64,000 bases of DNA. Source: Cenococcum geophilum 1.58 (taxonomy: Eukaryota; Ascomycota; Dothideomycetes; Gloniales; Gloniaceae). Positions 1 through 64,000 of the stretch are shown in pieces. The stretch covers positions 1,054,001 through 1,118,000 of the forward strand of contig KV748199.1 in the NCBI GenBank assembly GCA_001692895.1, in the 5' to 3' direction. The notes under the pieces were generated by a model, which was not told where the DNA came from, did not search any database, and saw nothing but the letters and a program-made list of their open reading frames with translations. Within the stretch, counting starts at the first letter, position 1. The number at the start of each line of letters is the position of its first letter. A program made the translations under genes and the position numbers.

Positions 1-137
1 ATATTGTTTAACTTTCTATATTTAATACCGTAACTAGGTAGTGATTATATAATGGAACCTTATAGTAGGAACTATAATAGGCTTATTAATGGGCTAGGTA
101 TATAGGTAATATAAATTAAAGTTAATAACGTAATAAT
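1..137 (-). mobile_element. Gyp1 copy III: 3' half of an LTR plus start of its internal leader
   Basis: Positions 48-137 match, in reverse, the last part of the ~424 bp Gyp1 LTR seen whole at 5071-5494, 20971-21394, 49674-50098 and 60452-60876. Positions 1-47 match the leader that follows this LTR at 20930-20970. The LTR stops at 126-137, where the (TAA)n tail of LINE A begins. The missing 5' part of the same LTR is at 7223-7567 in the opposite orientation, and the two parts add up to one full LTR. The element continues to the left of the window. Confidence 0.85.
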
Positions 138-3100
138 AATAATAATAATTTATTACTTAACGTCCGATTTAGATCCCTATTAGGCCCACGCGAACTACTC
201 CTTATTTATATATAGGGAGAAAACTCTATTTAAGAAAAATAAGAAAACCCCATAATCCATCTCGCCGCCTCTTAGGACTCGCCTACTTAGCGCCTATAAG
301 TTGCCTATAGTGCTTTACTACCTTACTATTTAACCTCCTTAGGAACTACTGCTGCTGTAATAAGCCTATGGACGCGCTAGTATTATAAACTTTTACTTTA
401 CTACTGTAGAGTTACTAGGGGGCACCTACTACTTGCCCCCTTGCCTTCTATTACTATTTCACTTATAACCCAGAACTAATTTAGCATATTTTAACTAATA
501 AGCCATTAGGTAACCGCCTTAAGGCCTTTTTATATTAAGAGCAGTGTATTATAGTTCTCTATACTAGCTACTAAGAGCATTATTTCTTAATTAGTATATA
601 GGGGGCATAGCAGTATTATGTGTTTTGGTGTCTGTCTTAGCTAGCTATATTTATATCTTAGGCTACCTACTAGGATACCCACCTAGTAAAGCCAATCTTT
701 TAGTCCTATTACCCCTATTCTTAAGAGTGTTACTATTATATTTTTTACCTTTATTAGGCCTTCTTAGAGCCCTTAGGTATTTACCCCCTATAGTATTAAC
801 TATGCTATAGCTTAGGTTTGTTTTACCTAAGTTAGCCTCTGTACCTTTAACTCCTATTTACCTCTTTAGTATTGGTCTAACCAGTATTATATTGCGGTAG
901 ATGGTTTTCTAGCGTTCTTATATATTCTACTTTAGCTCCTTTCTTTGTCTTACTATTGTCTTTACTAACCTCTTANNCGTCTCCCTTCCTCCTCTATATA
1001 GGCCTGGGCCCTAAAGTAATACTATTCTTTTTTTACTTTCTTTACCTGTTTCTCTAATATCTCTTCCCTACTTTAGGGTTATTAGTTTATTCTCCTATAG
1101 GGCACCCTAGGGTCCCTCTATAGTTTACTTAGGTATGTCTTAATATACTTTATAATATTAGAGTTATATTTATTTTATATTCTTTATATTATAGCGGCTT
1201 TAATATATAACTGTTAGGGGGGAATATTAGATTCCTTCTTAAGCAGTGCTGTGGCCGTTTGCTTATACCCGCCTATAATACTTTAGAGGTAGGCTATTTA
1301 GACCTTTTAAAGTGGTTTAAGGAGTAATTTTAGGGGGCCCTTTTTAGTTTCTTTAATGGCCTAAATACTAGATCTATATATTATGGTTAGCCGGATAACT
1401 GCTATATATAATAACTGCTATATATAGTAGGCGTGACCTTTAAAAGCATAGACCCTATATAGAATTAATAATCCTAGATAAAGTAATGAACTGTACTTAG
1501 CCTTTATAGGCCGCTTACGCCGTATATACGCTTTACTAGAGCTTACTATCTACCTATACTTCTAGTACCCTTAGGCCCTAAACTGGTTAACCCTTAAAGC
1601 CTTAAATATAAATTATATACTAGAGATCTGTAGATTAGTTGCGTTTTCTTATAAAATGGATTAGCTGGTATTTCTTTAGTAAGAATTAGACTCTATAACG
1701 TCTTGCCTATTCTATATAAGTATTATAGGCTTTCTCTAGTATTCTATAATTTTTTATAGCTATTGGCCCGTATATAATTAGGTTTATATTATTAATAAAG
1801 CCTATCCCCTAGGTTGCCCCTTTCTTAAAGGAGTTAAGTAGGTTGCTTATAAAGAAAAGGAAGAGTATAGGCGAGAGGGGTAATCCTTATAGTATTCCTG
1901 TTGTAACTATAATAAGGGGGCTCTAGTATCTGCTAAAGACTAGTAATATTTCTTTCTAGCCTATAAACCTTTAGATAAATTATATAATCCATTCTAAGAA
2001 GCCCTTTACCCTAAGGATATATAGGAGACGCTTATAGGGTATATTATTATAGGCACTACTAATATTTAGGCTAAGTATTAATACTATAAAGTCCTTTCGT
2101 ATTACCTATGTAGATTTAATAGTGGTAGTAAGTAGCGTAAGTGCTGATAGTGTTAAGCGGTTCTTTCTTGCCCCTATTTAGCTTTATAGTAGTAGGGCGT
2201 ATTCCTCTGCTATATCTACTATATGTTCCGCTATTACCCTTTCTAAGATCTTGCTAAGGGTGTTTTCTAAGGTAATAGGGCGGTAGCTTCCTAGGATTAA
2301 GTAATCTGCTTTACCTTTTTTTTTTTATAGAATAACCGTTATTATAGATCTTCTAAGTTATAGGTAGTAGCCTATAGCAAAGTATGCTCTAGCTATATCT
2401 GTAAGCTAAGGTGCTATAAGTAGCCTATAGGTTTTTAGGGCCTTATTTGGAATCCTATTTGGTCCTAGTGCTATATTATTTAAAAGGCGGCTAATAGTTC
2501 TAGCCATTTCCTCTATTATTATGTCGCTGTTAACCCGTAGGCGAGTTACCGGTATTTTACCCGTAATATTATTAAGGTCTACTAGAGCCGGTTAGGGGAA
2601 GAACCTTTCTATAAGGATTTTTACCTTTTTATTATTATTATTTATGGCCTATAATTCTCCTACTCTTTATAGAGGTGGTAAGTGTAAGTCTTCTGCTAGG
2701 CGCCCTACCTTTTTTTTTTTATACCTATTTTGCTATAGCCCAAAGGCCCTTATTATGGGGAAGGCTTAGGTTAGAAGTATGCTTGTTTATAAACTATCTC
2801 CAGTTATTCCTTACTTCTTTTTTTAGGGTATTCTTTAGCTGGTTTCTTATATCTTTATATTGTCTCTTATCTTTAGGGTTATGGCTACTTATATATTTTC
2901 TTTTTGCTTATTATTAGCTAGTAACTAGAACTATATATTATATAGACTATACGTGTTATATATAGGGGCCCGGTTTTAAGATTAGGTAGTGCTCTTTTAG
3001 CCTATTTTTAATTACTACCTAGATCCTTTCTAGTCTTTAGTTAATTTCCTTGGGGGTGGCCAATAAGCCTCGCTTGTTTAGTATTGGGTAGATTTCTTCT

Positions 3101-3653
3101 GGGTTTTAGAGTTGTTGTTTAACTGCATTAAGGAAACTATCTATCTTAAGCTTCCTTATTGCGTATCTTTTTCTATTTAGTTACGCTTTAGTATCTAGGT
3201 CTAGCTATATTTGGATAGGGATATGGTCTAGGGTAAGTGCCTATTCTTCTTTAGGGTTATATCTTTTAAGTCTCTAATATAGGCCTTCGTCTATAAATGT
3301 GAGGTTAATTGTACTTCTGGTAGTGCTTTATTGCTATATAATTGCTCCTAGGGGGGTGGCTAGCTTAAGGCCCTAGATATTTATAGCTCTTAGTAGGCAC
3401 TTTAACTGTTAATCTGTAGTAATATAGATACCCCCCTACCGCGGGTGGTGGAGGTTTATGTCTCCTAATAGGATAGACTCTATACCTTTAGTTTCTAGTA
3501 AGCTTATTACTAATATAATATTCTCTGTTTGTGGGACCCCTTTAACCCTAGGGTTATATACATTAATAATTTGTACCGGTCCCCTATATGTTTGGATTGT
3601 TATAACTGCAATATCTGGGTTAACTGCCTGCCATAAATATGAGGACAGGCTGG
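138..3653 (-). mobile_element. Tad1-like LINE, copy A (RIP-mutated, 5'-truncated)
   Basis: A non-LTR retrotransposon read on the minus strand. Its 3' end is at the left: the conserved tail followed by a (TTA/TAA)n run at 131-160. The 5' end stops abruptly at 3653 inside the endonuclease region. Copies B, C and D share the same tail. The left flank is a Gyp1 LTR and the right flank is Gyp1 integrase, so the two flanks are not one target site. Each flank instead pairs with a flank of copy B (see findings), which suggests a recombinant copy. Confidence 0.9.
340..3653 (-). pseudogene. LINE copy A ORF2 remnant (endonuclease, reverse transcriptase, Cys-rich tail)
   Basis: Read right to left: part of an endonuclease/exonuclease/phosphatase-type domain (about 3653-2950), then reverse transcriptase (about 2650-1650), then a C-terminal region. 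Reverse transcriptase is recognised from the block SYRPIALENTLSKI (about 2300-2250) and the motif A block SGAYNNVPHKRLL (about 2070-2030), both of which align codon by codon with copies B and C. The motif C aspartates are lost through G-to-A changes. Dozens of TAA/TAG codons replace Gln/Trp codons. Short hydrophobic open frames on the other strand here are antisense shadows. No function is left; the family is known to copy its own RNA at the target. Confidence 0.85.
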
Positions 3654-3666
3654 ATAATTAGGTATT
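3654..3666. repeat. 13 bp target-site duplication, displaced partner of 13205-13217
   Basis: ATAATTAGGTATT directly follows the truncated 5' end of LINE A. Its exact reverse complement, AATACCTAATTAT, directly follows the 3' end of LINE B at 13205-13217. Both lie at the same point of the Gyp1 integrase frame, read in opposite orientations. Confidence 0.85.
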
Positions 3667-4330
3667 ACTGTTACTAGTTATATAGTTTATATACAATATA
3701 ACACTATAGGAAGGAATAGGCATATTACCATTTAAAGCAAATTATAGATATAAGCTAAGAATATCGTTGTTACTATAGTAAGCGAAGAAGATAAGTAGTA
3801 TAGCTAAAGAAAGAATAAAGATATTAATTAATCTCTATGCAGACCTTATAGAATTAGTAAAGAAAGTATAAAAGAGAATAAAAAAGTACTATAATGCTAA
3901 GAGATCTAAGGGACCAGATTTTAAGGAGGGAGATAAAGTATGGCTACTATATAAAAATTTTAAGAGTTAATAACTAAGTAAGAAGTTAGACTACGTTAGA
4001 CTAGGACCTTTTAAAATTATATAAAAAATTTCACTAGTTACGTTTAAGTTAAACCTACTAGCTAAAATAAAGATCTACCCTATATAGCATATTGTAATAC
4101 TAGAGCTAGTATATAGGAATATTAAGCTACTAGTTTATAAAGTAGACATATATAGAGGACAGAAAGAGGATAAATAGTAAGTTTTTAAGATTATTAGTTA
4201 TAAGGACATTAATAACAAAATATAGTATAAGGTTAAGTAGATAGGCTATACTAAGACTACCTAAAAACTACTAGAGAATTTAAAGAACGCTATAAAAAAG
4301 GTATAAGAGTATTAGAAGAAATTAGGTCAG
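3654..4330 (+). pseudogene. Gyp1 copy I: integrase C-terminal part and chromodomain
   Basis: The plus-strand reading frame carries the Ty3/gypsy integrase C-terminal block: EGDKVWLLYKNFKS at about 3930-3970, LDYVRLGPFKII at about 3988-4023, then a region with YRNIKLLVYK and a chromodomain-like end (YKDINNKIQYKVKQIGYTKT, about 4200-4260). Parallel sequence occurs in Gyp1b (48400-48880) and Gyp1 copy II (56030-56111 plus 59369-59730). In-frame stops are RIP-type. The integrase core that should precede this piece is at 13218 onward on the minus strand, so this fragment has been inverted relative to the rest of its element. Confidence 0.85.
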
Positions 4331-4369
4331 GCAGTATTAATAAAAAAGAATTACTAAAGAATAAGTTAC

Positions 4370-4770
4370 CTAAGGGGGACCTAAAAAGAGTAGTTACTAA
4401 ATTACTTAAATCTATTTCCTTCTTTATTAGAAGAGAATCCGTTCTTTTATTACTAAGTTTTTATAAACCTTATTTTATAAGTTTTTATTCCTTAAAATAA
4501 ACCTTCTTATAGACTTTCTTAAGACGGATTAACTAAGCGGACGCCGTAAGATAAGACTTAAGAGCCTATTGCTAAGTATTAATAGCCTCCCGTTCTATAT
4601 TATAAGAACGGTATAACTCCGCCAGAGTAATAGATAGTTTATTATCTAGCTATATAGTAGCAGATTAAATATAAAACCCTAAGGTAAATTAATTAGGGAA
4701 CTAGACAACTATTAAGAGTAATAAATTATATATATTTAGTATTAGAGATAAAGCGAACGTTACAGAATAA
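4370..4770 (-). pseudogene. Antisense reading-frame remnant between pol and 3' LTR (Gyp1 copy I)
   Basis: Opposite to pol, this interval holds a frame rich in Lys, Leu and Glu, parallel to the better preserved copies at 59780-60140 and 48930-49330. In copy II it reads LDGKLLQALTKLERS, then an AEQKALD block, then CLKKVYKKV, if RIP stops are taken as Gln. It resembles a coiled coil. I recall similar hypothetical proteins beside gypsy elements in other Pezizomycotina, but could not check this. No function is claimed. It could be a fortuitous antisense frame. Confidence 0.4.
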
Positions 4771-5070
4771 ATAAATATTCGCTTTAGTGCACTTTAAATA
4801 AGAGGACGGTTATTACGAAGATAGGTTCGCCAACGTAATATAAACTAACCCCTTTTTTAAACAGCGAGAATACAGAGATAGTATAATCTCACTAAGAGAT
4901 AATATCGCAGTAATAGTATAAATACGACAAGTAGTTAAAGAAGAAAGAATTGCTTTACGTATAATAAGTAATAATATTAACTAAATTAACTAGACGAACA
5001 TTATACCTCTAGTAAATAATTTAGAGATATTAGGAATCTTTAAGGACGAAAATAAAGAAAAGGGAGATAG

Positions 5071-5494
5071 TGTTACGGACGCTTTAAGTATAATATTATA
5101 ACTACTTAAAGAGGAGTTAGAAGAAGCTAGTTAGTTAATATAAATACGGTTTAATATAGAGCCGATAGAACTATATAACGAGAAATAGTAACTAAGGTTA
5201 TATAATGTAATCTATATAATATATAGGATCTATATAATCCGTAATAGAGTAAATAGAGTATACGTATATTATATATAAGGAGTATTTTATAGGAGTACGG
5301 TTATATATTTAAGGACCCTTAGTTCCTACCTAGATAGTTCCTTCCTTATAGTAATTCTTAGAATACAATTAGAGTTAATCTATTAGGCAACCACTCTACT
5401 AGTTATTATTACGTTATTAACTTTAGTTTGCATCACCTATATACCTAGCCTATTAATAAGCCTATCGTAGTACCTGCTATAAGGTTCCGTTATA
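5071..5494 (+). repeat. Gyp1 copy I 3' LTR
   Basis: A 424 bp LTR starting TGTTACGGACGC and ending TTCCGTTATA (ancestral ...ACA after undoing RIP). It is followed by ATAGG at 5495-5499. The paired 5' LTR is at 20971-21394 on the minus strand, and CCTAT at 21395-21399 is the reverse complement of the same duplication. Together they mark the two ends of one insertion whose 3' part was later inverted. Confidence 0.9.
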
Positions 5495-6690
5495 ATAGGT
5501 AGATATTACTATAGATTTTATTATTAACCTATTACTCTATAAACGATACGGCTATATCTATAAGAACATTCTTATAATAATATACCGACTTATAAAAAAG
5601 CGCCACTACGTCCTAACTAAAGGCGTAGCCGTTAGCGACGTTACTAACGCCTTTCTCTATAAAGTTTACTAACTATATAGGTTACCTAACTCGATTACGT
5701 CCGACTAAGGTATATAATTTAACTCTAATATATAGAGACGAATCTGCTAACGCCTTAGCATCTCTATTAAGATGTCTATATCCTTCTATTATAAAACTAC
5801 TAGGTAACCAGAAAATGCTAATGCTAGTATAAAAGCGTACCTATAACAGGTAGTTGCCTATAATTAAGATAACTAGGTAAATTACCTCCTACTAGGTAAA
5901 TTCATAGCGAATAACCACATCTTAACTACTATAGGACTTACCCCGTTCTTTGCGAATAAGGGTTATTACCCCTAATCCGGCATAGAGCCACTAGAACCTA
6001 TTAATAAGAAACTGCTATATAAAAAACGCCTTAAGATGCTACTTACTAACTAGTATATAGACCGTATAAAAAATCTACTCAACTACTATAAGGGAGAAAT
6101 GGCCTAGGCTTAAGTAAAGTAGGCCTACTTCGCCAACCGTTATAAAACGCCACCACTAAAGATACGTATTGGCGACTAGGTATAGCTAGATATATATAAT
6201 ATCTCTATATAAAGGCCTATAAAGTCACTCGATTATAAGAACCTCGGCCCCTATTTAATTAAACGAGTTATTAATAGGGGAGCCGTATATAAGCTAGAAC
6301 TCCTATATACTCTAGCTACCCATAAAATATAGCCCGTATTTTACCCATAGCTACTACACCTCTATTAGCCTAACCCCTTACCGGGGTAGATATAGCTTAA
6401 ACCCTTACTAGTACTAATCTAAGATAAGAACAAAGATGAGAACTATAAGGAGTAGACCGTTAAACGAATTATTAACTCTAAATACTTTAGTAAAGGTAGA
6501 GGACAACGGCTCTACTATAAAGCTATATATACAGGATTTAACATAAATTAGCCAGAATGGCAACTATAGAAAGACTTTGAAAATGCAAAGGATCTAATTA
6601 GCGACTTTTACTACGCGAACCTATAGAAACCGGGTTTAAGTAGAGACTTTATACCTAATTCTCTATAGGAGCCCTTATAGAGTTAAACTG
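5495..6690 (+). pseudogene. Gyp2: integrase core, C-terminal part and chromodomain-like end
   Basis: This piece continues the Gyp2 integrase frame that is cut at 21395. Joining the two sides with one copy of the ATAGG duplication gives an uninterrupted VPIRQ(stop)VDITIDFI block, which holds the first catalytic aspartate of the integrase triad. Further on are ITSDQGIQF (second aspartate, about 5690-5720) and PENANASIKAYLQ (glutamate, about 5800-5845). LDYKNLGPYLIKR is at about 6229-6267, and a chromodomain-like stretch around FNINQPEWQL is at about 6537-6570. Stops are RIP-type. The orientation is opposite to the 5' half of Gyp2 because the block has been inverted. Confidence 0.85.
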
Positions 6691-6976
6691 TTGTACATTA
6701 CTACGTAAGGGTAAATTACCGTTAAATTGCCGTTAGATTGCGGTAAAGTGCGATTACGTAACTAGAACATTGTTAAAATATCTAGGAACTTTAACCGGCG
6801 GTTAAAGTTATCTAATTGGTCGGATTTTTAGATGCCAAGCCCTATTACATAACATTGTTTTAAGCCTTTAGCAATACCCCCCTTTTCTTCTTTTCTATAC
6901 CTTAAGTGTCTCTTTTATATATATATATAGTAACTATAGCGTTACCAGAGCTCCGCCTCTATAAGAGGGGAGGTAG
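6691..6976 (+). promoter_or_regulatory. Gyp2 3' untranslated region ending in a polypurine tract
   Basis: No coding signal is seen after the chromodomain-like end. Just before the LTR, AAGAGGGGAGG (6963-6973) is an all-purine run in the position expected for the plus-strand primer of LTR retrotransposons. A pyrimidine-rich stretch and short TA runs fill the rest. Confidence 0.65.
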
Positions 6977-7169
6977 TATTATAGAACCCCACTATAGGGG
7001 CCTCTATAGGAGAGCCCCGTGCTCTTATATACACCTTATATATAGCTTATATTAGCTACGCGTAGGTATATTACCTCCTTACGCCCTTAACCCTTACGAT
7101 TAATTATGTAACGTCTTATAGACTCCTTAAATACATACGCTTTATAGCCACTACCCCTGTCCCATAACA
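6977..7169 (+). repeat. Gyp2 3' LTR
   Basis: A 193 bp LTR. Its RIP-mutated start TATTATAGAACCCC corresponds to TGTTACGGAACCC in the second copy at 40932-41122 (minus, 191 bp), and both end ...AACA. The copies align along their full length and differ mostly by transitions. The next bases, TTTAC, should be the target duplication, but they do not match the flank of the second copy. Confidence 0.85.
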
Positions 7170-7222
7170 TTTACTATAGGTAATATAGTTTAGGTTATAA
7201 TAAAGAACTAAAAGATAGAACG
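7170..7222. other. Short flank between Gyp2 and Gyp1 copy III
   Basis: 53 bp of AT-rich sequence of unknown origin between the end of the Gyp2 LTR and the start of a Gyp1 LTR. The last five bases, GAACG, are the expected target duplication of Gyp1 copy III, whose other end lies outside the window. Confidence 0.5.
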
Positions 7223-7567
7223 TGTTACGGACGCTTTAAGTATAATATTACGACTACTTGGGGAAAAGTTAGAAGAAGCTAGTTGGTTAATATAAGTACG
7301 GTTTAGGATGGAGCCGATAGGACTATATAATAAGGAATAATAACTAAGGTTATATAATATGCTACGTATTAAACAGGAGGAATGAGAGAAACTTACGTAC
7401 CTTATGTATAAGACGTATATTATATATAAGAAGGATTTTATAAGAGTATAGTTGTATATTTAAGGACCCTTAGTTCCTACCTAGATAGTTCCTTCCTTAT
7501 AGTAATTCTCAGAATATAATTAGAGTTAATCTATTAGGCAACTACTCCACTAGTTATTATTACGTTA
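7223..7567 (+). repeat. Gyp1 copy III: 5' part of an LTR, cut by a LINE
   Basis: Starts TGTTACGGACGC and follows the Gyp1 LTR for 345 bp, then stops exactly at ATTATTACGTTA (7556-7567), where LINE B begins. The remaining 78 bp of LTR, with the same 12 bp word as its duplication, is at 48-137 on the minus strand. 345+78 bp equals a full-length LTR. Confidence 0.9.
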
Positions 7568-7699
7568 GATATATATCTTAATTAATACAACTAAAAAATT
7601 CAAAAAAGGAGCTCTTGCTGCACCCGGCCTAAAAAGACTAAAACCAACCAAAAGAACCCTAAAAAACACCCAGAGAATCCCCCTAAGATGCATGCATCG

Positions 7700-9410
7700 C
7701 AGGGGAGGCACACGTCAAACGACGGTGGCTCGCACTCGCGCGCGACCGCTAGAACTACGCCTAGTAATAGCCCTCTATAATAAAGATGGGTAAATACTAT
7801 ACTATAAAGCGGAAATACCTCTATTAAGAAGGCATCTAATAAAATATAAAGCCTATTAGACGCGTTTAGTATCTAAAATTATAGGGGAGTAACCGTTAGC
7901 TATAACGAACTAATATAGCTAGTAGAATAGCTTTACTAGTCTAGCGAACCTTAGGCGCCCCTCTAGTAAACCCTTAATTAAATTCTCTAACGGCTAAGCA
8001 AAATTAAAAATAAGTATAACCCCCCTTTACTAGCGAACCGCACTTAGGCCACTATAGCTGCGCTTTTATAGTATAGGAAACCCACCCCTCTTAAGTTAAT
8101 AACTAGGTATATAATTATAATATAACTAAATATAGAATAAGTAGAGGGGCTTAGGGGATAATTAGAAACAGAAGTCCTTATAAAGATATATAAAGAGGTC
8201 TATAACGCTATTATAGTCTAATACCTTAAGAGCGGAGATATTAGAGTTACCTTAAAGGACTAATAGGTAAAGGAACAAGCTATAAGGGTAGGGGATAGGC
8301 TAGGAGAATATATTAGCATAAAAGTACTCCGTAAGGATTACCTAGTTAAAGTCCTAGCGGTTCCTATAAGCCTTAGGGTAGAAAAGGGACGCTAGGCGGA
8401 CAATATAGTAATTATATAGAAGATAGTAAGATAAACGGAACGCCTTATACTAGGACTTGAAATTACCCGAATTTAATAGCTTTAATAAGAAAATATAAAC
8501 TAAGTATATAATAAGAATAATAAGAGGATATAAGGGTCGTTAAAGACTTATTAAGGAGACGCTGGAAGAATATATAGCTCCCTTATTGTTAGCATATATA
8601 TACTAGAAATACAAAAACTCCTTATCTAAAAAGAAATAATTATAAATGGCCTTATATATAATATAAGGCTCTATAACTACAGACTACGCTTAGAATAATG
8701 CTATTGCTATATATAATAGGGACACACCTAATCTATATACGCAGTATAGGTATGCTGCGGCCACTATATAGGCCCCTATAATATAAGATATTGCCTAAAT
8801 TAAGACTAAATAAAATACGTAAACTGCTACTAAAGTATATATAAGGCGTGGGAGAGAGAAGACTATATTAAATACAGGAGATGGAAGGCAAGGGCTTAAT
8901 AGCTGCAGGAATAACTATATGCTAGGTTATATAAATAAAAACAATAGGCGATAAGCTAGGGGGACGTAGGTGCCTTTTTAGCATTTTCTACTTTTAATAC
9001 TAGAGGGCTAGGCCAGCTATCCCAAGCCTTAACGGGCTAAAAGCGACGCCGCGCGATATTACTAGACTAATTAGGGATATAAGGGTTATAGGGGACATAA
9101 GGAAGAGGACGCCCTATAGGAAGACCCCTATAGATAGCGACAGTAGGCTTAAGACTAGGATAATTAAGAATTAGACTTAATGTGGTAAATATAACATTTA
9201 TAGCTAACCTATAAAGGGTATATAGCCGACCAGTAAAAAATAGGGGAAAGAACTAGTAATAATAAATAGATTTAGATATAAGAAGCGCTAATAGAAATAT
9301 AAGACATAGGAATAGAAAGCTCTATATAAAATAAGTAGTAACTAGGGTATAGATATAAAGAGATAAAAGCTCTATATAAAATAAGTAGTAACTAGGGTAT
9401 AGATATAAGA
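7700..9410 (+). pseudogene. LINE copy B ORF1 remnant (Gag-like)
   Basis: An RIP-broken frame that matches the antiparallel ORF1 region of copy D (40900-39222). The shared block ITRLIRDIRVIGDIRE lies at about 9060-9105 here and is intact at 39114-39326 in copy D. The position before the endonuclease fits the RNA-binding ORF1 protein of Tad1-type LINEs. I see no clear zinc knuckle. The exact start codon cannot be fixed. The interval 9150-9420 includes an imperfect ~50 bp direct duplication (AAAGCTCTATATAAAATAAG at 9313 and again at 9367). Confidence 0.6.
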
Positions 9411-9479
9411 GATAAAAGCTCTAAATATCCTAGAGAAAGTAGAAATAGAAGAAGTAAGGAATAAAGGAGAGTTAAAGGA

Positions 9480-12400
9480 CCCTTACTAGGGGTCCGCCAC
9501 CTATCCATTATATAATATAACTACAGCAATATAAACCACCGCCTTATAAGGCCCCTACTAAATAGTCTAGACCTAGAGAAATACTATATCCTTACTATAT
9601 AAGAGCCGTATTATAATACCTTTATATAATTAATATACTGCCCCCAAGGATTCTAGCTCCTATATAAACCAAAAGTAGCTATATACGTATGCTTTATAAT
9701 TAGCAAGGCTATTAGCCTGTCCTTATAGTTATAGTAGGCAGTTAACCTAGATATTATAGTTATAACAATCCAAATATATAGGGGACCGGTATAAATTATT
9801 AATATATATAACCCTAGGGTTAAAGGGTTCCTATAAATAGAGAATATTATATTAGTAATAAGCTTACTAGAAACTAAAGGTATAGAGTTTATCCTATTAG
9901 GAGATATAAACCTCTACTACCCGCGGTAGGGGGGTATCTATATTGCTGTAGATTAACAGTTAGAGTGCCTATTAAAAGCTATAGATATCTAGGGCCTTAA
10001 GTTAGCTACCCCCCTAGGAGCAATTATATGGCAATAAGGCACCGCTAAAAATATAATTAACCTTATATTTATAGACGAAGGCCTATATTAGAGACTTAAA
10101 AGGTATAACCCTAAAGAAGAATAGGCACTTACCCTAGACTATATCCCTATTTAGATATAGCTAGACCTAGATACTAAAGCGCAATTAAATAGAAAAAGAT
10201 ATGCAATAAGGAAGCTTAAGATAGACAGTTTCCTTAATATAGTTAAATAATAACTTTAAGACCTAGAAGAAATCCACCTAATACTAAATAAGCGAGGCTT
10301 ATTGGCCACCCCTAAGGAAATTAACTAAAGACTAGAAAGGATCTAGGCAGTAATTAAAAATAGGCTAAAAGAGCACTGCCCAATCTTAAAACCGGGCCCC
10401 TATGCGTAATACGTATAGTCTATATAATGCGCAGTTCTAGTTACTAGCTAATAATAAGTAAGAAGGAAATATATAAGTAGCTATAACCCTAAAGATAAGA
10501 GATAATATAAAGATATAAGAAACTAGCTAAAGAATACCCTAAAAAAAGAAGTAAGAAATAACTAGAGATGGTTTATAAATAAGTATACTTCTAACCTAAG
10601 CCTCCCCTATAATAAGGGCCTTTAGGCTATAGTAAAATGGGTAAAGAAAATGGCAGGGCGCCTAGTAGAAGACCTATACCTACTACCCTTATAAAGAGTA
10701 GAAAAATTATAGGCTATAAATAATAATAATAAGAAGGTAAAGATTCTTATAGAAAGGTTTTTCCCCTAACTGGCTCTAGTAAACCTTAGTAATATTACAG
10801 GCAAAACACTAGTGACTTACCTACGGGTTAACAGCGATATTATAATAGAGGAAATGGCTAGAACTATTAGCCGCCTTTTAAATAATATAGCACTAGGACT
10901 AGATAGGATTCTAAATAAGGCCCTAAAAACCTGTAGGCTACTTATAGCACCTTAGCTTATAGATGTAGCTAGAGTATACTTTACTATAGGCTACTACCCG
11001 CGACTTAGAAGATTTATAATAACGGTTATTCTATAAAAAGAAGGTAAAGTAGATTACTTAATTCTAGGAAGCTACTGCCCTATTGCCTTAAAAAACACCC
11101 TTAGTAAGATCTTAAAAAGGGCAATAGTGGAACATATAGTAGATATAGTAGAGGAATATACCTTATTACCATAAAGCTAAATAGGGGTAAGAAAGAACCG
11201 CTTAATACTATTAGCACTTACGCTACTCACTACTACTATTAAATCTATATAGGCGATGCGAAAGGACTTTATAGTATTAATGCTTAGCCTAGATATTAGT
11301 AGTGCCTATAATAATATACCCCACAAGCGTCTTTTGTATATCCTTAGGGTAAAGGGCTTCCTAAAATAGATTATATAATTTATTTAAGGGTTTATAGGCT
11401 AGAAAGAAATATTACTAGTTTTTAGCGGATACTAGAGCCCCCCTATTACAGTTGCAATAGGAATACTATAAGGATTACCCCTCTTACCTATACTCTTTCT
11501 TTTTTTTATAAGCAACCTGCTTAACTCCTTTAAGAAAGGGGTAACCTAGGGGATAGGCTTTATTAATAACATAAACCTAATTATATACAGGCTAACAGCC
11601 GTAGAGAATTGCAGAATATTAAAGAAAGCCTATAACACTTATATAGAATAGGTAAGACGTTATAGAATTTAATTCTTACTAGAGAAATACTAGCTAATCT
11701 ATTTTATAAAAAAACGCAACTAATCTGCGGATCTCTAGTATATAATTCGTATTTAAGGCTTTAGGGGTTAACTAGTTTAGGGCCTAAGGGTACTAGGAGT
11801 ATAGGTAGATAGTAAGCTCTAGTAGAGCGTATATATAGCGTAAGCGGCCTATAAAGGCTAAGTATAGTTTATTGCTTTATCTAGGATTGTTAATTCTATA
11901 TAGGGTTTATGCTTCTAAAGGTCACGCCTACTATATATAGTAGTTGTCCGGCTAACTATAATATATAGATCTAGTATTTAGGCTATTAGAGAAACTAAAA
12001 AGGGCCCCCTAAAATTACTCCTTAAACTACTTTAAAAGGTCTAAATAGCCTACCTTTAGAGTATTATAGGTGGGTATAAGCGAACGGCTATAGTACTACT
12101 TAAGAAGGAATCCAATATTCCCCCCCTATAGTTATATATTAAAGCCGCTATAATATAAAAAACGTAAAATAAATGTAACTCTAATGTTATAAAGTATATT
12201 AAGACATACCTAAATAAACTATAGAGGGACCCTAGGGTGCCCTATAGGAGAATAAACTAATAACCCTAAAGTAGGGAAGAGATATTAGAGAAATAGGTAA
12301 AGAAAGTAAAAGAAGAATGGTATTACTTTAGGGCCTAGGCCTATATAGAGAAGAAAGGGAGACGTATAAGAGGTTAGTAAAGACAATAGTAAAATAGAGA

Positions 12401-13060
12401 AAGGAGCTAAAGTAGAACATATAAGAATGCTAGGAAACTATCTACCGTAATATAATACTAGTTGGACTAATACTAGAGAGGTAAATAGGAGTTAAAGGTA
12501 TAGAGGCTAACTTAGGTAAGATAAACCTAAGCTATAGTATAGTTAACGCTATAGGGGGTAAATACCTAAGGGCTCTAAGAAGGCCTAATAAAGGTAGAAA
12601 ATATAATAGTAATACTTTTAAGAATAGGGGTAATAGGACTAAAAGATTGGCTTTATTAGGTAGGTGTTCTAGTAGGTAGCCTAAGATGTAAATATGGCTA
12701 GCTAAGACAGACACTAAAACACATAATACTGCTATACCCCCTACGCACTAATTAAGAAATAATGCTCTTAGTAGCTGGCATAGAGAACTATAATACACTA
12801 CTCTTAATATAAAAAGGCCTTAAGGCGGTTACCTAGTAGCTTATTAGTTAAAATGTGCTAAATTAGTTCTAGGTTATAAGGGAAATAGTAATAGAAGGCA
12901 AGGGGGCGAGCAGTAGGTGCCCCCTAGTAACTCTATAGTAGTAGAGTAAAAGTTTATAATACTAGCGCGTCTATAGGCTTGTTACGGCAGTAGTGGTTCC
13001 TAAGGAGGTTAAACAGTAAGGTAGTAGAGCACTATAGGTAACTTATAGGCGCTAAGTAGG
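9480..13060 (+). pseudogene. LINE copy B ORF2 remnant (endonuclease and reverse transcriptase)
   Basis: The endonuclease part (about 9500-10100) shows blocks such as QEPYYNTF and INIYNPRVKG once RIP stops are read through. Reverse transcriptase (about 10740-11740) shows SYCPIALKNTLSKIL, MGVRKNRLILLAL and the motif A region ISSAYNNIPHKRLLYIL. Motif C is FINNINLI where FADDTNLI is expected, so both catalytic aspartates are lost by G-to-A change. The C-terminal part (about 12500-12800) resembles the Cys/His-rich tail of fungal LINE proteins (compare copy C). The protein would nick the target and prime cDNA there; this copy cannot. Confidence 0.85.
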
Positions 13061-13204
13061 CAAGTCCTAAAAGGTGGGGAGATGGATTACGGGGTTTTCT
13101 TATTTTTCTTAAATAGAGTTTTCTCCCTATATGTAAATAAGGAGTAGTCCGCGTAGGCCTAATAGGGATCCAAATCGGACATTAAGTAATGAATTATTAT
13201 TATT

Positions 13205-13217
13205 AATACCTAATTAT
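13205..13217. repeat. 13 bp target-site duplication at the LINE B 3' end
   Basis: AATACCTAATTAT, the exact reverse complement of 3654-3666. See the inversion finding. Confidence 0.85.
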
Positions 13218-16200
13218 TCTATGCGTGGTTAATATAATGTCTTAAATACTATTCTAGCGTCTAATTTAATCTTTCTATTTAACTGTCTGTCTGCGGGTAA
13301 TATGCGGTAGAAGTTGCTGCTTAAACTCCTTACTCCGCTAAAAATACCTTTTAGAATGCTGCTATAAATCTTAGATCTCTATCCAATATAATTTTACTTA
13401 GTGCTCTATATCTTATAAACACTTCTTTAATATAGATTCTAGCGATATCATCTACTAAGATTTCTTCGGTATATATTATAAAGTACCCCCACTTTATAAG
13501 CTTGTCTACTATTACTAAAATTATATTATAATCTTGTCCGGTAATAGAATCTCTTAACTTTAGTAGCTTAATAATAAAGTCCTATAATATATAACCTCCT
13601 ATAGTCTCTCTGGTATTTTAATAGGTTATAGCCCTCTATACGGCTTATACCTTATTAGTTTATTCCTTTAGCAATCTAAATACTCCTTTATTACTTTTCT
13701 TACAATATTTTAGATTCCGTTAATAATATATTCCTCTTAAAGTCTTAACATTAAGCCTATTACTCTATTATGTCCTTAAGTTATTCCCTTATAGAAATCT
13801 TCTATAAAATGCTCTACTATACTTCTTAGGATGTACTTCGCTTCCCTATACTTATATAGTATTTCTTCTAAATATTCTAACTGTTTCTCTAGTTATACTT
13901 TAAAGATTTTTTATACCTAAAAGCTTTCTAGTATCTCGTAGATTCTTTCTGGTTTATTATCCTCTTAAGTTGCTACTAGTTTAGGGTAATTGTATCTAAT
14001 TAATCCATTCTTATCTTTACGTAGCATTGCTTCTAATAGCTTCTTATCGTTCTATAATTTAGCTTTTCTGCTAAGTGCGTCTGCCCTTACATTCTTAGTT
14101 TCTTTAGTATACTAAATCTTAAAATGGTATTCTGTAAGCATCTCTACCTATCTAACTTATCTTTAATTAAGTTCTTTTATTATTAGGAACCCTATTAGGT
14201 TCTTATAATTTATCTTAACTATAAATAGTTTCTTTACGCCTTATAAGAATGCTCTCTATTTCTTAAGTATTATAACTATCCCTAACAACTCCTTATTGTA
14301 GACGTTATAGTTTAACTCTAATGGTGTTATCTTCCTGCTATAATATGCCACTAGGTGCTATATATCTTTATACTTCTATAGTAAGTATGCTCCTAGTATA
14401 TAGTCTAATATATCCGTTTCTATAACCATATCTAGTCCTAGCTGGTAGATTTTAAGGATTGGCTCTTAGGTAAATAACTCCTTAAGTTCTTTAAACAACT
14501 TCCTTTATTCGTTTCCCTATGCCTATAGTTCCTCTTTTTTTTATAAGCCTAGTAAGTGGTTTAATATTCTTTAACCACTATACTATAAACCTTCTATAGT
14601 AGTTGCAAAACCCTAAGAATAACCTTAACTATATTATATTCTCTAATTCTTACCAACTTACTATAGCTTTAATCTTCTTTAGGTCTATATTAATATGGCT
14701 TAGTTTAATAATAAATTTAATAAAATTAGTCTTCCTTATAAAGAACTCGTATTTTTTAATTACTACTAGCATCTACTCTTCTTATAGTCTCTTTAAGACC
14801 CATTTAACGTATTCCCTATATTCTTTTTTAGTTATTAAGTAGATAATATTATTATTAAGGTATGCTATAATAAACTTATTAAGGTATTCTTCTAATACAT
14901 TATTAATTCTTTTCTAAAATGTTACTGGTATATTTATTAATCCAAATTATATAACTAATAGTTTATATAGTCCTTCTCTTAATCTAAAGGTTGCCTTTTA
15001 TTTATTGCCTTCCTTAATTCTAATCTAATGGTATACCCATTTTAGATCTATCTTTATAAAGATTTGCGCATTGCCTATCCTATCTTAAATTTCGCTAATT
15101 AAGGGTAAAGGATACCTATCCTTTTAAGTAATGCTATTTAACTACCTATAGTTAATGCATAACCTAAGTTTTCCGTTCTTCTTTGGTATAAATAGTACTA
15201 AATAACCTACTAATGACTACAATAGTCTAATATATCCCTTCTATAAGTTTTCCTAGATAAACTCCTTAAGTGCTCTTAACTCTTCTTTAGTAAGCTTATA
15301 GGTTAAAAAGAACCTTAGACTTATTCCTAGTTCTAACTCTATTTTATAATCTTATACTATATAATCTAATAGCTTTTTACTTTCTAATAACTATAGTTTC
15401 TTGCCATACTTATAGTATCTCTTTAGCACGTAACTTAATCCCTTCTCTATTTCTTTATAGGTTGCTCCTATTTAGTACCATACTAACTTAGCTTATTATT
15501 ACATCTTACGGCGTTAAGTATCTTTAATATTAACCTAGCCTGTAATTTAATTAATCCTTAAATTATATTTCTATAACTAAGGCATTCCTAATACTGCTTT
15601 ATCCCGTCCTAATAGTAGGATATTAAAAAACATCTTAATCCGTCTTTCTTTAATGGTTATTTAAATAGGTCCTATTTTAAGATTAATAATCCCTCCTCTA
15701 TAGGCTATTAGATCTCCTAAAATTATAACTAATAGGTAAGGTTATTCCTTCTGTTTATAAGGTAGTCCTATTCTCTTAACTACTATTAATAAGATATGGT
15801 TTCGCGTTACTCCACTATCTATTAGCGCTTTAAACTATTAATCCTACCAATTAACTTATAAATTTAGGTGTCGTCCTTATATTCCTTTAAGGGTCTAAGG
15901 CTCTACCACTAGCTCCCCCTAGTCCCGTGGGCCTCTGCTTTTCTTAACTATTAGCTACTTAATCTTTATATACTTAGCTCGCTCTTTAGCTAATACCTAG
16001 TTCGCTTTTTATCTTTAATATACTATAGACATATGTTTTCTAAATATTTCTACTACTATTATCTATCTAAGCATTTTTCTATAAGGAATCTTCCTGGCTA
16101 AAATATTAAGTCTCCTAACTCCTAAACTTCTATTAGATATTATCTATGCATATATTTAGTATTTCTATATTATTACTTATCTGGCGCCCAATATATCCTT

Positions 16201-16640
16201 ATAGGGTATTTTTAATTCTTTTCCTTTAGATTTTTGTGCATTTTATATATATTGTCTATATATGCAATCCATAATAGCGTATAGTATGCTAGGTGCTTTA
16301 GGTTAACTCTTAACTCGTCTTTATCTTTAAGTTTAAACCTTTATCGTGCTAATCTAAACGTTATAACTTTGTTTGTAAGTACTAAGATACGTCTTTTACT
16401 TCTCTAGTCCTCTAATTATTTCTCTAGATCCTTTAACATTATAATTAAGGCTCCTTTAATATAAGTTATAGCCTTTTCTATAATTGGGCGGTCCTAGATA
16501 ACTTATTTATCCAACTATATATAGAAGTCTTCCTATTTATTATTATATTATTGCCTATACTACTTTTAATACAGCTGCTGGAGTGTATACGGCTTGTCCA
16601 TAAGGAAGTATCTTCTTATTACTATATTATAACAGCCCTT
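13205..16640 (-). pseudogene. Gyp1 copy I pol: integrase core, RNase H, reverse transcriptase, protease
   Basis: Minus-strand frame, from right to left: a Gag-pol linker (16640-15900), aspartic protease (about 15850-15500), reverse transcriptase (about 15330-14600), RNase H (about 14550-14150), integrase zinc-binding part and core (about 13980-13260). It is colinear with Gyp1 copy II (52380-55800); for example TSTAYYPQTD at 13285-13320 matches 55710-55740. RIP stops are frequent. The frame ends at 13205 at LINE B, and the missing C-terminus is at 3654. The right end at 16640 is interrupted by LINE C. Confidence 0.85.
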
Positions 16641-16654
16641 TATATATTGTTCTT
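16641..16654. repeat. 14 bp target-site duplication of LINE copy C (left); right copy at 18767-18780
   Basis: TATATATTGTTCTT occurs directly before the truncated 5' end of LINE C and again directly after its (ATT)n tail. The flanking Gyp1 sequence joins across it in frame with Gyp1 copy II (around 52390). Confidence 0.9.
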
Positions 16655-18520
16655 ACCCTTAGCAAGATCTTAGAAAAGGTAATAGCGGACCGCATGGCAG
16701 ACACGGCTGAGGAACACGCCCTACTACCACAGAGCCAAATGGGGGCAAGAAAGAACCGCTCAACACTATCAGCACTTACGCTACTCGCTGCCACCATCAA
16801 ATCTACATGGGCGATGCGAAGGGACTTCGTAGTATTAATGCTCAGCCTAGACATTAGTGGCGCCTACAACAACGTACCCCACAAGCGTCTCCTATACATC
16901 CTTAGGGCAAAAGGCTTCCTAAAATAGATTATATAATTTGTCCAAGGGTTTATAGGTTAGAAAGAAACATTACTAGTCTTTAGTGGATACCAGAGCCCCC
17001 CTATCGCAGTTATAACAGAAATACTATAAGGATTACCCCTCTCGCCTATACTCTTCCTTTTCTTTATAAGCAACCTGCTTAACTCCTTTAAGGAAGGGGC
17101 AACCTAGGGGATAGGCTTTGTTAATAATATAAACCTAATTATATACGGGCTATCAGCCGTAGAGAATTATAGAATACTAGAGAAAGCTTATAATACCTAT
17201 ATAGAATAGGCAAGACGATATAGAGTCCAATTCTCACTAGAGAAATACTAGCTAATTTATTTTATAAGAAAACGCAACTAATCTATAGATCTTTAGTATA
17301 TAATCTATATCTAAGGCTTTAGGGGTTAACTAGTTTAGGGCCTAAGGGTATTAGGAGTATAGGTAGACAGTAAGCTCTGGTAGAGTATATATACGGCGTA
17401 AGCGGCCTATAAGGGCTAAGTACAGTATATCGCATTATCTAGGATTGTTAATTCTATATAGGGCCTATGCTTCTAGAGGTCACGCCTACTATATATAGCA
17501 GTTATCCGGCAAACCATAACATATAGGTCCAGTATTTAGGCCATTAGAGAATTTAAGAAAGGCCCCCCTAAGTCGCTCCTTAAACCACTTTAAAAGGTCT
17601 AAATAGCCTGCTTTTAAAGTATAACAGGCGGATATAAGCAAACGGCCACAGCACTTCTTAAGAAGGAAGCCAATATTCCCCCCCTATAACTATATATTAA
17701 AGCCGCTATAATATAAAGGGCCTAAAATAAACGCAACTCTAATGTTATAAAGTATATTAAAACACGCCTAAATAAACTATAGAGGGACCCTAGGGCGCCC
17801 CGTAGGAGAATAAACTAATAACCCTAAAGTAGGGAAGATATATTAGAGAAACAGGTAAAGAAAGCAGAAGAAGAATAGTGCTACTTTAGGGCCTAGGCCC
17901 ATATAGAGGAGGAAGGGAGACGCGTAAGAGGCCAGTAAAGATAATAGTAAGAAAGAGAAAGGAGCTAAAGCAGAGCATAAAAGAATGCTAGGAAACTATC
18001 TACCGTAATATAACACTGGTTAGACTAACGCTAAAGAGGTATATAGGAGTTAAAAATATAAAGGCTAACTAAGGTAAGAGGAACCTAAGCCGTAGCATGG
18101 TTAACGCTATAGGGGGTAAACACTCTAGGGCTCTAAGAAGGCCTAACGAAGGCAGAAAATATAATAGCGATACTTTTAAGAACAGGAATAATACGACTAA
18201 AAGACTAGCTCTACCGGGTAGGTGTCCTAGTAGGTAGCCTAAGATGCGAATATAGCTGGCTAAGACAGACACCAAAATATGTAATACTATTATGCCCCTT
18301 ACGCACTAACTAAGAAGTAATACTTTTAGTAGCTGGCACAGAGAACTATAATACACTACTCTTAATATAAAAAGGCCTTAAGGCGGTTACCTAGTAGCTT
18401 ATTAGCTAAAATATACTAAACCAGTTCCGGGTTATAAGGGAAATAGTAATAAAGGGTAGAGGGGCGAGTAACGGGCGCCCCCTAATAACTCTATAGTAGT
18501 AGAGTAAAGTTTATAATACT
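16655..18520 (+). pseudogene. LINE copy C ORF2 fragment (reverse transcriptase to C-terminus)
   Basis: An open stretch at 16694-16927 shows QSQMGARKNRSTLSAL and the motif A block LDISGAYNNVPHKRLL, with the catalytic aspartate intact. Downstream, motif C reads FVNNINLI (about 17118-17141), the RIP product of FADDTNLI. KAENIIAILLRTGIIRLKDQ at about 18150-18209, followed by a Cys-containing block ending ILLCPL (about 18245-18300), matches the C-terminal region usual in fungal LINE polyproteins. There is no start of its own because of 5' truncation. This is the best-preserved LINE coding stretch in the window. Confidence 0.85.
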
Positions 18521-18766
18521 AGCGCGTCCATAGGCTTATTACGGCAGCAGTGGTTCCTAAGGAGGTTAAAAAGTAAGGTAGTAGGAGCACTATAGGTAAC
18601 TTATAGGCGCCTCGCAGGCGCCTTATAGGCGAGTCCTAAAAGGCAGGGAGATAGATTACGGGGTTTTCTTAAATAGAGTTTTCTCCCTATATGTATATAA
18701 GGAGTAGTCCGCGTGGGCCCAATAGGGATCCGAATTAGACGTTAAGCAATGAATTATTATTATTAT
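16655..18766 (+). mobile_element. Tad1-like LINE, copy C (5'-truncated, with target duplication)
   Basis: About 2.1 kb, starting in the middle of reverse transcriptase and ending in the family tail with (ATT)n. A perfect 14 bp target duplication shows an ordinary 5'-truncated target-primed insertion into the minus-strand Gyp1 copy I. The first ~270 bp retain many CpA and an open frame, while the rest is strongly RIP-mutated. Confidence 0.95.
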
Positions 18767-18780
18767 TATATATTGTTCTT

Positions 18781-20930
18781 CGAATCTAGTAAAAACCCTT
18801 AGGTCCTCTTTATTTTCTAGTTTAATAAGCCACTTAGCTCTTAGTGTGCCTGCCCTAGGCCTATTAGTAATTCTTTATACTAGCGCTCTATCCCTTATAC
18901 GTCCTAATATGCTAAATCTCTTATCTAGTTTCTATTCTTGCTATACGATAATTTTTTATCTAAATTCTTCTATAGTTTCTTTTGGTTTGCGTCTTATAGA
19001 TAGATCCTTAAAGTCTTCTTACTTTTTAATCTAGGTATTAATATTTTAATCCGGTTACTAAGCCTTGCTCGCAATTTTTTCTATAGTCCTTATTCTGTTG
19101 CTAAAATCTTAGTCCTATAAGATTTTTAATCCTAAGCTTACTTCTATCTTAAGCTTAGCTCTAGCCTTAGTCCAACTAGGCTTTACTAGTGTTCTTATCT
19201 CGTCTTAAAAGTCTTAAATCTCACTTATCTTATCTTAAGAGTCTTGTGCTTTAGGAAACTTTATCCTAAGCTTATTTATATATTATTAAACTAAGCTATT
19301 ACTCTACTCTATCGGTTATTGTCCGTTATAGGTCCTTAAGCTTACCTTATCCCGTCTTAAGAATCTTAGTTATCTTATATCTTATCTTAAAAATCTTAAG
19401 CTTTTGGCCTTTTGCCTTTATTAAGTGCCAAAGTAGTTTACTGCCCTACTTCTCTTGCGTCTTATAAAGCGATAGATATTATATCTAGTAGGGTCTTAAT
19501 CCCTACTAATATTCCCTATTCTATAGTGGAATCATCCTTTATCTCTTATATAATATCTCTAAGGTCTATATATTTCTAGTAAGCTACCTTTATCGCCTTA
19601 TTATTATAAAATGTTTCGCCTATATTAAATTTATTATCCTTAATATCTGATCTGCGAACTAGTTTATTGGTTCCTTTATATTCCTTTAAATATGGCTTTT
19701 ATAGCTAATAGCTTACGCCGTACTTAGTATCCTTATAAATTTAGTATATGTTATTATAACAAAACGCAAAGCTTTTATTTAAACATTCTTTTGTTTCTTG
19801 CAGTATATTATTGTCCCTCTATACGTATATATCGTCTGCTAGTCTTATTCCTTTTACTATATAGTAACTTTAACCACTTCTATAGTCTCTAGCGTAGTAA
19901 CCCTATTTTCCGCAATTTATATAAGCTCCTTCTTTAAACTATTTTTTTTGCTATAAAGTCCGCCTAAACATCTTCTACTGCTAAAATCCCTGGTTCGGCC
20001 TCTGCTTCTTAGACCTTTAATTACTTAATCCTTATCCTCTGGGTTTCTATAGTCGTCCTTTAAACCATTTCTTTTCTTTAGTACTACTTAGGTCCATTAG
20101 CTCCGCGCCATACTATAGTTTTTAACTTAGCTTTGGTCATTGCGTGCTCTGCGCCTTATACAACTATAGAACTCTATTTTAACCTCTCTTAGCCTATTCC
20201 CTTTAGTAGATCTAATTGTTAATCTTAATCGCTTAATTTATTAGTTCCCGTAGGGTATCCGCATCTTCTATTAGGATAATCACGTCCTAGACTTTAGCCT
20301 TAAGTCCTTATTTATACTATGCTATAAGCGTCTTATTATTCCACTTAACTTATATTGCTAACGTCTGGAACTATATTATATACTTAATTACTAAGGTTTA
20401 TTGCGTAATATCTTAAAGTTTTCTTTCCGCTATAGTTACTGCCTTTAGGTCTCCAAATATCTATATAAGTTGCTCCGTAAACCCTTCCTAGCTTATAAAT
20501 ATAAACTATACTTCTTAATTAGTGGTTATCATTTTATTCGCTTATATTTCCGTAAGGTAAGGCTTAAACTACTTAAGTGCCCTTCTTAATATGAATAGTC
20601 CCGCATATGCTATTTGATCTATAAGTGTTAGTAGCTTTGCTCCTTCTTATATAACTTTAAAGTGCATTTACGTAAGAAATCCCTTAAGCTTTAATCTCTC
20701 TCCTAAGTATCTCTTAATTAATAGTAATTTAATCTTTGCTGCTCCTATCCCGTTAATCCTATTTTCTAACGTTATATTATTTTCCGTTAACTAGTTAACT
20801 ATCTCTTATAACTGTTTAACCGTTACAGGTTGCTATAAATTAGTATCTATTATACTAGTGTCGTTACCTAACCTTAAAGTAGTTGCCGCCGTCAATAGCG
20901 TTATAGCTAGTGCTTTTAGTGGCATGTTGT
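18781..20930 (-). pseudogene. Gyp1 copy I gag and Gag-pol linker
   Basis: Minus-strand continuation of Gyp1 copy I beyond LINE C. It is colinear with the gag regions of copy II (50130-52390) and Gyp1b (42100-44200). It includes the retrotransposon Gag block (about 20770-20200), the zinc-knuckle region (about 19925-19880) and an acidic Gln/Ser/Asp-rich linker (about 19400-19100). All are broken by RIP-type stops. Gag would form the particle and bind the RNA genome. No intact start is retained. Confidence 0.8.
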
Positions 20931-20970
20931 TCAACTTTTTGTATTTAATACTATAACTAGGTAGTAATTA

Positions 20971-21394
20971 TATAACAGAACCTTGTAGTAGGTACTATAA
21001 TAAGCTTATTAATAGGCTAGGTATATAGGTAATATAAACTAAAATTAATAACATAATAATAACTGGTGGAGTAGTTGCCTAATAGATTAACTCTAATTAT
21101 ATTCTAAGAATTACTATAAGGAAGGAACTATCTAGGTAGGAACTAAGGGTCCTTAAATACACAACCGTACTTCTATAAAATCCTCCTTATACATAATATA
21201 TATATGCTTTATTTGCTTTATTACGGATTATATAGATCCTATAGATTATATAGATTATATTACGTGACCTTAGTTACCATTCCTCGTTATATAGTTCTAT
21301 CGGCTCTATTCTGGACCGTGCTTATATTAACTAACTAGCTTCTTCTAACTCCTCTTTAAGTAGTTATAATATCGTACTTAAAGCGTCCGTAACA
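20971..21394 (-). repeat. Gyp1 copy I 5' LTR
   Basis: 424 bp, reading TGTTACGGACGC from 21394 downward and ending TTCTGTTATA at 20971. Next to it at 21395-21399 is CCTAT, the reverse complement of the ATAGG that follows the 3' LTR at 5495. Confidence 0.9.
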
Positions 21395-23140
21395 CCTATT
21401 GTCGTATAGGTACTAGTAAAGGGTGCAGTAGTCCTTAGTACTTTATATTAAAGGCCTTAGCGCGCTTATAACCATAGTAGGCGCCTATAAAGTGTTTAAT
21501 TAAGTCTATTATTTTTGGCTAGAAGTAGTATTGGCTAAGAAGCTTATAGGTTCCTTCTTTATCTAGGTAGCCGCTTAATTAGAGGTCGTAGGCTATTTAG
21601 ATTAGTTGCCGTTATAGATTTTCTAAGTTAGGGATAAATAGGCGGCCTCTATAATAGAGCCTGTTCTCTTTTACTTTTAAAGCTGCTATATTAATTTAGC
21701 CTAAGCTTTAGAGGTTAATAGGTAGCGTACGGGCGCTAGCGGTCTTTATAGCAATAAGTTAATACAGTAATAGGTTAATAGAGGCGTTATATGCTGTAAT
21801 AATAAGCTCGTTAATTTCGGAAGGTAACTTTAGTTCTATAGTATAAAGCTAGGGTATAGTTAGCTCTATTATAGGTAGTATACCTAAGGCCAAATTTCAT
21901 ACTTTTAGGATTGTTTGTTATTGGAACTAATTATAGGGGTTATCTTTAGACTAAGGAAGATCTTATAAGCGGCGTGTTAGGCTATTAGGTTTAGTACCTT
22001 ATACTTCTAGTCTATATACAATTTTAAAGTTAAAACTAGAGAGGAACTTGTTCTAACGTACTTGGCGTTAGTTTAGCTACTTTGTAGTTATAAAGTACTT
22101 AAGGTTGCAATAGTCCGTAAGGACTTTAGTTAGCTAGTTAGGCTCTACTAAGGAGAGTTCTAGTAAAAATTCTTTAAACGCTTATATAATTATAAGGAGT
22201 TCTTTATTATAGATTTTATAGTTACACTCTTATAGTATAAGCTTAGATAAGTAGAATATAACTAGGTAAAAGAGACCGTCATCACCTATTTAGAAAAGGA
22301 CGCCTATGTTAACATAGTCTGAGGAGTTGGTTTTAAGGTAGAGTTATTATCCTAGTATAAAGTAAGCTAGGACAGGTGCTTTAGTGAAGGTATTTTTAAG
22401 GTCTTAGAACGCCTTCTTATATTTAGGCGTCTAGGTAAAGTATAGGTATGTTTTTCTTCCTTTTATAAAAAGGCCCTTTGTTTATATTATTGCTATAAGT
22501 AGTGCTACTACGCCTAAGAAGTTGTATATAAATTTCTAATAGAAGTTAGCGAAACTAAGGAAGGCTTATACGTCCTTAATACAGTTAAGGGCTTACCATT
22601 TAGTAATTATGCGTACCTTCTTAGGGTCCATATAGACACCCTTAGTAGTAATAATTAGTTTAAGGTATTTTACTTCTATGACTAAGAATTCGCATTTCTT
22701 TAAATTAGTATAAAGTCCTACGTCCCTAAGGCGCTATANGACCTTTTAAACGTGTTNNGTATNCTTAGANGGGTNATNNNTATAAATAANTATNTNNTCT
22801 AGGTACGCAGAGTAGAAGTTATTAAGGTAGTCCTATAAGGCGTTATTAATATAGCTTTAGAAGGTGCCTAGGCCGTTATATACGCTAAAGGGTATAACGG
22901 TATATTTAAATTGGCTAAAGCGCGATACGAATACAGTTTTCCATTTATTACCTTCCCGTATTTAAAGATGGTTAAAGGCGGCGATAATATTAAGCTTAGT
23001 ATAGATTTTGGCTTAACTAAGCTGCTTAAGGGTCTTACGTATAAGCGGTACTGGGTATTAGTTTTTAATTGTAATAGCGTTAAGTCCTTTATAGTTAACG
23101 CAGAATTAAATACCTCCTCCTAGCTTCTTAGCGAGAAAGA
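21395..23140 (-). pseudogene. Gyp2 pol, middle part: reverse transcriptase C-terminal part, RNase H, integrase zinc-binding region
   Basis: Minus strand from the right: reverse transcriptase with FLAKKLGGGI, VNYKGLNAITIKN, AKIYTKLNIIAAFN and VIPFSVYNGLGTF (about 23130-22850). These are RIP-altered forms of the standard Ty3/gypsy blocks FCVDYRGLN, FTKLDL..A(F/Y) and MPFGL.NAP. RNase H is clear (SSDYVNIGVLFQ then ECNYKIYNKELLIII, about 22330-22180). The integrase zinc-binding region follows (LYYRGRLFIPN, HFIGAYYGYKRAK; about 21670-21480). The frame is cut at 21395 by Gyp1 copy I and continues at 5500. Ambiguous bases cluster at 22739-22798, over the expected YLDD motif. Confidence 0.9.
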
Positions 23141-23345
23141 TAGCATCAGGAAATTTTTTTTGGGGCTCGTTGTTGCGGTTTGCGGCAAATTGCTATAAAC
23201 CGTACGGTTGCGGTAGGTGGATATAGTCGATAGCAATTTGCGTAAAACGCACGTTTTGCAACAAGTTTGCAGCACCCTAATAGCAATTTGCGTGTTTTAC
23301 AATAAATTTACAACACCTAATAGCAAATTGCGGTAAAATGCTACC

Positions 23346-23475
23346 CTATAAATAAATAGTGCGCAAACTGTACGAATTATACGAATTATACGAATTGTAA
23401 AAACTGTATAAATTGTACAAATTGTACGAATTATACGAATTGTAAAAACTGTACAAATTGTAACTATATAAATTA
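23346..23475. repeat. Short tandem array, ACGAATTATACGAATTGTAA type
   Basis: Five or more imperfect copies of a 9-10 bp word (ACGAATTAT / ACGAATTGT / AAAACTGTA) in S1. The arrangement is AT-rich and not coding. The preceding interval 23163-23345 carries repeated AATTGCG/CGCAAATTG words in both orientations, which could fold. Confidence 0.7.
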
Positions 23476-23624
23476 TAATTATATTATATAATAACCAAAT
23501 TATCACATATTTCCATAGATTTCTATAGTATACTTTTAAATATATTTATATTATAACTATATAAAATATAGAGCTATCTACTTTAGGCGTTAAGGGGAAG
23601 CCTCTCGCGGAGGCTCTAAATCAT
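23476..23624. other. S1 unique interval
   Basis: No gene is visible. The end (about 23590-23624, GAAGCCTC...GAGGCTC...ATCATC) is the reverse complement of a stretch at about 62950-62985 in S3, which shows that S1 and S3 are related outside their arrays. Confidence 0.45.
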
Positions 23625-23735
23625 CTGCCTACTTACCTACCTACCTACCTACCTGCCTGCTTGCCTACCTACCTACCTACCTACCTGTCTGTCTGTCTAT
23701 GCCTACCTATCTATACCTACCTGTCTATGCCTACC
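23625..23735. repeat. (TACC)n / (TGCC)n tetranucleotide array in S1
   Basis: Perfect to degenerate TACC, TGCC and TGTC units. The complementary (GGCA/GGTA)n array is in S3 at 62821-62892, and a degenerate version is in S2 at about 36785-36900. It is not a telomere repeat. Confidence 0.85.
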
Positions 23736-23794
23736 TGTTTATGTTACCTTAATTTAATTAATCAATCAAATCGTTTATCGTGTTCGCTGGCTGG

Positions 23795-24490
23795 TTGTTT
23801 AAACGGTTGTCGTGTGGCTCTGGCGACGGTCATATGGCGATAACGACGGTCGTCTAGCTCTGGCGACGGTCATCTGGCTCCGGCGACGGTCGTCTGGCTC
23901 TAACGGTCTAACGGTCGTCTAGCTCTAGCGACGGTCATCTGGCTCTAACGACGGTCGTCCAGCTCTGGCGACGGTTATCTGGCTCCGGCGACGGTCGTCT
24001 AGCTCTAACGGTCGTCTAGCTCTAGCGACGGTCATCTAGCTCCGGCAACGGTCGTCCAGCTCTAGCGACGGTCATCTGGCTCCAGCAACAGTCGTCTAGC
24101 TCTAACGACGGTCGTCTAGCTCTAACGGTTGTCTAGCTCTGGCGACGGTCATCTGGCTCCGGCGACGGTCGTCTAGCTAACGACGGTCGTCTGGCTCTGA
24201 CGGTTATCTAGCTCTAGCGACGGTTATCTAGCTCCAGCGACGGTTGTCCAGCTCTGGCGACGGTTATCTAGCTCCAGCAACGGTCGTCTAGCTCTAACGA
24301 CGGTCGTCTGGCTCTAACGGTCGTCTAGCTCTGGCGACGGTCATCTAGCTCCGGCGACGGTCGTCCAGCTCTGGCAACGGTCATCTGGCTCTGGCAATAG
24401 TNGTCTAGCTCTAACGACGGTCGTCTGGCTCTAACGGTCGTCTAGCTCTAGCGACGGTCGTCTGGCTCCGGCAACGGTTATCTACTAGCT
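23795..24490. repeat. ~20 bp minisatellite, GACGGTCGTCTAGCTCTGGC type (S1)
   Basis: About thirty or more copies of a unit made of CGACGGTCGTC plus TAGCTCTGG/TAACGG variants. The reverse-complement unit (CCAGAACTAGACGACCGTCG) forms the arrays of S2 and S3. The leading edge, AATCAATCAAATCG and GTTCGCTGGCTGGTTG (23755-23800), is conserved in reverse at 62590-62640. One ambiguous base is at 24402. Confidence 0.9.
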
Positions 24491-24640
24491 GTCATTCTGG
24501 TGTCTTCCTAGGTAGGGAGGATATAAGGAAGGGTAAAAAATAAGGTGGCTACCTAGGTGTATATAGGGGGTATACTTGGCAGAGGTACGTGTAGAGGCTA
24601 TTAGGAATATAGCGGGGACCTAATAGTAGTGTATTGCGCG
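24491..24640. other. Conserved spacer between the two S1 minisatellites
   Basis: Unique spacer containing TCCTAGGTAGGGAGGAT, GGTAAAAAATAAGGT and TAGAGGCTATTAGGAATATA. It is conserved as reverse complement at about 35385-35510 (S2) and 62245-62370 (S3). Conservation of a spacer flanked by variable arrays suggests it is part of the element backbone. Confidence 0.7.
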
Positions 24641-25765
24641 TATATATACAAAGGCTTTATATAGAGCTTCGTGTAAAGCCTCCGTATATAGAGCTTTATG
24701 TAGAGCCTTGTGTAGAGCTTCGCGCAGAGCCTCGTGTAGAGCCTCTATATATAGAGCTTTGTATAGAGCTTCGTAGAGCTTTATATAGAGCTTCGTGTAG
24801 AGCTTTATATAGAGCTTTATACAGAGCTTCGTATAGAGCTTCGTGCAGAGCCTCTATACGTAAAGCTTCGTATAGAGCTTCGTATAAAGCTTCGTATAGA
24901 GCTTCGTATAGAGCTTTATATAGAGCTTCGTGCAGAGCTTTATATAGAGCTTTGTATAGAGCCTCATACAGAGCCTCTGTACCTAGAGCTTTGTGTAAAG
25001 CCTCGTATAGAGCCTCGTATAAAGCTTCGTATAAAGCTTCATACAGAGCTTCGTATAGAGCTTTGTATAGAGCCTCTGTATATAGAGCTTTATATAGAGC
25101 ATCGTGCAAAGCTTCGTGTAGAGTATCGTGTAGAGCTTTATGCAGAGCTTCGTACAGAGCTTTGTATAGAGCCTTATGCAGAGCCTCTATACCCAGAGCT
25201 TTGTGTAAAGCCTTGTGTAGAGCCTCGTATAAAGCTTCGTATAAAGCTTCGTGCAGAGCTTCGTGCAGAGCTTCGTGTAGAGCTTCGTGTAGAGCTTCGT
25301 GTAGAGCCTTTATATATAGAGCTTCGTGTAGAGCATCGTGCAAAGCTTCGTATAGAGCATCGTGCAAAGCTTCGTATAGAGCTTCGTGTAGAGCTTCGTA
25401 TAGAGCCTTATACAAAGCTTCGTGTAGAGCTTCGTATAAAGCTTCGTGTAGAGCTTTGTATAAAGCTTCGTGTAAAGCTTCATATAGAGCTTCGTGCACA
25501 AATTCGTGCAGAACTTCGTGTAGAGCCTCGTGCAGAGCCTCTGTACGTAGAGCTTTATATAGAGCCTTATGTAAAGCCTCGTGCAAAGCTTCGTATAGAG
25601 CTTCGTGTAGAGCTTCGTGTAGAGCTTCGTGTAGAGCTTCATACAGAGCTTCGTGTAGAGCTTCGTGCAAAGCTTCGTGCAGAGCTTCGTGCAGAGCTTC
25701 GTGTAGAGCTTTATATAAAGCCTTATGCAGAGCTTTATATAGAGCCTTATATAGAGCCTCTGTAT
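24641..25765. repeat. 12 bp satellite, GAGCTTCGTGTA type (S1)
   Basis: About ninety imperfect copies of a 12 bp unit (GAGCTTCGTGTA, with TATA, TGCA and CATA variants and occasional GAGCCTCTATA joints). Because 12 is a multiple of three and the unit lacks stops, long open frames appear on both strands, giving Arg-Ala-Ser-Cys or His-Glu-Ala-Leu repeats. I regard these as products of the array, not genes. Related arrays lie in S2 and S3. Confidence 0.9.
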
Positions 25766-26029
25766 TAGGAAATTTTTTTTTAGGCATATTGTTGCAAGCG
25801 AAAATTGGGGTCTGCAAAACCTGCGTAAGTCGCAATTTTGGTAATTTATGGCGATTTGCAGCAATTTGCTACAAACACATAGATAAGGCAGGCGCGTGCA
25901 TAGGTAGCCTATGTATTTGTAGCAAATTGCTGCAAATCGCCGCAAATTGCCAAATTTGCGACTTACGCAGGTTTTGCAGACCCCGATTTTCGTTTGCAAC
26001 AACGTGCCCAAAAAAAAATTTCCTGATGT
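25766..26029. repeat. Near-perfect palindrome (hairpin) at the S1 right end
   Basis: Two arms of about 115 bp (25768-25884 and 25911-26029) are reverse complements: AGGAAATTTTTTTTTAGGC... through TTTGCAGCAATTTGCTACAA, a ~26 bp centre, then the mirror image. The outer tip is the S1 TIR. It resembles a fold-back MITE fused to, or inserted at, the end of the larger element. Confidence 0.85.
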
Positions 26030-26031
26030 TA

Positions 26032-27893
26032 GGGGCGGCTGCTAGTAACATACTAGGACGAATAAATCCTTTATTAAGGTACTTGTTAATATACTTTTTT
26101 ATAACTAAAAGCTTGTCTTTTAATATTAGGTAGGGTCTCTTATAAGGTAGCATTTTTCCTTATTTAATGTTAATAATATAGTTATTAGGTCAATATAGGG
26201 GGAGTATATCTACGCTCTTTTGTAAGTATATATCGGTAAAGTTATAGTACCTCTTAGGGAGGAGCTTGCGGAGTTCTTTATTGGTAAGTCCTTTTTTAAG
26301 CTTTATAAACTTCTTAAAGTCTAAAGGTAAAAGTCTATAAAGTTCCGTAAGGGCGTCATCTTCTAAAAAGTTAACTATGTCTATTCTATTACTATAGAGG
26401 ACGTAGTCCTGTTCTTTATTAAGCTTATATAGTTATAATTAGAAAGCTGCAGCAACGGTCTAGCCTTTCTTATATACTATATAGTAGAAGGCCAGGGTAC
26501 TTATATAGTGGTAGTTAGTTATAGGTAGGGTAATAAGGGGTTCCTTAGGTTAATATCCTGGGGAGTAAATAGAGGCGGCTAGGCTATGCCCTAGGCAAGT
26601 CTCTCTATAGTATTTAGAGTTAAAGGTTACTTTTCTCTTCTTCTAGTTAATAGTGGGGTTGTATTATTTAAGCTAGTTTATTCTAAGGATAATAGGGTAG
26701 TTAGTAAGTAGTATTATATAGGCCTAGAGTTTTTCCTAGTGCCCATTTATATCTAGGTAGAGTTATGCTATATAGGTAATCTTCTATACGGTATAATTAC
26801 CGTTAGTAAGTTATAGGGCGCGGGCTTTAGTAAGGGGTAAGGTAGGTAAGTTATAAGTGCGCATAAATTAGGTATTTATAAATTTATTAGTAGCTCCGCA
26901 ATTAATTATAGAACGGCTTTTATATTATTTTTTAGCAGTAGTTCTTATTATAGGTAAAACTATTTATTTCCGTCTATTTATCTTTATAGAGTTATCTATT
27001 AAGCAAGCTAATATATAAATCCCTTTGTTATTAGGGCGTCCTAACCCACGACTTAGGGCTAGGACTTAGTGTTTTCCATTTCCGTATCTAATTCTACCGC
27101 TATTACTACGTCTTTGTCTTATACGGTAGTAGCGCATAGCAATATATTTAGTGTTTAGGGTATTAGGTTAGGTATTAGGCGGCAGCTACTAAACCTAGCT
27201 ATTAGGCAGTTTAGATTATCGCGATAGTAGCCTTTTTAATGGCATTTATAGTAGCGTCCTAGTTTCCGGAGTAGCTTATACTCTCTATCTAGGAGTTTTT
27301 ATAGGAAGGTTAGTATAGAGAAATTGATATTAGTTCTGGTAGTACTTAAGGTAGTAGGCGTCGGTAGCTTAGTATATATAGGTTTAGTAGGCCTAGAGGG
27401 CTTCTATAAAGAGATCTTTAGGTAAGGGTTAGCAGTAGTAATCTAATTTAGTTATTATTTAATCTTCTATAGAGCTGCTACTATATTATAAACATTATTA
27501 TAGTTATAGCTGGCGGCTACGTGACTAAGGCAATAAGTAACTTTTTTAAGGAGGTCCTCTTGGTCTTTAGTATTGTCTTAGGTAAGGGCTCCGGTATATT
27601 CCTAGAATTTAATATAGAATTTGTTAAATAATTTAGTAGGGCTCATCTTTAGGGCACGTAGTTTAGCTTAGTTGGTGGCTAGTAGGTTATAGTTATAGTA
27701 TATTAGGTTGAGATTATTAAGGACTTTTTAGTAGAACTGCTACTTCTAGGGGCTATTAGTCTCCTATTAGGCGAAGAGTCTATTAAACGGTATACCCTTT
27801 ATTCGCCTAATAATATAGCCAATCTTAGTATCTTCCGTAGGAAAAAGGCAGGCGCTCTAAGTTAGTTTCTCGCGGATTTACATCTTCTAGTAG
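26032..27893 (-). pseudogene. Gyp2 5' part: Gag end, zinc knuckle, protease, reverse transcriptase start
   Basis: Minus strand from the right: Gag C-terminal part (27890-27300), a zinc knuckle (about 27260-27205; YYKCH(stop)KGYYRDN, an RIP form of CxxCxxxGHxxxxC), then an aspartic protease with INCGATNKFINT (about 26900-26870) in place of the usual D-S/T-G-A. The N-terminal reverse transcriptase block YLNKGFIRPS lies near 26060. It stops at S1 and continues at 23140. The upstream part is cut by the Gyp3 LTR at 27894. Confidence 0.85.
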
Positions 27894-28103
27894 TGTAACG
27901 GCGCTATCGCACGTTACCTACCAAATTCTGCCATATTCTGCTAACCTATAATTGGCCCGCCCAAAGCTAGCGCCTTAGCGGCTTACCCTATATATTTGTT
28001 TACATCGGTCCTAGCGACCCCTTTTCCTTCTCTTTAGCTTAGTATCTTTATAAGATAGCATTCTACAAGCTTTAGTTTAGAAGCATTTATATAAGCCATT
28101 ACA
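27894..28103 (+). repeat. Gyp3 5' LTR
   Basis: Begins TGTAACGGCGC and ends CCATTACA, so the termini TGTAA/TTACA are inverted, giving a 210 bp LTR. It begins abruptly inside the Gyp2 gag frame (preceding bases AGTAG). No second Gyp3 LTR is in the window, so the 3' boundary rests on the terminal inverted match and on the gag that follows. Confidence 0.65.
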
Positions 28104-28239
28104 TTATACTAAGCTCTCCCTACCTTGCCCGGGAAGGCCTTAATAATATCCTACCCTAAAGAAACTTTATCTATAACGACGTATTAACACGCTATATTTA
28201 GACACTAAAACAACTCTATATTACCTGGGAAGGCCTAGA

Positions 28240-29500
28240 TAATATCCTACCTTATAAGCTAGATAGGACTAGACCTATACCCCCGGAATTAAAACTAAAG
28301 CGTATAATACTAGTAAACCTTAGGAAGTTAACAATAGTACCTAAAGTAAGCTTATCTAAGAGAGCTGCCTCTACTTAAGAGGAACCTAAGATCTAATTAG
28401 GATTAGAAATTAAAGATAATAATAACGTCGTAGACATACGCGAGTAGATTTGCGCCCTTATAGCTAGCTAGGAAGCCAATTGTCTTAAAGTAAGAAATAT
28501 ATAAGAGACCCTATAAGAGATTCTAGAAAGCCTTACGGCCTTATAAAATAGCCTAGCTTCCCCTTTTTAAAGCTCTAGCCGACCTGTTTACTCCACTAAA
28601 TATAATATACTAGGGAGTACGGATATAATAACGAAGTAATTAAAGTCCGTTAAGCTCCTTAACCCCCTACTACTATCTAATAGGATAGACCCTACCTTTA
28701 AGAATTAGAGGATTTAAATATAAGGAAAGCTCCGCGTTAATTACAACTATTTCCTTTCTAAAGAAGCTAAAATGCTCTACCTCTTTGGTTAAACTACTGG
28801 GGACGCCTAACGGTACCTTTAAGCCAAGTTTAAGGATAACTCCCCTATCCAATTTATATCCGTTAATAAGATAATATAGCACCTAGTAGCTATTTACGTT
28901 AACCCAAATAAAGTATGGGATATTTATTATAACTATAATTGCCTAATAATAAAACTAAACTAACCCTTTGCCAAATTCTAAACTTAATTCCTATACCTTG
29001 CAGGAGAAGGCTAGGTTTCCCTTAAGAACTACTAACCAGACCTATATAATAAGCTAACAATCTAGCTATAAGAAAAGATTACTGTAACCTTAAATAACCT
29101 ACTAACCTATAAAAGACTTATAGCTTATTACCTATTATTAGACTTAGAACTAAAGCGGATTAACGCCTACCCTAATTGGTAAAAGCGACTCTATAATAAT
29201 CGGAACTCGCTAGTTATATTTATAGGAGCTAGAGCAGGAAAATAAGTTACAACTACTCTTTTACTAAAGGCAGTTATAACTATGCACTAGCGAGCCTTGC
29301 CCGACTAGTTACGTACCACGCCATTAATTAGTATTTGCCGTAATACTCTAATTAACCCTACCTCGGCTACGTGCTTTAACTATAATAAGTAGGGTTATTT
29401 TACCTTGTCTTGCCCGGAGCTAAAGGATATAGGCGATATTAAGGAGATAGAGGAAGGAGAAATGTTTAAGGAGTTAGGAAAAGAAGAACCCTAGGGAAAG
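28240..29500 (+). pseudogene. Gyp3 gag
   Basis: The plus-strand frame shows a retrotransposon Gag block (LNPLLLSNRIDPTF..., AKMLYLFGQTTGDA, KVWDIYYNY; about 28655-28930). It ends in a CCHC zinc knuckle, CFNYNK(stop)GYFTLSCPE (about 29370-29420), where the second Cys, the Gln and the His have been changed as RIP would do. An acidic tail follows. It lies 3' of the LTR and 5' of protease, as in other Ty3/gypsy elements. Confidence 0.8.
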
Positions 29501-29559
29501 ACTCCCCCCTAGGGTACCCTATCGATCTTAAAGAGATTAATCTTAGTTAGTTAATAGGT

Positions 29560-31003
29560 GGAAAGCATTTTATATTTTTATATATAGTATCTTAAAATAT
29601 ATATGGAGTTAATATAACCGCCCTTATTAACACTAAAGCAAATAGCTTCGCCTTTATAAATACTGCTTATATAAATAATGTTGCTAAGTTTCTAAATATA
29701 GAAGCTATCTAACTAGAGAAGCCTGTTTAGGTAAAAGGCTATAACAGCTAAGCCGGTCGGCCTGTTACCTACATCTTAAAGTTATATATTACTCTTAACG
29801 GATAACGCTAATACGGTATCCCCTTTTGCATCTTAGACCTAGGGTTTTACGATATAATCCTTAGACGAAAATAGATATCCTATTTTAATATTTGGTTAAA
29901 TATATAATAAAGACAGTTTATCTAGCTGGAGGATAGACTAAGGTTGCCCTCCTTTATTAGGGAGATTTAAACTAACTATAAGACACTAGCTATAAGGGCT
30001 GACCCTACCTACTAGTAGGAGGTCTAGGCCCGTGACTTAGCCTTTACCTAAGAAGACGCCCGCCGCGAAGCTAGAAAGAACTCTATACTAATAAAGATAC
30101 TCTCCTAAAACACTATATTTAAAGAAGACTCTACATACGGAAGCGGGATAGATAGCGATGTAGATAACGTTTAAATTATATAGATCTAACCGGTATGGAA
30201 AAGAACGTATTAATAGGATATAAGGGATAATCTCTAAAAGATATAATAGGAGCTAAAAGGAGTAATAATAACGCTAGTACCCTAGAAGTCCCTAAAGTTA
30301 TATACGCCCCTACTGTTAGGCAACCCCCCTACTATAGATATCGCTATAATTAGCACTATAGCGTTCCACTTTAATATATACCAGAAGGACAATAAGGTCT
30401 TTATAATAAGCCTATATAAGATTAACCGAATTATTAATAATAAAGAGGAAAGGCTAGCTAAGGAAACCGATAAGGAACTAGTTAAACGCCTTCTTTTTAC
30501 TATTTATATAAACTATAAGGATGCATTCTTAAAGGTGGCCTTAGATAAGTTACCCCCCTACTAGATATATAATTATAAGATTTAATTAGAAGCCAATAAC
30601 TCGCTAGGCTATAGCCCCCTCTACTATTAATTAATGGATAAGCTAAAAGTAATAAAGTAGTACTTAATTAACAATTTGGATAAAGGGTTTATTAAGCTAA
30701 GTTAAGTCCCTTTTACTTTCCCTATCCTATTTATAAAAAAGCCTAATAGAGGCCTTTATTTTTATATTGACTATTAAAAGCTAAACGCTATTACTTAAAA
30801 GGACCGGTATTTTATTCCTTTAATTAACGAGACCCTTACACGTCTAAGCTAGGTAAAGATCTTTACTAAACTTAATATCTGCTAAGCTTTCTACTAAATT
30901 AGGATAGACCCTATATCTAAAGATTTAATAACGTTTTATACCTATTATAGTTCCTATAAATATAAAGTTCTTCCTTTTAGACTAATAAACGGACCGGCTA
31001 TAT
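29560..31003 (+). pseudogene. Gyp3 protease and reverse transcriptase (cut by LINE D)
   Basis: The protease shows ALINTKANSFAFINTAYI (about 29615-29670), matching ALIDTGANGFAFIDT-type fungal gypsy proteases with D-to-N and G-to-K changes. It is followed by ILDLGFYDIILRRK (about 29830-29872). Reverse transcriptase shows FIKKPNRGLYFYIDY, LNAIT(stop)KDRYFIPLI, IFTKLNICQAFYQIRID and VLPFRLINGPA (about 30728-31000). The frame ends in the last block, where the LINE D (TAA)n tail starts. The remaining pol and 3' LTR are not in the window. Confidence 0.85.
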
Positions 31004-34000
31004 AATAATAATAATAATTTATTGCTTAACGTCTGATTTAGATCCCTATTGGGCCTACACGGACTACTCCTTATTTACATATAGGGAGAAAACTCTATTT
31101 AAGAAAAATGAGAAAACCCCGTAATCTATCTCCCCGCCTTTTAGAACTCGCCTACTTAGTGCCTACAAGTCACCTATAGTGCTCTACTACCTTACTATTT
31201 GATTTTTTTAGGAACCACTACTGCCGTAACAAGCCTATGGACGCGCTAGTATTATAAACTATTACTCTACTACTGTAGAGTTACTAGGGGCCACCTGCTA
31301 CTCGCCCCCTTACTTTCTATTACTATTTCCCTTATAACCTAGAACTAATTTAGCACATTTTAACTAATAAGCCACTAGGTAACCGCCTTAAGGCCTTTTT
31401 ATATTAAGAGCAGTATATTATAGTTCTCTATACTAGCTACTAAGAGTATTATTTCTTAATTAGTGCGTAGGGGGCATAGTAGTATTACGTGTTTTAGTGT
31501 CTGTCTTAGCTAGCTATATTCGCATCTTAGGCTACCTATTAGGACACCTACCTAGTAAAGCTAATCTTTTAGTCCTATTATTCCTGTTCTTAAGAGTGTT
31601 GCTATTATATTTTCTGCCTTTATTAGGCCTTCTCAGAGCCCTTAGGTATTTACCCCCTATAGCGTTAACTATATTATAGCCTAGGTTTGTCTTACCTAAG
31701 TTAGCCTCTATACCTTTAACTCCTATTTACCTCTCTAGCGTTAGTCTAACTAGTATTATATTACGGTAGATAGTTTTCTAGTGTTCTTATATGTTTTACT
31801 TTAGCTCCTTTCTCTATCTTACTGTTATCTTTGCTAACCTCTTACGCGTCTCCCTTTCTCCTCTATATAGGCCTAGGCCTTAAAGCGGTACCATTCTTCT
31901 TCTGCTTTCTTTACCTATTTCTTTAATATCTCTTCCCTACTTTAGGGTTGTTGGTTTATTCTCCTATGGGGCACCCTAGGGTCTCTTTATAGTTTACTTA
32001 GGCGTGTTTTAATATACTTTATAATATTAAAGTTGCGTTTATTTTACGTTCTTTATATTACAGCGGCTTTAATATATAACTATAGGGGGGGAATATTAGA
32101 TTCCTTCTTAAGTAGTGCTGTGGCCGTTCGCTTATACCCGCCTGTAATATTTTAAAGATAGGCTATTTAGACCTTTTAAAGTGGTTTAAGGAGTGATTTA
32201 GTGGGGCCCTTTTTAGTTTTTTTAATGGCCTAAATACTAGATCTATATGTTATAGTTGGCCGGACGACTGCTATATATAGTAGGCGTAACCTCTAAAAGC
32301 ATAGACCCTATATAGAATTAACAATCCTAGATAAAGCGATAAACTGTGCTTGGCCTTTATGGGCTACTTACGCCACATATACGCTCCACTAGAGCTTACT
32401 ATCTACCTATACTCCTAATACCCTTAGGCCCTAAACTAGTTAACCCCTAAAGCCTTAGATATAAATTATATGCTAAAGATTTATAGATTAGTTACGTTTT
32501 CTTATAAAATGGATTAGCTGGTATTTCTCTAATAAGAATTAAACTCTATAACGTTTTATCTATTCTATATAAGTATTATAGGCTTTCTCTAGTATTCTGT
32601 AATTCTTTACGGCTATTAGCCTGTATATAATTAGGTTTATATTATTAACAAAGCCTATCCCCTAGGTTGCCCCTTCCTTAAAGAAGTTAAGTAGGTTGCT
32701 TATAAAGAAAAGGAAGAGTATAAGCAAGAGGGGTAATCCTTATGGTATTCCTGTTATAACTGCAATAGGGGGGCTTTGGTATCCGCTAAAGACTAATAAT
32801 ATTTCTTTCTGGCCTATAAACCCTTAGATAAATTATATAATCCATTTTAAGAAGCCCTTTACCCTAAGGATATATAGGAGACGCTTGTGGGGTATATTAT
32901 TGTAGGCACTACTAATATCTAGGCTAAGTATTAATACTATAAAGTCCTTTCGCATCACCTATGTAGATTTAATAGTGGTAGCGAGTAGCGTAAGTGCTAA
33001 TAGTGTTAAGCGGTTCTTTCTTNCCCNTATTTAGCTTTATAGTAGTAGGGCGTATTCCTCTACTATATCTGCTATGCGTTCCGCTATTACCCTTTTTAAG
33101 ATCTTGCTAAGGGTGTTTTCTAAGGCAATAGGGCGGTAGCTTCCTGGGATTAAGTAATCTGCTTTACCTTCTTTTTATAGAATAACCGTCGTTATAGATC
33201 TTCTAAGTTGTGGGTAGTAGCCTATAGTAAAGTATGCTCTAGCTATATCTATAAGCTAAGGTGCTATAAGTGGCCTACAGGTTTTTAGGGCCTTATTTAA
33301 AATCCTATCTAGTCCTAGTATTATATTATTTAAAAGGCGGCTAATAGTTCTAGCCATTTCCTCTATTATTATATCGCTGTTNACCNANAGGCGAGTNACT
33401 AGTGTTTCACCNGTNATNTNACTAAGGTCTACTAGAGCNNGTTAGGGGAAGAACCTTTNTATAAGGATCTTTGCCTTCTTATTATTGTTATTTATAGCCT
33501 ATAATTCTCCTACTCTTCGTAAGGGTAGTAGGTGTGGGTCTTCTGCTAGGCGCCCTACCTTTTTCTTTATCTATTTTACTATAGCCTAAAGGCCCTTATT
33601 ATGGGGGAGGCTTAGGTTAAAAGTATACTCGTTTATAAACCATCTCCAGTTATTCCTTGCTTCTTTTTTTAGGGTATTCTTTAGCTAGTTTCTTATGTTT
33701 TTATATTGTCTCTCGTCTTTAGGGTTATAGCTACTTATATATTTCCTTCTTACTCGTTATTAGCTGGTAACCAGAACTACGCATTATATGGACTATGTAT
33801 ATCGCGTATAGGGGCCCGGTTTTAAGATCGGGCAGTACTCTTTTAGCCTATTTTTAATCGCTGCCTAGATCCTTTCTAGTCTTTGGTTAATTTCCTTAAG
33901 GGTGGCCAATAAGCCTTACTTGTTTGGTATTAGGTGGATTTCTTCTAGGTTTTAAAGTTGTTGTTTAACTATATTAAGGAAACTATTTATCTTAAGCTTC

Positions 34001-35008
34001 CTTATTGCGTATCTTTTTTTTATTTAGTTGCGCTTTGGTATTTAGGTCTAGCTATATCTAGATAGGGATATAGTCTAAGGTAAGTGCCTATTCTTTTTTG
34101 GGGTTATACCTTTTAAGTCTCTAGTATAGGCCTTTGTCTATAAATATAAGGTTAATTATACTTTTAGCGGTGCCTTATTACCATATAATTGCTTCTAGGG
34201 GGGTAGCTAGCTTAAGGCCCTAGATATCTATAGCTCTTAGTAGGCACTTTAACTATTAATCTACAGCAATATAGATACCCCCCTACCGCGGGTAGTGGAG
34301 GTTTATGTCTCCTAGTAGGATAAACTCTATACCTTTGGTTTCTAGTAAGCTTATTACCAATATAATATTCTCTATTTATAGGACCCCTTTAACCCTAGGG
34401 TTATATATATTAATAATTTGTACCGGTCCCTTATATATTTGGATTGTTATAACTATAATATCTAGGTTAACTGCCTACTATAACTATAAGGATAGGCTAA
34501 TAGCCTTACTAATTATAAAGTACACGCGTATGGCTGCTTTTAGTTTATATAGGAGCTGGAATCCTTAGGGGCAGTATGTTAATTATATAAAGGTATTGTA
34601 ATACAGTTCTTATATAGTAAGGATATAATATTTCTCTAGGTCTAGACTATCTAGTAGGGGCCTTATAAGGCGGTGGTTTGTATTGCCGCAGTTATACTAT
34701 ATAATGGATAGGTGGCGGACCCCCGGTAAGGGTCCTTTGACTTTCCTTTATTCCTTACTTTTTCTATTTCTACTTTCTCTAGGATATTTGGAGCTTCTAT
34801 CTTTTGTATCTATACCCTAGTTATTACTTATTTTATATAGAGCTTTCTATTCCCGTGTCTTATATTCCTATTAGCGCTTCTATATCTAAATCTATTATTA
34901 TTACCGGTTCTTCCCCTATTCTTACTAGTTGGCTATATACCCTTTATAGGTCGGCTATAAATGTTATATTTGCTATATTAAGTCTAATTCTTAATTATCC
35001 TAGTCTTA
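31004..35008 (-). mobile_element. Tad1-like LINE, copy D, 3' part (ORF2)
   Basis: Minus strand. The (TAA)n tail is at 31004-31020, then the family 3' region, reverse transcriptase (about 32500-33500) and endonuclease (about 33800-34990), colinear with copies A and B. Motif A lies near 32920-32870. Ambiguous bases at 33023-33028 and 33382-33439 fall in reverse transcriptase. It stops at 35008, where S2 begins, and continues at 39222. The left flank is Gyp3 reverse transcriptase. Confidence 0.9.
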
Positions 35009-35072
35009 ACGTCAGGAAAACGGGGGGTGGCGCACGAAATTTAGTTTCGCTAAAAGTGTTTTTGGGGCCCGN

Positions 35073-35215
35073 GGCTAGCTCTCCGCCATATTAGCTGACC
35101 CCCTAGAGCTCTACGCTAGCTTTCCGCCATATTAGCTGACCCCCTAGAGCTCTACGCCAGCTTTCTGCCATATTAGCTAGGCCCTAGAGCTATACGCTAG
35201 CATTATGCTAGCTTA
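35073..35215. repeat. ~41 bp tandem repeat near the S2 left end
   Basis: Three imperfect copies built around CCGCCATATTAGCTGACC and CTAGAGCTCTACGC. A related word (TTCTGCCATTTCAGC) stands 36 bp inside the S4 end at the right edge of the window, which supports S2 and S4 being one family. Confidence 0.75.
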
Positions 35216-35509
35216 TGGCTATAAAATAAACATTATTACTATTATTGCGTTTATTGCTATTAGGGTATTAAAATCCTAAAGGCCTCCTAGCAGGCTCCTA
35301 GCAGGCTTCCTAGTAGGCTCCTAGTAGGACTTTAATTTTCCTAGTTATCTCAATCGCCCTGACAGCGGCCCACAGTGCTATCGGGTCCCCACTATATTCC
35401 CGGCAGCCTCTACGTGTCTTTATATACCCCTTATATACCTAAATACCACTTATTTTTTACCCTTCCTTCCATCCTCTCTACCTAGGGAGGCACTACAACG
35501 GCAGCTAGN
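35216..35509. other. S2 interval with AGGCTCCTAGC repeats and conserved spacer
   Basis: 35285-35335 has four copies of a ~13 bp CCTAGCAGGCTC word, parallel to CCTGGTAGGCTC at about 61660-61690 in S3. 35385-35510 is the spacer conserved in S1 and S3 (TCGGGTCCCC, TTATTTTTTACCCTTCC, CTACCTAGGGAGGCAC). No coding signal is seen. Confidence 0.6.
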
Positions 35510-36600
35510 AGATGACTGTGGCCAGAACCAGACGACCGTCGCCAGAACTAGATGACTGTCATCAGGACGACCGTCATCAGGACCAGACGACCGTCGTCAG
35601 GACCAGACAACCGTCGTCAGGACCAGACGACCGTCGCCAGAACTAGACGACCGTCTGCACGACGACCGTATCGCCAGAATTAGACGACCGTCCGCCAGAA
35701 CTAGACGACCGTCGCCAGACAAAACGTTAAAAAAACGCACTCAGGACGACCGTCATCAGGAACCAGACGACCGTTGCCAGAACATAGACGGACCGTCGTC
35801 CAGGACAGACGACGTCATGCATCGCAGAACCAGACCGACTGTCATCAGGACCAGACGTCATAGGTAACACGTCGCCCAGAATAGACACCATCGTCTGCAG
35901 CGACTGTATCCGGACACGCGTCATCAGGAACCAACAGGCGCCAGAACTAGACGACCACTCTGTCATCACCGACGACTGTCATTCAGTACAACGTCATCAT
36001 ACACTACGCGATCGCAGAACCTGATCTACCGTGCGCCAAGAACTAGACGACCGTCGCTAGCACAGACGATCGTCGGGCAGACCAGACGACCGTCGCAGCA
36101 TCAGATAACCTCACTCAGGACGACCGTCATCAGGACCAGACGAACCCGTCGGCAGACCAGAACACCGTCTCGTCAGGACAGACAACGTCACCGACGCCGG
36201 TCGCCAGGACTTCAGACGACCGTCTCGCAACTAGAGACCCTCTCAGATACACCGTTGTCACGGGCCAGACGATCGTATTAGGAAGCAAAACGCATTCAGC
36301 GACCTAGACCGACCGTCGCCAGAACGAGACGACCGTCTCCAGAACTCCTAGACCGACACCGTCGCCAGAATTTAGACGACGTCATCAGAACCCCATAGAC
36401 GCTCCGCATCAGAACACAGCCCGTCACTACCGGGATAACGAACCGTCATCAGAGACCAGATACCGCCATAGAACAAGACTGACCGTGATAGAACCAGACG
36501 ACTGTCAACCGGCGAGTGCATCGACCAAGAACCAGGTCGCATAGAATAGAACGACCGCAGGACCAAACAGCATAAGGTTATCAGGTCGAACGACATTCGG
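35510..36600. repeat. ~20 bp minisatellite, CCAGAACTAGACGACCGTCG type (S2), degraded
   Basis: Regular at 35510-35720, then increasingly irregular with insertions and deletions to about 36600. The damage is not RIP-like (it is not transition-biased), so part of it may be sequencing or assembly error near the gap. Short open frames here are chance. Confidence 0.8.
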
Positions 36601-37434
36601 GCCAGCCACCGTCGGGTGAACTTAGACATGTTCGAACATACTGTCAGCATGATAAGCGCACATTGGTCATCGATAGATCGGAGTCGACAGCTGTATACCG
36701 CTTACAGAGAACAGATCGGAATTAGGTACGCAGTCATGAAATGGCATAGGACTAGTAGCGGCAGGTCACGAAGCTCAGGTAGGATATCAGCATGTAGGCA
36801 GGCAGGTCAGGCTGAGTAGGCGGGTGCAAGGCAGCTATGAAGGATGGTAGGGAGGGAATGAAGGACTAGGCCTAGTAGGAGGCAGTTAGGGCAGTATGGC
36901 CATATTGGGATACGGTAGTTTCTAGGGAGAAAGACAGGGAGTCTGCTAGTAGAGCTTACCACTTTTACCTCAGCGAGCTCAGACGCGATTTTTTAGCTAG
37001 CATCGGAATAACCTACGCCGTCTTCCGAATTGCAAAATCACGTCTGAGAGGGTTTGGCGAGATTTGTTAAAATCCTAAGCAAAATCTATAAAATAGAGAT
37101 TACAAATATCTAATTTATTTATTCACACAACGCGTTATTATTAAACCCCGTAGTCACTTTTTTTTAAAAACTTAGGGCTTCTAAATGGTATAAATTTTAT
37201 TATACGGCTACTACCTAGTCCTGACATTAATTTCGTTAAAGTTAAAAAACGCGTTGTTAAAAGCCTAAGCATATATTATATCTTATTAAATAGTCTACTA
37301 ATATAGATAAAACTATACAGATATATAGATATCTACTACTCAAAGCTATTGCAACACCTAGTAGGTGCTATAGTTGGGTCCTTTCTTAAAAATATCCTCC
37401 CTTGGCCCGGAGCTACTACTAGGGGGTAAGCTTT
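36601..37434. other. S2 intergenic interval, no gene recognised
   Basis: 36780-36900 is GGCAGGTAGG-like simple sequence, a degraded form of the tetranucleotide array of S1 and S3. 36950-37380 is AT-rich non-repeated sequence including GGCGAGATTTGTTAAAATCC; the reverse complement of part of this recurs near 38795 (TACAAATCTCGCC), suggesting inverted arms around the 12 bp array. Confidence 0.4.
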
Positions 37435-38540
37435 GGGCAGAGCCTTATGTAGAACCTTAGTAGAGCTTCGTGTAGAGCTTCGTGCAGAGCTTCGTGTAGA
37501 GCTTTGTGTAGAGCTTCATGCAGAGCTTCATGCAGAGCTTTAAGCAGAGCTTCAAGCAGAGCTTCAAGCAGAGCTTCAAGTAGAGCTTTTACAGAGCTTC
37601 GTGCGGAGCTTCGTGCAGAGCTTAATGCAGATCTTTGTACAGAGCTTCGTGCAGAGCTTCGTGCAGAGCTTCGTGCAGAGCTTCGTGCAGAGCTTCGTGC
37701 AGAGCTTCGTGCAGAGCTTCGTGCAGAGCTTCGTNNNNNNNNNNNNNNNNNNNNNNNNNNNNNNNNNNNNNNNNNNNNNNNNNNNNNNNNNNNNNNNNNN
37801 NNNNNNNNNNNNNNNNNNNNNNNNNNNNNNNNNNNNNNNNNNNNNNNNNNNNNNNNNNNNNNNNNNNNNNNNNNNNNNNNNNNNNNNNNNNNNNNNNNNN
37901 NNNNNNNNNNNNNNNNNNNNNNNNNNNNNNNNNNNNNNNNNNNNNNNNNNNNNNNNNNNNNNNNNNNNNNNNNNNNNNNNNNNNNNNNNNNNNNNNNNNN
38001 NNNNNNNNNNNNNNNNNNNNNNNNNNNNNNNNNNNNNNNNNNNNNNNNNNNNNNNNNNNNNNNNNNNNNNNNNNNNNNNNNNNNNNNNNNNNNNNNNNNN
38101 NNNNNNNNNNNNNNNNNNNNNNNNNNNNNNNNNNNNNNNNNNNNNNNNNNNNNNNNNNNNNNNNNNNNNNNNNNNNNNNNNNNNNNNNNNNNNNNNNNNN
38201 NNNNNNNNNNNNNNNNNNNNNNNNNNNNNNNNNNNNNNNNNNNNNNNNNNNNNNNNNNNNNNNNNNNNNNNNNNNNNNNNNNNNNNNNNNNNNNNNNNNN
38301 NNNNNNNNNNNNNNNNNNNNNNNNNNNNNNNNNNNNNNNNNNNNNNNNNNNNNNNNNNNNNNNNNNNNNNNNNNNNNNNNNNNNNNNNNNNNNNNNNNNN
38401 NNNNNNNNNNNNNNNNNNNNNNNNNNNNNNNNNNNNNNNNCAGAGCTTCGGTAGAGCTCCGTGCAGAGCTCTGTGCAGGTCTCCCCCTAAGCTTCGTTCC
38501 GCAGAGCTCTCGCAAAGCTCCACAGCTCTACGNAGANGGC
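37435..38540. repeat. 12 bp satellite, GAGCTTCGTGCA type (S2), with 706 bp gap
   Basis: Very regular GAGCTTCGTGCA copies on the left (37470-37734), N from 37735 to 38440, and degraded copies to 38540. The gap sits inside the array, so true length is unknown. Apparent long frames spanning the N run are artefacts. Confidence 0.9.
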
Positions 38541-39221
38541 TGCCGGCGTAGGCGTAAGCGTTCAGCGTTGGTGTTTACTGCGCGGCTCGGCGGTGCAGAG
38601 GTAGAATTGGGGCCTCTACGGCGACGACTTCCTCTTACCATCGCGCGGGTATAAGGAGCTGAGGATCTCATAGCTTTATAGAGTAGGCTTTTCTCTATAA
38701 TTTAGTATAATTTTTATGTCGATAAGTATTGTGGGAGGGTAGATCAATTTCATTAAAGTTAATAAGGTCTTCTTATATAAACGGTGTTTAGGTTTTTTAC
38801 AAATCTCGCCAAAGTCCCTCAGACTAAGAAAACGATTACCGTCCTAAATCAGCTTAGCGGACGGTGCGGATATTCCAATATCCGCAATCGATTTCTTGGT
38901 CTGAGCTTCTGAGGTAATTCCCACTTATTTTAATTAATTGCTTAATAACCAAATTTAAAAATTTAAAACCCATTATTATTCCAATATAAATATTGCAGTT
39001 ATAGAAAATATTATAACTATTATAGTAAAAAGATATATTATAATTTTTAAAATTAATATTATTAATATTACTAATGTTGCTAATGTTGCTAATGTTGTTA
39101 ATGGGGCCCGGGGCTAGCGTAAAGAAGTGTACATGAGCAGAGCGGATCTAGCTAAAATGACCCCGGGCCAGCCCCGGGCCAGCCCCTGGCTAGCCCCTAC
39201 CACTCTCCCGTTTTCCTGACG
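38541..39221. other. S2 right arm
   Basis: Non-coding. 39060-39100 carries GCTAATGTT repeats, and 39100-39200 carries GGGGCCCGGGGCTAGC and CCCCGGGCCAGC copies close to the right TIR. The left arm has a single similar word at 35065. GC content here is higher than in the RIP-mutated surroundings. Confidence 0.5.
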
Positions 39222-40931
39222 AAGCCTGCTATTACTGTCTATAGGGGTCTTCCTACGGGGCGTCCTCTCCCTTATATCCCCTATAACCCTTATATCCCTA
39301 ATCAGTCTAGTAATATCGCATGGCATTACTTCTAGCCTGTTAAGGCTTAAGATGGCTGGCCTAGCCCTTTAGTGTTAAAGGTAGGAAACGCTAGGAAGGC
39401 GCCTGCGTCCCCCTAGCTTATTACCTATTATTTCCATTTATATAACCTAGCGTGCAGTTATTCCCGTAGCTGTTAAGCCCTTACCTTCCGTCTCCTATAT
39501 TTAATGCAGTCTTCTCTCTTTTACACCTTATATGTGCTTTAGTGGCAGTTTACGCATTTTATTTAGTCTTAATTTAAGTAATATCTCGTATTGTAGGGGC
39601 CTATATAGTGGCCGCAGCACACCTATGCTGCGTATATAGATTGGGTGTGTCCCTATTATATATAGCAATAGCATTGTTCTAGGCGTAGTCTGTAGTTGTA
39701 GAGCCTTGTATTATATATAAGGCCATTTATAATTATTCCTTTTTAGATAAGGAGTTTTTGCATTCCTAGTATATGTGTACTGACGATAAGGGAGCTATGC
39801 GTTCGTCCGGCGTCTCCCTAGCGAGTCTTTAGCGACCCTTATATTCTCTTATTATTCTTATTATATACTTGGTTTACATTTTCCTATTAAAGCCATTAAA
39901 TTCGGGTAATTTCGAGTCCTAGTATAAGGCGTTCCGTTTGTCTTACTATCTCCTATATAATTGCTATGTTATCCGCCTAGCGTCCCTTTTCTACCCTAAG
40001 GCTTATAGGAACCGCTAGGACTTTAACTGGGTAATCCTTATAGAGTACTTTTATACTAATACGTTCTCCTAGCCTATTTCCTGCCCTTACGGCTCGTTCC
40101 TTTACCTATTAGTCCTTTAGGGTAACTCTAATATCTCCGCTCTTAAGGTGTTAGACTATAACAGCGTTGTAAACCTCTTTGCGTATCTTTATAAGGACTT
40201 CTATTTCTAATTGTCCCCTAAGCCCCTCTACTTATTCTATATTTAGTCGTATTATAATTATATACCCAGTTATTAACTTAAGGGGGGTAGGTTCCCTGTG
40301 CTGTAAAAGCATAGCTATGGCGGCCTAGGTGCGGTTCGCCGGTAAGGGGGGGTTATGCTTGTTTTTAATTTTGCTTAGCCGTTAGAGGATTTGATTGAGG
40401 GTTTGCTGGAGGGGCGCCTGAGGTTCGCTGGACTGGCGGAGCCATTCTGCTAGCTATATTAGTTCGTTATAGTAAGTAGTATATATCTTAGCTTATATAA
40501 GCTTTAGGTAATAGTTTTATAAAAGGTGGTAATATTTATCGGAGTCTTATGCTACTATTTTTATAAACGTCTCGGCGTCTCGTATTTTAATTTTAATAGG
40601 TAGTAGCCCTTTTGTTTGCTTATCTGTAGTTATATAATTAATAAAAGATAAGATATTATTAGTGTCCGTCTCCTTAGGGGTTAAGGCTAAGGCTAATAAA
40701 TTAAATTCTCCTAGGATTGATTGGCGTCGTAGGTTAAGTATAGGTATTAGATTATTCTTTAGGTTTAACATAGTAGCTAATAAGGGATATTGTCTTACTA
40801 TTGTGGGTTTCTTAGAAGTATAAAGTGAGGTAATTCGTAGACACGCTGCTTCTAGCAGCGCCTATAGTATTACAGAGACGTAGAATTGGTCGTAGGCTGA
40901 GCGTTAGTAGTAAAAAAGGCGCAACGTAATG
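39222..40931 (-). pseudogene. LINE copy D, 5' part: ORF1 remnant
   Basis: Minus-strand continuation of LINE D. The end of ORF1 (MPCDITRLIRDIRVIGDIRE, 39326-39260) is open up to S2. Further 5' the frame matches ORF1 of copy B (blocks near 40380-40140). An open stretch at 40771-40547 starts MLNLKNNLIPILNL and may lie near the ORF1 N-terminus. The 5' limit is uncertain between about 40780 and 40931, because copy B is not alignable there and a Gyp2-type LTR starts at 40932. Confidence 0.65.
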
Positions 40932-41122
40932 TTGTAGGACGGGGGCAGTGGCTATAAAGCGTATATATTCGAGGAGTCTATAAGACGTTACGCGATCGAT
41001 CGTAAGGGTCGAGGGCGTAAGGAGGTAATATACCTACGCGTAGCTGATATAAGCTGTACGTAAGGTGTACGTAAGAGCACGGGGCTCTCCTATAGAGGCC
41101 CCTGCGGTAGGGTTCCGTAACA
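40932..41122 (-). repeat. Gyp2-family LTR (second copy)
   Basis: 191 bp, reading TGTTACGGAACCCTACC from 41122 downward to ...CCTACAACA, colinear with 6977-7169 but less RIP-mutated. The bases on either side (TAGCT and TTACG in LTR orientation) do not form a 5 bp duplication, so it is not a clean solo LTR. It could be the 5' LTR of a Gyp2 copy whose interior was lost or displaced. Confidence 0.75.
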
Positions 41123-41130
41123 TAGCTAGA

Positions 41131-41669
41131 ATTAGCGGTAGGTACCCTTATAGGAAATAGTAATGCGAGCTAGTTATATATAGAAGGTAATTAGTAAAGG
41201 AAAGACGTAACCCATTTACCTATAAGCCTATATTAGCGAGTAATAGTAGTATTAAAGAAATCGCCGTAGATAACGGTAAATTACTATAACTTATTACTAA
41301 ACCTAAAGGTATATACTAGCCTAACGATATAATAGATAACCTTACTACCGCATTACTAACTATTAATACCCTTTAAGATATTACTATAGAGGACAGTAAA
41401 TTACCGCAACGTGCTAGTGGATATAATAATTAGTTCCTATATTATACTAACTCTAAAAATATAGAGAGTAAAGATAAAAATAAGGATTTAATTAATAATA
41501 ACAACTAAGATAAGGATTTAGCTAATAATAACGACCAAAATAAGGATTTGGTTAATAATAATAACTAAAACTTAAACGTAGAGAAAGAACTTAACTAGTA
41601 AACTTTCTTAGCCTAGCTTTATAAGGCTAGAAAGGATAACCTAAATAGCGTACTAGCGTATATAATAGA
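41131..41669 (+). pseudogene. Helicase-like pseudogene, part A (N-terminal, Asn-rich)
   Basis: A plus-strand frame with only RIP-type stops. It reads NPFTYKPILASNSSIKEIA at about 41205-41260, then a low-complexity stretch of Asn/Asp/Lys repeats (IESKDKNKDLINNNN, then DKDLANNND, then KDLVNNNN; about 41460-41570). It ends ARKDNLNSVLAYII at 41669, where Gyp1b begins. Past Gyp1b, with one ATAGA duplication kept, the frame runs on as IEVDLLLTLEYFL. The gene is therefore older than Gyp1b. The N-terminal region has no recognisable domain. Its identity comes from part B. Confidence 0.55.
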
Positions 41670-42088
41670 TATTATAGACCTTATATCGGTAGTAGTATAA
41701 CTACTAAGAATAGACATAAATGGGTTGGTTAAGATAGTATAGGAGGCGCTGGGACCGATTAAGCTATAGAATAAGGAGTAGCCGAGTTATATAGCTAGTT
41801 ATGTTATAAGTTCGGAATATAGAAATATAGGAACGTGGGAACGTAACGTACTAACGTACTAATGTATTAATGTACTAAACCTTTACTATAGGGAGGAGTT
41901 ATATATTTAAGGACGTATGGTCTCTATAGATAGTTTCTCTCTCTTTATAGTAAATCTTAGAATATAATTAGAGTTAATCTGTTAAGTAACTACTCTACCA
42001 GTTATATTTATATTATTGACTATTCTATACCTATATACCTAGCCTATTAATAAGGTTACCGTAGTATTTCCTACAAGGCTTTATTATA
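41670..42088 (+). repeat. Gyp1b 5' LTR
   Basis: 419 bp, starting TATTATAGACC (RIP form of TGTTATAGACC) and ending GGCTTTATTATA. Preceded by ATAGA (41665-41669), which is repeated after the 3' LTR at 61214-61218. It shares internal blocks with the Gyp1 LTR (TATATTTAAGGAC, ATTAGAGTTAATCT, ATATACCTAGCC). Confidence 0.9.
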
Positions 42089-43700
42089 TATTTACTACTA
42101 AGGTTATAGTAAAAGAAGTTAAATAATATACCACTAAGAGCAGTAGTCACGATAGCGTTAACGGTAGTAACTATATTAGGATTAGGTAACCACACCAGTA
42201 TAGCAAATACTAACTCTTAGCTAGTTATAGTTAGATAATTATAAGCTATAGTTAATTAATTAATAGACAATAATAGGATATTTAAAGAAAGGATTAATGG
42301 GATAGGAGCAGCTAAGATTAAGCTACTATCTATTGAGCGATTCTTAGGCGAGAAGTTAAAGCTTAAAGGATTCCTTACGTAGATGCACTTTAAGGTTATA
42401 TAAGAAGGAGCGAAGCTAGCAATAGCTATAGATTAAATAGCCTATATAGGACTATTCCTAATAGGAAGAGCACTTAAGTAGTTTAAACCTTATCTTATAG
42501 AGATATAGGAGAATGGTATAGTAACTACTAACTAGGAAGTATAATATATATTTATTAGTTAAAACGGGTTTATAGAATAACTAACGTAAATATTTAAAGA
42601 CCTAGAAGTAACCACTATAATAAAATAAAAGCTTTAAAACCTAGTATAATAAACCTTAATAATTAAGTATATAACGTAGTTTTAGATATTAGTAATATAA
42701 GTTAAATGAAATAATAAGGCGCTTATAGCACAGTATAAGTAAAGACTTAAGGTAAAAGTTTAGGACGTAATTATTCTAATAGAAGATGCGGTCACTCTTA
42801 GGGAATTAATTAATTAAGTAATTAAGATCAATAATAGGATCTACTAAAGAGAGTAGACTAAGAAGGGTTAGAATAGAGTTCTATAGTTATATAAGGCGTA
42901 GGGTATATAATAATAAAGTTAAAATTAGAAACTATAGTATAGCGTAAAGCTAATAGACCTAAGCAGTACTAAAGAAAATAGAAAATAAAATAAATAACTA
43001 TAGAAACCTAGAGGATAAGGATTAAGTAATTAAAGGTCTAAGGAATAGAGTCCAAACTAGGGATCTTAATAGTAGAAGACGTTTAGGCGGACTCTATAGC
43101 AAGAAAAATGGTTTAAAAAAGGAGCTTGTATAAATTACGGAAAATAAGGTTATTTCGTTAGAAACTATAAAGATAGTTAGAGTTATTACATAGTAAAAGG
43201 AACAAGATTAGTAGATAATATATATATATAGAGGGACGATAGTATACTATAAGGAACCAAAGAGTGTTTAATTAAGAGTTTTGCGTTTTATTATAATAAA
43301 GTATACTAAATTTATAAAGATACTAAGTACGGCGTAAGCTATTGGCTATAGGAGCTAAAATTATTAGAGTTTAGAAGAACTAACGAACTATCTTATAAAT
43401 TGGATATTAAGGATAATAAATTTAATATAGGCGAAATATTTAGCAATAATAAGGCGATAAAGGTAGCTTATTAGGAGTATATAGACCTTAGAGATGTTGT
43501 AAAAGAGGTTGTAAAAGAGGTAAAGAATAATTCCACTACGGAATAAGGAATATTAGTAGGGACCAAAACCCTACTAGATATAATGTCTATTGCTTTATAA
43601 GATGTAAGAGAAGTAGGATAATAAACCACTTTAGTACTTAATATAGGCAAAAGGCCATAGGCTTAAGATTCTTAGGAAGAGATTTAAAAAAAAGCTTAAG
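42089..43700 (+). pseudogene. Gyp1b leader and gag
   Basis: A leader of about 40 bp, then a Gag frame colinear with copy II: ERINGIGAAKIKLLSIERFL (about 42281-42340), VLKWFK-type block near 42475, and a zinc knuckle near 43125-43175 (CINYGK(stop)GYFV). RIP-type stops throughout. It would form the particle. It extends into an acidic linker with TTTVDVVKEV-like and EVKNNS stretches. Confidence 0.8.
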
Positions 43701-45000
43701 ATTCTTAAATAGAGATAAGATACGCTTAAGGACCTATAATGGATAATAACTAATAGGGCAGAGTAATAGCTTAGTTTAGTGATATATAAATAAGCTTAAG
43801 ACGAAGTTTTCTAAAGGCATAAGATTCTTAAGATAAGATAAGAACACCATAAAAGCCTAGTTAGACTAAGGTAGGAGCTAAGCTTAAAATAGAAGTAAGC
43901 TTAGGATTAAGAATCCTATAGGACTAAGATTTCTAAATATAAATAAGGACTATTAAATAAACTAAGATTAAGAAGTAAGAAGACTTTAAAGATTTACTTA
44001 TAAGGTGAAAAACAAAAGAAACTATAGAGGAGTTTAGATAGAGAATCCTTATATAGTAAGAATAGAAACTAGACTAGAGATCTAGTATACTAGGTTATAT
44101 AAGGGATAAAGCACTAATATAAAGAATTACTAATAGGCCTAGGGTAGGCACGCTAAGAGCTAAATAGCTTACTAAATTAGAAGATAAAGAGGATCTAGGA
44201 ATTCCTACTAGATTTAAAAAACGATATATAAAGGGCTGTCATAATATAGTAATAAGAAGATACTTCCTTATGGATAAGCCGTATATACTCTAACAGCTAT
44301 ACTAAAAGTAGTATAGGTAACGACATAATAACGAGTGGGAAGATTTCTATATATAGTTAGATAAACGAGTTATTTAGGACCACCCCATTATAGAAAAAGC
44401 GATAAATTATATTAAGGGAGCCTTAATTATAATATTAAAGGATCTAAAGGAACGATTAGAGGACTAGAGAAGTAAGAGGTGTATCTTAATACCTATAATA
44501 AAACTATAACGTTTAAATTAATACGGTAAAGGTTTAAACTTAAGGATAAAGATAAGTTAAGAGTTAACCTAAAGCACCTTATATATTATATGCTATTATG
44601 GATTATATATATAGACGATATATGCGATATATATAAGAATCTAAAAGAAAAGAATTAGAAGTACCCTATAAGAATATATTAGGCGCTAGATAAGTAATAA
44701 TATAAAAATACTAAATATATATATAGATGGTATTTAGTAGAAGTTTAGAAGTTAGGAGACTTAATACTTTAACTAGAAAGATTCCTTACAGAAGAATACT
44801 TAAACGGACAATAGTGGTGGGAATGCCTAGAAAATATATGTCTATAGTATATAGAGGATAAAAAGTAAACTAGATATTAGCTAAAGAGTAAGCTAAGTAT
44901 ATAAGGATTAAGCGGCTAATAGTTAGGAAAAGTAGAGGCCTATAAAACTAGAGGGAGCTAGTAATANACCCTTAGACCCTTAAAGGAATTTAAGGATAAT
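43701..45000 (+). pseudogene. Gyp1b long Gag-to-protease linker
   Basis: The interval between the zinc knuckle and the protease is about 1.8 kb and stays in a followable frame. It has an acidic QDSQDE-type low-complexity stretch (43670-43960), then a conserved region around KGCHNIVIRRYFLMDKPYTL (about 44230-44290) and HLIYYMLLWIIYIDDI (about 44577-44625). Copy II has the same organisation (51650-53150). Other Ty3/gypsy elements in this window (Gyp2, Gyp3) lack such a region. Function unknown. Confidence 0.55.
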
Positions 45001-46107
45001 ACCTAAATTTATAAATTAATTAGTAAGATTAACAGTTTAAAGCACTAATAGATAGTGGAGTAATAAGAAACTATATCTTATTAGTAGTAGTTAAGAGAAT
45101 AGGATTACCTTATAGATAGAAAGAGTAATTTTACCTATTAGTTATAATTTTAGGAGATTTAATAACCTATAGAGGAGGGATTCTTAACCTTAAAATAGGA
45201 CCTATTTAGATAACTATTAAAGGGAGACGAATTAAGATATCTTTTAATATTCTACTATTAGGACAGGATAAGGCAGTATTAGGTATACCTTAGTTATAAA
45301 AATATAATCTAAAGATTGATTGGATTATAGGCTAGGTTAATATTAGGGATACTTAATAACATAAAATACGATAACAGACTAAGTTAGTATAGTACTAAGT
45401 TAGAGTAATATATAAAGAGACTAAGTAAGGCTTAAGTTATATATTAAAGAGATACTATAAGTATAGCAAGAAACTATAGAGCCTAGAAAGTAAGAAGTTG
45501 GTAAATTATATAGTATAAGACTATAAGATAAAGTTAGAACTAGGAATAAGTCTAAGGTTCTTTTTAACCTATAAGCTTACTTAAGAGGAGTTAAGGGTAC
45601 TTAAAGAGTTTATCTAAGAGAACTTATAAAAGGGATATATTAGACTATTATAGTTATTAGTAGGTTATTTAGTACTATTCATACTAAAGAAGAATAGAAA
45701 ACTTAGGTTATATATTAACTATAAATAATTAAATAGTATTACGGGGAAGGATAGGTATCCTTTACCCATAATTAGCGAAATCTAGGATTGGATAGGTAAC
45801 GCGTAAATCTTTATAAAAATTAATTTAAGATAGGCGTACTATTAGATTAGAATTAAGGAAGGCGATAAATAAAAGGTAGCCTTTAGGTTAAAGAAAGGAT
45901 TATACAAACTATTAGTTATATAATTTGGGTTAATAAATACACTAGTAACATTCCAAAAGCGAATTAATAGCGTATTAGGAGAATACCTTAATAATAATAT
46001 TATCTACTTAATAACTAAGGAAGAATATAGAGAGTATATTAAATGGGTTTTAAGGAGACTATAAGAAGAATAGATGCTAGTAGCAATTAAAAAATGCAAG
46101 TTCTCGA

Positions 46108-46481
46108 TCCCTTACACCGATGGCGTCCTATAAAATGTGGCCCGTATACGCAGTCAAGAACATCAAAACTTTCTTGCGCACGCTGTGGACAAAAAAGTTA
46201 GCAAGATGCCTGCACCCACCTCTCCCTACCTAAATTTGTATGCACACGCATAAATGCACTTATACGGCTTATAGTAATTAATTTAGTCGTTATTTTAAGG
46301 AGTATATAGGCGAGATATAGTGGTAATGGGTGCATTCATGCGTGCGCATACAAATTTGGGGTAGGTGCGGACATCTCGCGTATTTTCGTAGTCCTGGTAA
46401 TGCGGCAGAACGACTTACCACCTATATATAATTGGTGCGCACGGGCCACCTTTTATAGGACGTTATTATCGGTGTAAGGGA
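46108..46481. mobile_element. Fold-back MITE-like insertion in Gyp1b reverse transcriptase
   Basis: 374 bp. Both ends begin TCCCTTACACCGAT in inverted orientation, and the arms stay complementary far inward (TCCTATAAAA(T/G)GTGGCCCGT, then CAAATTTGTATGC with its inverse). The sequence keeps CpA dinucleotides and looks little affected by RIP. Comparison with Gyp1 copy II (around 54292-54305) shows it interrupts the pol frame. No clear target duplication; AT stands on both sides. No coding capacity. Confidence 0.8.
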
Positions 46482-46742
46482 TAAGGAAGACTGATTTTGT
46501 TAAATTTATTATTAAATTAAGTTATATTAGTATAGACCTAAAAAAAATTAAAGTTATAGTAAGTTAGTAAGAACTAGAAAATATAATATAGTTAAGGTTA
46601 TTTTTAGGGTTTTGCAACTATTATAGGAGGTTTATAGTATAGTAGTTAAAGAATATTAAACTGTTTACTAGGCTTATAAAGAGGAACTATAAGTATAGGG
46701 AGATAAGTAAAAGAAGCTATTTAAAAAAAACTTAAGGAGTTG

Positions 46743-47000
46743 TTATAAGGGTACTTTTAGTCCCTTACTTGGCTGCATTGCCTAGGAGCTCTAAGGGGTA
46801 GCCAAGGCCTAGCCGAAGGCTAGGCTTAGGACCTCCTTATAAGCTCCTTAGGCTTACAGCCCTTTTCCTCCTTATTGGTTTGTCTCTATACTTAGGCTAT
46901 TGCCTACTCTTTACTATATCGTCCTCTTCTATCGACTCCCTATGTAACTCATGCTTGGCTTACCTACTCCCTATCGTATACCCTAGTAATACTGCCTTAT
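46743..47000. mobile_element. Short insertion in Gyp1b RNase H start, unclassified
   Basis: 258 bp, flanked by AGTTG duplications (46738-46742 and 47001-47005), with ends TTATAAGG and CCTTAT partly inverted. It contains a palindromic GGCCTAGCCGAAGGCTAGGC core. The frame of copy II (GAGTTATTTACCTAGG, around 54550) shows it is an insertion. It shares motifs with 47337-47493. It could be a solo LTR of a small element or a non-autonomous DNA element. Confidence 0.7.
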
Positions 47001-47336
47001 AGTTGTTTACCTAGGAGCTAGTTTTTAAGATTTATTAACTAGAACTAGATACGGTTATGGAAATAAATATATTAGACTTTATACTAAGAGTATATTTACT
47101 ATAGAAGTATAAGAATATATAGCACCTAGTAGCATACTATAGTTAGAAGATAATACTACTAGAGTTAAACTATAACATCTATAATAAGGAGTTGTTAGGT
47201 ATAGTTATAGCACTTAAGGAATAGAGAGTATTCTTATAAGGCGTGAAAAAACTATTTATAGTTAAAATGGATTATAAAAACCTAACGGGGTTCCTAATAA
47301 TAAAAGAACTTAATTATAGATAAGTTAGGTGGGTAG

Positions 47337-47493
47337 TATAAAGGCTTAGTTAAAAGAACAGAATCTATTAGGAGCTAGTGAACGAGAATTTTAAGACAAG
47401 GACTAGAAGAAGGTTGAGGAAAGGACACGTCTATATATATGGCTCTAAGGCTTGGCCGAGCCCCTAACTAGGGTCTATAATATTGCCGTAATA
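47337..47493. mobile_element. Second short insertion of the same kind in Gyp1b
   Basis: 157 bp, flanked by GGTAG (47332-47336 and 47494-47498), with ends TATAAAGGC and GCCGTAATA. Read back for RIP, these would be TGTAAAGGC and GCCGTAACA, compatible with LTR termini. It carries GGCTCTAAGGCTTGGCCGAG, related to the core of 46743-47000. Copy II has the uninterrupted site near 54892. Confidence 0.7.
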
Positions 47494-48929
47494 GGTAGAG
47501 ATGCTTATAGAATACTATTTTAAGATTTAGTATACTAAAGAAACTAAGAATATAAGAGCGGATATATTTAGCAGAAAGGCTAAACTATAAAATAATAAGA
47601 AACTATTAGGAGTAATACTATATAGAGATAAGGACGGATTAATTAGGTATAATTACCCTAAGCTAGTAGCAACCTAAGAGGATAGAGAATTAGAAAAAGT
47701 TTACAAAATACTAGAAAGCTTTTAGGTATAAAGAATTCTAGAAGTATAACTAGAAAATCTATAGATAGATATATATGAAAATTAAGAAGCAAAGTATATC
47801 CTAAAAAGTATAGTAGAGTATTTTATAGAGGATTTCTATAAGGGAATAACTTAAGGACATAATAGAGTAATAGGCTTAGTGTTAAGACTTTAGGAAGAAT
47901 ATATTATTAATAGAATCTAAGGCATAGCTAGAAAAGTAATAAAGGAGTATTTAGATTGTTAAAGGAATAAATTAATAAGGCATAAACTGTACGGAGGGTT
48001 ATAACCTATTAAAATACTAGAGAGACTATAGGAGGTTATATTATAGGACTTTATTATTAAGTTATTAAAGTTAAGAGATTCTATTACCGGATAAGAATAT
48101 AACGTAATCTTAGTAATAGTGGATAAGTTAACTAAGTAGGGCTACTTTATAGTATATATAGAAGAAATCTTAGCAGAAGATATCGCTAGAATTTATATTA
48201 AAGAAGTGTTCGTAAGATATGGAGCACTAAGTAAAATTATATTAGATAGAGATCTAAGATTTATAGTAGCATTTTAGGAGGTATTCTTAGCGGAATAAGG
48301 AGTTAGAGTAGTAGCTTCTACCGTATATTATCCGCAAACGGACGGTTAGAAAGAAAGAATAAAGATATTAATAAATCTTTATATAGACCTTATGAAATTA
48401 GCGAAAAAGGTATAAAAAAGAATAAAAAAGTACTATAACGCTAAGAGATCTAAGGGACTAGATCTTCAGGAGGGGGATAAAGTGTGGCTACTATACAAAA
48501 ATTTCAAGAGTTAATGACTAAGTAAGAAGTTAGACTATGTTAGACTAGGACCTTTTAAAATTATATAAAGGATTTTATTAGTTATATTTAAGTTAAACCT
48601 ACTAGCTAAAATAAAGATTTACCCTATATAGTAATTTATAATACTAGAACTAGTATATAGGAATATTAAACCACTAATCTATAAAGTAGATACGTATAGA
48701 GAATAAGAGGAAAATAAATAGTAAGTTTTAAAAATTATTAGTTATAAGGACATTAATAATAAAATATAGTATAAGGTTAAGTAGATAGGCTATAATAAGA
48801 CTACTTAGGAACTACTATAGAATCTAAAGAACGCTATAGGAAAGGTATAGGAGTATTAGAGGAAAATGGGTTAGATAATATTAAGAAGGAGCTAAAAATA
48901 AAGGGATTAGTTAAAGGTAATACTAGAGC

Positions 48930-49330
48930 CAGATTATCTAAGGGATCTACTACCGGTATATAAACTGTTTCCGCCTCTTCTTAATTAGAATTCTTTTTAG
49001 CCTCTTTAGCCTTAAGTTTAGATAGACCTTACTCTATTAGATATAGCTCTTTTAAGCGCACCTTTTTATAAACCTTTACTAAACGGCTTAGGCGAGCATA
49101 AGTATTTAGTTAAGCTTTTAGAGCCTAAAACGCCTTATTAAAATAACGCTGAACCTTAATAAGGGCCTTAGCTAGCTTACTTTTTAGTCTTTTAGCCGCT
49201 ACTAATATATATAATCCTAGAATATATTAGATAAGGAACTAGACGGTTATAAAGAATAATAAGACGTATATACTTAGCGTTAGAAATAGATTAAATATTA
49301 TAGAATAATTATATATTCGCTCGCGTATAC
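48930..49330 (-). pseudogene. Antisense reading-frame remnant between pol and 3' LTR (Gyp1b)
   Basis: On the strand opposite to pol: AAKRLKSKLAKALIKVQRYF, then NTYARLSRLVKVYKKVRLKE, a KLKAKEAKKNSN block and AETVYIPVVDPLD (about 49200-48925), with few and only RIP-type stops. Lys/Leu/Glu-rich and probably coiled coil. It is parallel to the copies in Gyp1 I and II despite LTR divergence. Function unknown. Confidence 0.5.
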
Positions 49331-49601
49331 TTAGTATAAGAAGAAGGTTAACAACTAAATAGAGATGCGATTATAATATATACTAACTTCTTCTCCGTAT
49401 AATAAGAATAGGATAGTATAACTTTACTAAGTAATAGAATAAATATTACTAGCTAGTTACGACAATTAGATATAAAGAATCTAATAGGAGGCATTAGGAA
49501 TAATAAAGGTTATTAAATTAAAAATAGGAATGTTATACCTCTAATAGACGACTTAGAGATAGGAGATATCTTTAAGGATAAAGATAAAGAGGAGGGGGAT
49601 G

Positions 49602-49673
49602 GTATTATGGGCCTTATATTGGCAGTAGTACAACTACTAAAAATAGATATAAATGGGTTGGTTAAGATAGTAT
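49602..49673 (+). repeat. Gyp1b 3' LTR, first part (rest at 60882-61213)
   Basis: Starts TATTATGGGCC and follows the 5' LTR of Gyp1b for 72 bp to ATAGTAT, where Gyp1 copy II is inserted. The LTR resumes at 60882 (AGGAGGCGC) after a repeated AGTAT. The uninterrupted version is at about 41731-41750. Confidence 0.9.
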
Positions 49674-50098
49674 TGTTACGGACGCTTTAAGTACGATGTT
49701 ATAACTACTTGGAGAAGAGACGGAAGAAGCTAGTTGGTTGATTTAAGCACGGTCTAGGATGGAGCCGATAGAACCATATGACAAGGAATGGTAACTAAGG
49801 TCATATAATGTGCTACGTATTAAATAAGAGGAACGAGAGGAACTTATATACTTTATATATAAGACGTATATCACGTATAAGAGGGATTTTATAGGAGTAC
49901 GGTTATGTATTTAAGGACCCTTAGTCCCTACCTAGATAGTTCCTTCCTTGTAGTGATTCTTAGAATATAATTAGAGTTAATCTGTTGGGTAACCACTCTA
50001 CTAGTTGTTATTACGTTGTTAACTTTTATACTTGTATTTCCTATATACCTAGCCTAATAACGAGCCTATCGTAGTTCTTGCTATAAGGTTCCGTTATA
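49674..50098 (+). repeat. Gyp1 copy II 5' LTR
   Basis: TGTTACGGACGC to TTCCGTTATA, 425 bp; it pairs with 60452-60876. The next bases, up to GGTTATAGTATTA, are conserved after all Gyp1/Gyp1b 5' LTRs (for example 42089-42115) and may include the primer binding site, but I cannot assign the tRNA. Confidence 0.9.
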
Positions 50099-50129
50099 TA
50101 ATTACTATCTGGTTATAGTATTAATATAA

Positions 50130-51300
50130 GAAGTCAAATAATATGCTACTAAAAGCAGCCACTATGACGCCATTAACGGCAGCAACTACTTTAAGGACAG
50201 GAGGTAATATTAGTATAGTAGATACTAACTTATAGCAACCTGTGACAGTTAGATAGCTATAGGAGATAGTTAACTAGCTAATAGCTAACAATATAGTGTT
50301 AGAAGAAAGACTTAACGGGATAGGAGTAGTAAAGATTAAGCTACTATTAATTAAGAGATTTATAGGAGAGAGGTTAAAGCTTAAAGGATTTCTTATATAA
50401 ATATATTTTAAGGTCTTATAGGAGGGAGTAAAGTTACCTACACCCGTGGATCAGATAGCCTATATAGGACTATTCTTGTTAGAAAAAGTACTTAAGTGGT
50501 TTAAATCTTACCTTACGGAGATATAGGCAAATGGAATGACGACCACTAACTAAGATATGCGATTTATATTTTTAAGTTAGGAAGGATTTATAGAACGACT
50601 TACGCAGATATTTAGAGACCTAGAAGAAATAACTATAGCGGAAAGAAAACTCTAGAACCTTATATAACAAACTTTAGCAATTAAGTACATAATATAGTTC
50701 CAGACACTAGTAACGTAAGTAGAGTAGAATAATAGGGCGCTTATAGCACAGTATAAATAGGGACTTAAGGCTAAAGTCTAGGACGTAATTATCCTAATAG
50801 AAGATGCGGATACCCTAAGGGAACTAATAGATTAGGCGATTAAGATTAATAATTGGATCTACTAAAGGGAATAGGCTAAGAGAGGCTAAGATAGAGTTCT
50901 ATAGTTATATAAGGCGCAGAGTACATAACGATAAAAGCTAAGTTAGAAACTATGGTATAGCGCTAAGCTAATGGACCTAAGTGGTACTAAAGAAGCCTAT
51001 AAGAGAGGGAGTAAATTATAGAAACTTAGAGGATAAGGATTAAGTGATTAAAGGTCTAAGGAGTAGAGGCTAAATTAGGGATCTTAATAGTAGAAGACAT
51101 TTAGGCGGACTCTATAGTAAGAAAAATAGTTTAAAAAAGGAGCTTATATAAATTATAGAAAACAGGGTTATTACGTTAGAGACTGTAAAAGTGGGCAAAG
51201 TTACTATATAGTAAAAGGTACAAGACTAGTAGACGATATATACGTATAGAGGGACGATAATATGCTGTAAGGAACAAAGGAATGTTTAATTAGGAGTTTT
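50130..51300 (+). pseudogene. Gyp1 copy II gag
   Basis: The frame shows the retrotransposon Gag block ERLNGIGVVKIKLLLIKRFI (about 50305-50365), VLKWFKSYLTEI (about 50490-50525) and FIERLTQIFRDLEE (about 50588-50630), followed by a zinc knuckle YINYRKQGYYVRDCK (about 51148-51190). That is CINCxKQGHYxRDCK after RIP of Cys and His codons. No intact start can be chosen; the first ATG-like position near 50138 is plausible. It acts as particle and RNA-binding protein in active relatives. Confidence 0.8.
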
Positions 51301-53150
51301 GCGTTTTGTTATAATAATATATACTAAATTTATAAGGACGCCAAGTATGGCGTAAGCTATTAGCTATAAGAGCTAGCACCTATAGGATGTAGAGGAACTA
51401 ACAAACCAGTTCATAGATCGGATATTAAGGACAATAAATTTAACCTAGGTGAAATATTCCGTAATAATAAGGCAATAAGGGCCGCTTACTGGGAGCGAGC
51501 AGACCTTAGAAATGTTATATTAGAGGTAGAGGATAATTCCACTATAGAATAGGGAACATTAGTAGGGATTGAAACCCTACTAGATATAATATCTATTACT
51601 TTATAAGATGTAAGAGAAGTAGGACAGTAAACCACTTCGGCACTTAATAAAGGTAAGAAGCTAAAGGCTTAAGATTCTTAAGACGAAATAAGAGACGACT
51701 AAGATTCTTAAGAAGAGATGAGGCACACCTAAGGACCTATAATGGATGAAAACCGATAGAGTAGGGCAGTAGCTTAGTTTAGAAATATACGAATGAGCTT
51801 GGGATAGAGTTTCCTATAAGTATAAGATTCTTAAGACGAGATAAGTGAGATTTAAGACTTTTAAAATAAGATAAGAATACTATGGATACCTAGTTAAACT
51901 AAGGCGGGAGCTAAGCTTAAGTTAGAAGCAAGCTTAGGATTAAAGAATCTAAGGGACTAAGATTTTAGAGTATAAATGAGGACACCTATAGGTAAGAGGT
52001 AAGGGGCTTCTTTATAGATTAGAGAATCTATAATATAAATAGTAGTTAAACTAGGAGATAGATATACGGACCCAGAAGACTTACTAGGGGAACGCAGTGT
52101 TTAGCCTAAAGATTAAAAGTTTGATACTAGGATTAAGAAGTAAGACGACTTTAAGGATTAGAGCGTAAGGCGTAAACTAAAAGAAACTATAGAAGAGTTT
52201 AGGCAAAGAATTATTGTATNGCAAGAATAGAAACTAGATAAGAGATCTAGTATATTAGGACATATAAAGGATAGAGCATTAGTATAAAGGGTTACTAATA
52301 GGCTAAGAGTAGGCATACTAAGAGCTAAGTGGCTTATTAAACTGGAAAATAAAGAGAATTTAGAGATTTTAACTAGGTTTAAGGAACGATATATAAAGGG
52401 CTGTCACAATACAGTAATAAGAAGATACTTCCTTACGGATAAGCCGTATACACTCTAGTAGCTATACTAAAAGTAGTATAAGCAGAAGCATAATAATAAG
52501 TGGGAAGATTTCTATATATAGTTAGATAAAAAAGTTATCTAGAACCACCTGATTATAGAAAAGGCCATAATATATATTAAAGGAGCCTTAATTATAACGT
52601 TAAAGGATCTAGAGGAACATTTAGAGGACTAAAGAAGCGAGAGACGCATCTTAGTACCTGCGAATAAAGTTATAATATTTAAATTAGCACGATAAAGGTT
52701 TAAACTTAGGGATAAAGATAAACTAAAAGTTAACCTAAAGCACCTAGCACACTATACGTTATTATGGATTGCGTGTGTGGACGATATATATAATATACAT
52801 AAGAATCCAAAGGAAAAGAATCGGAAATACCTTATAAGGATATACTAGATAATAGACAAGCAATAGTATAGGAATGCCAAATATATATATAGATAGCATC
52901 TAGCAGAGGTCTAAGAGGAAGGAAGCTTAGTACTTTAACTAGGAAGATTCCTTATAGAAGAATGTTTAGACGGACGATAGTGGTAGGAATGCCTAGAAAA
53001 TACGTATCTATGGTATATTAAAGATAAAAAGCGAACTAGGCATTGGCCAAAAAGTAAGCTAAGTATACTAAGATTAAGCAGCTAGTAGTTAGGAAAAGTA
53101 GAGGCCTACGGGACTAGAGGGAGCTAGTAGTAGAGCCTTAGACCCTTAAA
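51301..53150 (+). pseudogene. Gyp1 copy II long Gag-to-protease linker
   Basis: A followable frame of roughly 600 codons between zinc knuckle and protease: an acidic repeat region with QDSQDE-like units (51670-51960), then a conserved region containing YIKGCHNTVIRRYFLTDKPY (about 52385-52450), KWEDFYIQLDK near 52500 and LLWIACVDDIYNIHKNPKEK (about 52758-52820). The same order is seen in Gyp1b. I do not recognise a domain. One ambiguous base is at 52220. Confidence 0.5.
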
Positions 53151-56111
53151 GGAATTTAAGGACAATATCTAAATTTATAAATTAAATGGCAAGATTAGCA
53201 GTTTAAAGCGCTAATAGATAGTAGAGCAATACAAAACCATATCTTACTAGCAGTAGTTAAAAGAATGGGACTACCTTATAGATAAAAGGAGTAACCTTAT
53301 TTATTAGTTACAATTTTAGGAGATCTAATAACCTATAGAGAAGGGATTATCAATCTTAAAACAGGACCTATTTAAATAACTATTAAAGGGAGACAAATTA
53401 AGATGTCTTTTAATATCCTACCATTAGGACGGGACAAGGTAGTATTAGGTATACCTTAGTTATAGAAATACAATCTAAGGATTAATTAGATTACAGGTTA
53501 GGTCAATATTAGAGATACTTAACGCCGTAAGATACAATAATAAGCTAAGTTAGTATAGTACTAAGTAGGAGCAACCTATAAAGAAATAGAAAAAGAACTA
53601 AGTTACATACTAAAGAAATACCACAAGTATAGTAAAAAACTATAGTTACCAGAAAGTAAAAAGCTATTAGAATATATAGTATAGGACTATAAGATAGAGT
53701 TAGAACTAGGAATAAATTTAAAGTTCTTTCCAATCTATAAGCTTACCAAAGAAGAAGGTAGAGCGTTAAAAGAGTTTGTCTAGGAAAATCTATAAAAGGG
53801 ATATATTAGACTATCGCAGTTATCAGCAGGTTATCCAGTACTATTTATACTAAAGAAAAATAGCAAACTAAGGCTGTGTATCAACTATAGATAGTTAAAT
53901 AGTATTACCAGGAAGGATAGGTATCCTTTACCCTTAATTAGTGAAATCTAAGACAGAATAGGTAATGTGTAAATCTTTATAAAGATAGATCTAAGATAGG
54001 CGTACCATTAGATTAGAATTAAGGAAGGCAACAAATAGAAGGCAGCCTTTAGGTTAAAGGAAGGACTATATAAACTATTAGTTATGCAATTCGGGCTTAT
54101 AAACGCACCAGTAACATTCCAGAAGTATATTAACAATGTATTAGGAGAATACTTAGATGAATTTATTATAGCATATTTTAATAATATTATTATCTACTTA
54201 ATAATAGAGGAAGAATATAAGAAATACATTAAATGGGTCTTAAAGAGACTACAAGAAGAATAGATGCTAGTAGTAATTGAGAAATACGAGTTCTTCACTA
54301 GGAAGACTGATTTTATTAGATTTATTATTAAACCGGGCTAATTTAGTATAGATCTAAAGAAGATCGAGGCTATAGTGAATTAGTAGGAACTAGAGAATGT
54401 TATACAGTTAAGATCATTCCTAAGGTTTTGCAATTACTGTAGAAGGTTTATAGCGCAGTAGTTAAAGAATATTAAGCCGTTTACGCAGTTAATAAAGAAA
54501 GAAGAACTATAGGTATAGGGAAAGGAGCAAAGAAAACTCTTTAAAAGAGTTAAAAAGTTATTTACCTAGGAGCTAGTTCTTAAAATCTATTAACTAGGTC
54601 TAGAGACGGTTATAGAAATAGATGCATTAGACTATATACTAGGGGCGTACTTTATATAAAGGCATTAAGATAGATAGCACCTAGTGGCATACTATAGTCG
54701 GAAGATGACACCACTAGAGTTAAACTATAATATCTATAATAAGGAGTTATTAGGTATAGTTACAGCATTAAAGAAATAAAGAGCATTTTTATAAGGTATA
54801 AAGAAACCATTTATGGTTAAAACGGATTATAAAAACCTAATAGGATTCCTAATAACGAAGGAACTTAACTAAAGATAGGTTAGATGGGCAGAGATGCTTA
54901 TAGAATACTATTTTAAGATTTAGTATACTAAAGGTACAGACAATACGCGGGCAGATACTCTAAGCCGCAAAGCTAAACTATAAAATAAGGAAAAGCTATT
55001 AGGAGCTTTATTACGAAAAGATACAGACGGATTAATTAGGTATAATTACCCAAAAATTACAGTAACTTAAGAAGATAATAAACTAGAGAAAGTCTACGAG
55101 ATACCGGAAAGCTTTTGGGTATAAAGAATTCTAGAAGTATAGCTAGAAGATCTATAGACGGATATATACAAAAATTAAGAAGTAAAGTATATCCCAAGAA
55201 GTATAGCAGAATAGTTTGTGGAAGACTTCTATAAGGGACTAACTTAAGGACATAATAGAGCTACGAGCTTAGTGTTAAGACTCCAGGAAGAATATATTAT
55301 CAATAGAATCTAGAGGATAGCTAGAAAAATTATAAAGGAATATTTAGATTGCTAAAGGAATAAACTAATAAGGTATAAGCTATATAGAGGGCTATAACCT
55401 ATTAAAATACCAAAGAGATTATGGGAGGTTATATTATGGGACTTTATTATTAAGTTGCTAAAATTAAAGGATCCTATTACCGGATAAGATTATAACGCGA
55501 TTTTAGTAATAGTAGATAAGCTTATAAAGTGGGAATACTTTATAGCATATATAGAAGAAATCTTAGCAGAAGATATCGCTAGAATTTATATTAAAGAAGT
55601 ATTTATAAGATATAGAGTACTAAGCAAGATTATATTAGATAGAGATTTAAGATTCATAGTAGTATTCTAGGAAGTATTTTTAGCGGAGTAAGGAGTTTAA
55701 GCAGCAACTTCTACCGCATATTATTTACAGACAGACGGTTAAACGGAAAGATTAAATTAGACACTAGAACAGTATCTAAGGCATTATATTAATTATATAT
55801 AAAATAATTAGGTATTACTATTACCAGTTATATAGTTTACGTATAATATAACACCTTAAAAAGGGATAGGCATATTACTATTTAAGGCAAATTATGGATA
55901 TAAGCTAAGAATATCGTTATTACTACGGTAAGCAAAGAAAACGAGTAGTATAGCTAAAGAAAGAATAAAGACGTTGATAAATCTTTATGCAGACCTTATA
56001 GAATTAGTAAAGAAAGTATAAGAAAGAATAAAAAAGTACTATAATACTAGGAGATCTAAGGGACCAGATCTTAAGGAGGGAGATAAAGTATGGCTACTAT
56101 ATAAAAATTTT
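53151..56111 (+). pseudogene. Gyp1 copy II pol, protease to integrase
   Basis: Protease from about 53205 (LIDSRAIQNHILLAVVKRMG). Reverse transcriptase about 53740-54400: LRLCINYRQLNSITRKDRYP, IFIKIDLRQAYHQIRI and MQFGLINAPVTFQ, with AYFNNIIIY where YLDD is expected (both Asp to Asn). RNase H at about 54610-54960, with VIEIDALDYILGAYF and YNIYNKELLGIV. The integrase core at about 55440-55760 shows ILVIVDKLIKWEYF, IILDRDLRFIV and YYLQTDGQTER. The C-terminal part runs to 56111, where the 270-bp-LTR element interrupts it. Gln read for RIP stops throughout. Confidence 0.9.
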
Positions 56112-56116
56112 AAGAG

Positions 56117-56386
56117 TGTCTGATTACAGCACCTGTTGTACCGCGCGTATTTACGCGTTTGGTACACCAGGTACGCGTTTACGCGTTTAGTGCACCAACC
56201 ACTCGCTTACGCGTCTGGTGCACTTATGAAGCACTGACTAATTAGGGGGGAGGTGTATTAGTATATAGACCACGTAGTCTGCTTTAATACAACCGACAGT
56301 CACCACCGTCTAAATGAGCATACAATACTATACGTATTTCGTGCCCCTAGACACGACTTACTTATACTATTAAATTGGTACCGACA
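56117..56386 (+). repeat. 5' LTR of the 270-bp-LTR element
   Basis: TGTCTGATTACAGC to GGTACCGACA. Contains three copies of a TACGCGT(T/C)TGGTGCAC-like word near its start (56145-56225). It pairs with 59094-59363. Confidence 0.95.
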
Positions 56387-57023
56387 CTGATTAGTGAGCG
56401 CGCACAGATCAGGAGATACGCACTTGCTTGGAAGACGTCCAACGCTCTACCTTGCAAGCCCCTATTTTAGTTAAAGAGAATTAAAGTACTCTAGATTTGG
56501 AAGACGTCTGACGCTCCACCTTACCTAGAATTACCTTAAATCTACCCTGGTTTTGGAAGACGTTTACGCTCCACCTTAATTAGAGATATTAACTACTGTA
56601 CCAGTAGTTAACGCGACTATGTTAAGAACACGATTATACCAAGAACGCGACCACCACACCCTACTAAAATACCCCGGCTTCCTCTCTAACCCCTTATAGA
56701 GACCCCTCACCCTTTTACGAACCGTTACGGACCCGTTAATCACTTTTACGGACCGTTATGGAGACCCCCTACCCTCCTTCAAACCTTAAACCCCTACTCC
56801 TACTACACCCTCCTTTAATACCTCCGACCTCTTTTTAGACCCCTTACGGAGACCCCTTACCCTTCTGTAAACCACTACGGACCTGTTAATTGCCTTTACG
56901 GACCGTTATAAAACCTTATGGAAACCCCCTACCCTCCTGCGAACCGTTACGGACCCGCTAACCGCTTTTACGGACGCTACAAGACCTCTTCCACCCACTA
57001 TGTACTACACTATACTATATAGT
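56387..57023 (+). other. Leader of the 270-bp-LTR element with two sets of direct repeats
   Basis: Three copies of a ~60 bp unit with TTGGAAGACGTCCAACGCTC-like starts (about 56437, 56498 and 56555). Then about four copies of a unit with CGAACCGTTACGGACCCGTTA and TGGAGACCCCCTACCCT (about 56690-56990). No frame is visible. Long structured leaders are usual for retrotransposon RNA packaging signals, but that role is inference. Confidence 0.7.
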
Positions 57024-58790
57024 ATGGCAGACCTAAGTAAGTAAGTCGATGAAGGTTAAAAGAAGTGGAGACAAGGAGTTGACGTTACGTCTATAAGCGA
57101 CGTTAACGACTACATTAAGTTTAAAATCCTTAAATACGGATATTTTAAGCTTATAAAGAATGACGACCTATAGGAGTAATACTAGGAAGACTTTGCGGAC
57201 TTTACGGAAGCTATTTTTAAGGCTTGCGACCGTATAGCTACCTATAACTTACGAACCCTTTTATATTACTAAGGTGTATGGGTTAATAAGCGAGCTACCA
57301 TTACACAGTCTTTATACAACATACTATGTAAAAAGGACTAAACGGAATGGACTAAAGAGGAAACCTTAGACCATATTAATACCAATGGATTCTTTACCTC
57401 TTATAAACTTAACGAGATCTTTGGTTTTGTAGGACCTTTAATATATACAAATCTACCATTGCCTGGAGAAGTAGGACTTTTACCATATACAACGTTAAAG
57501 GAAGAACTGGACGAGACGTTAAAGGAAGAGACTATTAAGACGTCAGATAAGGACGAGACTTAGGTAGACTCTGGAAATTGATAGGTAGACCCTAGCGGAA
57601 ATTAAGACTAAGTAAACGATTAAGAGAACGCAATAAGCCCGTAAGCCTTAAAGGATAATCCTCTACCCAACCTACCTACCCCAGCTACTATAACTGCTCT
57701 GTCTATACAAGTTCCGCCTACATAAGTTCCGCCCACGCAACCTCCGCCCGCGCAAGCTCCGTCTACGTAAGCTCCGCCTATATAAGCTCCGTCTGCATAA
57801 GCTCTGTCTGTATAAGCCCCGTCCGCGCAAGCCCTATCCGCGTAAGCTTCGCTAGCTTTACCTTCTCCGTTAACTAAAGCTAAGGAGCTATGGTAGCCAA
57901 GCTTGTATAAACTAACGCAACCTGCCCAGCGACAGTATAACTCCCAGCAATTACTACCTACGGTAACCGCCTTTACCCTCCCCCTAGTAACTACTCCTAC
58001 CCTACCTAGTCTTCCTCCCACCTAGTATCTTTACCCTAGTACTAATAAAGCCTTCGCTACAGACCTACAATACCCATAAACTAACTTAGATGCCTACTTT
58101 ACGGACCACCGCTACCGCCAGCAGTACCGAAATCCACCGCCTACATCACCGTTTCGGCCACCCGTTAGCCGAAAAGCTATATAGAGTCCTTAAACACTCT
58201 AGATTAGCAAGGAATTCCAATAGTATGCTACCGCCATGGCTATTTTAACAAAAGCCGTTCTAGTTAAGGCGTATTAGTCTATTGGGCTTGTTAAGTAAGC
58301 TTACCTAGCTTTATAGAGCCTACCTAAGGATAAGCAACCTAGACCCTCCTACCCTGTCTATTATGGATTAAGCAGCTATAATACGGAAGGTAATAGCTAA
58401 AATAGTTAAGCTATAGGTTACTAAACGGGTAGAGAGAACGGGAGATAAGATAGTATAAGTAACTTAGTCGATTAGGGCACACAATCTACCGCTAGCTACC
58501 ATTCTCTGTTAATCTTTGCTAGTACCGTAATAACTAGGGTAGAGGCTTAGTTAATTAAAACTAAGTACTCCTAGTGTCGGAACGAGACTAACGAAGCACT
58601 TATAGCTTATTTACGGCCCGTCGGAAGGCCGTACGGTTCATTTACGGCCCGTTGGAAGGCTGTACGGTTTATTTTACGGACCGTAAGCAGGACTTACGGC
58701 CAGCTTAGAGCACCGTTTGGAAGGCAACCCAGAAGGTACCTTAAAAAGGAATTTCCTATGTATTTCCTTTATATTTTATAGTTTTATTTT
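57024..58790 (+). pseudogene. Single long reading frame of the 270-bp-LTR element (Gag-like?)
   Basis: From ATG at 57024 (MADLSK) a single frame runs about 590 codons, with stops only at RIP-type positions. The N-terminal part is mixed and charged (VNDYIKFKILKYGYFKLIKN, then EDFADFTEAIFKACDRIATY). A middle Pro/Gln/Ala-rich repeat (57700-57850, PPTQPPPAQAPS-type units) is followed by a Tyr/Gln-rich part (DHRYRQQYRNPPP) and a C-terminal part with MAILTKAVLVKAY. I find no zinc knuckle, protease or polymerase motif. The position after the leader suggests a structural Gag-like protein, which is inference. The antisense open frame at 57620-58021 is a shadow. Confidence 0.6.
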
Positions 58791-59093
58791 CATATACTTT
58801 ATATTTTATGGTTTTATTAAAGTAAATTATGGAGGCTATATACAAGCGGTTCTATTTTTTAAGTACCGCTAGTGTATAATTATAGCACTTATTATACGGA
58901 GGAATTTCCTATATATTTCTTTTGCATTTTATGGTTTTATTTCTTATATATTTCCTTTATATTTTGCAGTTCATTTATAGCCTAGAAGACACCTTAGGAG
59001 GGATTTCTTATGTATTTCCTCTGTGTTTTACGGTTTTATTAAAGCAATTACGGAGACTATATATAGGTGGTTTTATTTTTCAAGTACCGCCAG
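58740..59093 (+). repeat. 3' direct repeats of the 270-bp-LTR element
   Basis: Three imperfect copies of GGAATTTCCTATGTATTTCC plus TTTTA(C/T)GGTTTTATT (about 58749, 58901 and 59000). One copy is followed by AAGTACCGCTAGTGTATAAT at 58861-58880, which repeats the junction of the 3' region with the LTR start (59080-59099). It looks like a partial duplication across the LTR edge. Confidence 0.75.
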
Positions 59094-59363
59094 TGTCTAA
59101 TTACAGCACCTGTTGTACCGCGCGTATTTACGCGTTTGGTACACCAGGTACGCGTTTACGCGTTTAGTGCACTAACCACTCGCTTACGCGTCTGGTGCAC
59201 TTATGAAGCACTGACTAATTAGGGGGGAGGTGTATTAGTATATAGACCACGTAGTCTGCTTCAATACAACCGACAGTCACCACTGTCTAAATGAGCATAC
59301 AATACTATACGTATTTCGTGCCCCTAGACACGACTCACTTATACCATTAAATTGGTACCGACA
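59094..59363 (+). repeat. 3' LTR of the 270-bp-LTR element
   Basis: 270 bp, paired with 56117-56386; the differences are C/T changes such as TGATTAC/TAATTAC and ACCAACC/ACTAACC. Confidence 0.95.
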
Positions 59364-59368
59364 AAGAG

Positions 59369-59730
59369 TTAACGATTAAGTAAGAAGTTAGACTATATTA
59401 GACTAGGACCTTTCGAAATTATATAGAGGATTTTATTGGTTACGTTTAAGTTAGACCTACCAGCTAAAATAAAGATCTACCCTATATAGCATATCGCAAT
59501 ACTAGAGTCAGTATATAGGGATATTAAGCTACCGGTTTATAAAGCAGACACATATAGAGGATAGGAGGAAGACAAATAGTAAGTTTTAAAGATTGTTAAT
59601 TATAAGGACATTAACAACAAAATATAGTACAAGGTTAAGTAAATAGGCTATACTAAGACTACCTAGGAGCTACTAGAGAATCTAAAAAATGCTATAGGAA
59701 AGGTATAGGAGTATTAGAAGAAATTAGGTT
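59369..59730 (+). pseudogene. Gyp1 copy II integrase C-terminal end and chromodomain
   Basis: Continues the frame interrupted at 56111: LDYIRLGPFEII (about 59389-59425), LPAKMKIYPIQHIAILESVY (about 59458-59517), and the chromodomain-like YKDINNKIQYKVK(stop)IGYTKTT (about 59602-59664). Ends in ENLKNAIGKVQEYQKKLG. Chromodomains target such elements to heterochromatin in known chromoviruses. Confidence 0.85.
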
Positions 59731-59779
59731 AGGCAGTATTAATAAGGAAGGATTACTAAAGAATAAGTTACCTAAGGGG

Positions 59780-60140
59780 GACCTAAAAAGAGTAGTTGCC
59801 GAACTACTTAAATCTGTTTCCTTCTCTATTAGAGGAGAATCCGTTCTTTTATTACCTAATTCCTATAGATCTTATTTTATAAGTTTCCACTCCTTAGAAT
59901 AAACCTTCTTATAAACCTTCTTAAGACAAAGCAGATAAGCAGATGCCGTAATTTAAGTATCTAGAGCCTTCTGTTCCGCGTTACGGGAACGTTCCAACTT
60001 AGTAAGGGCTTACAATAGTTTACCATCTAGCCGTATAGTAGTAGATTAAACACGAGACCCTAAGATAAATTAATTAGGGAACTAGATAACTATTAAGAGT
60101 AATAAATCGCGCATACTTAGTATTAGAAGTAGAGCGAACG
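59780..60140 (-). pseudogene. Antisense reading-frame remnant between pol and 3' LTR (Gyp1 copy II)
   Basis: Opposite strand to pol, about 60060-59760: LGSRVQSTTIRLDGKLLQAL, TKLERSRNAEQKALDTQI, YLLCLKKVYKKVYSKEWKLI, then ETDLSSSATTLFRSPLGNLF. Stops are few and RIP-type if read on this strand. The best-preserved of three parallel copies. Charged and probably helical in the middle, Ser-rich at the end. Unknown function; it may be a real accessory gene or chance. Confidence 0.5.
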
Positions 60141-60451
60141 TTATAGGATAAACAAATATTCGCTTTAGTACACTCCAAACAAGAGGACGGTTATCGTGAA
60201 GATGGGTTCGCTAACGTAATATAAACTAACCCCTCTTTTAAATAACGAGAATACGGAGACGGTATAATCTTACTAAGAGATAATATTGCAGTAATAGTGC
60301 GAGCACGACGTTGGGCGTGTAAAGAAGAAATTGCTTTAGGTATAATAAGCAATAATATTAACTAAATTGATTAGACGGACATTATACCTTTAGTAAATAA
60401 CTTAAAGATATTTTGAATTTTTAAGGACAAAGATAAAGAGGAGGGAGATGG

Positions 60452-60876
60452 TGTTATAGACGCTTTAAGTACGATATTATAACTACTTGGAGAAGAGATA
60501 AAAGAAGCTAGTTGGTTGATTTAAGCACGGTTTAGGATAGAGCCGATAGAACTATATAATAAGGAATAGTAACTAAGGTTATATAATATACTACGTATTA
60601 AATAAGAGGAATAAGAGGAACTTACGTACCTTATATATAAGACGTATATTACGTATAAGAGGGATTTTATAGGAGTACGGTTGTATATTTAAGGACCCTT
60701 AGTCCCTACCTAGATAGTTCCTTCCTTGTAGTGATTCTTAGAATATAATTGGAGTTAATCTATTAGGCAACCACTCTACTAGTTATTATTACGTTGTTAA
60801 CTTTTGTACTTGTATTTCCTATATACCTAGCCCAATAACGAGCCTATTGTAGTTCTTGCTATAAGGTTCCGTTACA
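60452..60876 (+). repeat. Gyp1 copy II 3' LTR
   Basis: TGTTATAGACGC to TTCCGTTACA (425 bp), followed by AGTAT and then the second part of the Gyp1b 3' LTR. Confidence 0.95.
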
Positions 60877-60881
60877 AGTAT

Positions 60882-61213
60882 AGGAGGCGCTAGGACTGAT
60901 TAAGCTATAAAATAAGGAGTAGCTAAGTTATATAGCTAGTTACGTTATAAGTTTAGAACGTGGGAACGCGATATACTAACGTACTAACGTACTAATATAC
61001 TAAACCTTTACTATAGGGAGGAGTTATATATTTAAGGACGTACAGTCTCTATAGATAGTTTCTCTCTCTTTATAGTAAATCTTAGAATATAATTAGAGTT
61101 AATCTATTAGGTAACTACTCTACTAGCTATGTTTATATTGTTAACTATTCTATACCTATATACCTAGCCTATTAATAAGTTTACTATAGTATTTCCTATA
61201 AGGCTTTATTATA
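60882..61213 (+). repeat. Gyp1b 3' LTR, second part
   Basis: AGGAGGCGCTAGG to GGCTTTATTATA continues the LTR begun at 49602. It is followed by the ATAGA duplication (61214-61218) and by part B of the helicase-like pseudogene. Confidence 0.9.
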
Positions 61214-61218
61214 ATAGA

Positions 61219-61605
61219 GGTGGATCTTTTACTTACTCTAGAGTATTTCCTACTTATTTTATTAAAAGTGCTCTCTAAGACCGCCCTAATTAAACTTCCT
61301 AATTAGGGCCTTGTATTAGGCTTTAAATTTAGCCTATACTAAGTAGTATATATAGCTTAGGTATTTAAGCAAGAGAGAATAATTAAAAGAGGTGGTATTT
61401 ATGCAGACAAACCTAGCGCGGGTAAGACTATATAAATAATCGCTTAATAGCTAATAAACTACTTTTATTATTAGAATATAATAGACGTTTAAGAGGCCTA
61501 AGCCGCTAGGGATATAACCCGCTATTTACCTAAAATGTATCCGCCGGATATAAAATACCTATAGGTAGTAAAGCAGCTGATTATATACTATATTAGCATT
61601 TTGTT
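61219..61605 (+). pseudogene. Helicase-like pseudogene, part B (Walker A)
   Basis: In frame with part A across the Gyp1b insertion. KRGGIYADKPSAGKTI (about 61390-61437) matches the nucleotide-binding motif I context GGILADxxGxGKT of SNF2-type ATPases, with upstream QVFKQERII. Downstream the frame reads ARDITRYLPKMYPPDIKYL (about 61507-61563) up to the S3 repeats. Stops are RIP-type. The remaining helicase motifs are absent here, so SNF2-like assignment rests on one motif plus frame conservation. RIP damage implies it was multicopy. Confidence 0.6.
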
Positions 61606-61699
61606 GGGGTGCTAAGATCCTGGAGGCCTTTTGATAGGATTTTGATTTTCCTGATCCCTGATAGGCTCCTGGTAGGCTCCTGGTAGGACTTTTGATTTT

Positions 61700-61960
61700 C
61701 TTGATCGTCCTGATTATCCTGATAGGAACCTATTATCCTGATGCGTTTCTGATAGGGCCCTATTATCCTGATGCGTTCCTGACAAGGGCCTTATTATCTT
61801 GATGCGTTCCTGACAGGACCTTATTATCCTGATGCGTTCCTAATAGGACCCTACTATCCTGATGCGTTCCTGATAGGGCCCTATTATCCTGATGCGTTCC
61901 TGATAGGACCCTACTATCCTGATGCGTTCCTGATAGGAACCTACCATCCTGATACGCTCC
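61700..61960. repeat. 30 bp tandem repeat, CCTGATGCGTTCCTGATAGG type
   Basis: About eight copies of CCTGATGCGTTCCTGATAGG plus RCCCTATTAT. A multiple of three, so the opposite strand stays open (GTHQD repeats), which I treat as a by-product of the array. Not found in S1; S2 has only a short relative near 35285. Confidence 0.9.
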
Positions 61961-61989
61961 TGAAAGCAACACCCCACCCACCCCCCCCA

Positions 61990-62240
61990 AAACGACTCTA
62001 GCGACACCTATGTACGCGAAGCTCTGCGTATAGAGGCTCTACACAAAGCTCTGCGTATAGAGGCTCTGCACGAGGCTCTGCACGAAGCTCTACACGAAGC
62101 TCTACATGAAGCTCTGCGTATAGAGGCTCTGTACAAAGCTCTGCACAAAGCTCTATACGAAGCTCTACGTATAGAGGCTCTGCACGAGGCTCTGCGCGAA
62201 GCTCTGCGTACGGAGGCTTTACACGAAGCTCTGCATCGGG
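61990..62240. repeat. 12 bp satellite in S3
   Basis: GAAGCTCTGCGTATAGAGGC-type units, the reverse complement of the GAGCTTCGTGTA array in S1. Roughly twenty copies. Confidence 0.9.
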
Positions 62241-62379
62241 TCCCCGCTATATTTCCGATAGCCTCTACACGTTCCTTTGCCAAGTATACCCCCTATGTAG
62301 CTACCTTATTTTTTACCCTTCCTTTCTTTCTTACATCCTCCCTACCTAGGGAGGCACCAGAACGGCAGCTAGTAGAGGA

Positions 62380-62590
62380 CCGTTGTTAGAACTAGACGAC
62401 TATCGCCAGAACTAGACGACCGTCGCCAGAACTAGACGACCGTCGCCAGAACTAGACGGCCGTTACCAGAACCAGACGACTGCCCTAGAACCAGACGACC
62501 GTTACTAGAACTAGACGACCGTCGCCAGAACTAGACGACCGTCGCTAGAACCAGACGACTGTTACTAGAGCCAGACGACGACCGTTTGAA
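62380..62590. repeat. 20 bp minisatellite in S3
   Basis: About ten regular copies of CCAGAACTAGACGACCGTCG, the same orientation as S2 and opposite to S1. Regular spacing here contrasts with the degraded S2 array. Confidence 0.9.
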
Positions 62591-63195
62591 TAACCAGCCA
62601 GCGAACACCACGAACGATTTAATTAATCGATTGATTGAATTGAACTAAAGCTTCGATATTGGCCCGTCACCAAATCAAATTAAGACCTCCTAGGGAGGCA
62701 CCCTAGACGACCACCGTTTGAATGTATAGCTAGCGAACGGCTATAGAGAACGATTCGAATTAGTTAGAGCCTTCGATCGGGCCGACCCCTCCCCCGAATT
62801 AAATCAGACACTGATATATAGGCAGGTAGACAGGCAGGCAGGCAGGTAGGCAGGNAGGCAGGTAGGCAGGTAGGTAGGCAGGCAGGCAGGCACTAGGCCT
62901 AGTTAGGAAATCAGTACACGGCCGGTGGATCGTTAGGAACACCGCCAATTGATGATTTGGGGCCTCTGCGACTGGCTTCCCATTGTCTCCTTAATTAATC
63001 GCTTGACGCCCAAGTGATTATCTCCCTAGAGCGGCGCAGAGCTCCTATGATAGACAGACAGTAGGTAGGAAGGATTAATTTAGATTATATATCCTGTATA
63101 TAGCATAGGGCATAAAATTAAACTAGTTTTTATATTTATTGGCTAGCTATAAATACTAGAGCATTAATATGCTTTATTTTAAATTTTTAAAAATT
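62591..63195. other. S3 backbone between arrays
   Basis: Contains GAATAACCAGCCAGCGAACA (about 62588), a partial second copy near 62715 (GAATGTATAGCTAGCGAACG), the (GGCA/GGTA)n array at 62821-62892 with one N, and 62940-63060, which matches S1 (about 23585-23625) in reverse. No gene visible. Confidence 0.6.
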
Positions 63196-63335
63196 ATTAT
63201 TATCCTAATTGTCCTGATAGTACTGACAGTACTAATGGTACTAATAGTCCTGATAGTCCTAATTGTCCTAGTAGTCCTAATGGTCCTAATGGTCCTAATA
63301 GTCCGGGTGGTCCGGGCGACCTCCTAATAGGCTCC
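63196..63335. repeat. ~9-12 bp tandem array, CTGATAGTCCTAAT type
   Basis: Imperfect copies of CCTAAT/CCTGAT plus AGTACT/AGTCCT/TGGTCC words. Non-coding, adjacent to TCCTGACAGGAAACCG (63336), which resembles TIR sequence but is not at a visible boundary. Confidence 0.75.
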
Positions 63336-63424
63336 TGACAGGAAACCGAGTGTAAGTGTCTTCTGGAGATCCTGACAGCCCTAACAGGAGCTATTAGGAA
63401 CCTATTAGTACCGCTAGGAGGTAT

Positions 63425-63947
63425 TAATAATTTCCTAATGCACTATAAAGATAACTCTAAGAAGCTATACCCTATAGACCTATAGTAAGGCTACTTAGTT
63501 GTCCTTACGCTAACCCTAGGCCTACTAGGATTCCTAAAAGACGTAAGTATAATATTATAAGACGGCGCGATTATAAAGCGCCCTAACTTACCCTAGATTA
63601 CAATTCTTACCCCTAGCTATAATAAAGTTAAGATATTTAGTAAACTAAAAAAGGATAAATAGCTATAAATCTATAAGGCTCTTAAGTGGACCGATAAGGA
63701 ATAATGGGAGAATAACAACAATATATATCTAGTTAGTAAGACTTTTTTATTATACCTATAGGGTAAAGCTAGGTTTAAGAATAATTATTACCCTACCCCT
63801 AATATAATGGAACTATTAGCGCTAAGATACTTAACCTAATTCCTTCTAATTATTACGCGAAATTATATTACTATATAACTAATACGCGAGCTTATTACTA
63901 TATAAACTAGTATATAGAAATACTTAAATAGCTAAACTACTAGACCA
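63425..63947 (+). pseudogene. Helicase-like pseudogene, possible part C
   Basis: A plus-strand frame with RIP-type stops only: LMHYKDNSKKLYPIDL at the start, then LTLGLLGFLKDVSII, LPQITILTPSYNKVKIFSKL (about 63588-63650) and YKALKWTDKEQWENNNNIYL (about 63677-63736). It ends at the S4 terminus. ITILTP could correspond to the motif Ia region (TLVVTPxSL) of SNF2-type ATPases, which would place it after part B. That link is tentative, because the spacing from motif I is longer than usual and S3 intervenes. Confidence 0.4.
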
Positions 63948-63949
63948 TA

Positions 63950-64000
63950 CGTCAGGAAAAAATTTACCAGCATCTAATTTTACTTTTCTGCCATTTCAGC
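63950..64000. mobile_element. S4: left end of another TIR element, running off the window
   Basis: CGTCAGGAAAAAATTTACC after TA (63948-63949) matches the S2 terminus CGTCAGGAAAACGGG. It is followed by TTCTGCCATTTCAGC, similar to the ~41 bp repeats just inside S2. Confidence 0.65.

Follow-up and report, generated by a model that had tools for sequence, protein, structure and literature searches.

Two copies of one LINE family lie in opposite orientation in a 64,000-nucleotide stretch of the Cenococcum geophilum 1.58 genome (contig KV748199.1, positions 1,054,001 to 1,118,000; hereafter the window), and the locus raises the question of why neither copy is flanked by a matching target-site duplication (TSD) of its own. 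The sequence firmly indicates that, among the nested mobile elements of this fungal chromosome, a 3.9-kb piece was flipped between the two LINEs, as the initial annotation had proposed. Four TSDs are restored when the piece is turned back: one for each LINE, one for Gyp1 copy I (ATAGG) and one for Gyp1 copy III (GAACG). The order joined in this way is also that of uninterrupted copies at three sites (Gyp1, 8/8 examined; Gyp2, 3/3; the host of Gyp1 copy III, 1/1), one of which could be reached only outside the window. It is because of these restored duplications and uninterrupted copies, with which the sequence on either side of the segment fits only once the segment is turned, that the inversion can be taken as shown. 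The features concerned are collected in Table 1.

Table 1. Features at and around the inversion (coordinates of the window; negative coordinates lie to its left).
Feature	Position	Strand	Basis
Partner of ATTATTACGTTA, running into LINE A (TTA)n tail	126..137	-	flank comparison
Gyp1 copy III 5' LTR, last 78 bp	48..125	-	self-comparison
LINE A, 5'-truncated (element position 2147 onward), (TTA)n tail; left end of inversion in or at it	137..3651	-	self-comparison, alignment of copies
Inverted segment between LINE A and LINE B	3654..7567	.	crosswise duplications, restored Gyp1 TSDs, uninterrupted copies
ATAATTAGGTATT, TSD of truncated LINE, one copy	3654..3666	+	partner 13205-13217
Gyp1 copy I, 3' internal part, severed by inversion from body at 13205-20970 (-)	3654..5070	+	self-comparison, uninterrupted copies
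Gyp1 copy I 3' LTR, 424 bp	5071..5494	+	LTR comparison
ATAGG, TSD of Gyp1 copy I	5495..5499	+	partner 21395-21399
Gyp2 3' part, continuous with complement of 21395 onward (3/3 copies examined)	5495..7170	+	uninterrupted copies
GAACG, TSD of Gyp1 copy III; partner left of -14454, outside window	7218..7222	+	flank comparison
Gyp1 copy III 5' LTR, first 345 bp	7223..7567	+	self-comparison; rest is 48-125 (-)
ATTATTACGTTA, TSD of full-length LINE, one copy (TACGTTA without tail ambiguity)	7556..7567	+	partner 126-137
LINE B, full-length, (TTA)n tail; right end of inversion in or at it	7568..13205	+	self-comparison, alignment, profile matches
Reverse-complement partner of 3654-3666	13205..13217	-	flank comparison
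LINE C, control copy within Gyp1 copy I, own duplication 14-15 nt	16655..18769	+	flank matching
Gyp1 copy I 5' LTR, 424 bp	20971..21394	-	LTR comparison
ATAGG (complement strand), TSD of Gyp1 copy I	21395..21399	-	partner 5495-5499

Self-comparison of the window recovered LINE A (-) and LINE B (+) as described in the initial annotation, 90.6% identical over 3515 columns, with LINE A bounded at 133/137 and 3651 and LINE B ending at 13205. The family can be assigned to the LINEs (non-LTR retrotransposons) from its RVT_1 domain, 5'-truncated copies, (TTA)n 3' tails and TSDs of variable length, and its clade may be Tad1-like. RVT_1 was matched in LINE B in frame with stops read through (E 5.1e-14) and in an open piece of LINE C (E 2.5e-9); an Exo_endo_phos_2 match in LINE B, also with stops read through, fell below the cut-off (E 4.4e-4, 20.5 bits against 27.4). 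A first look at the genome gave 2,134 candidate copies, of which 27 were scored, and the average similarity between pairs of copies is about 92% (0.920). Exact self matches of the flanks, 12-17 nt long, were found in 11 of 30 copies. In 9 of the 26 fetched copies the element's own duplication beats every mismatched flank; the remaining 17 do not behave in this way, some of them (L018, L024 and L026, for example) having exact self matches. The 5' end of LINE B lies about 36 nt upstream of the start common to the family. These extra bases were considered as repair filler specific to the inversion, a reading rejected on the similar spacing in other copies: of the nine fetched copies with a clear duplication, eight have it within 0 to 47 nt of the point where the LINE alignment begins and L027 at 68 nt, and L020 and L025 have 41 nt of this stretch in common.

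The flanks of LINE A and LINE B pair crosswise, as had been claimed. Their self pairs reach 7 nt (A) and 6 nt (B), compared with 14 nt for the 5' flank of A with the 3' flank of B; the exact reverse complement of ATAATTAGGTATT does occur where the initial annotation placed it. When the 5' flanks of 30 copies were set against their 3' flanks (a 30 x 30 matrix with 870 non-self pairs), this pair, which abuts the LINE tail, was the sole one of its length, and no second exchanged pair stood out. Chance agreement here amounts to 1.6e-5 for two random 13-mers and 2.4e-3 for two random 5-mers. The second pairing, of ATTATTACGTTA with its reverse complement, is exact over 12 nt but weaker than claimed, its first bases belonging also to the (TTA)n tail; once the tail is trimmed it is down to 7 nt, a match that 303 of the 870 non-self pairs equal and that is by itself not significant. 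The same 12-mer is found in other Gyp1 LTRs (at 5405, and at -14376 outside the window), so that alone it indicates the same LTR position rather than the same LTR copy. Which 5' end meets which duplication identifies the parents, as had been suggested, as one 5'-truncated and one full-length LINE.

The elements around the segment tell the same story once it is turned. One whole Gyp1 LTR is then obtained (345 + 78 = 423 bp, compared with the 424 bp of the family at 5071-5494 and 20971-21394), Gyp1 copy I is rejoined to its 3' LTR between ATAGG duplications, and Gyp2 becomes continuous; all three had been predicted in the initial annotation. The LINE site is uninterrupted in seven fetched Gyp1 loci and in copy II of the window, with an alignment overlap of 11-13 bp. 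In the Gyp2 3' part, rve and Tf2-type SH3 matches were both below cut-off, and its end near 7170 is where most of the listed matches stop. For Gyp1 copy III, positions 47-1 correspond to the beginning of the internal region of Gyp1, and 14 kb leftward, outside the window, lies an LTR (-14454..-13938) followed by the same GAACG as at 7218-7222, which the initial annotation had not noted. Its uninterrupted host has a 5-bp overlap, GAACG.

The window as a whole is RIP-mutated DNA by the usual cut-offs for both indices: TpA/ApT is 1.31-2.17 and (CpA+TpG)/(ApC+GpT) is 0.23-0.88 in every one of the 32 2-kb bins. The two LINEs have opposite RIP strand bias (-0.136, se 0.022, in A and +0.069, se 0.020, in B; element positions 2147-5638). 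Their halves were rejoined as the parents at 11 switch points spread over 2400-5400. The polarity of the truncated parent then jumped with z of 3.0-5.9, which none of 19 full-length controls reached at any point; the jump of the full-length parent was ordinary at 5000-5400, where 11-13 of the 19 controls were as large. In the present LINE A the polarity fades toward zero near the 3' end (jump of z 2.9 at position 5000, compared with at most 2.6 in the controls). To either side of the inversion, the Gyp1 parts have a RIP polarity too weak for dating (z -0.9 and -1.4). Since no control reaches the jump of the truncated parent, the flip probably preceded most of the RIP, and it is unlikely that the assembly made a false join within the LINEs.

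A sequence of events consistent with these observations would begin with the insertion of two (TTA)n-tailed LINEs of one family, oppositely oriented, at sites about 3.9 kb from each other. Gyp1 copy I would have received the 5'-truncated LINE (duplication AATACCTAATTAT), and the 5' LTR of Gyp1 copy III the full-length LINE, whose duplication ends in TACGTTA. Acting as inverted repeats, and probably while nearly identical, the two LINEs would then have paired and undergone homologous recombination. The DNA between them would thereby have flipped, leaving A and B each with the 3' end of one parent and the 5' end of the other, and RIP would since have mutated them as separate copies, each already in its present arrangement. 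That the two LINEs exchanged, whether before or after RIP, is probable. Of the recombination in the initial annotation, the inversion and the exchanged TSDs stood, but homologous exchange itself, like the order of insertion, flip and most RIP, is what we infer, no switch point having been found. The proposal that such a point could be located by comparing A and B with C and D did not hold: the 30 aligned copies offered four usable columns (informative ones other than C/T or G/A), A and B were identical at all four, and their remaining differences look like later RIP. Too few lineage-specific differences, together with this later RIP, account for the lack of a locatable switch point, and neither the LINE alignment nor RIP polarity indicated chimerism with a common switch.

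A variant of exchange between the LINEs, in which it took place after RIP when the copies were already about 9% different, is unlikely. Divergence of 9% suppresses exchange, and the jump of the truncated parent had no equal among the controls at any tested point; on the other side, the tested points run from 250 bases into the shared part to 240 bases before its end, and the ordinary jump of the full-length parent at 5000-5400 would suit a late exchange there. Quite unlikely, too, is that the two LINEs integrated at once and the free 5' ends of their cDNAs joined each other's target, flipping the segment with no exchange in the LINE bodies. Both copies would then be whole insertions rather than hybrids, perhaps of one sub-lineage. 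Simultaneous integration would yield the same crosswise duplications and fits the lack of a visible switch inside A or B; they also have a minor letter in common at element positions 4444 (7/30 copies, A and B counted) and 5383 (8/29, likewise). Yet it needs insertions to occur together at two sites 4 kb from each other, to swap both of their 5' ends and to leave both duplications whole; no sequence feature favours it over exchange, and for inverted repeats exchange is the more common process. During L1 integration, translocations, duplications and fold-back inversions are known to arise, but in the cases as presented in PMC7058536 a break is joined by one L1 insertion and there is no balanced swap. 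Simultaneous integration with swapped ends was not encountered among the descriptions returned by a literature search, and may yet be in print.

It is very unlikely that the true chromosome is uninverted and that reads of the two LINEs were wrongly joined. LINEs are repeats, and LINE A contains two ambiguous bases at 976-977, which might be taken for a contig join; this was rejected, as in the alignment they stand exactly opposite TA of LINE B. Neither LINE has a gap, and the only run of more than three N in the window (706 N at 37735-38440) lies far from both. Confusion of A with B is itself unlikely, since their identity is 91% and they have no exact run longer than 79 bases in common. An uninverted truncated LINE would, moreover, carry the polarity jump described above at every one of the 11 joins within 2400-5400. 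Among the best 40 candidates scored per assembly search there was no near-identical second copy of the segment, the second-best matches being 92, 93 and 92%.

With the inversion most plausibly ascribed to exchange between the LINEs, the locus is a well-preserved example of an already known kind of rearrangement, the inversion mediated by transposable elements. It is a small LINE-mediated fungal case with an unusually complete record, comprising exchanged TSDs at both ends, two more nested TSDs and uninterrupted copies. Retrotransposon regions mutated by RIP in filamentous ascomycetes are TA-rich, CA-poor remains with many stop codons. The present locus resembles them in all these respects, with copies about 92% alike, and differs in that the strand bias of RIP, whose sign is kept along the element in several copies, is here used to place the flip, probably before most mutations, and to check the assembly. 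Other rearrangements in RIP-mutated genomes may be examined with the same polarity test, which would tell whether repeats recombine mainly before they have diverged through RIP.

In its account of the Drosophila inversion 2z3, the study of the transposon Galileo attributes that inversion to ectopic recombination and takes element chimerism as a third criterion (PMC2775673). As there, homologous elements lie oppositely oriented at both breakpoints with exchanged TSDs; unlike there, the element is a LINE rather than a DNA transposon, the segment is 3.9 kb and itself consists of nested retrotransposons, and the case is known from the inverted order in one assembly. L1-mediated rearrangements in human tumours, fold-back inversions among them, likewise have a LINE at the junction (PMC7058536). 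Whereas the events presented there involve one integration, the ends of the balanced inversion described here are marked by two LINEs and two duplications.

On sequence evidence, the inversion of 3654-7567 between LINEs A and B, two oppositely oriented copies of one family, can be regarded as established, as the initial annotation had proposed. No target-site duplication of its own was found for either LINE, the best self matches being 7 and 6 nt in a matrix of 5' against 3' flanks from 30 LINE copies (870 non-self pairs); a self match of at least 13 nt abutting the tail occurs in 8 of the 30, including LINE C. The crosswise flank pairing suggested initially stood for the A 5' and B 3' flanks, which share 14 identical nt adjoining the tail, a length that no other of the 870 non-self pairs attains; the runner-up (L015/L024, 13 nt) is AT-only and lies away from the junction. 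Its other half, the B 5' against the A 3' flank, gave a 12-nt match that is partly also LINE tail, but is weak by itself because the 7 nt remaining after tail trimming are reached by 303 of the 870 non-self pairs.

Coordinates of the features discussed (negative positions lie left of the window)
Feature	Position	Strand	Remark
LINE A	137-3651	-	5'-truncated (element position 2147)
LINE B	7568-13205	+	full length
Extra 5' bases of LINE B	7568-7603		
Duplication in LINE B	9312-9427		~50-base, tandem; absent from copy D
LINE C	16655-18769		
LINE D	31002-35009	-	matches B 9149 onward
LINE piece	39222-40475		matches B 7896-9150
3' LTR of Gyp1 copy I	5071-5494		
LTR pieces, third Gyp1	7223-7567; 125-48		sum to one LTR
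Left-flank LTR	-14454 to -13938	-	in two pieces
Tandem-repeat arrays	23764-25770; 35376-37734; 61717-62579		related sequence

Turning the segment gives copy I of the LTR element Gyp1 its 3' LTR back, with ATAGG at both ends (5495-5499 and the complement of 21395-21399); the control, copy II, has AGTAT at both ends. It also completes one LTR of a third Gyp1, which leaves the window at left, so that a minus-orientation LTR followed by GAACG, the five bases before 7223, would be expected there. Querying 20 kb of left flank with the LTR yielded one LTR, in minus orientation and divided by an internal tandem array, and GAACG comes next; this putative partner lies 14 kb off. The array consists of ~18-base repeats, this LTR thus being longer than the 424-bp LTRs of the window.

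Uninterrupted copies were found elsewhere in the genome (177 Mb, 162 contigs; window at C24:1054001-1118000). In all seven fetched Gyp1 copies (L002-L008, the best 7 of 39 other matches) and in window copy II, the sequence after the A 5' end adjoins that after the B 3' end, with an overlap of 11-13 bases. For the second LTR-element family, Gyp2, the complement of 21395 onward runs directly into 5495 onward in 3/3 fetched copies (L039-L041, from some 40 matches); the alignment attains the 5-bp overlap in two and ends 10 bases short of it in L041, where the letters still continue across. The host of the third Gyp1 is uninterrupted in L042, the sole listed match starting at the Gyp2 end and continuing through the host, and there the window sequence ending at 7222 meets that from the left side of the 3' LTR, the two having exactly five bases in common, GAACG. 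The completed LTR, the reconnected copy I and the Gyp2 continuity predicted initially were all borne out. The restored duplications come from four separate insertions, and chance agreement in this DNA is 2.4e-3 for two random 5-mers and 1.6e-5 for two 13-mers.

The window is built of nested LINEs and Gypsy-type elements, and is TA-rich outside its tandem-repeat arrays; LINE locus L020 has a similar array in its 3' flank. RVT_1 was matched in the LINE (endonuclease below cut-off) and, with RNase H, in Gyp1 (Integrase_H2C2 below cut-off), while the rve and Tf2-type SH3 matches in the Gyp2 part were both below cut-off. In 32/32 2-kb bins TpA/ApT is 1.31-2.17 and (CpA+TpG)/(ApC+GpT) 0.23-0.88, which is the mark of RIP by the usual cut-offs. 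On these grounds the host is assumed to be a filamentous fungus. LINE D and the further piece seem to be one LINE (31002-40475) split by ~4.2 kb of intervening DNA, since they match neighbouring parts of B; the intervening DNA is mostly G+C-richer, with tandem repeats and a 706-N gap. LINE C carries an open RVT_1 piece, and its initial few hundred bases are far less mutated (two 400-base bins give T fractions of 0.07 and 0.13 at C/T columns, compared with 0.36-0.67 for nine other copies). In full-length copies (L013-L031 and B) a variable number of additional bases separates the target-site duplication from the common 5' end; L020 and L025 have 41 nt of these in common, as though both descended from a single source copy.

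The alignment of 30 copies (LINEs A-D plus 26 of 27 loci, L012 being dropped as B itself) holds 1013 C/T and 864 G/A columns against 4 other informative columns. As almost all variation is of these two kinds, the parent LINEs, one 5'-truncated and one full-length, were probably nearly identical at insertion. The strand bias of RIP does not change sign across the 500-base bins of L014, L033, L034, D, B and A (last bin of A zero), and is mixed or near zero in most other copies. Over 2147-5638 it is -0.136 (se 0.022) in A and +0.069 (se 0.020) in B, which is neutral over its first 2147 bases (-0.004, se 0.027). If RIP had preceded exchange, the parents would be A-5' joined to B-3' and B-5' joined to A-3'. 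At 11 switch points (2400 to 5400) the polarity jump in the truncated parent would have z of 3.0 to 5.9, a size that none of 19 full-length controls (L013-L031) reaches at any point. In the full-length parent z would be 2.4-3.7 at the six points up to 4400 (0/19 controls) and 1.9 at 4800 (1/19 as large); from 5000 on the jump would not exceed controls (11-13/19 as large). A contrary sign is the mild polarity trend of A as assembled (z reaching 2.9, where the largest control value is 2.6). Read fairly, these data leave three possibilities: RIP mostly postdates the flip, the switch sits close to one end of the shared part, or no switch occurred within the LINEs. They also argue against an assembly join inside A and B.

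Simultaneous LINE integration with swapped ends would yield the same trace as exchange. The preferred mechanism is homologous exchange between the two LINEs, the cause favoured initially and probably rightly: inverted repeats that are long and nearly identical provide a standard inversion substrate, and exchanged duplications are its trace. The inversion exemplifies a known process well, and RIP strand bias adds a relative date for the flip. For the Galileo inversion the authors' criteria include elements in opposite orientation, exchange of their duplications and chimerism of the copies (PMC2775673). A and B are likewise oppositely oriented with exchanged duplications, and under homologous exchange would be chimeric copies too.
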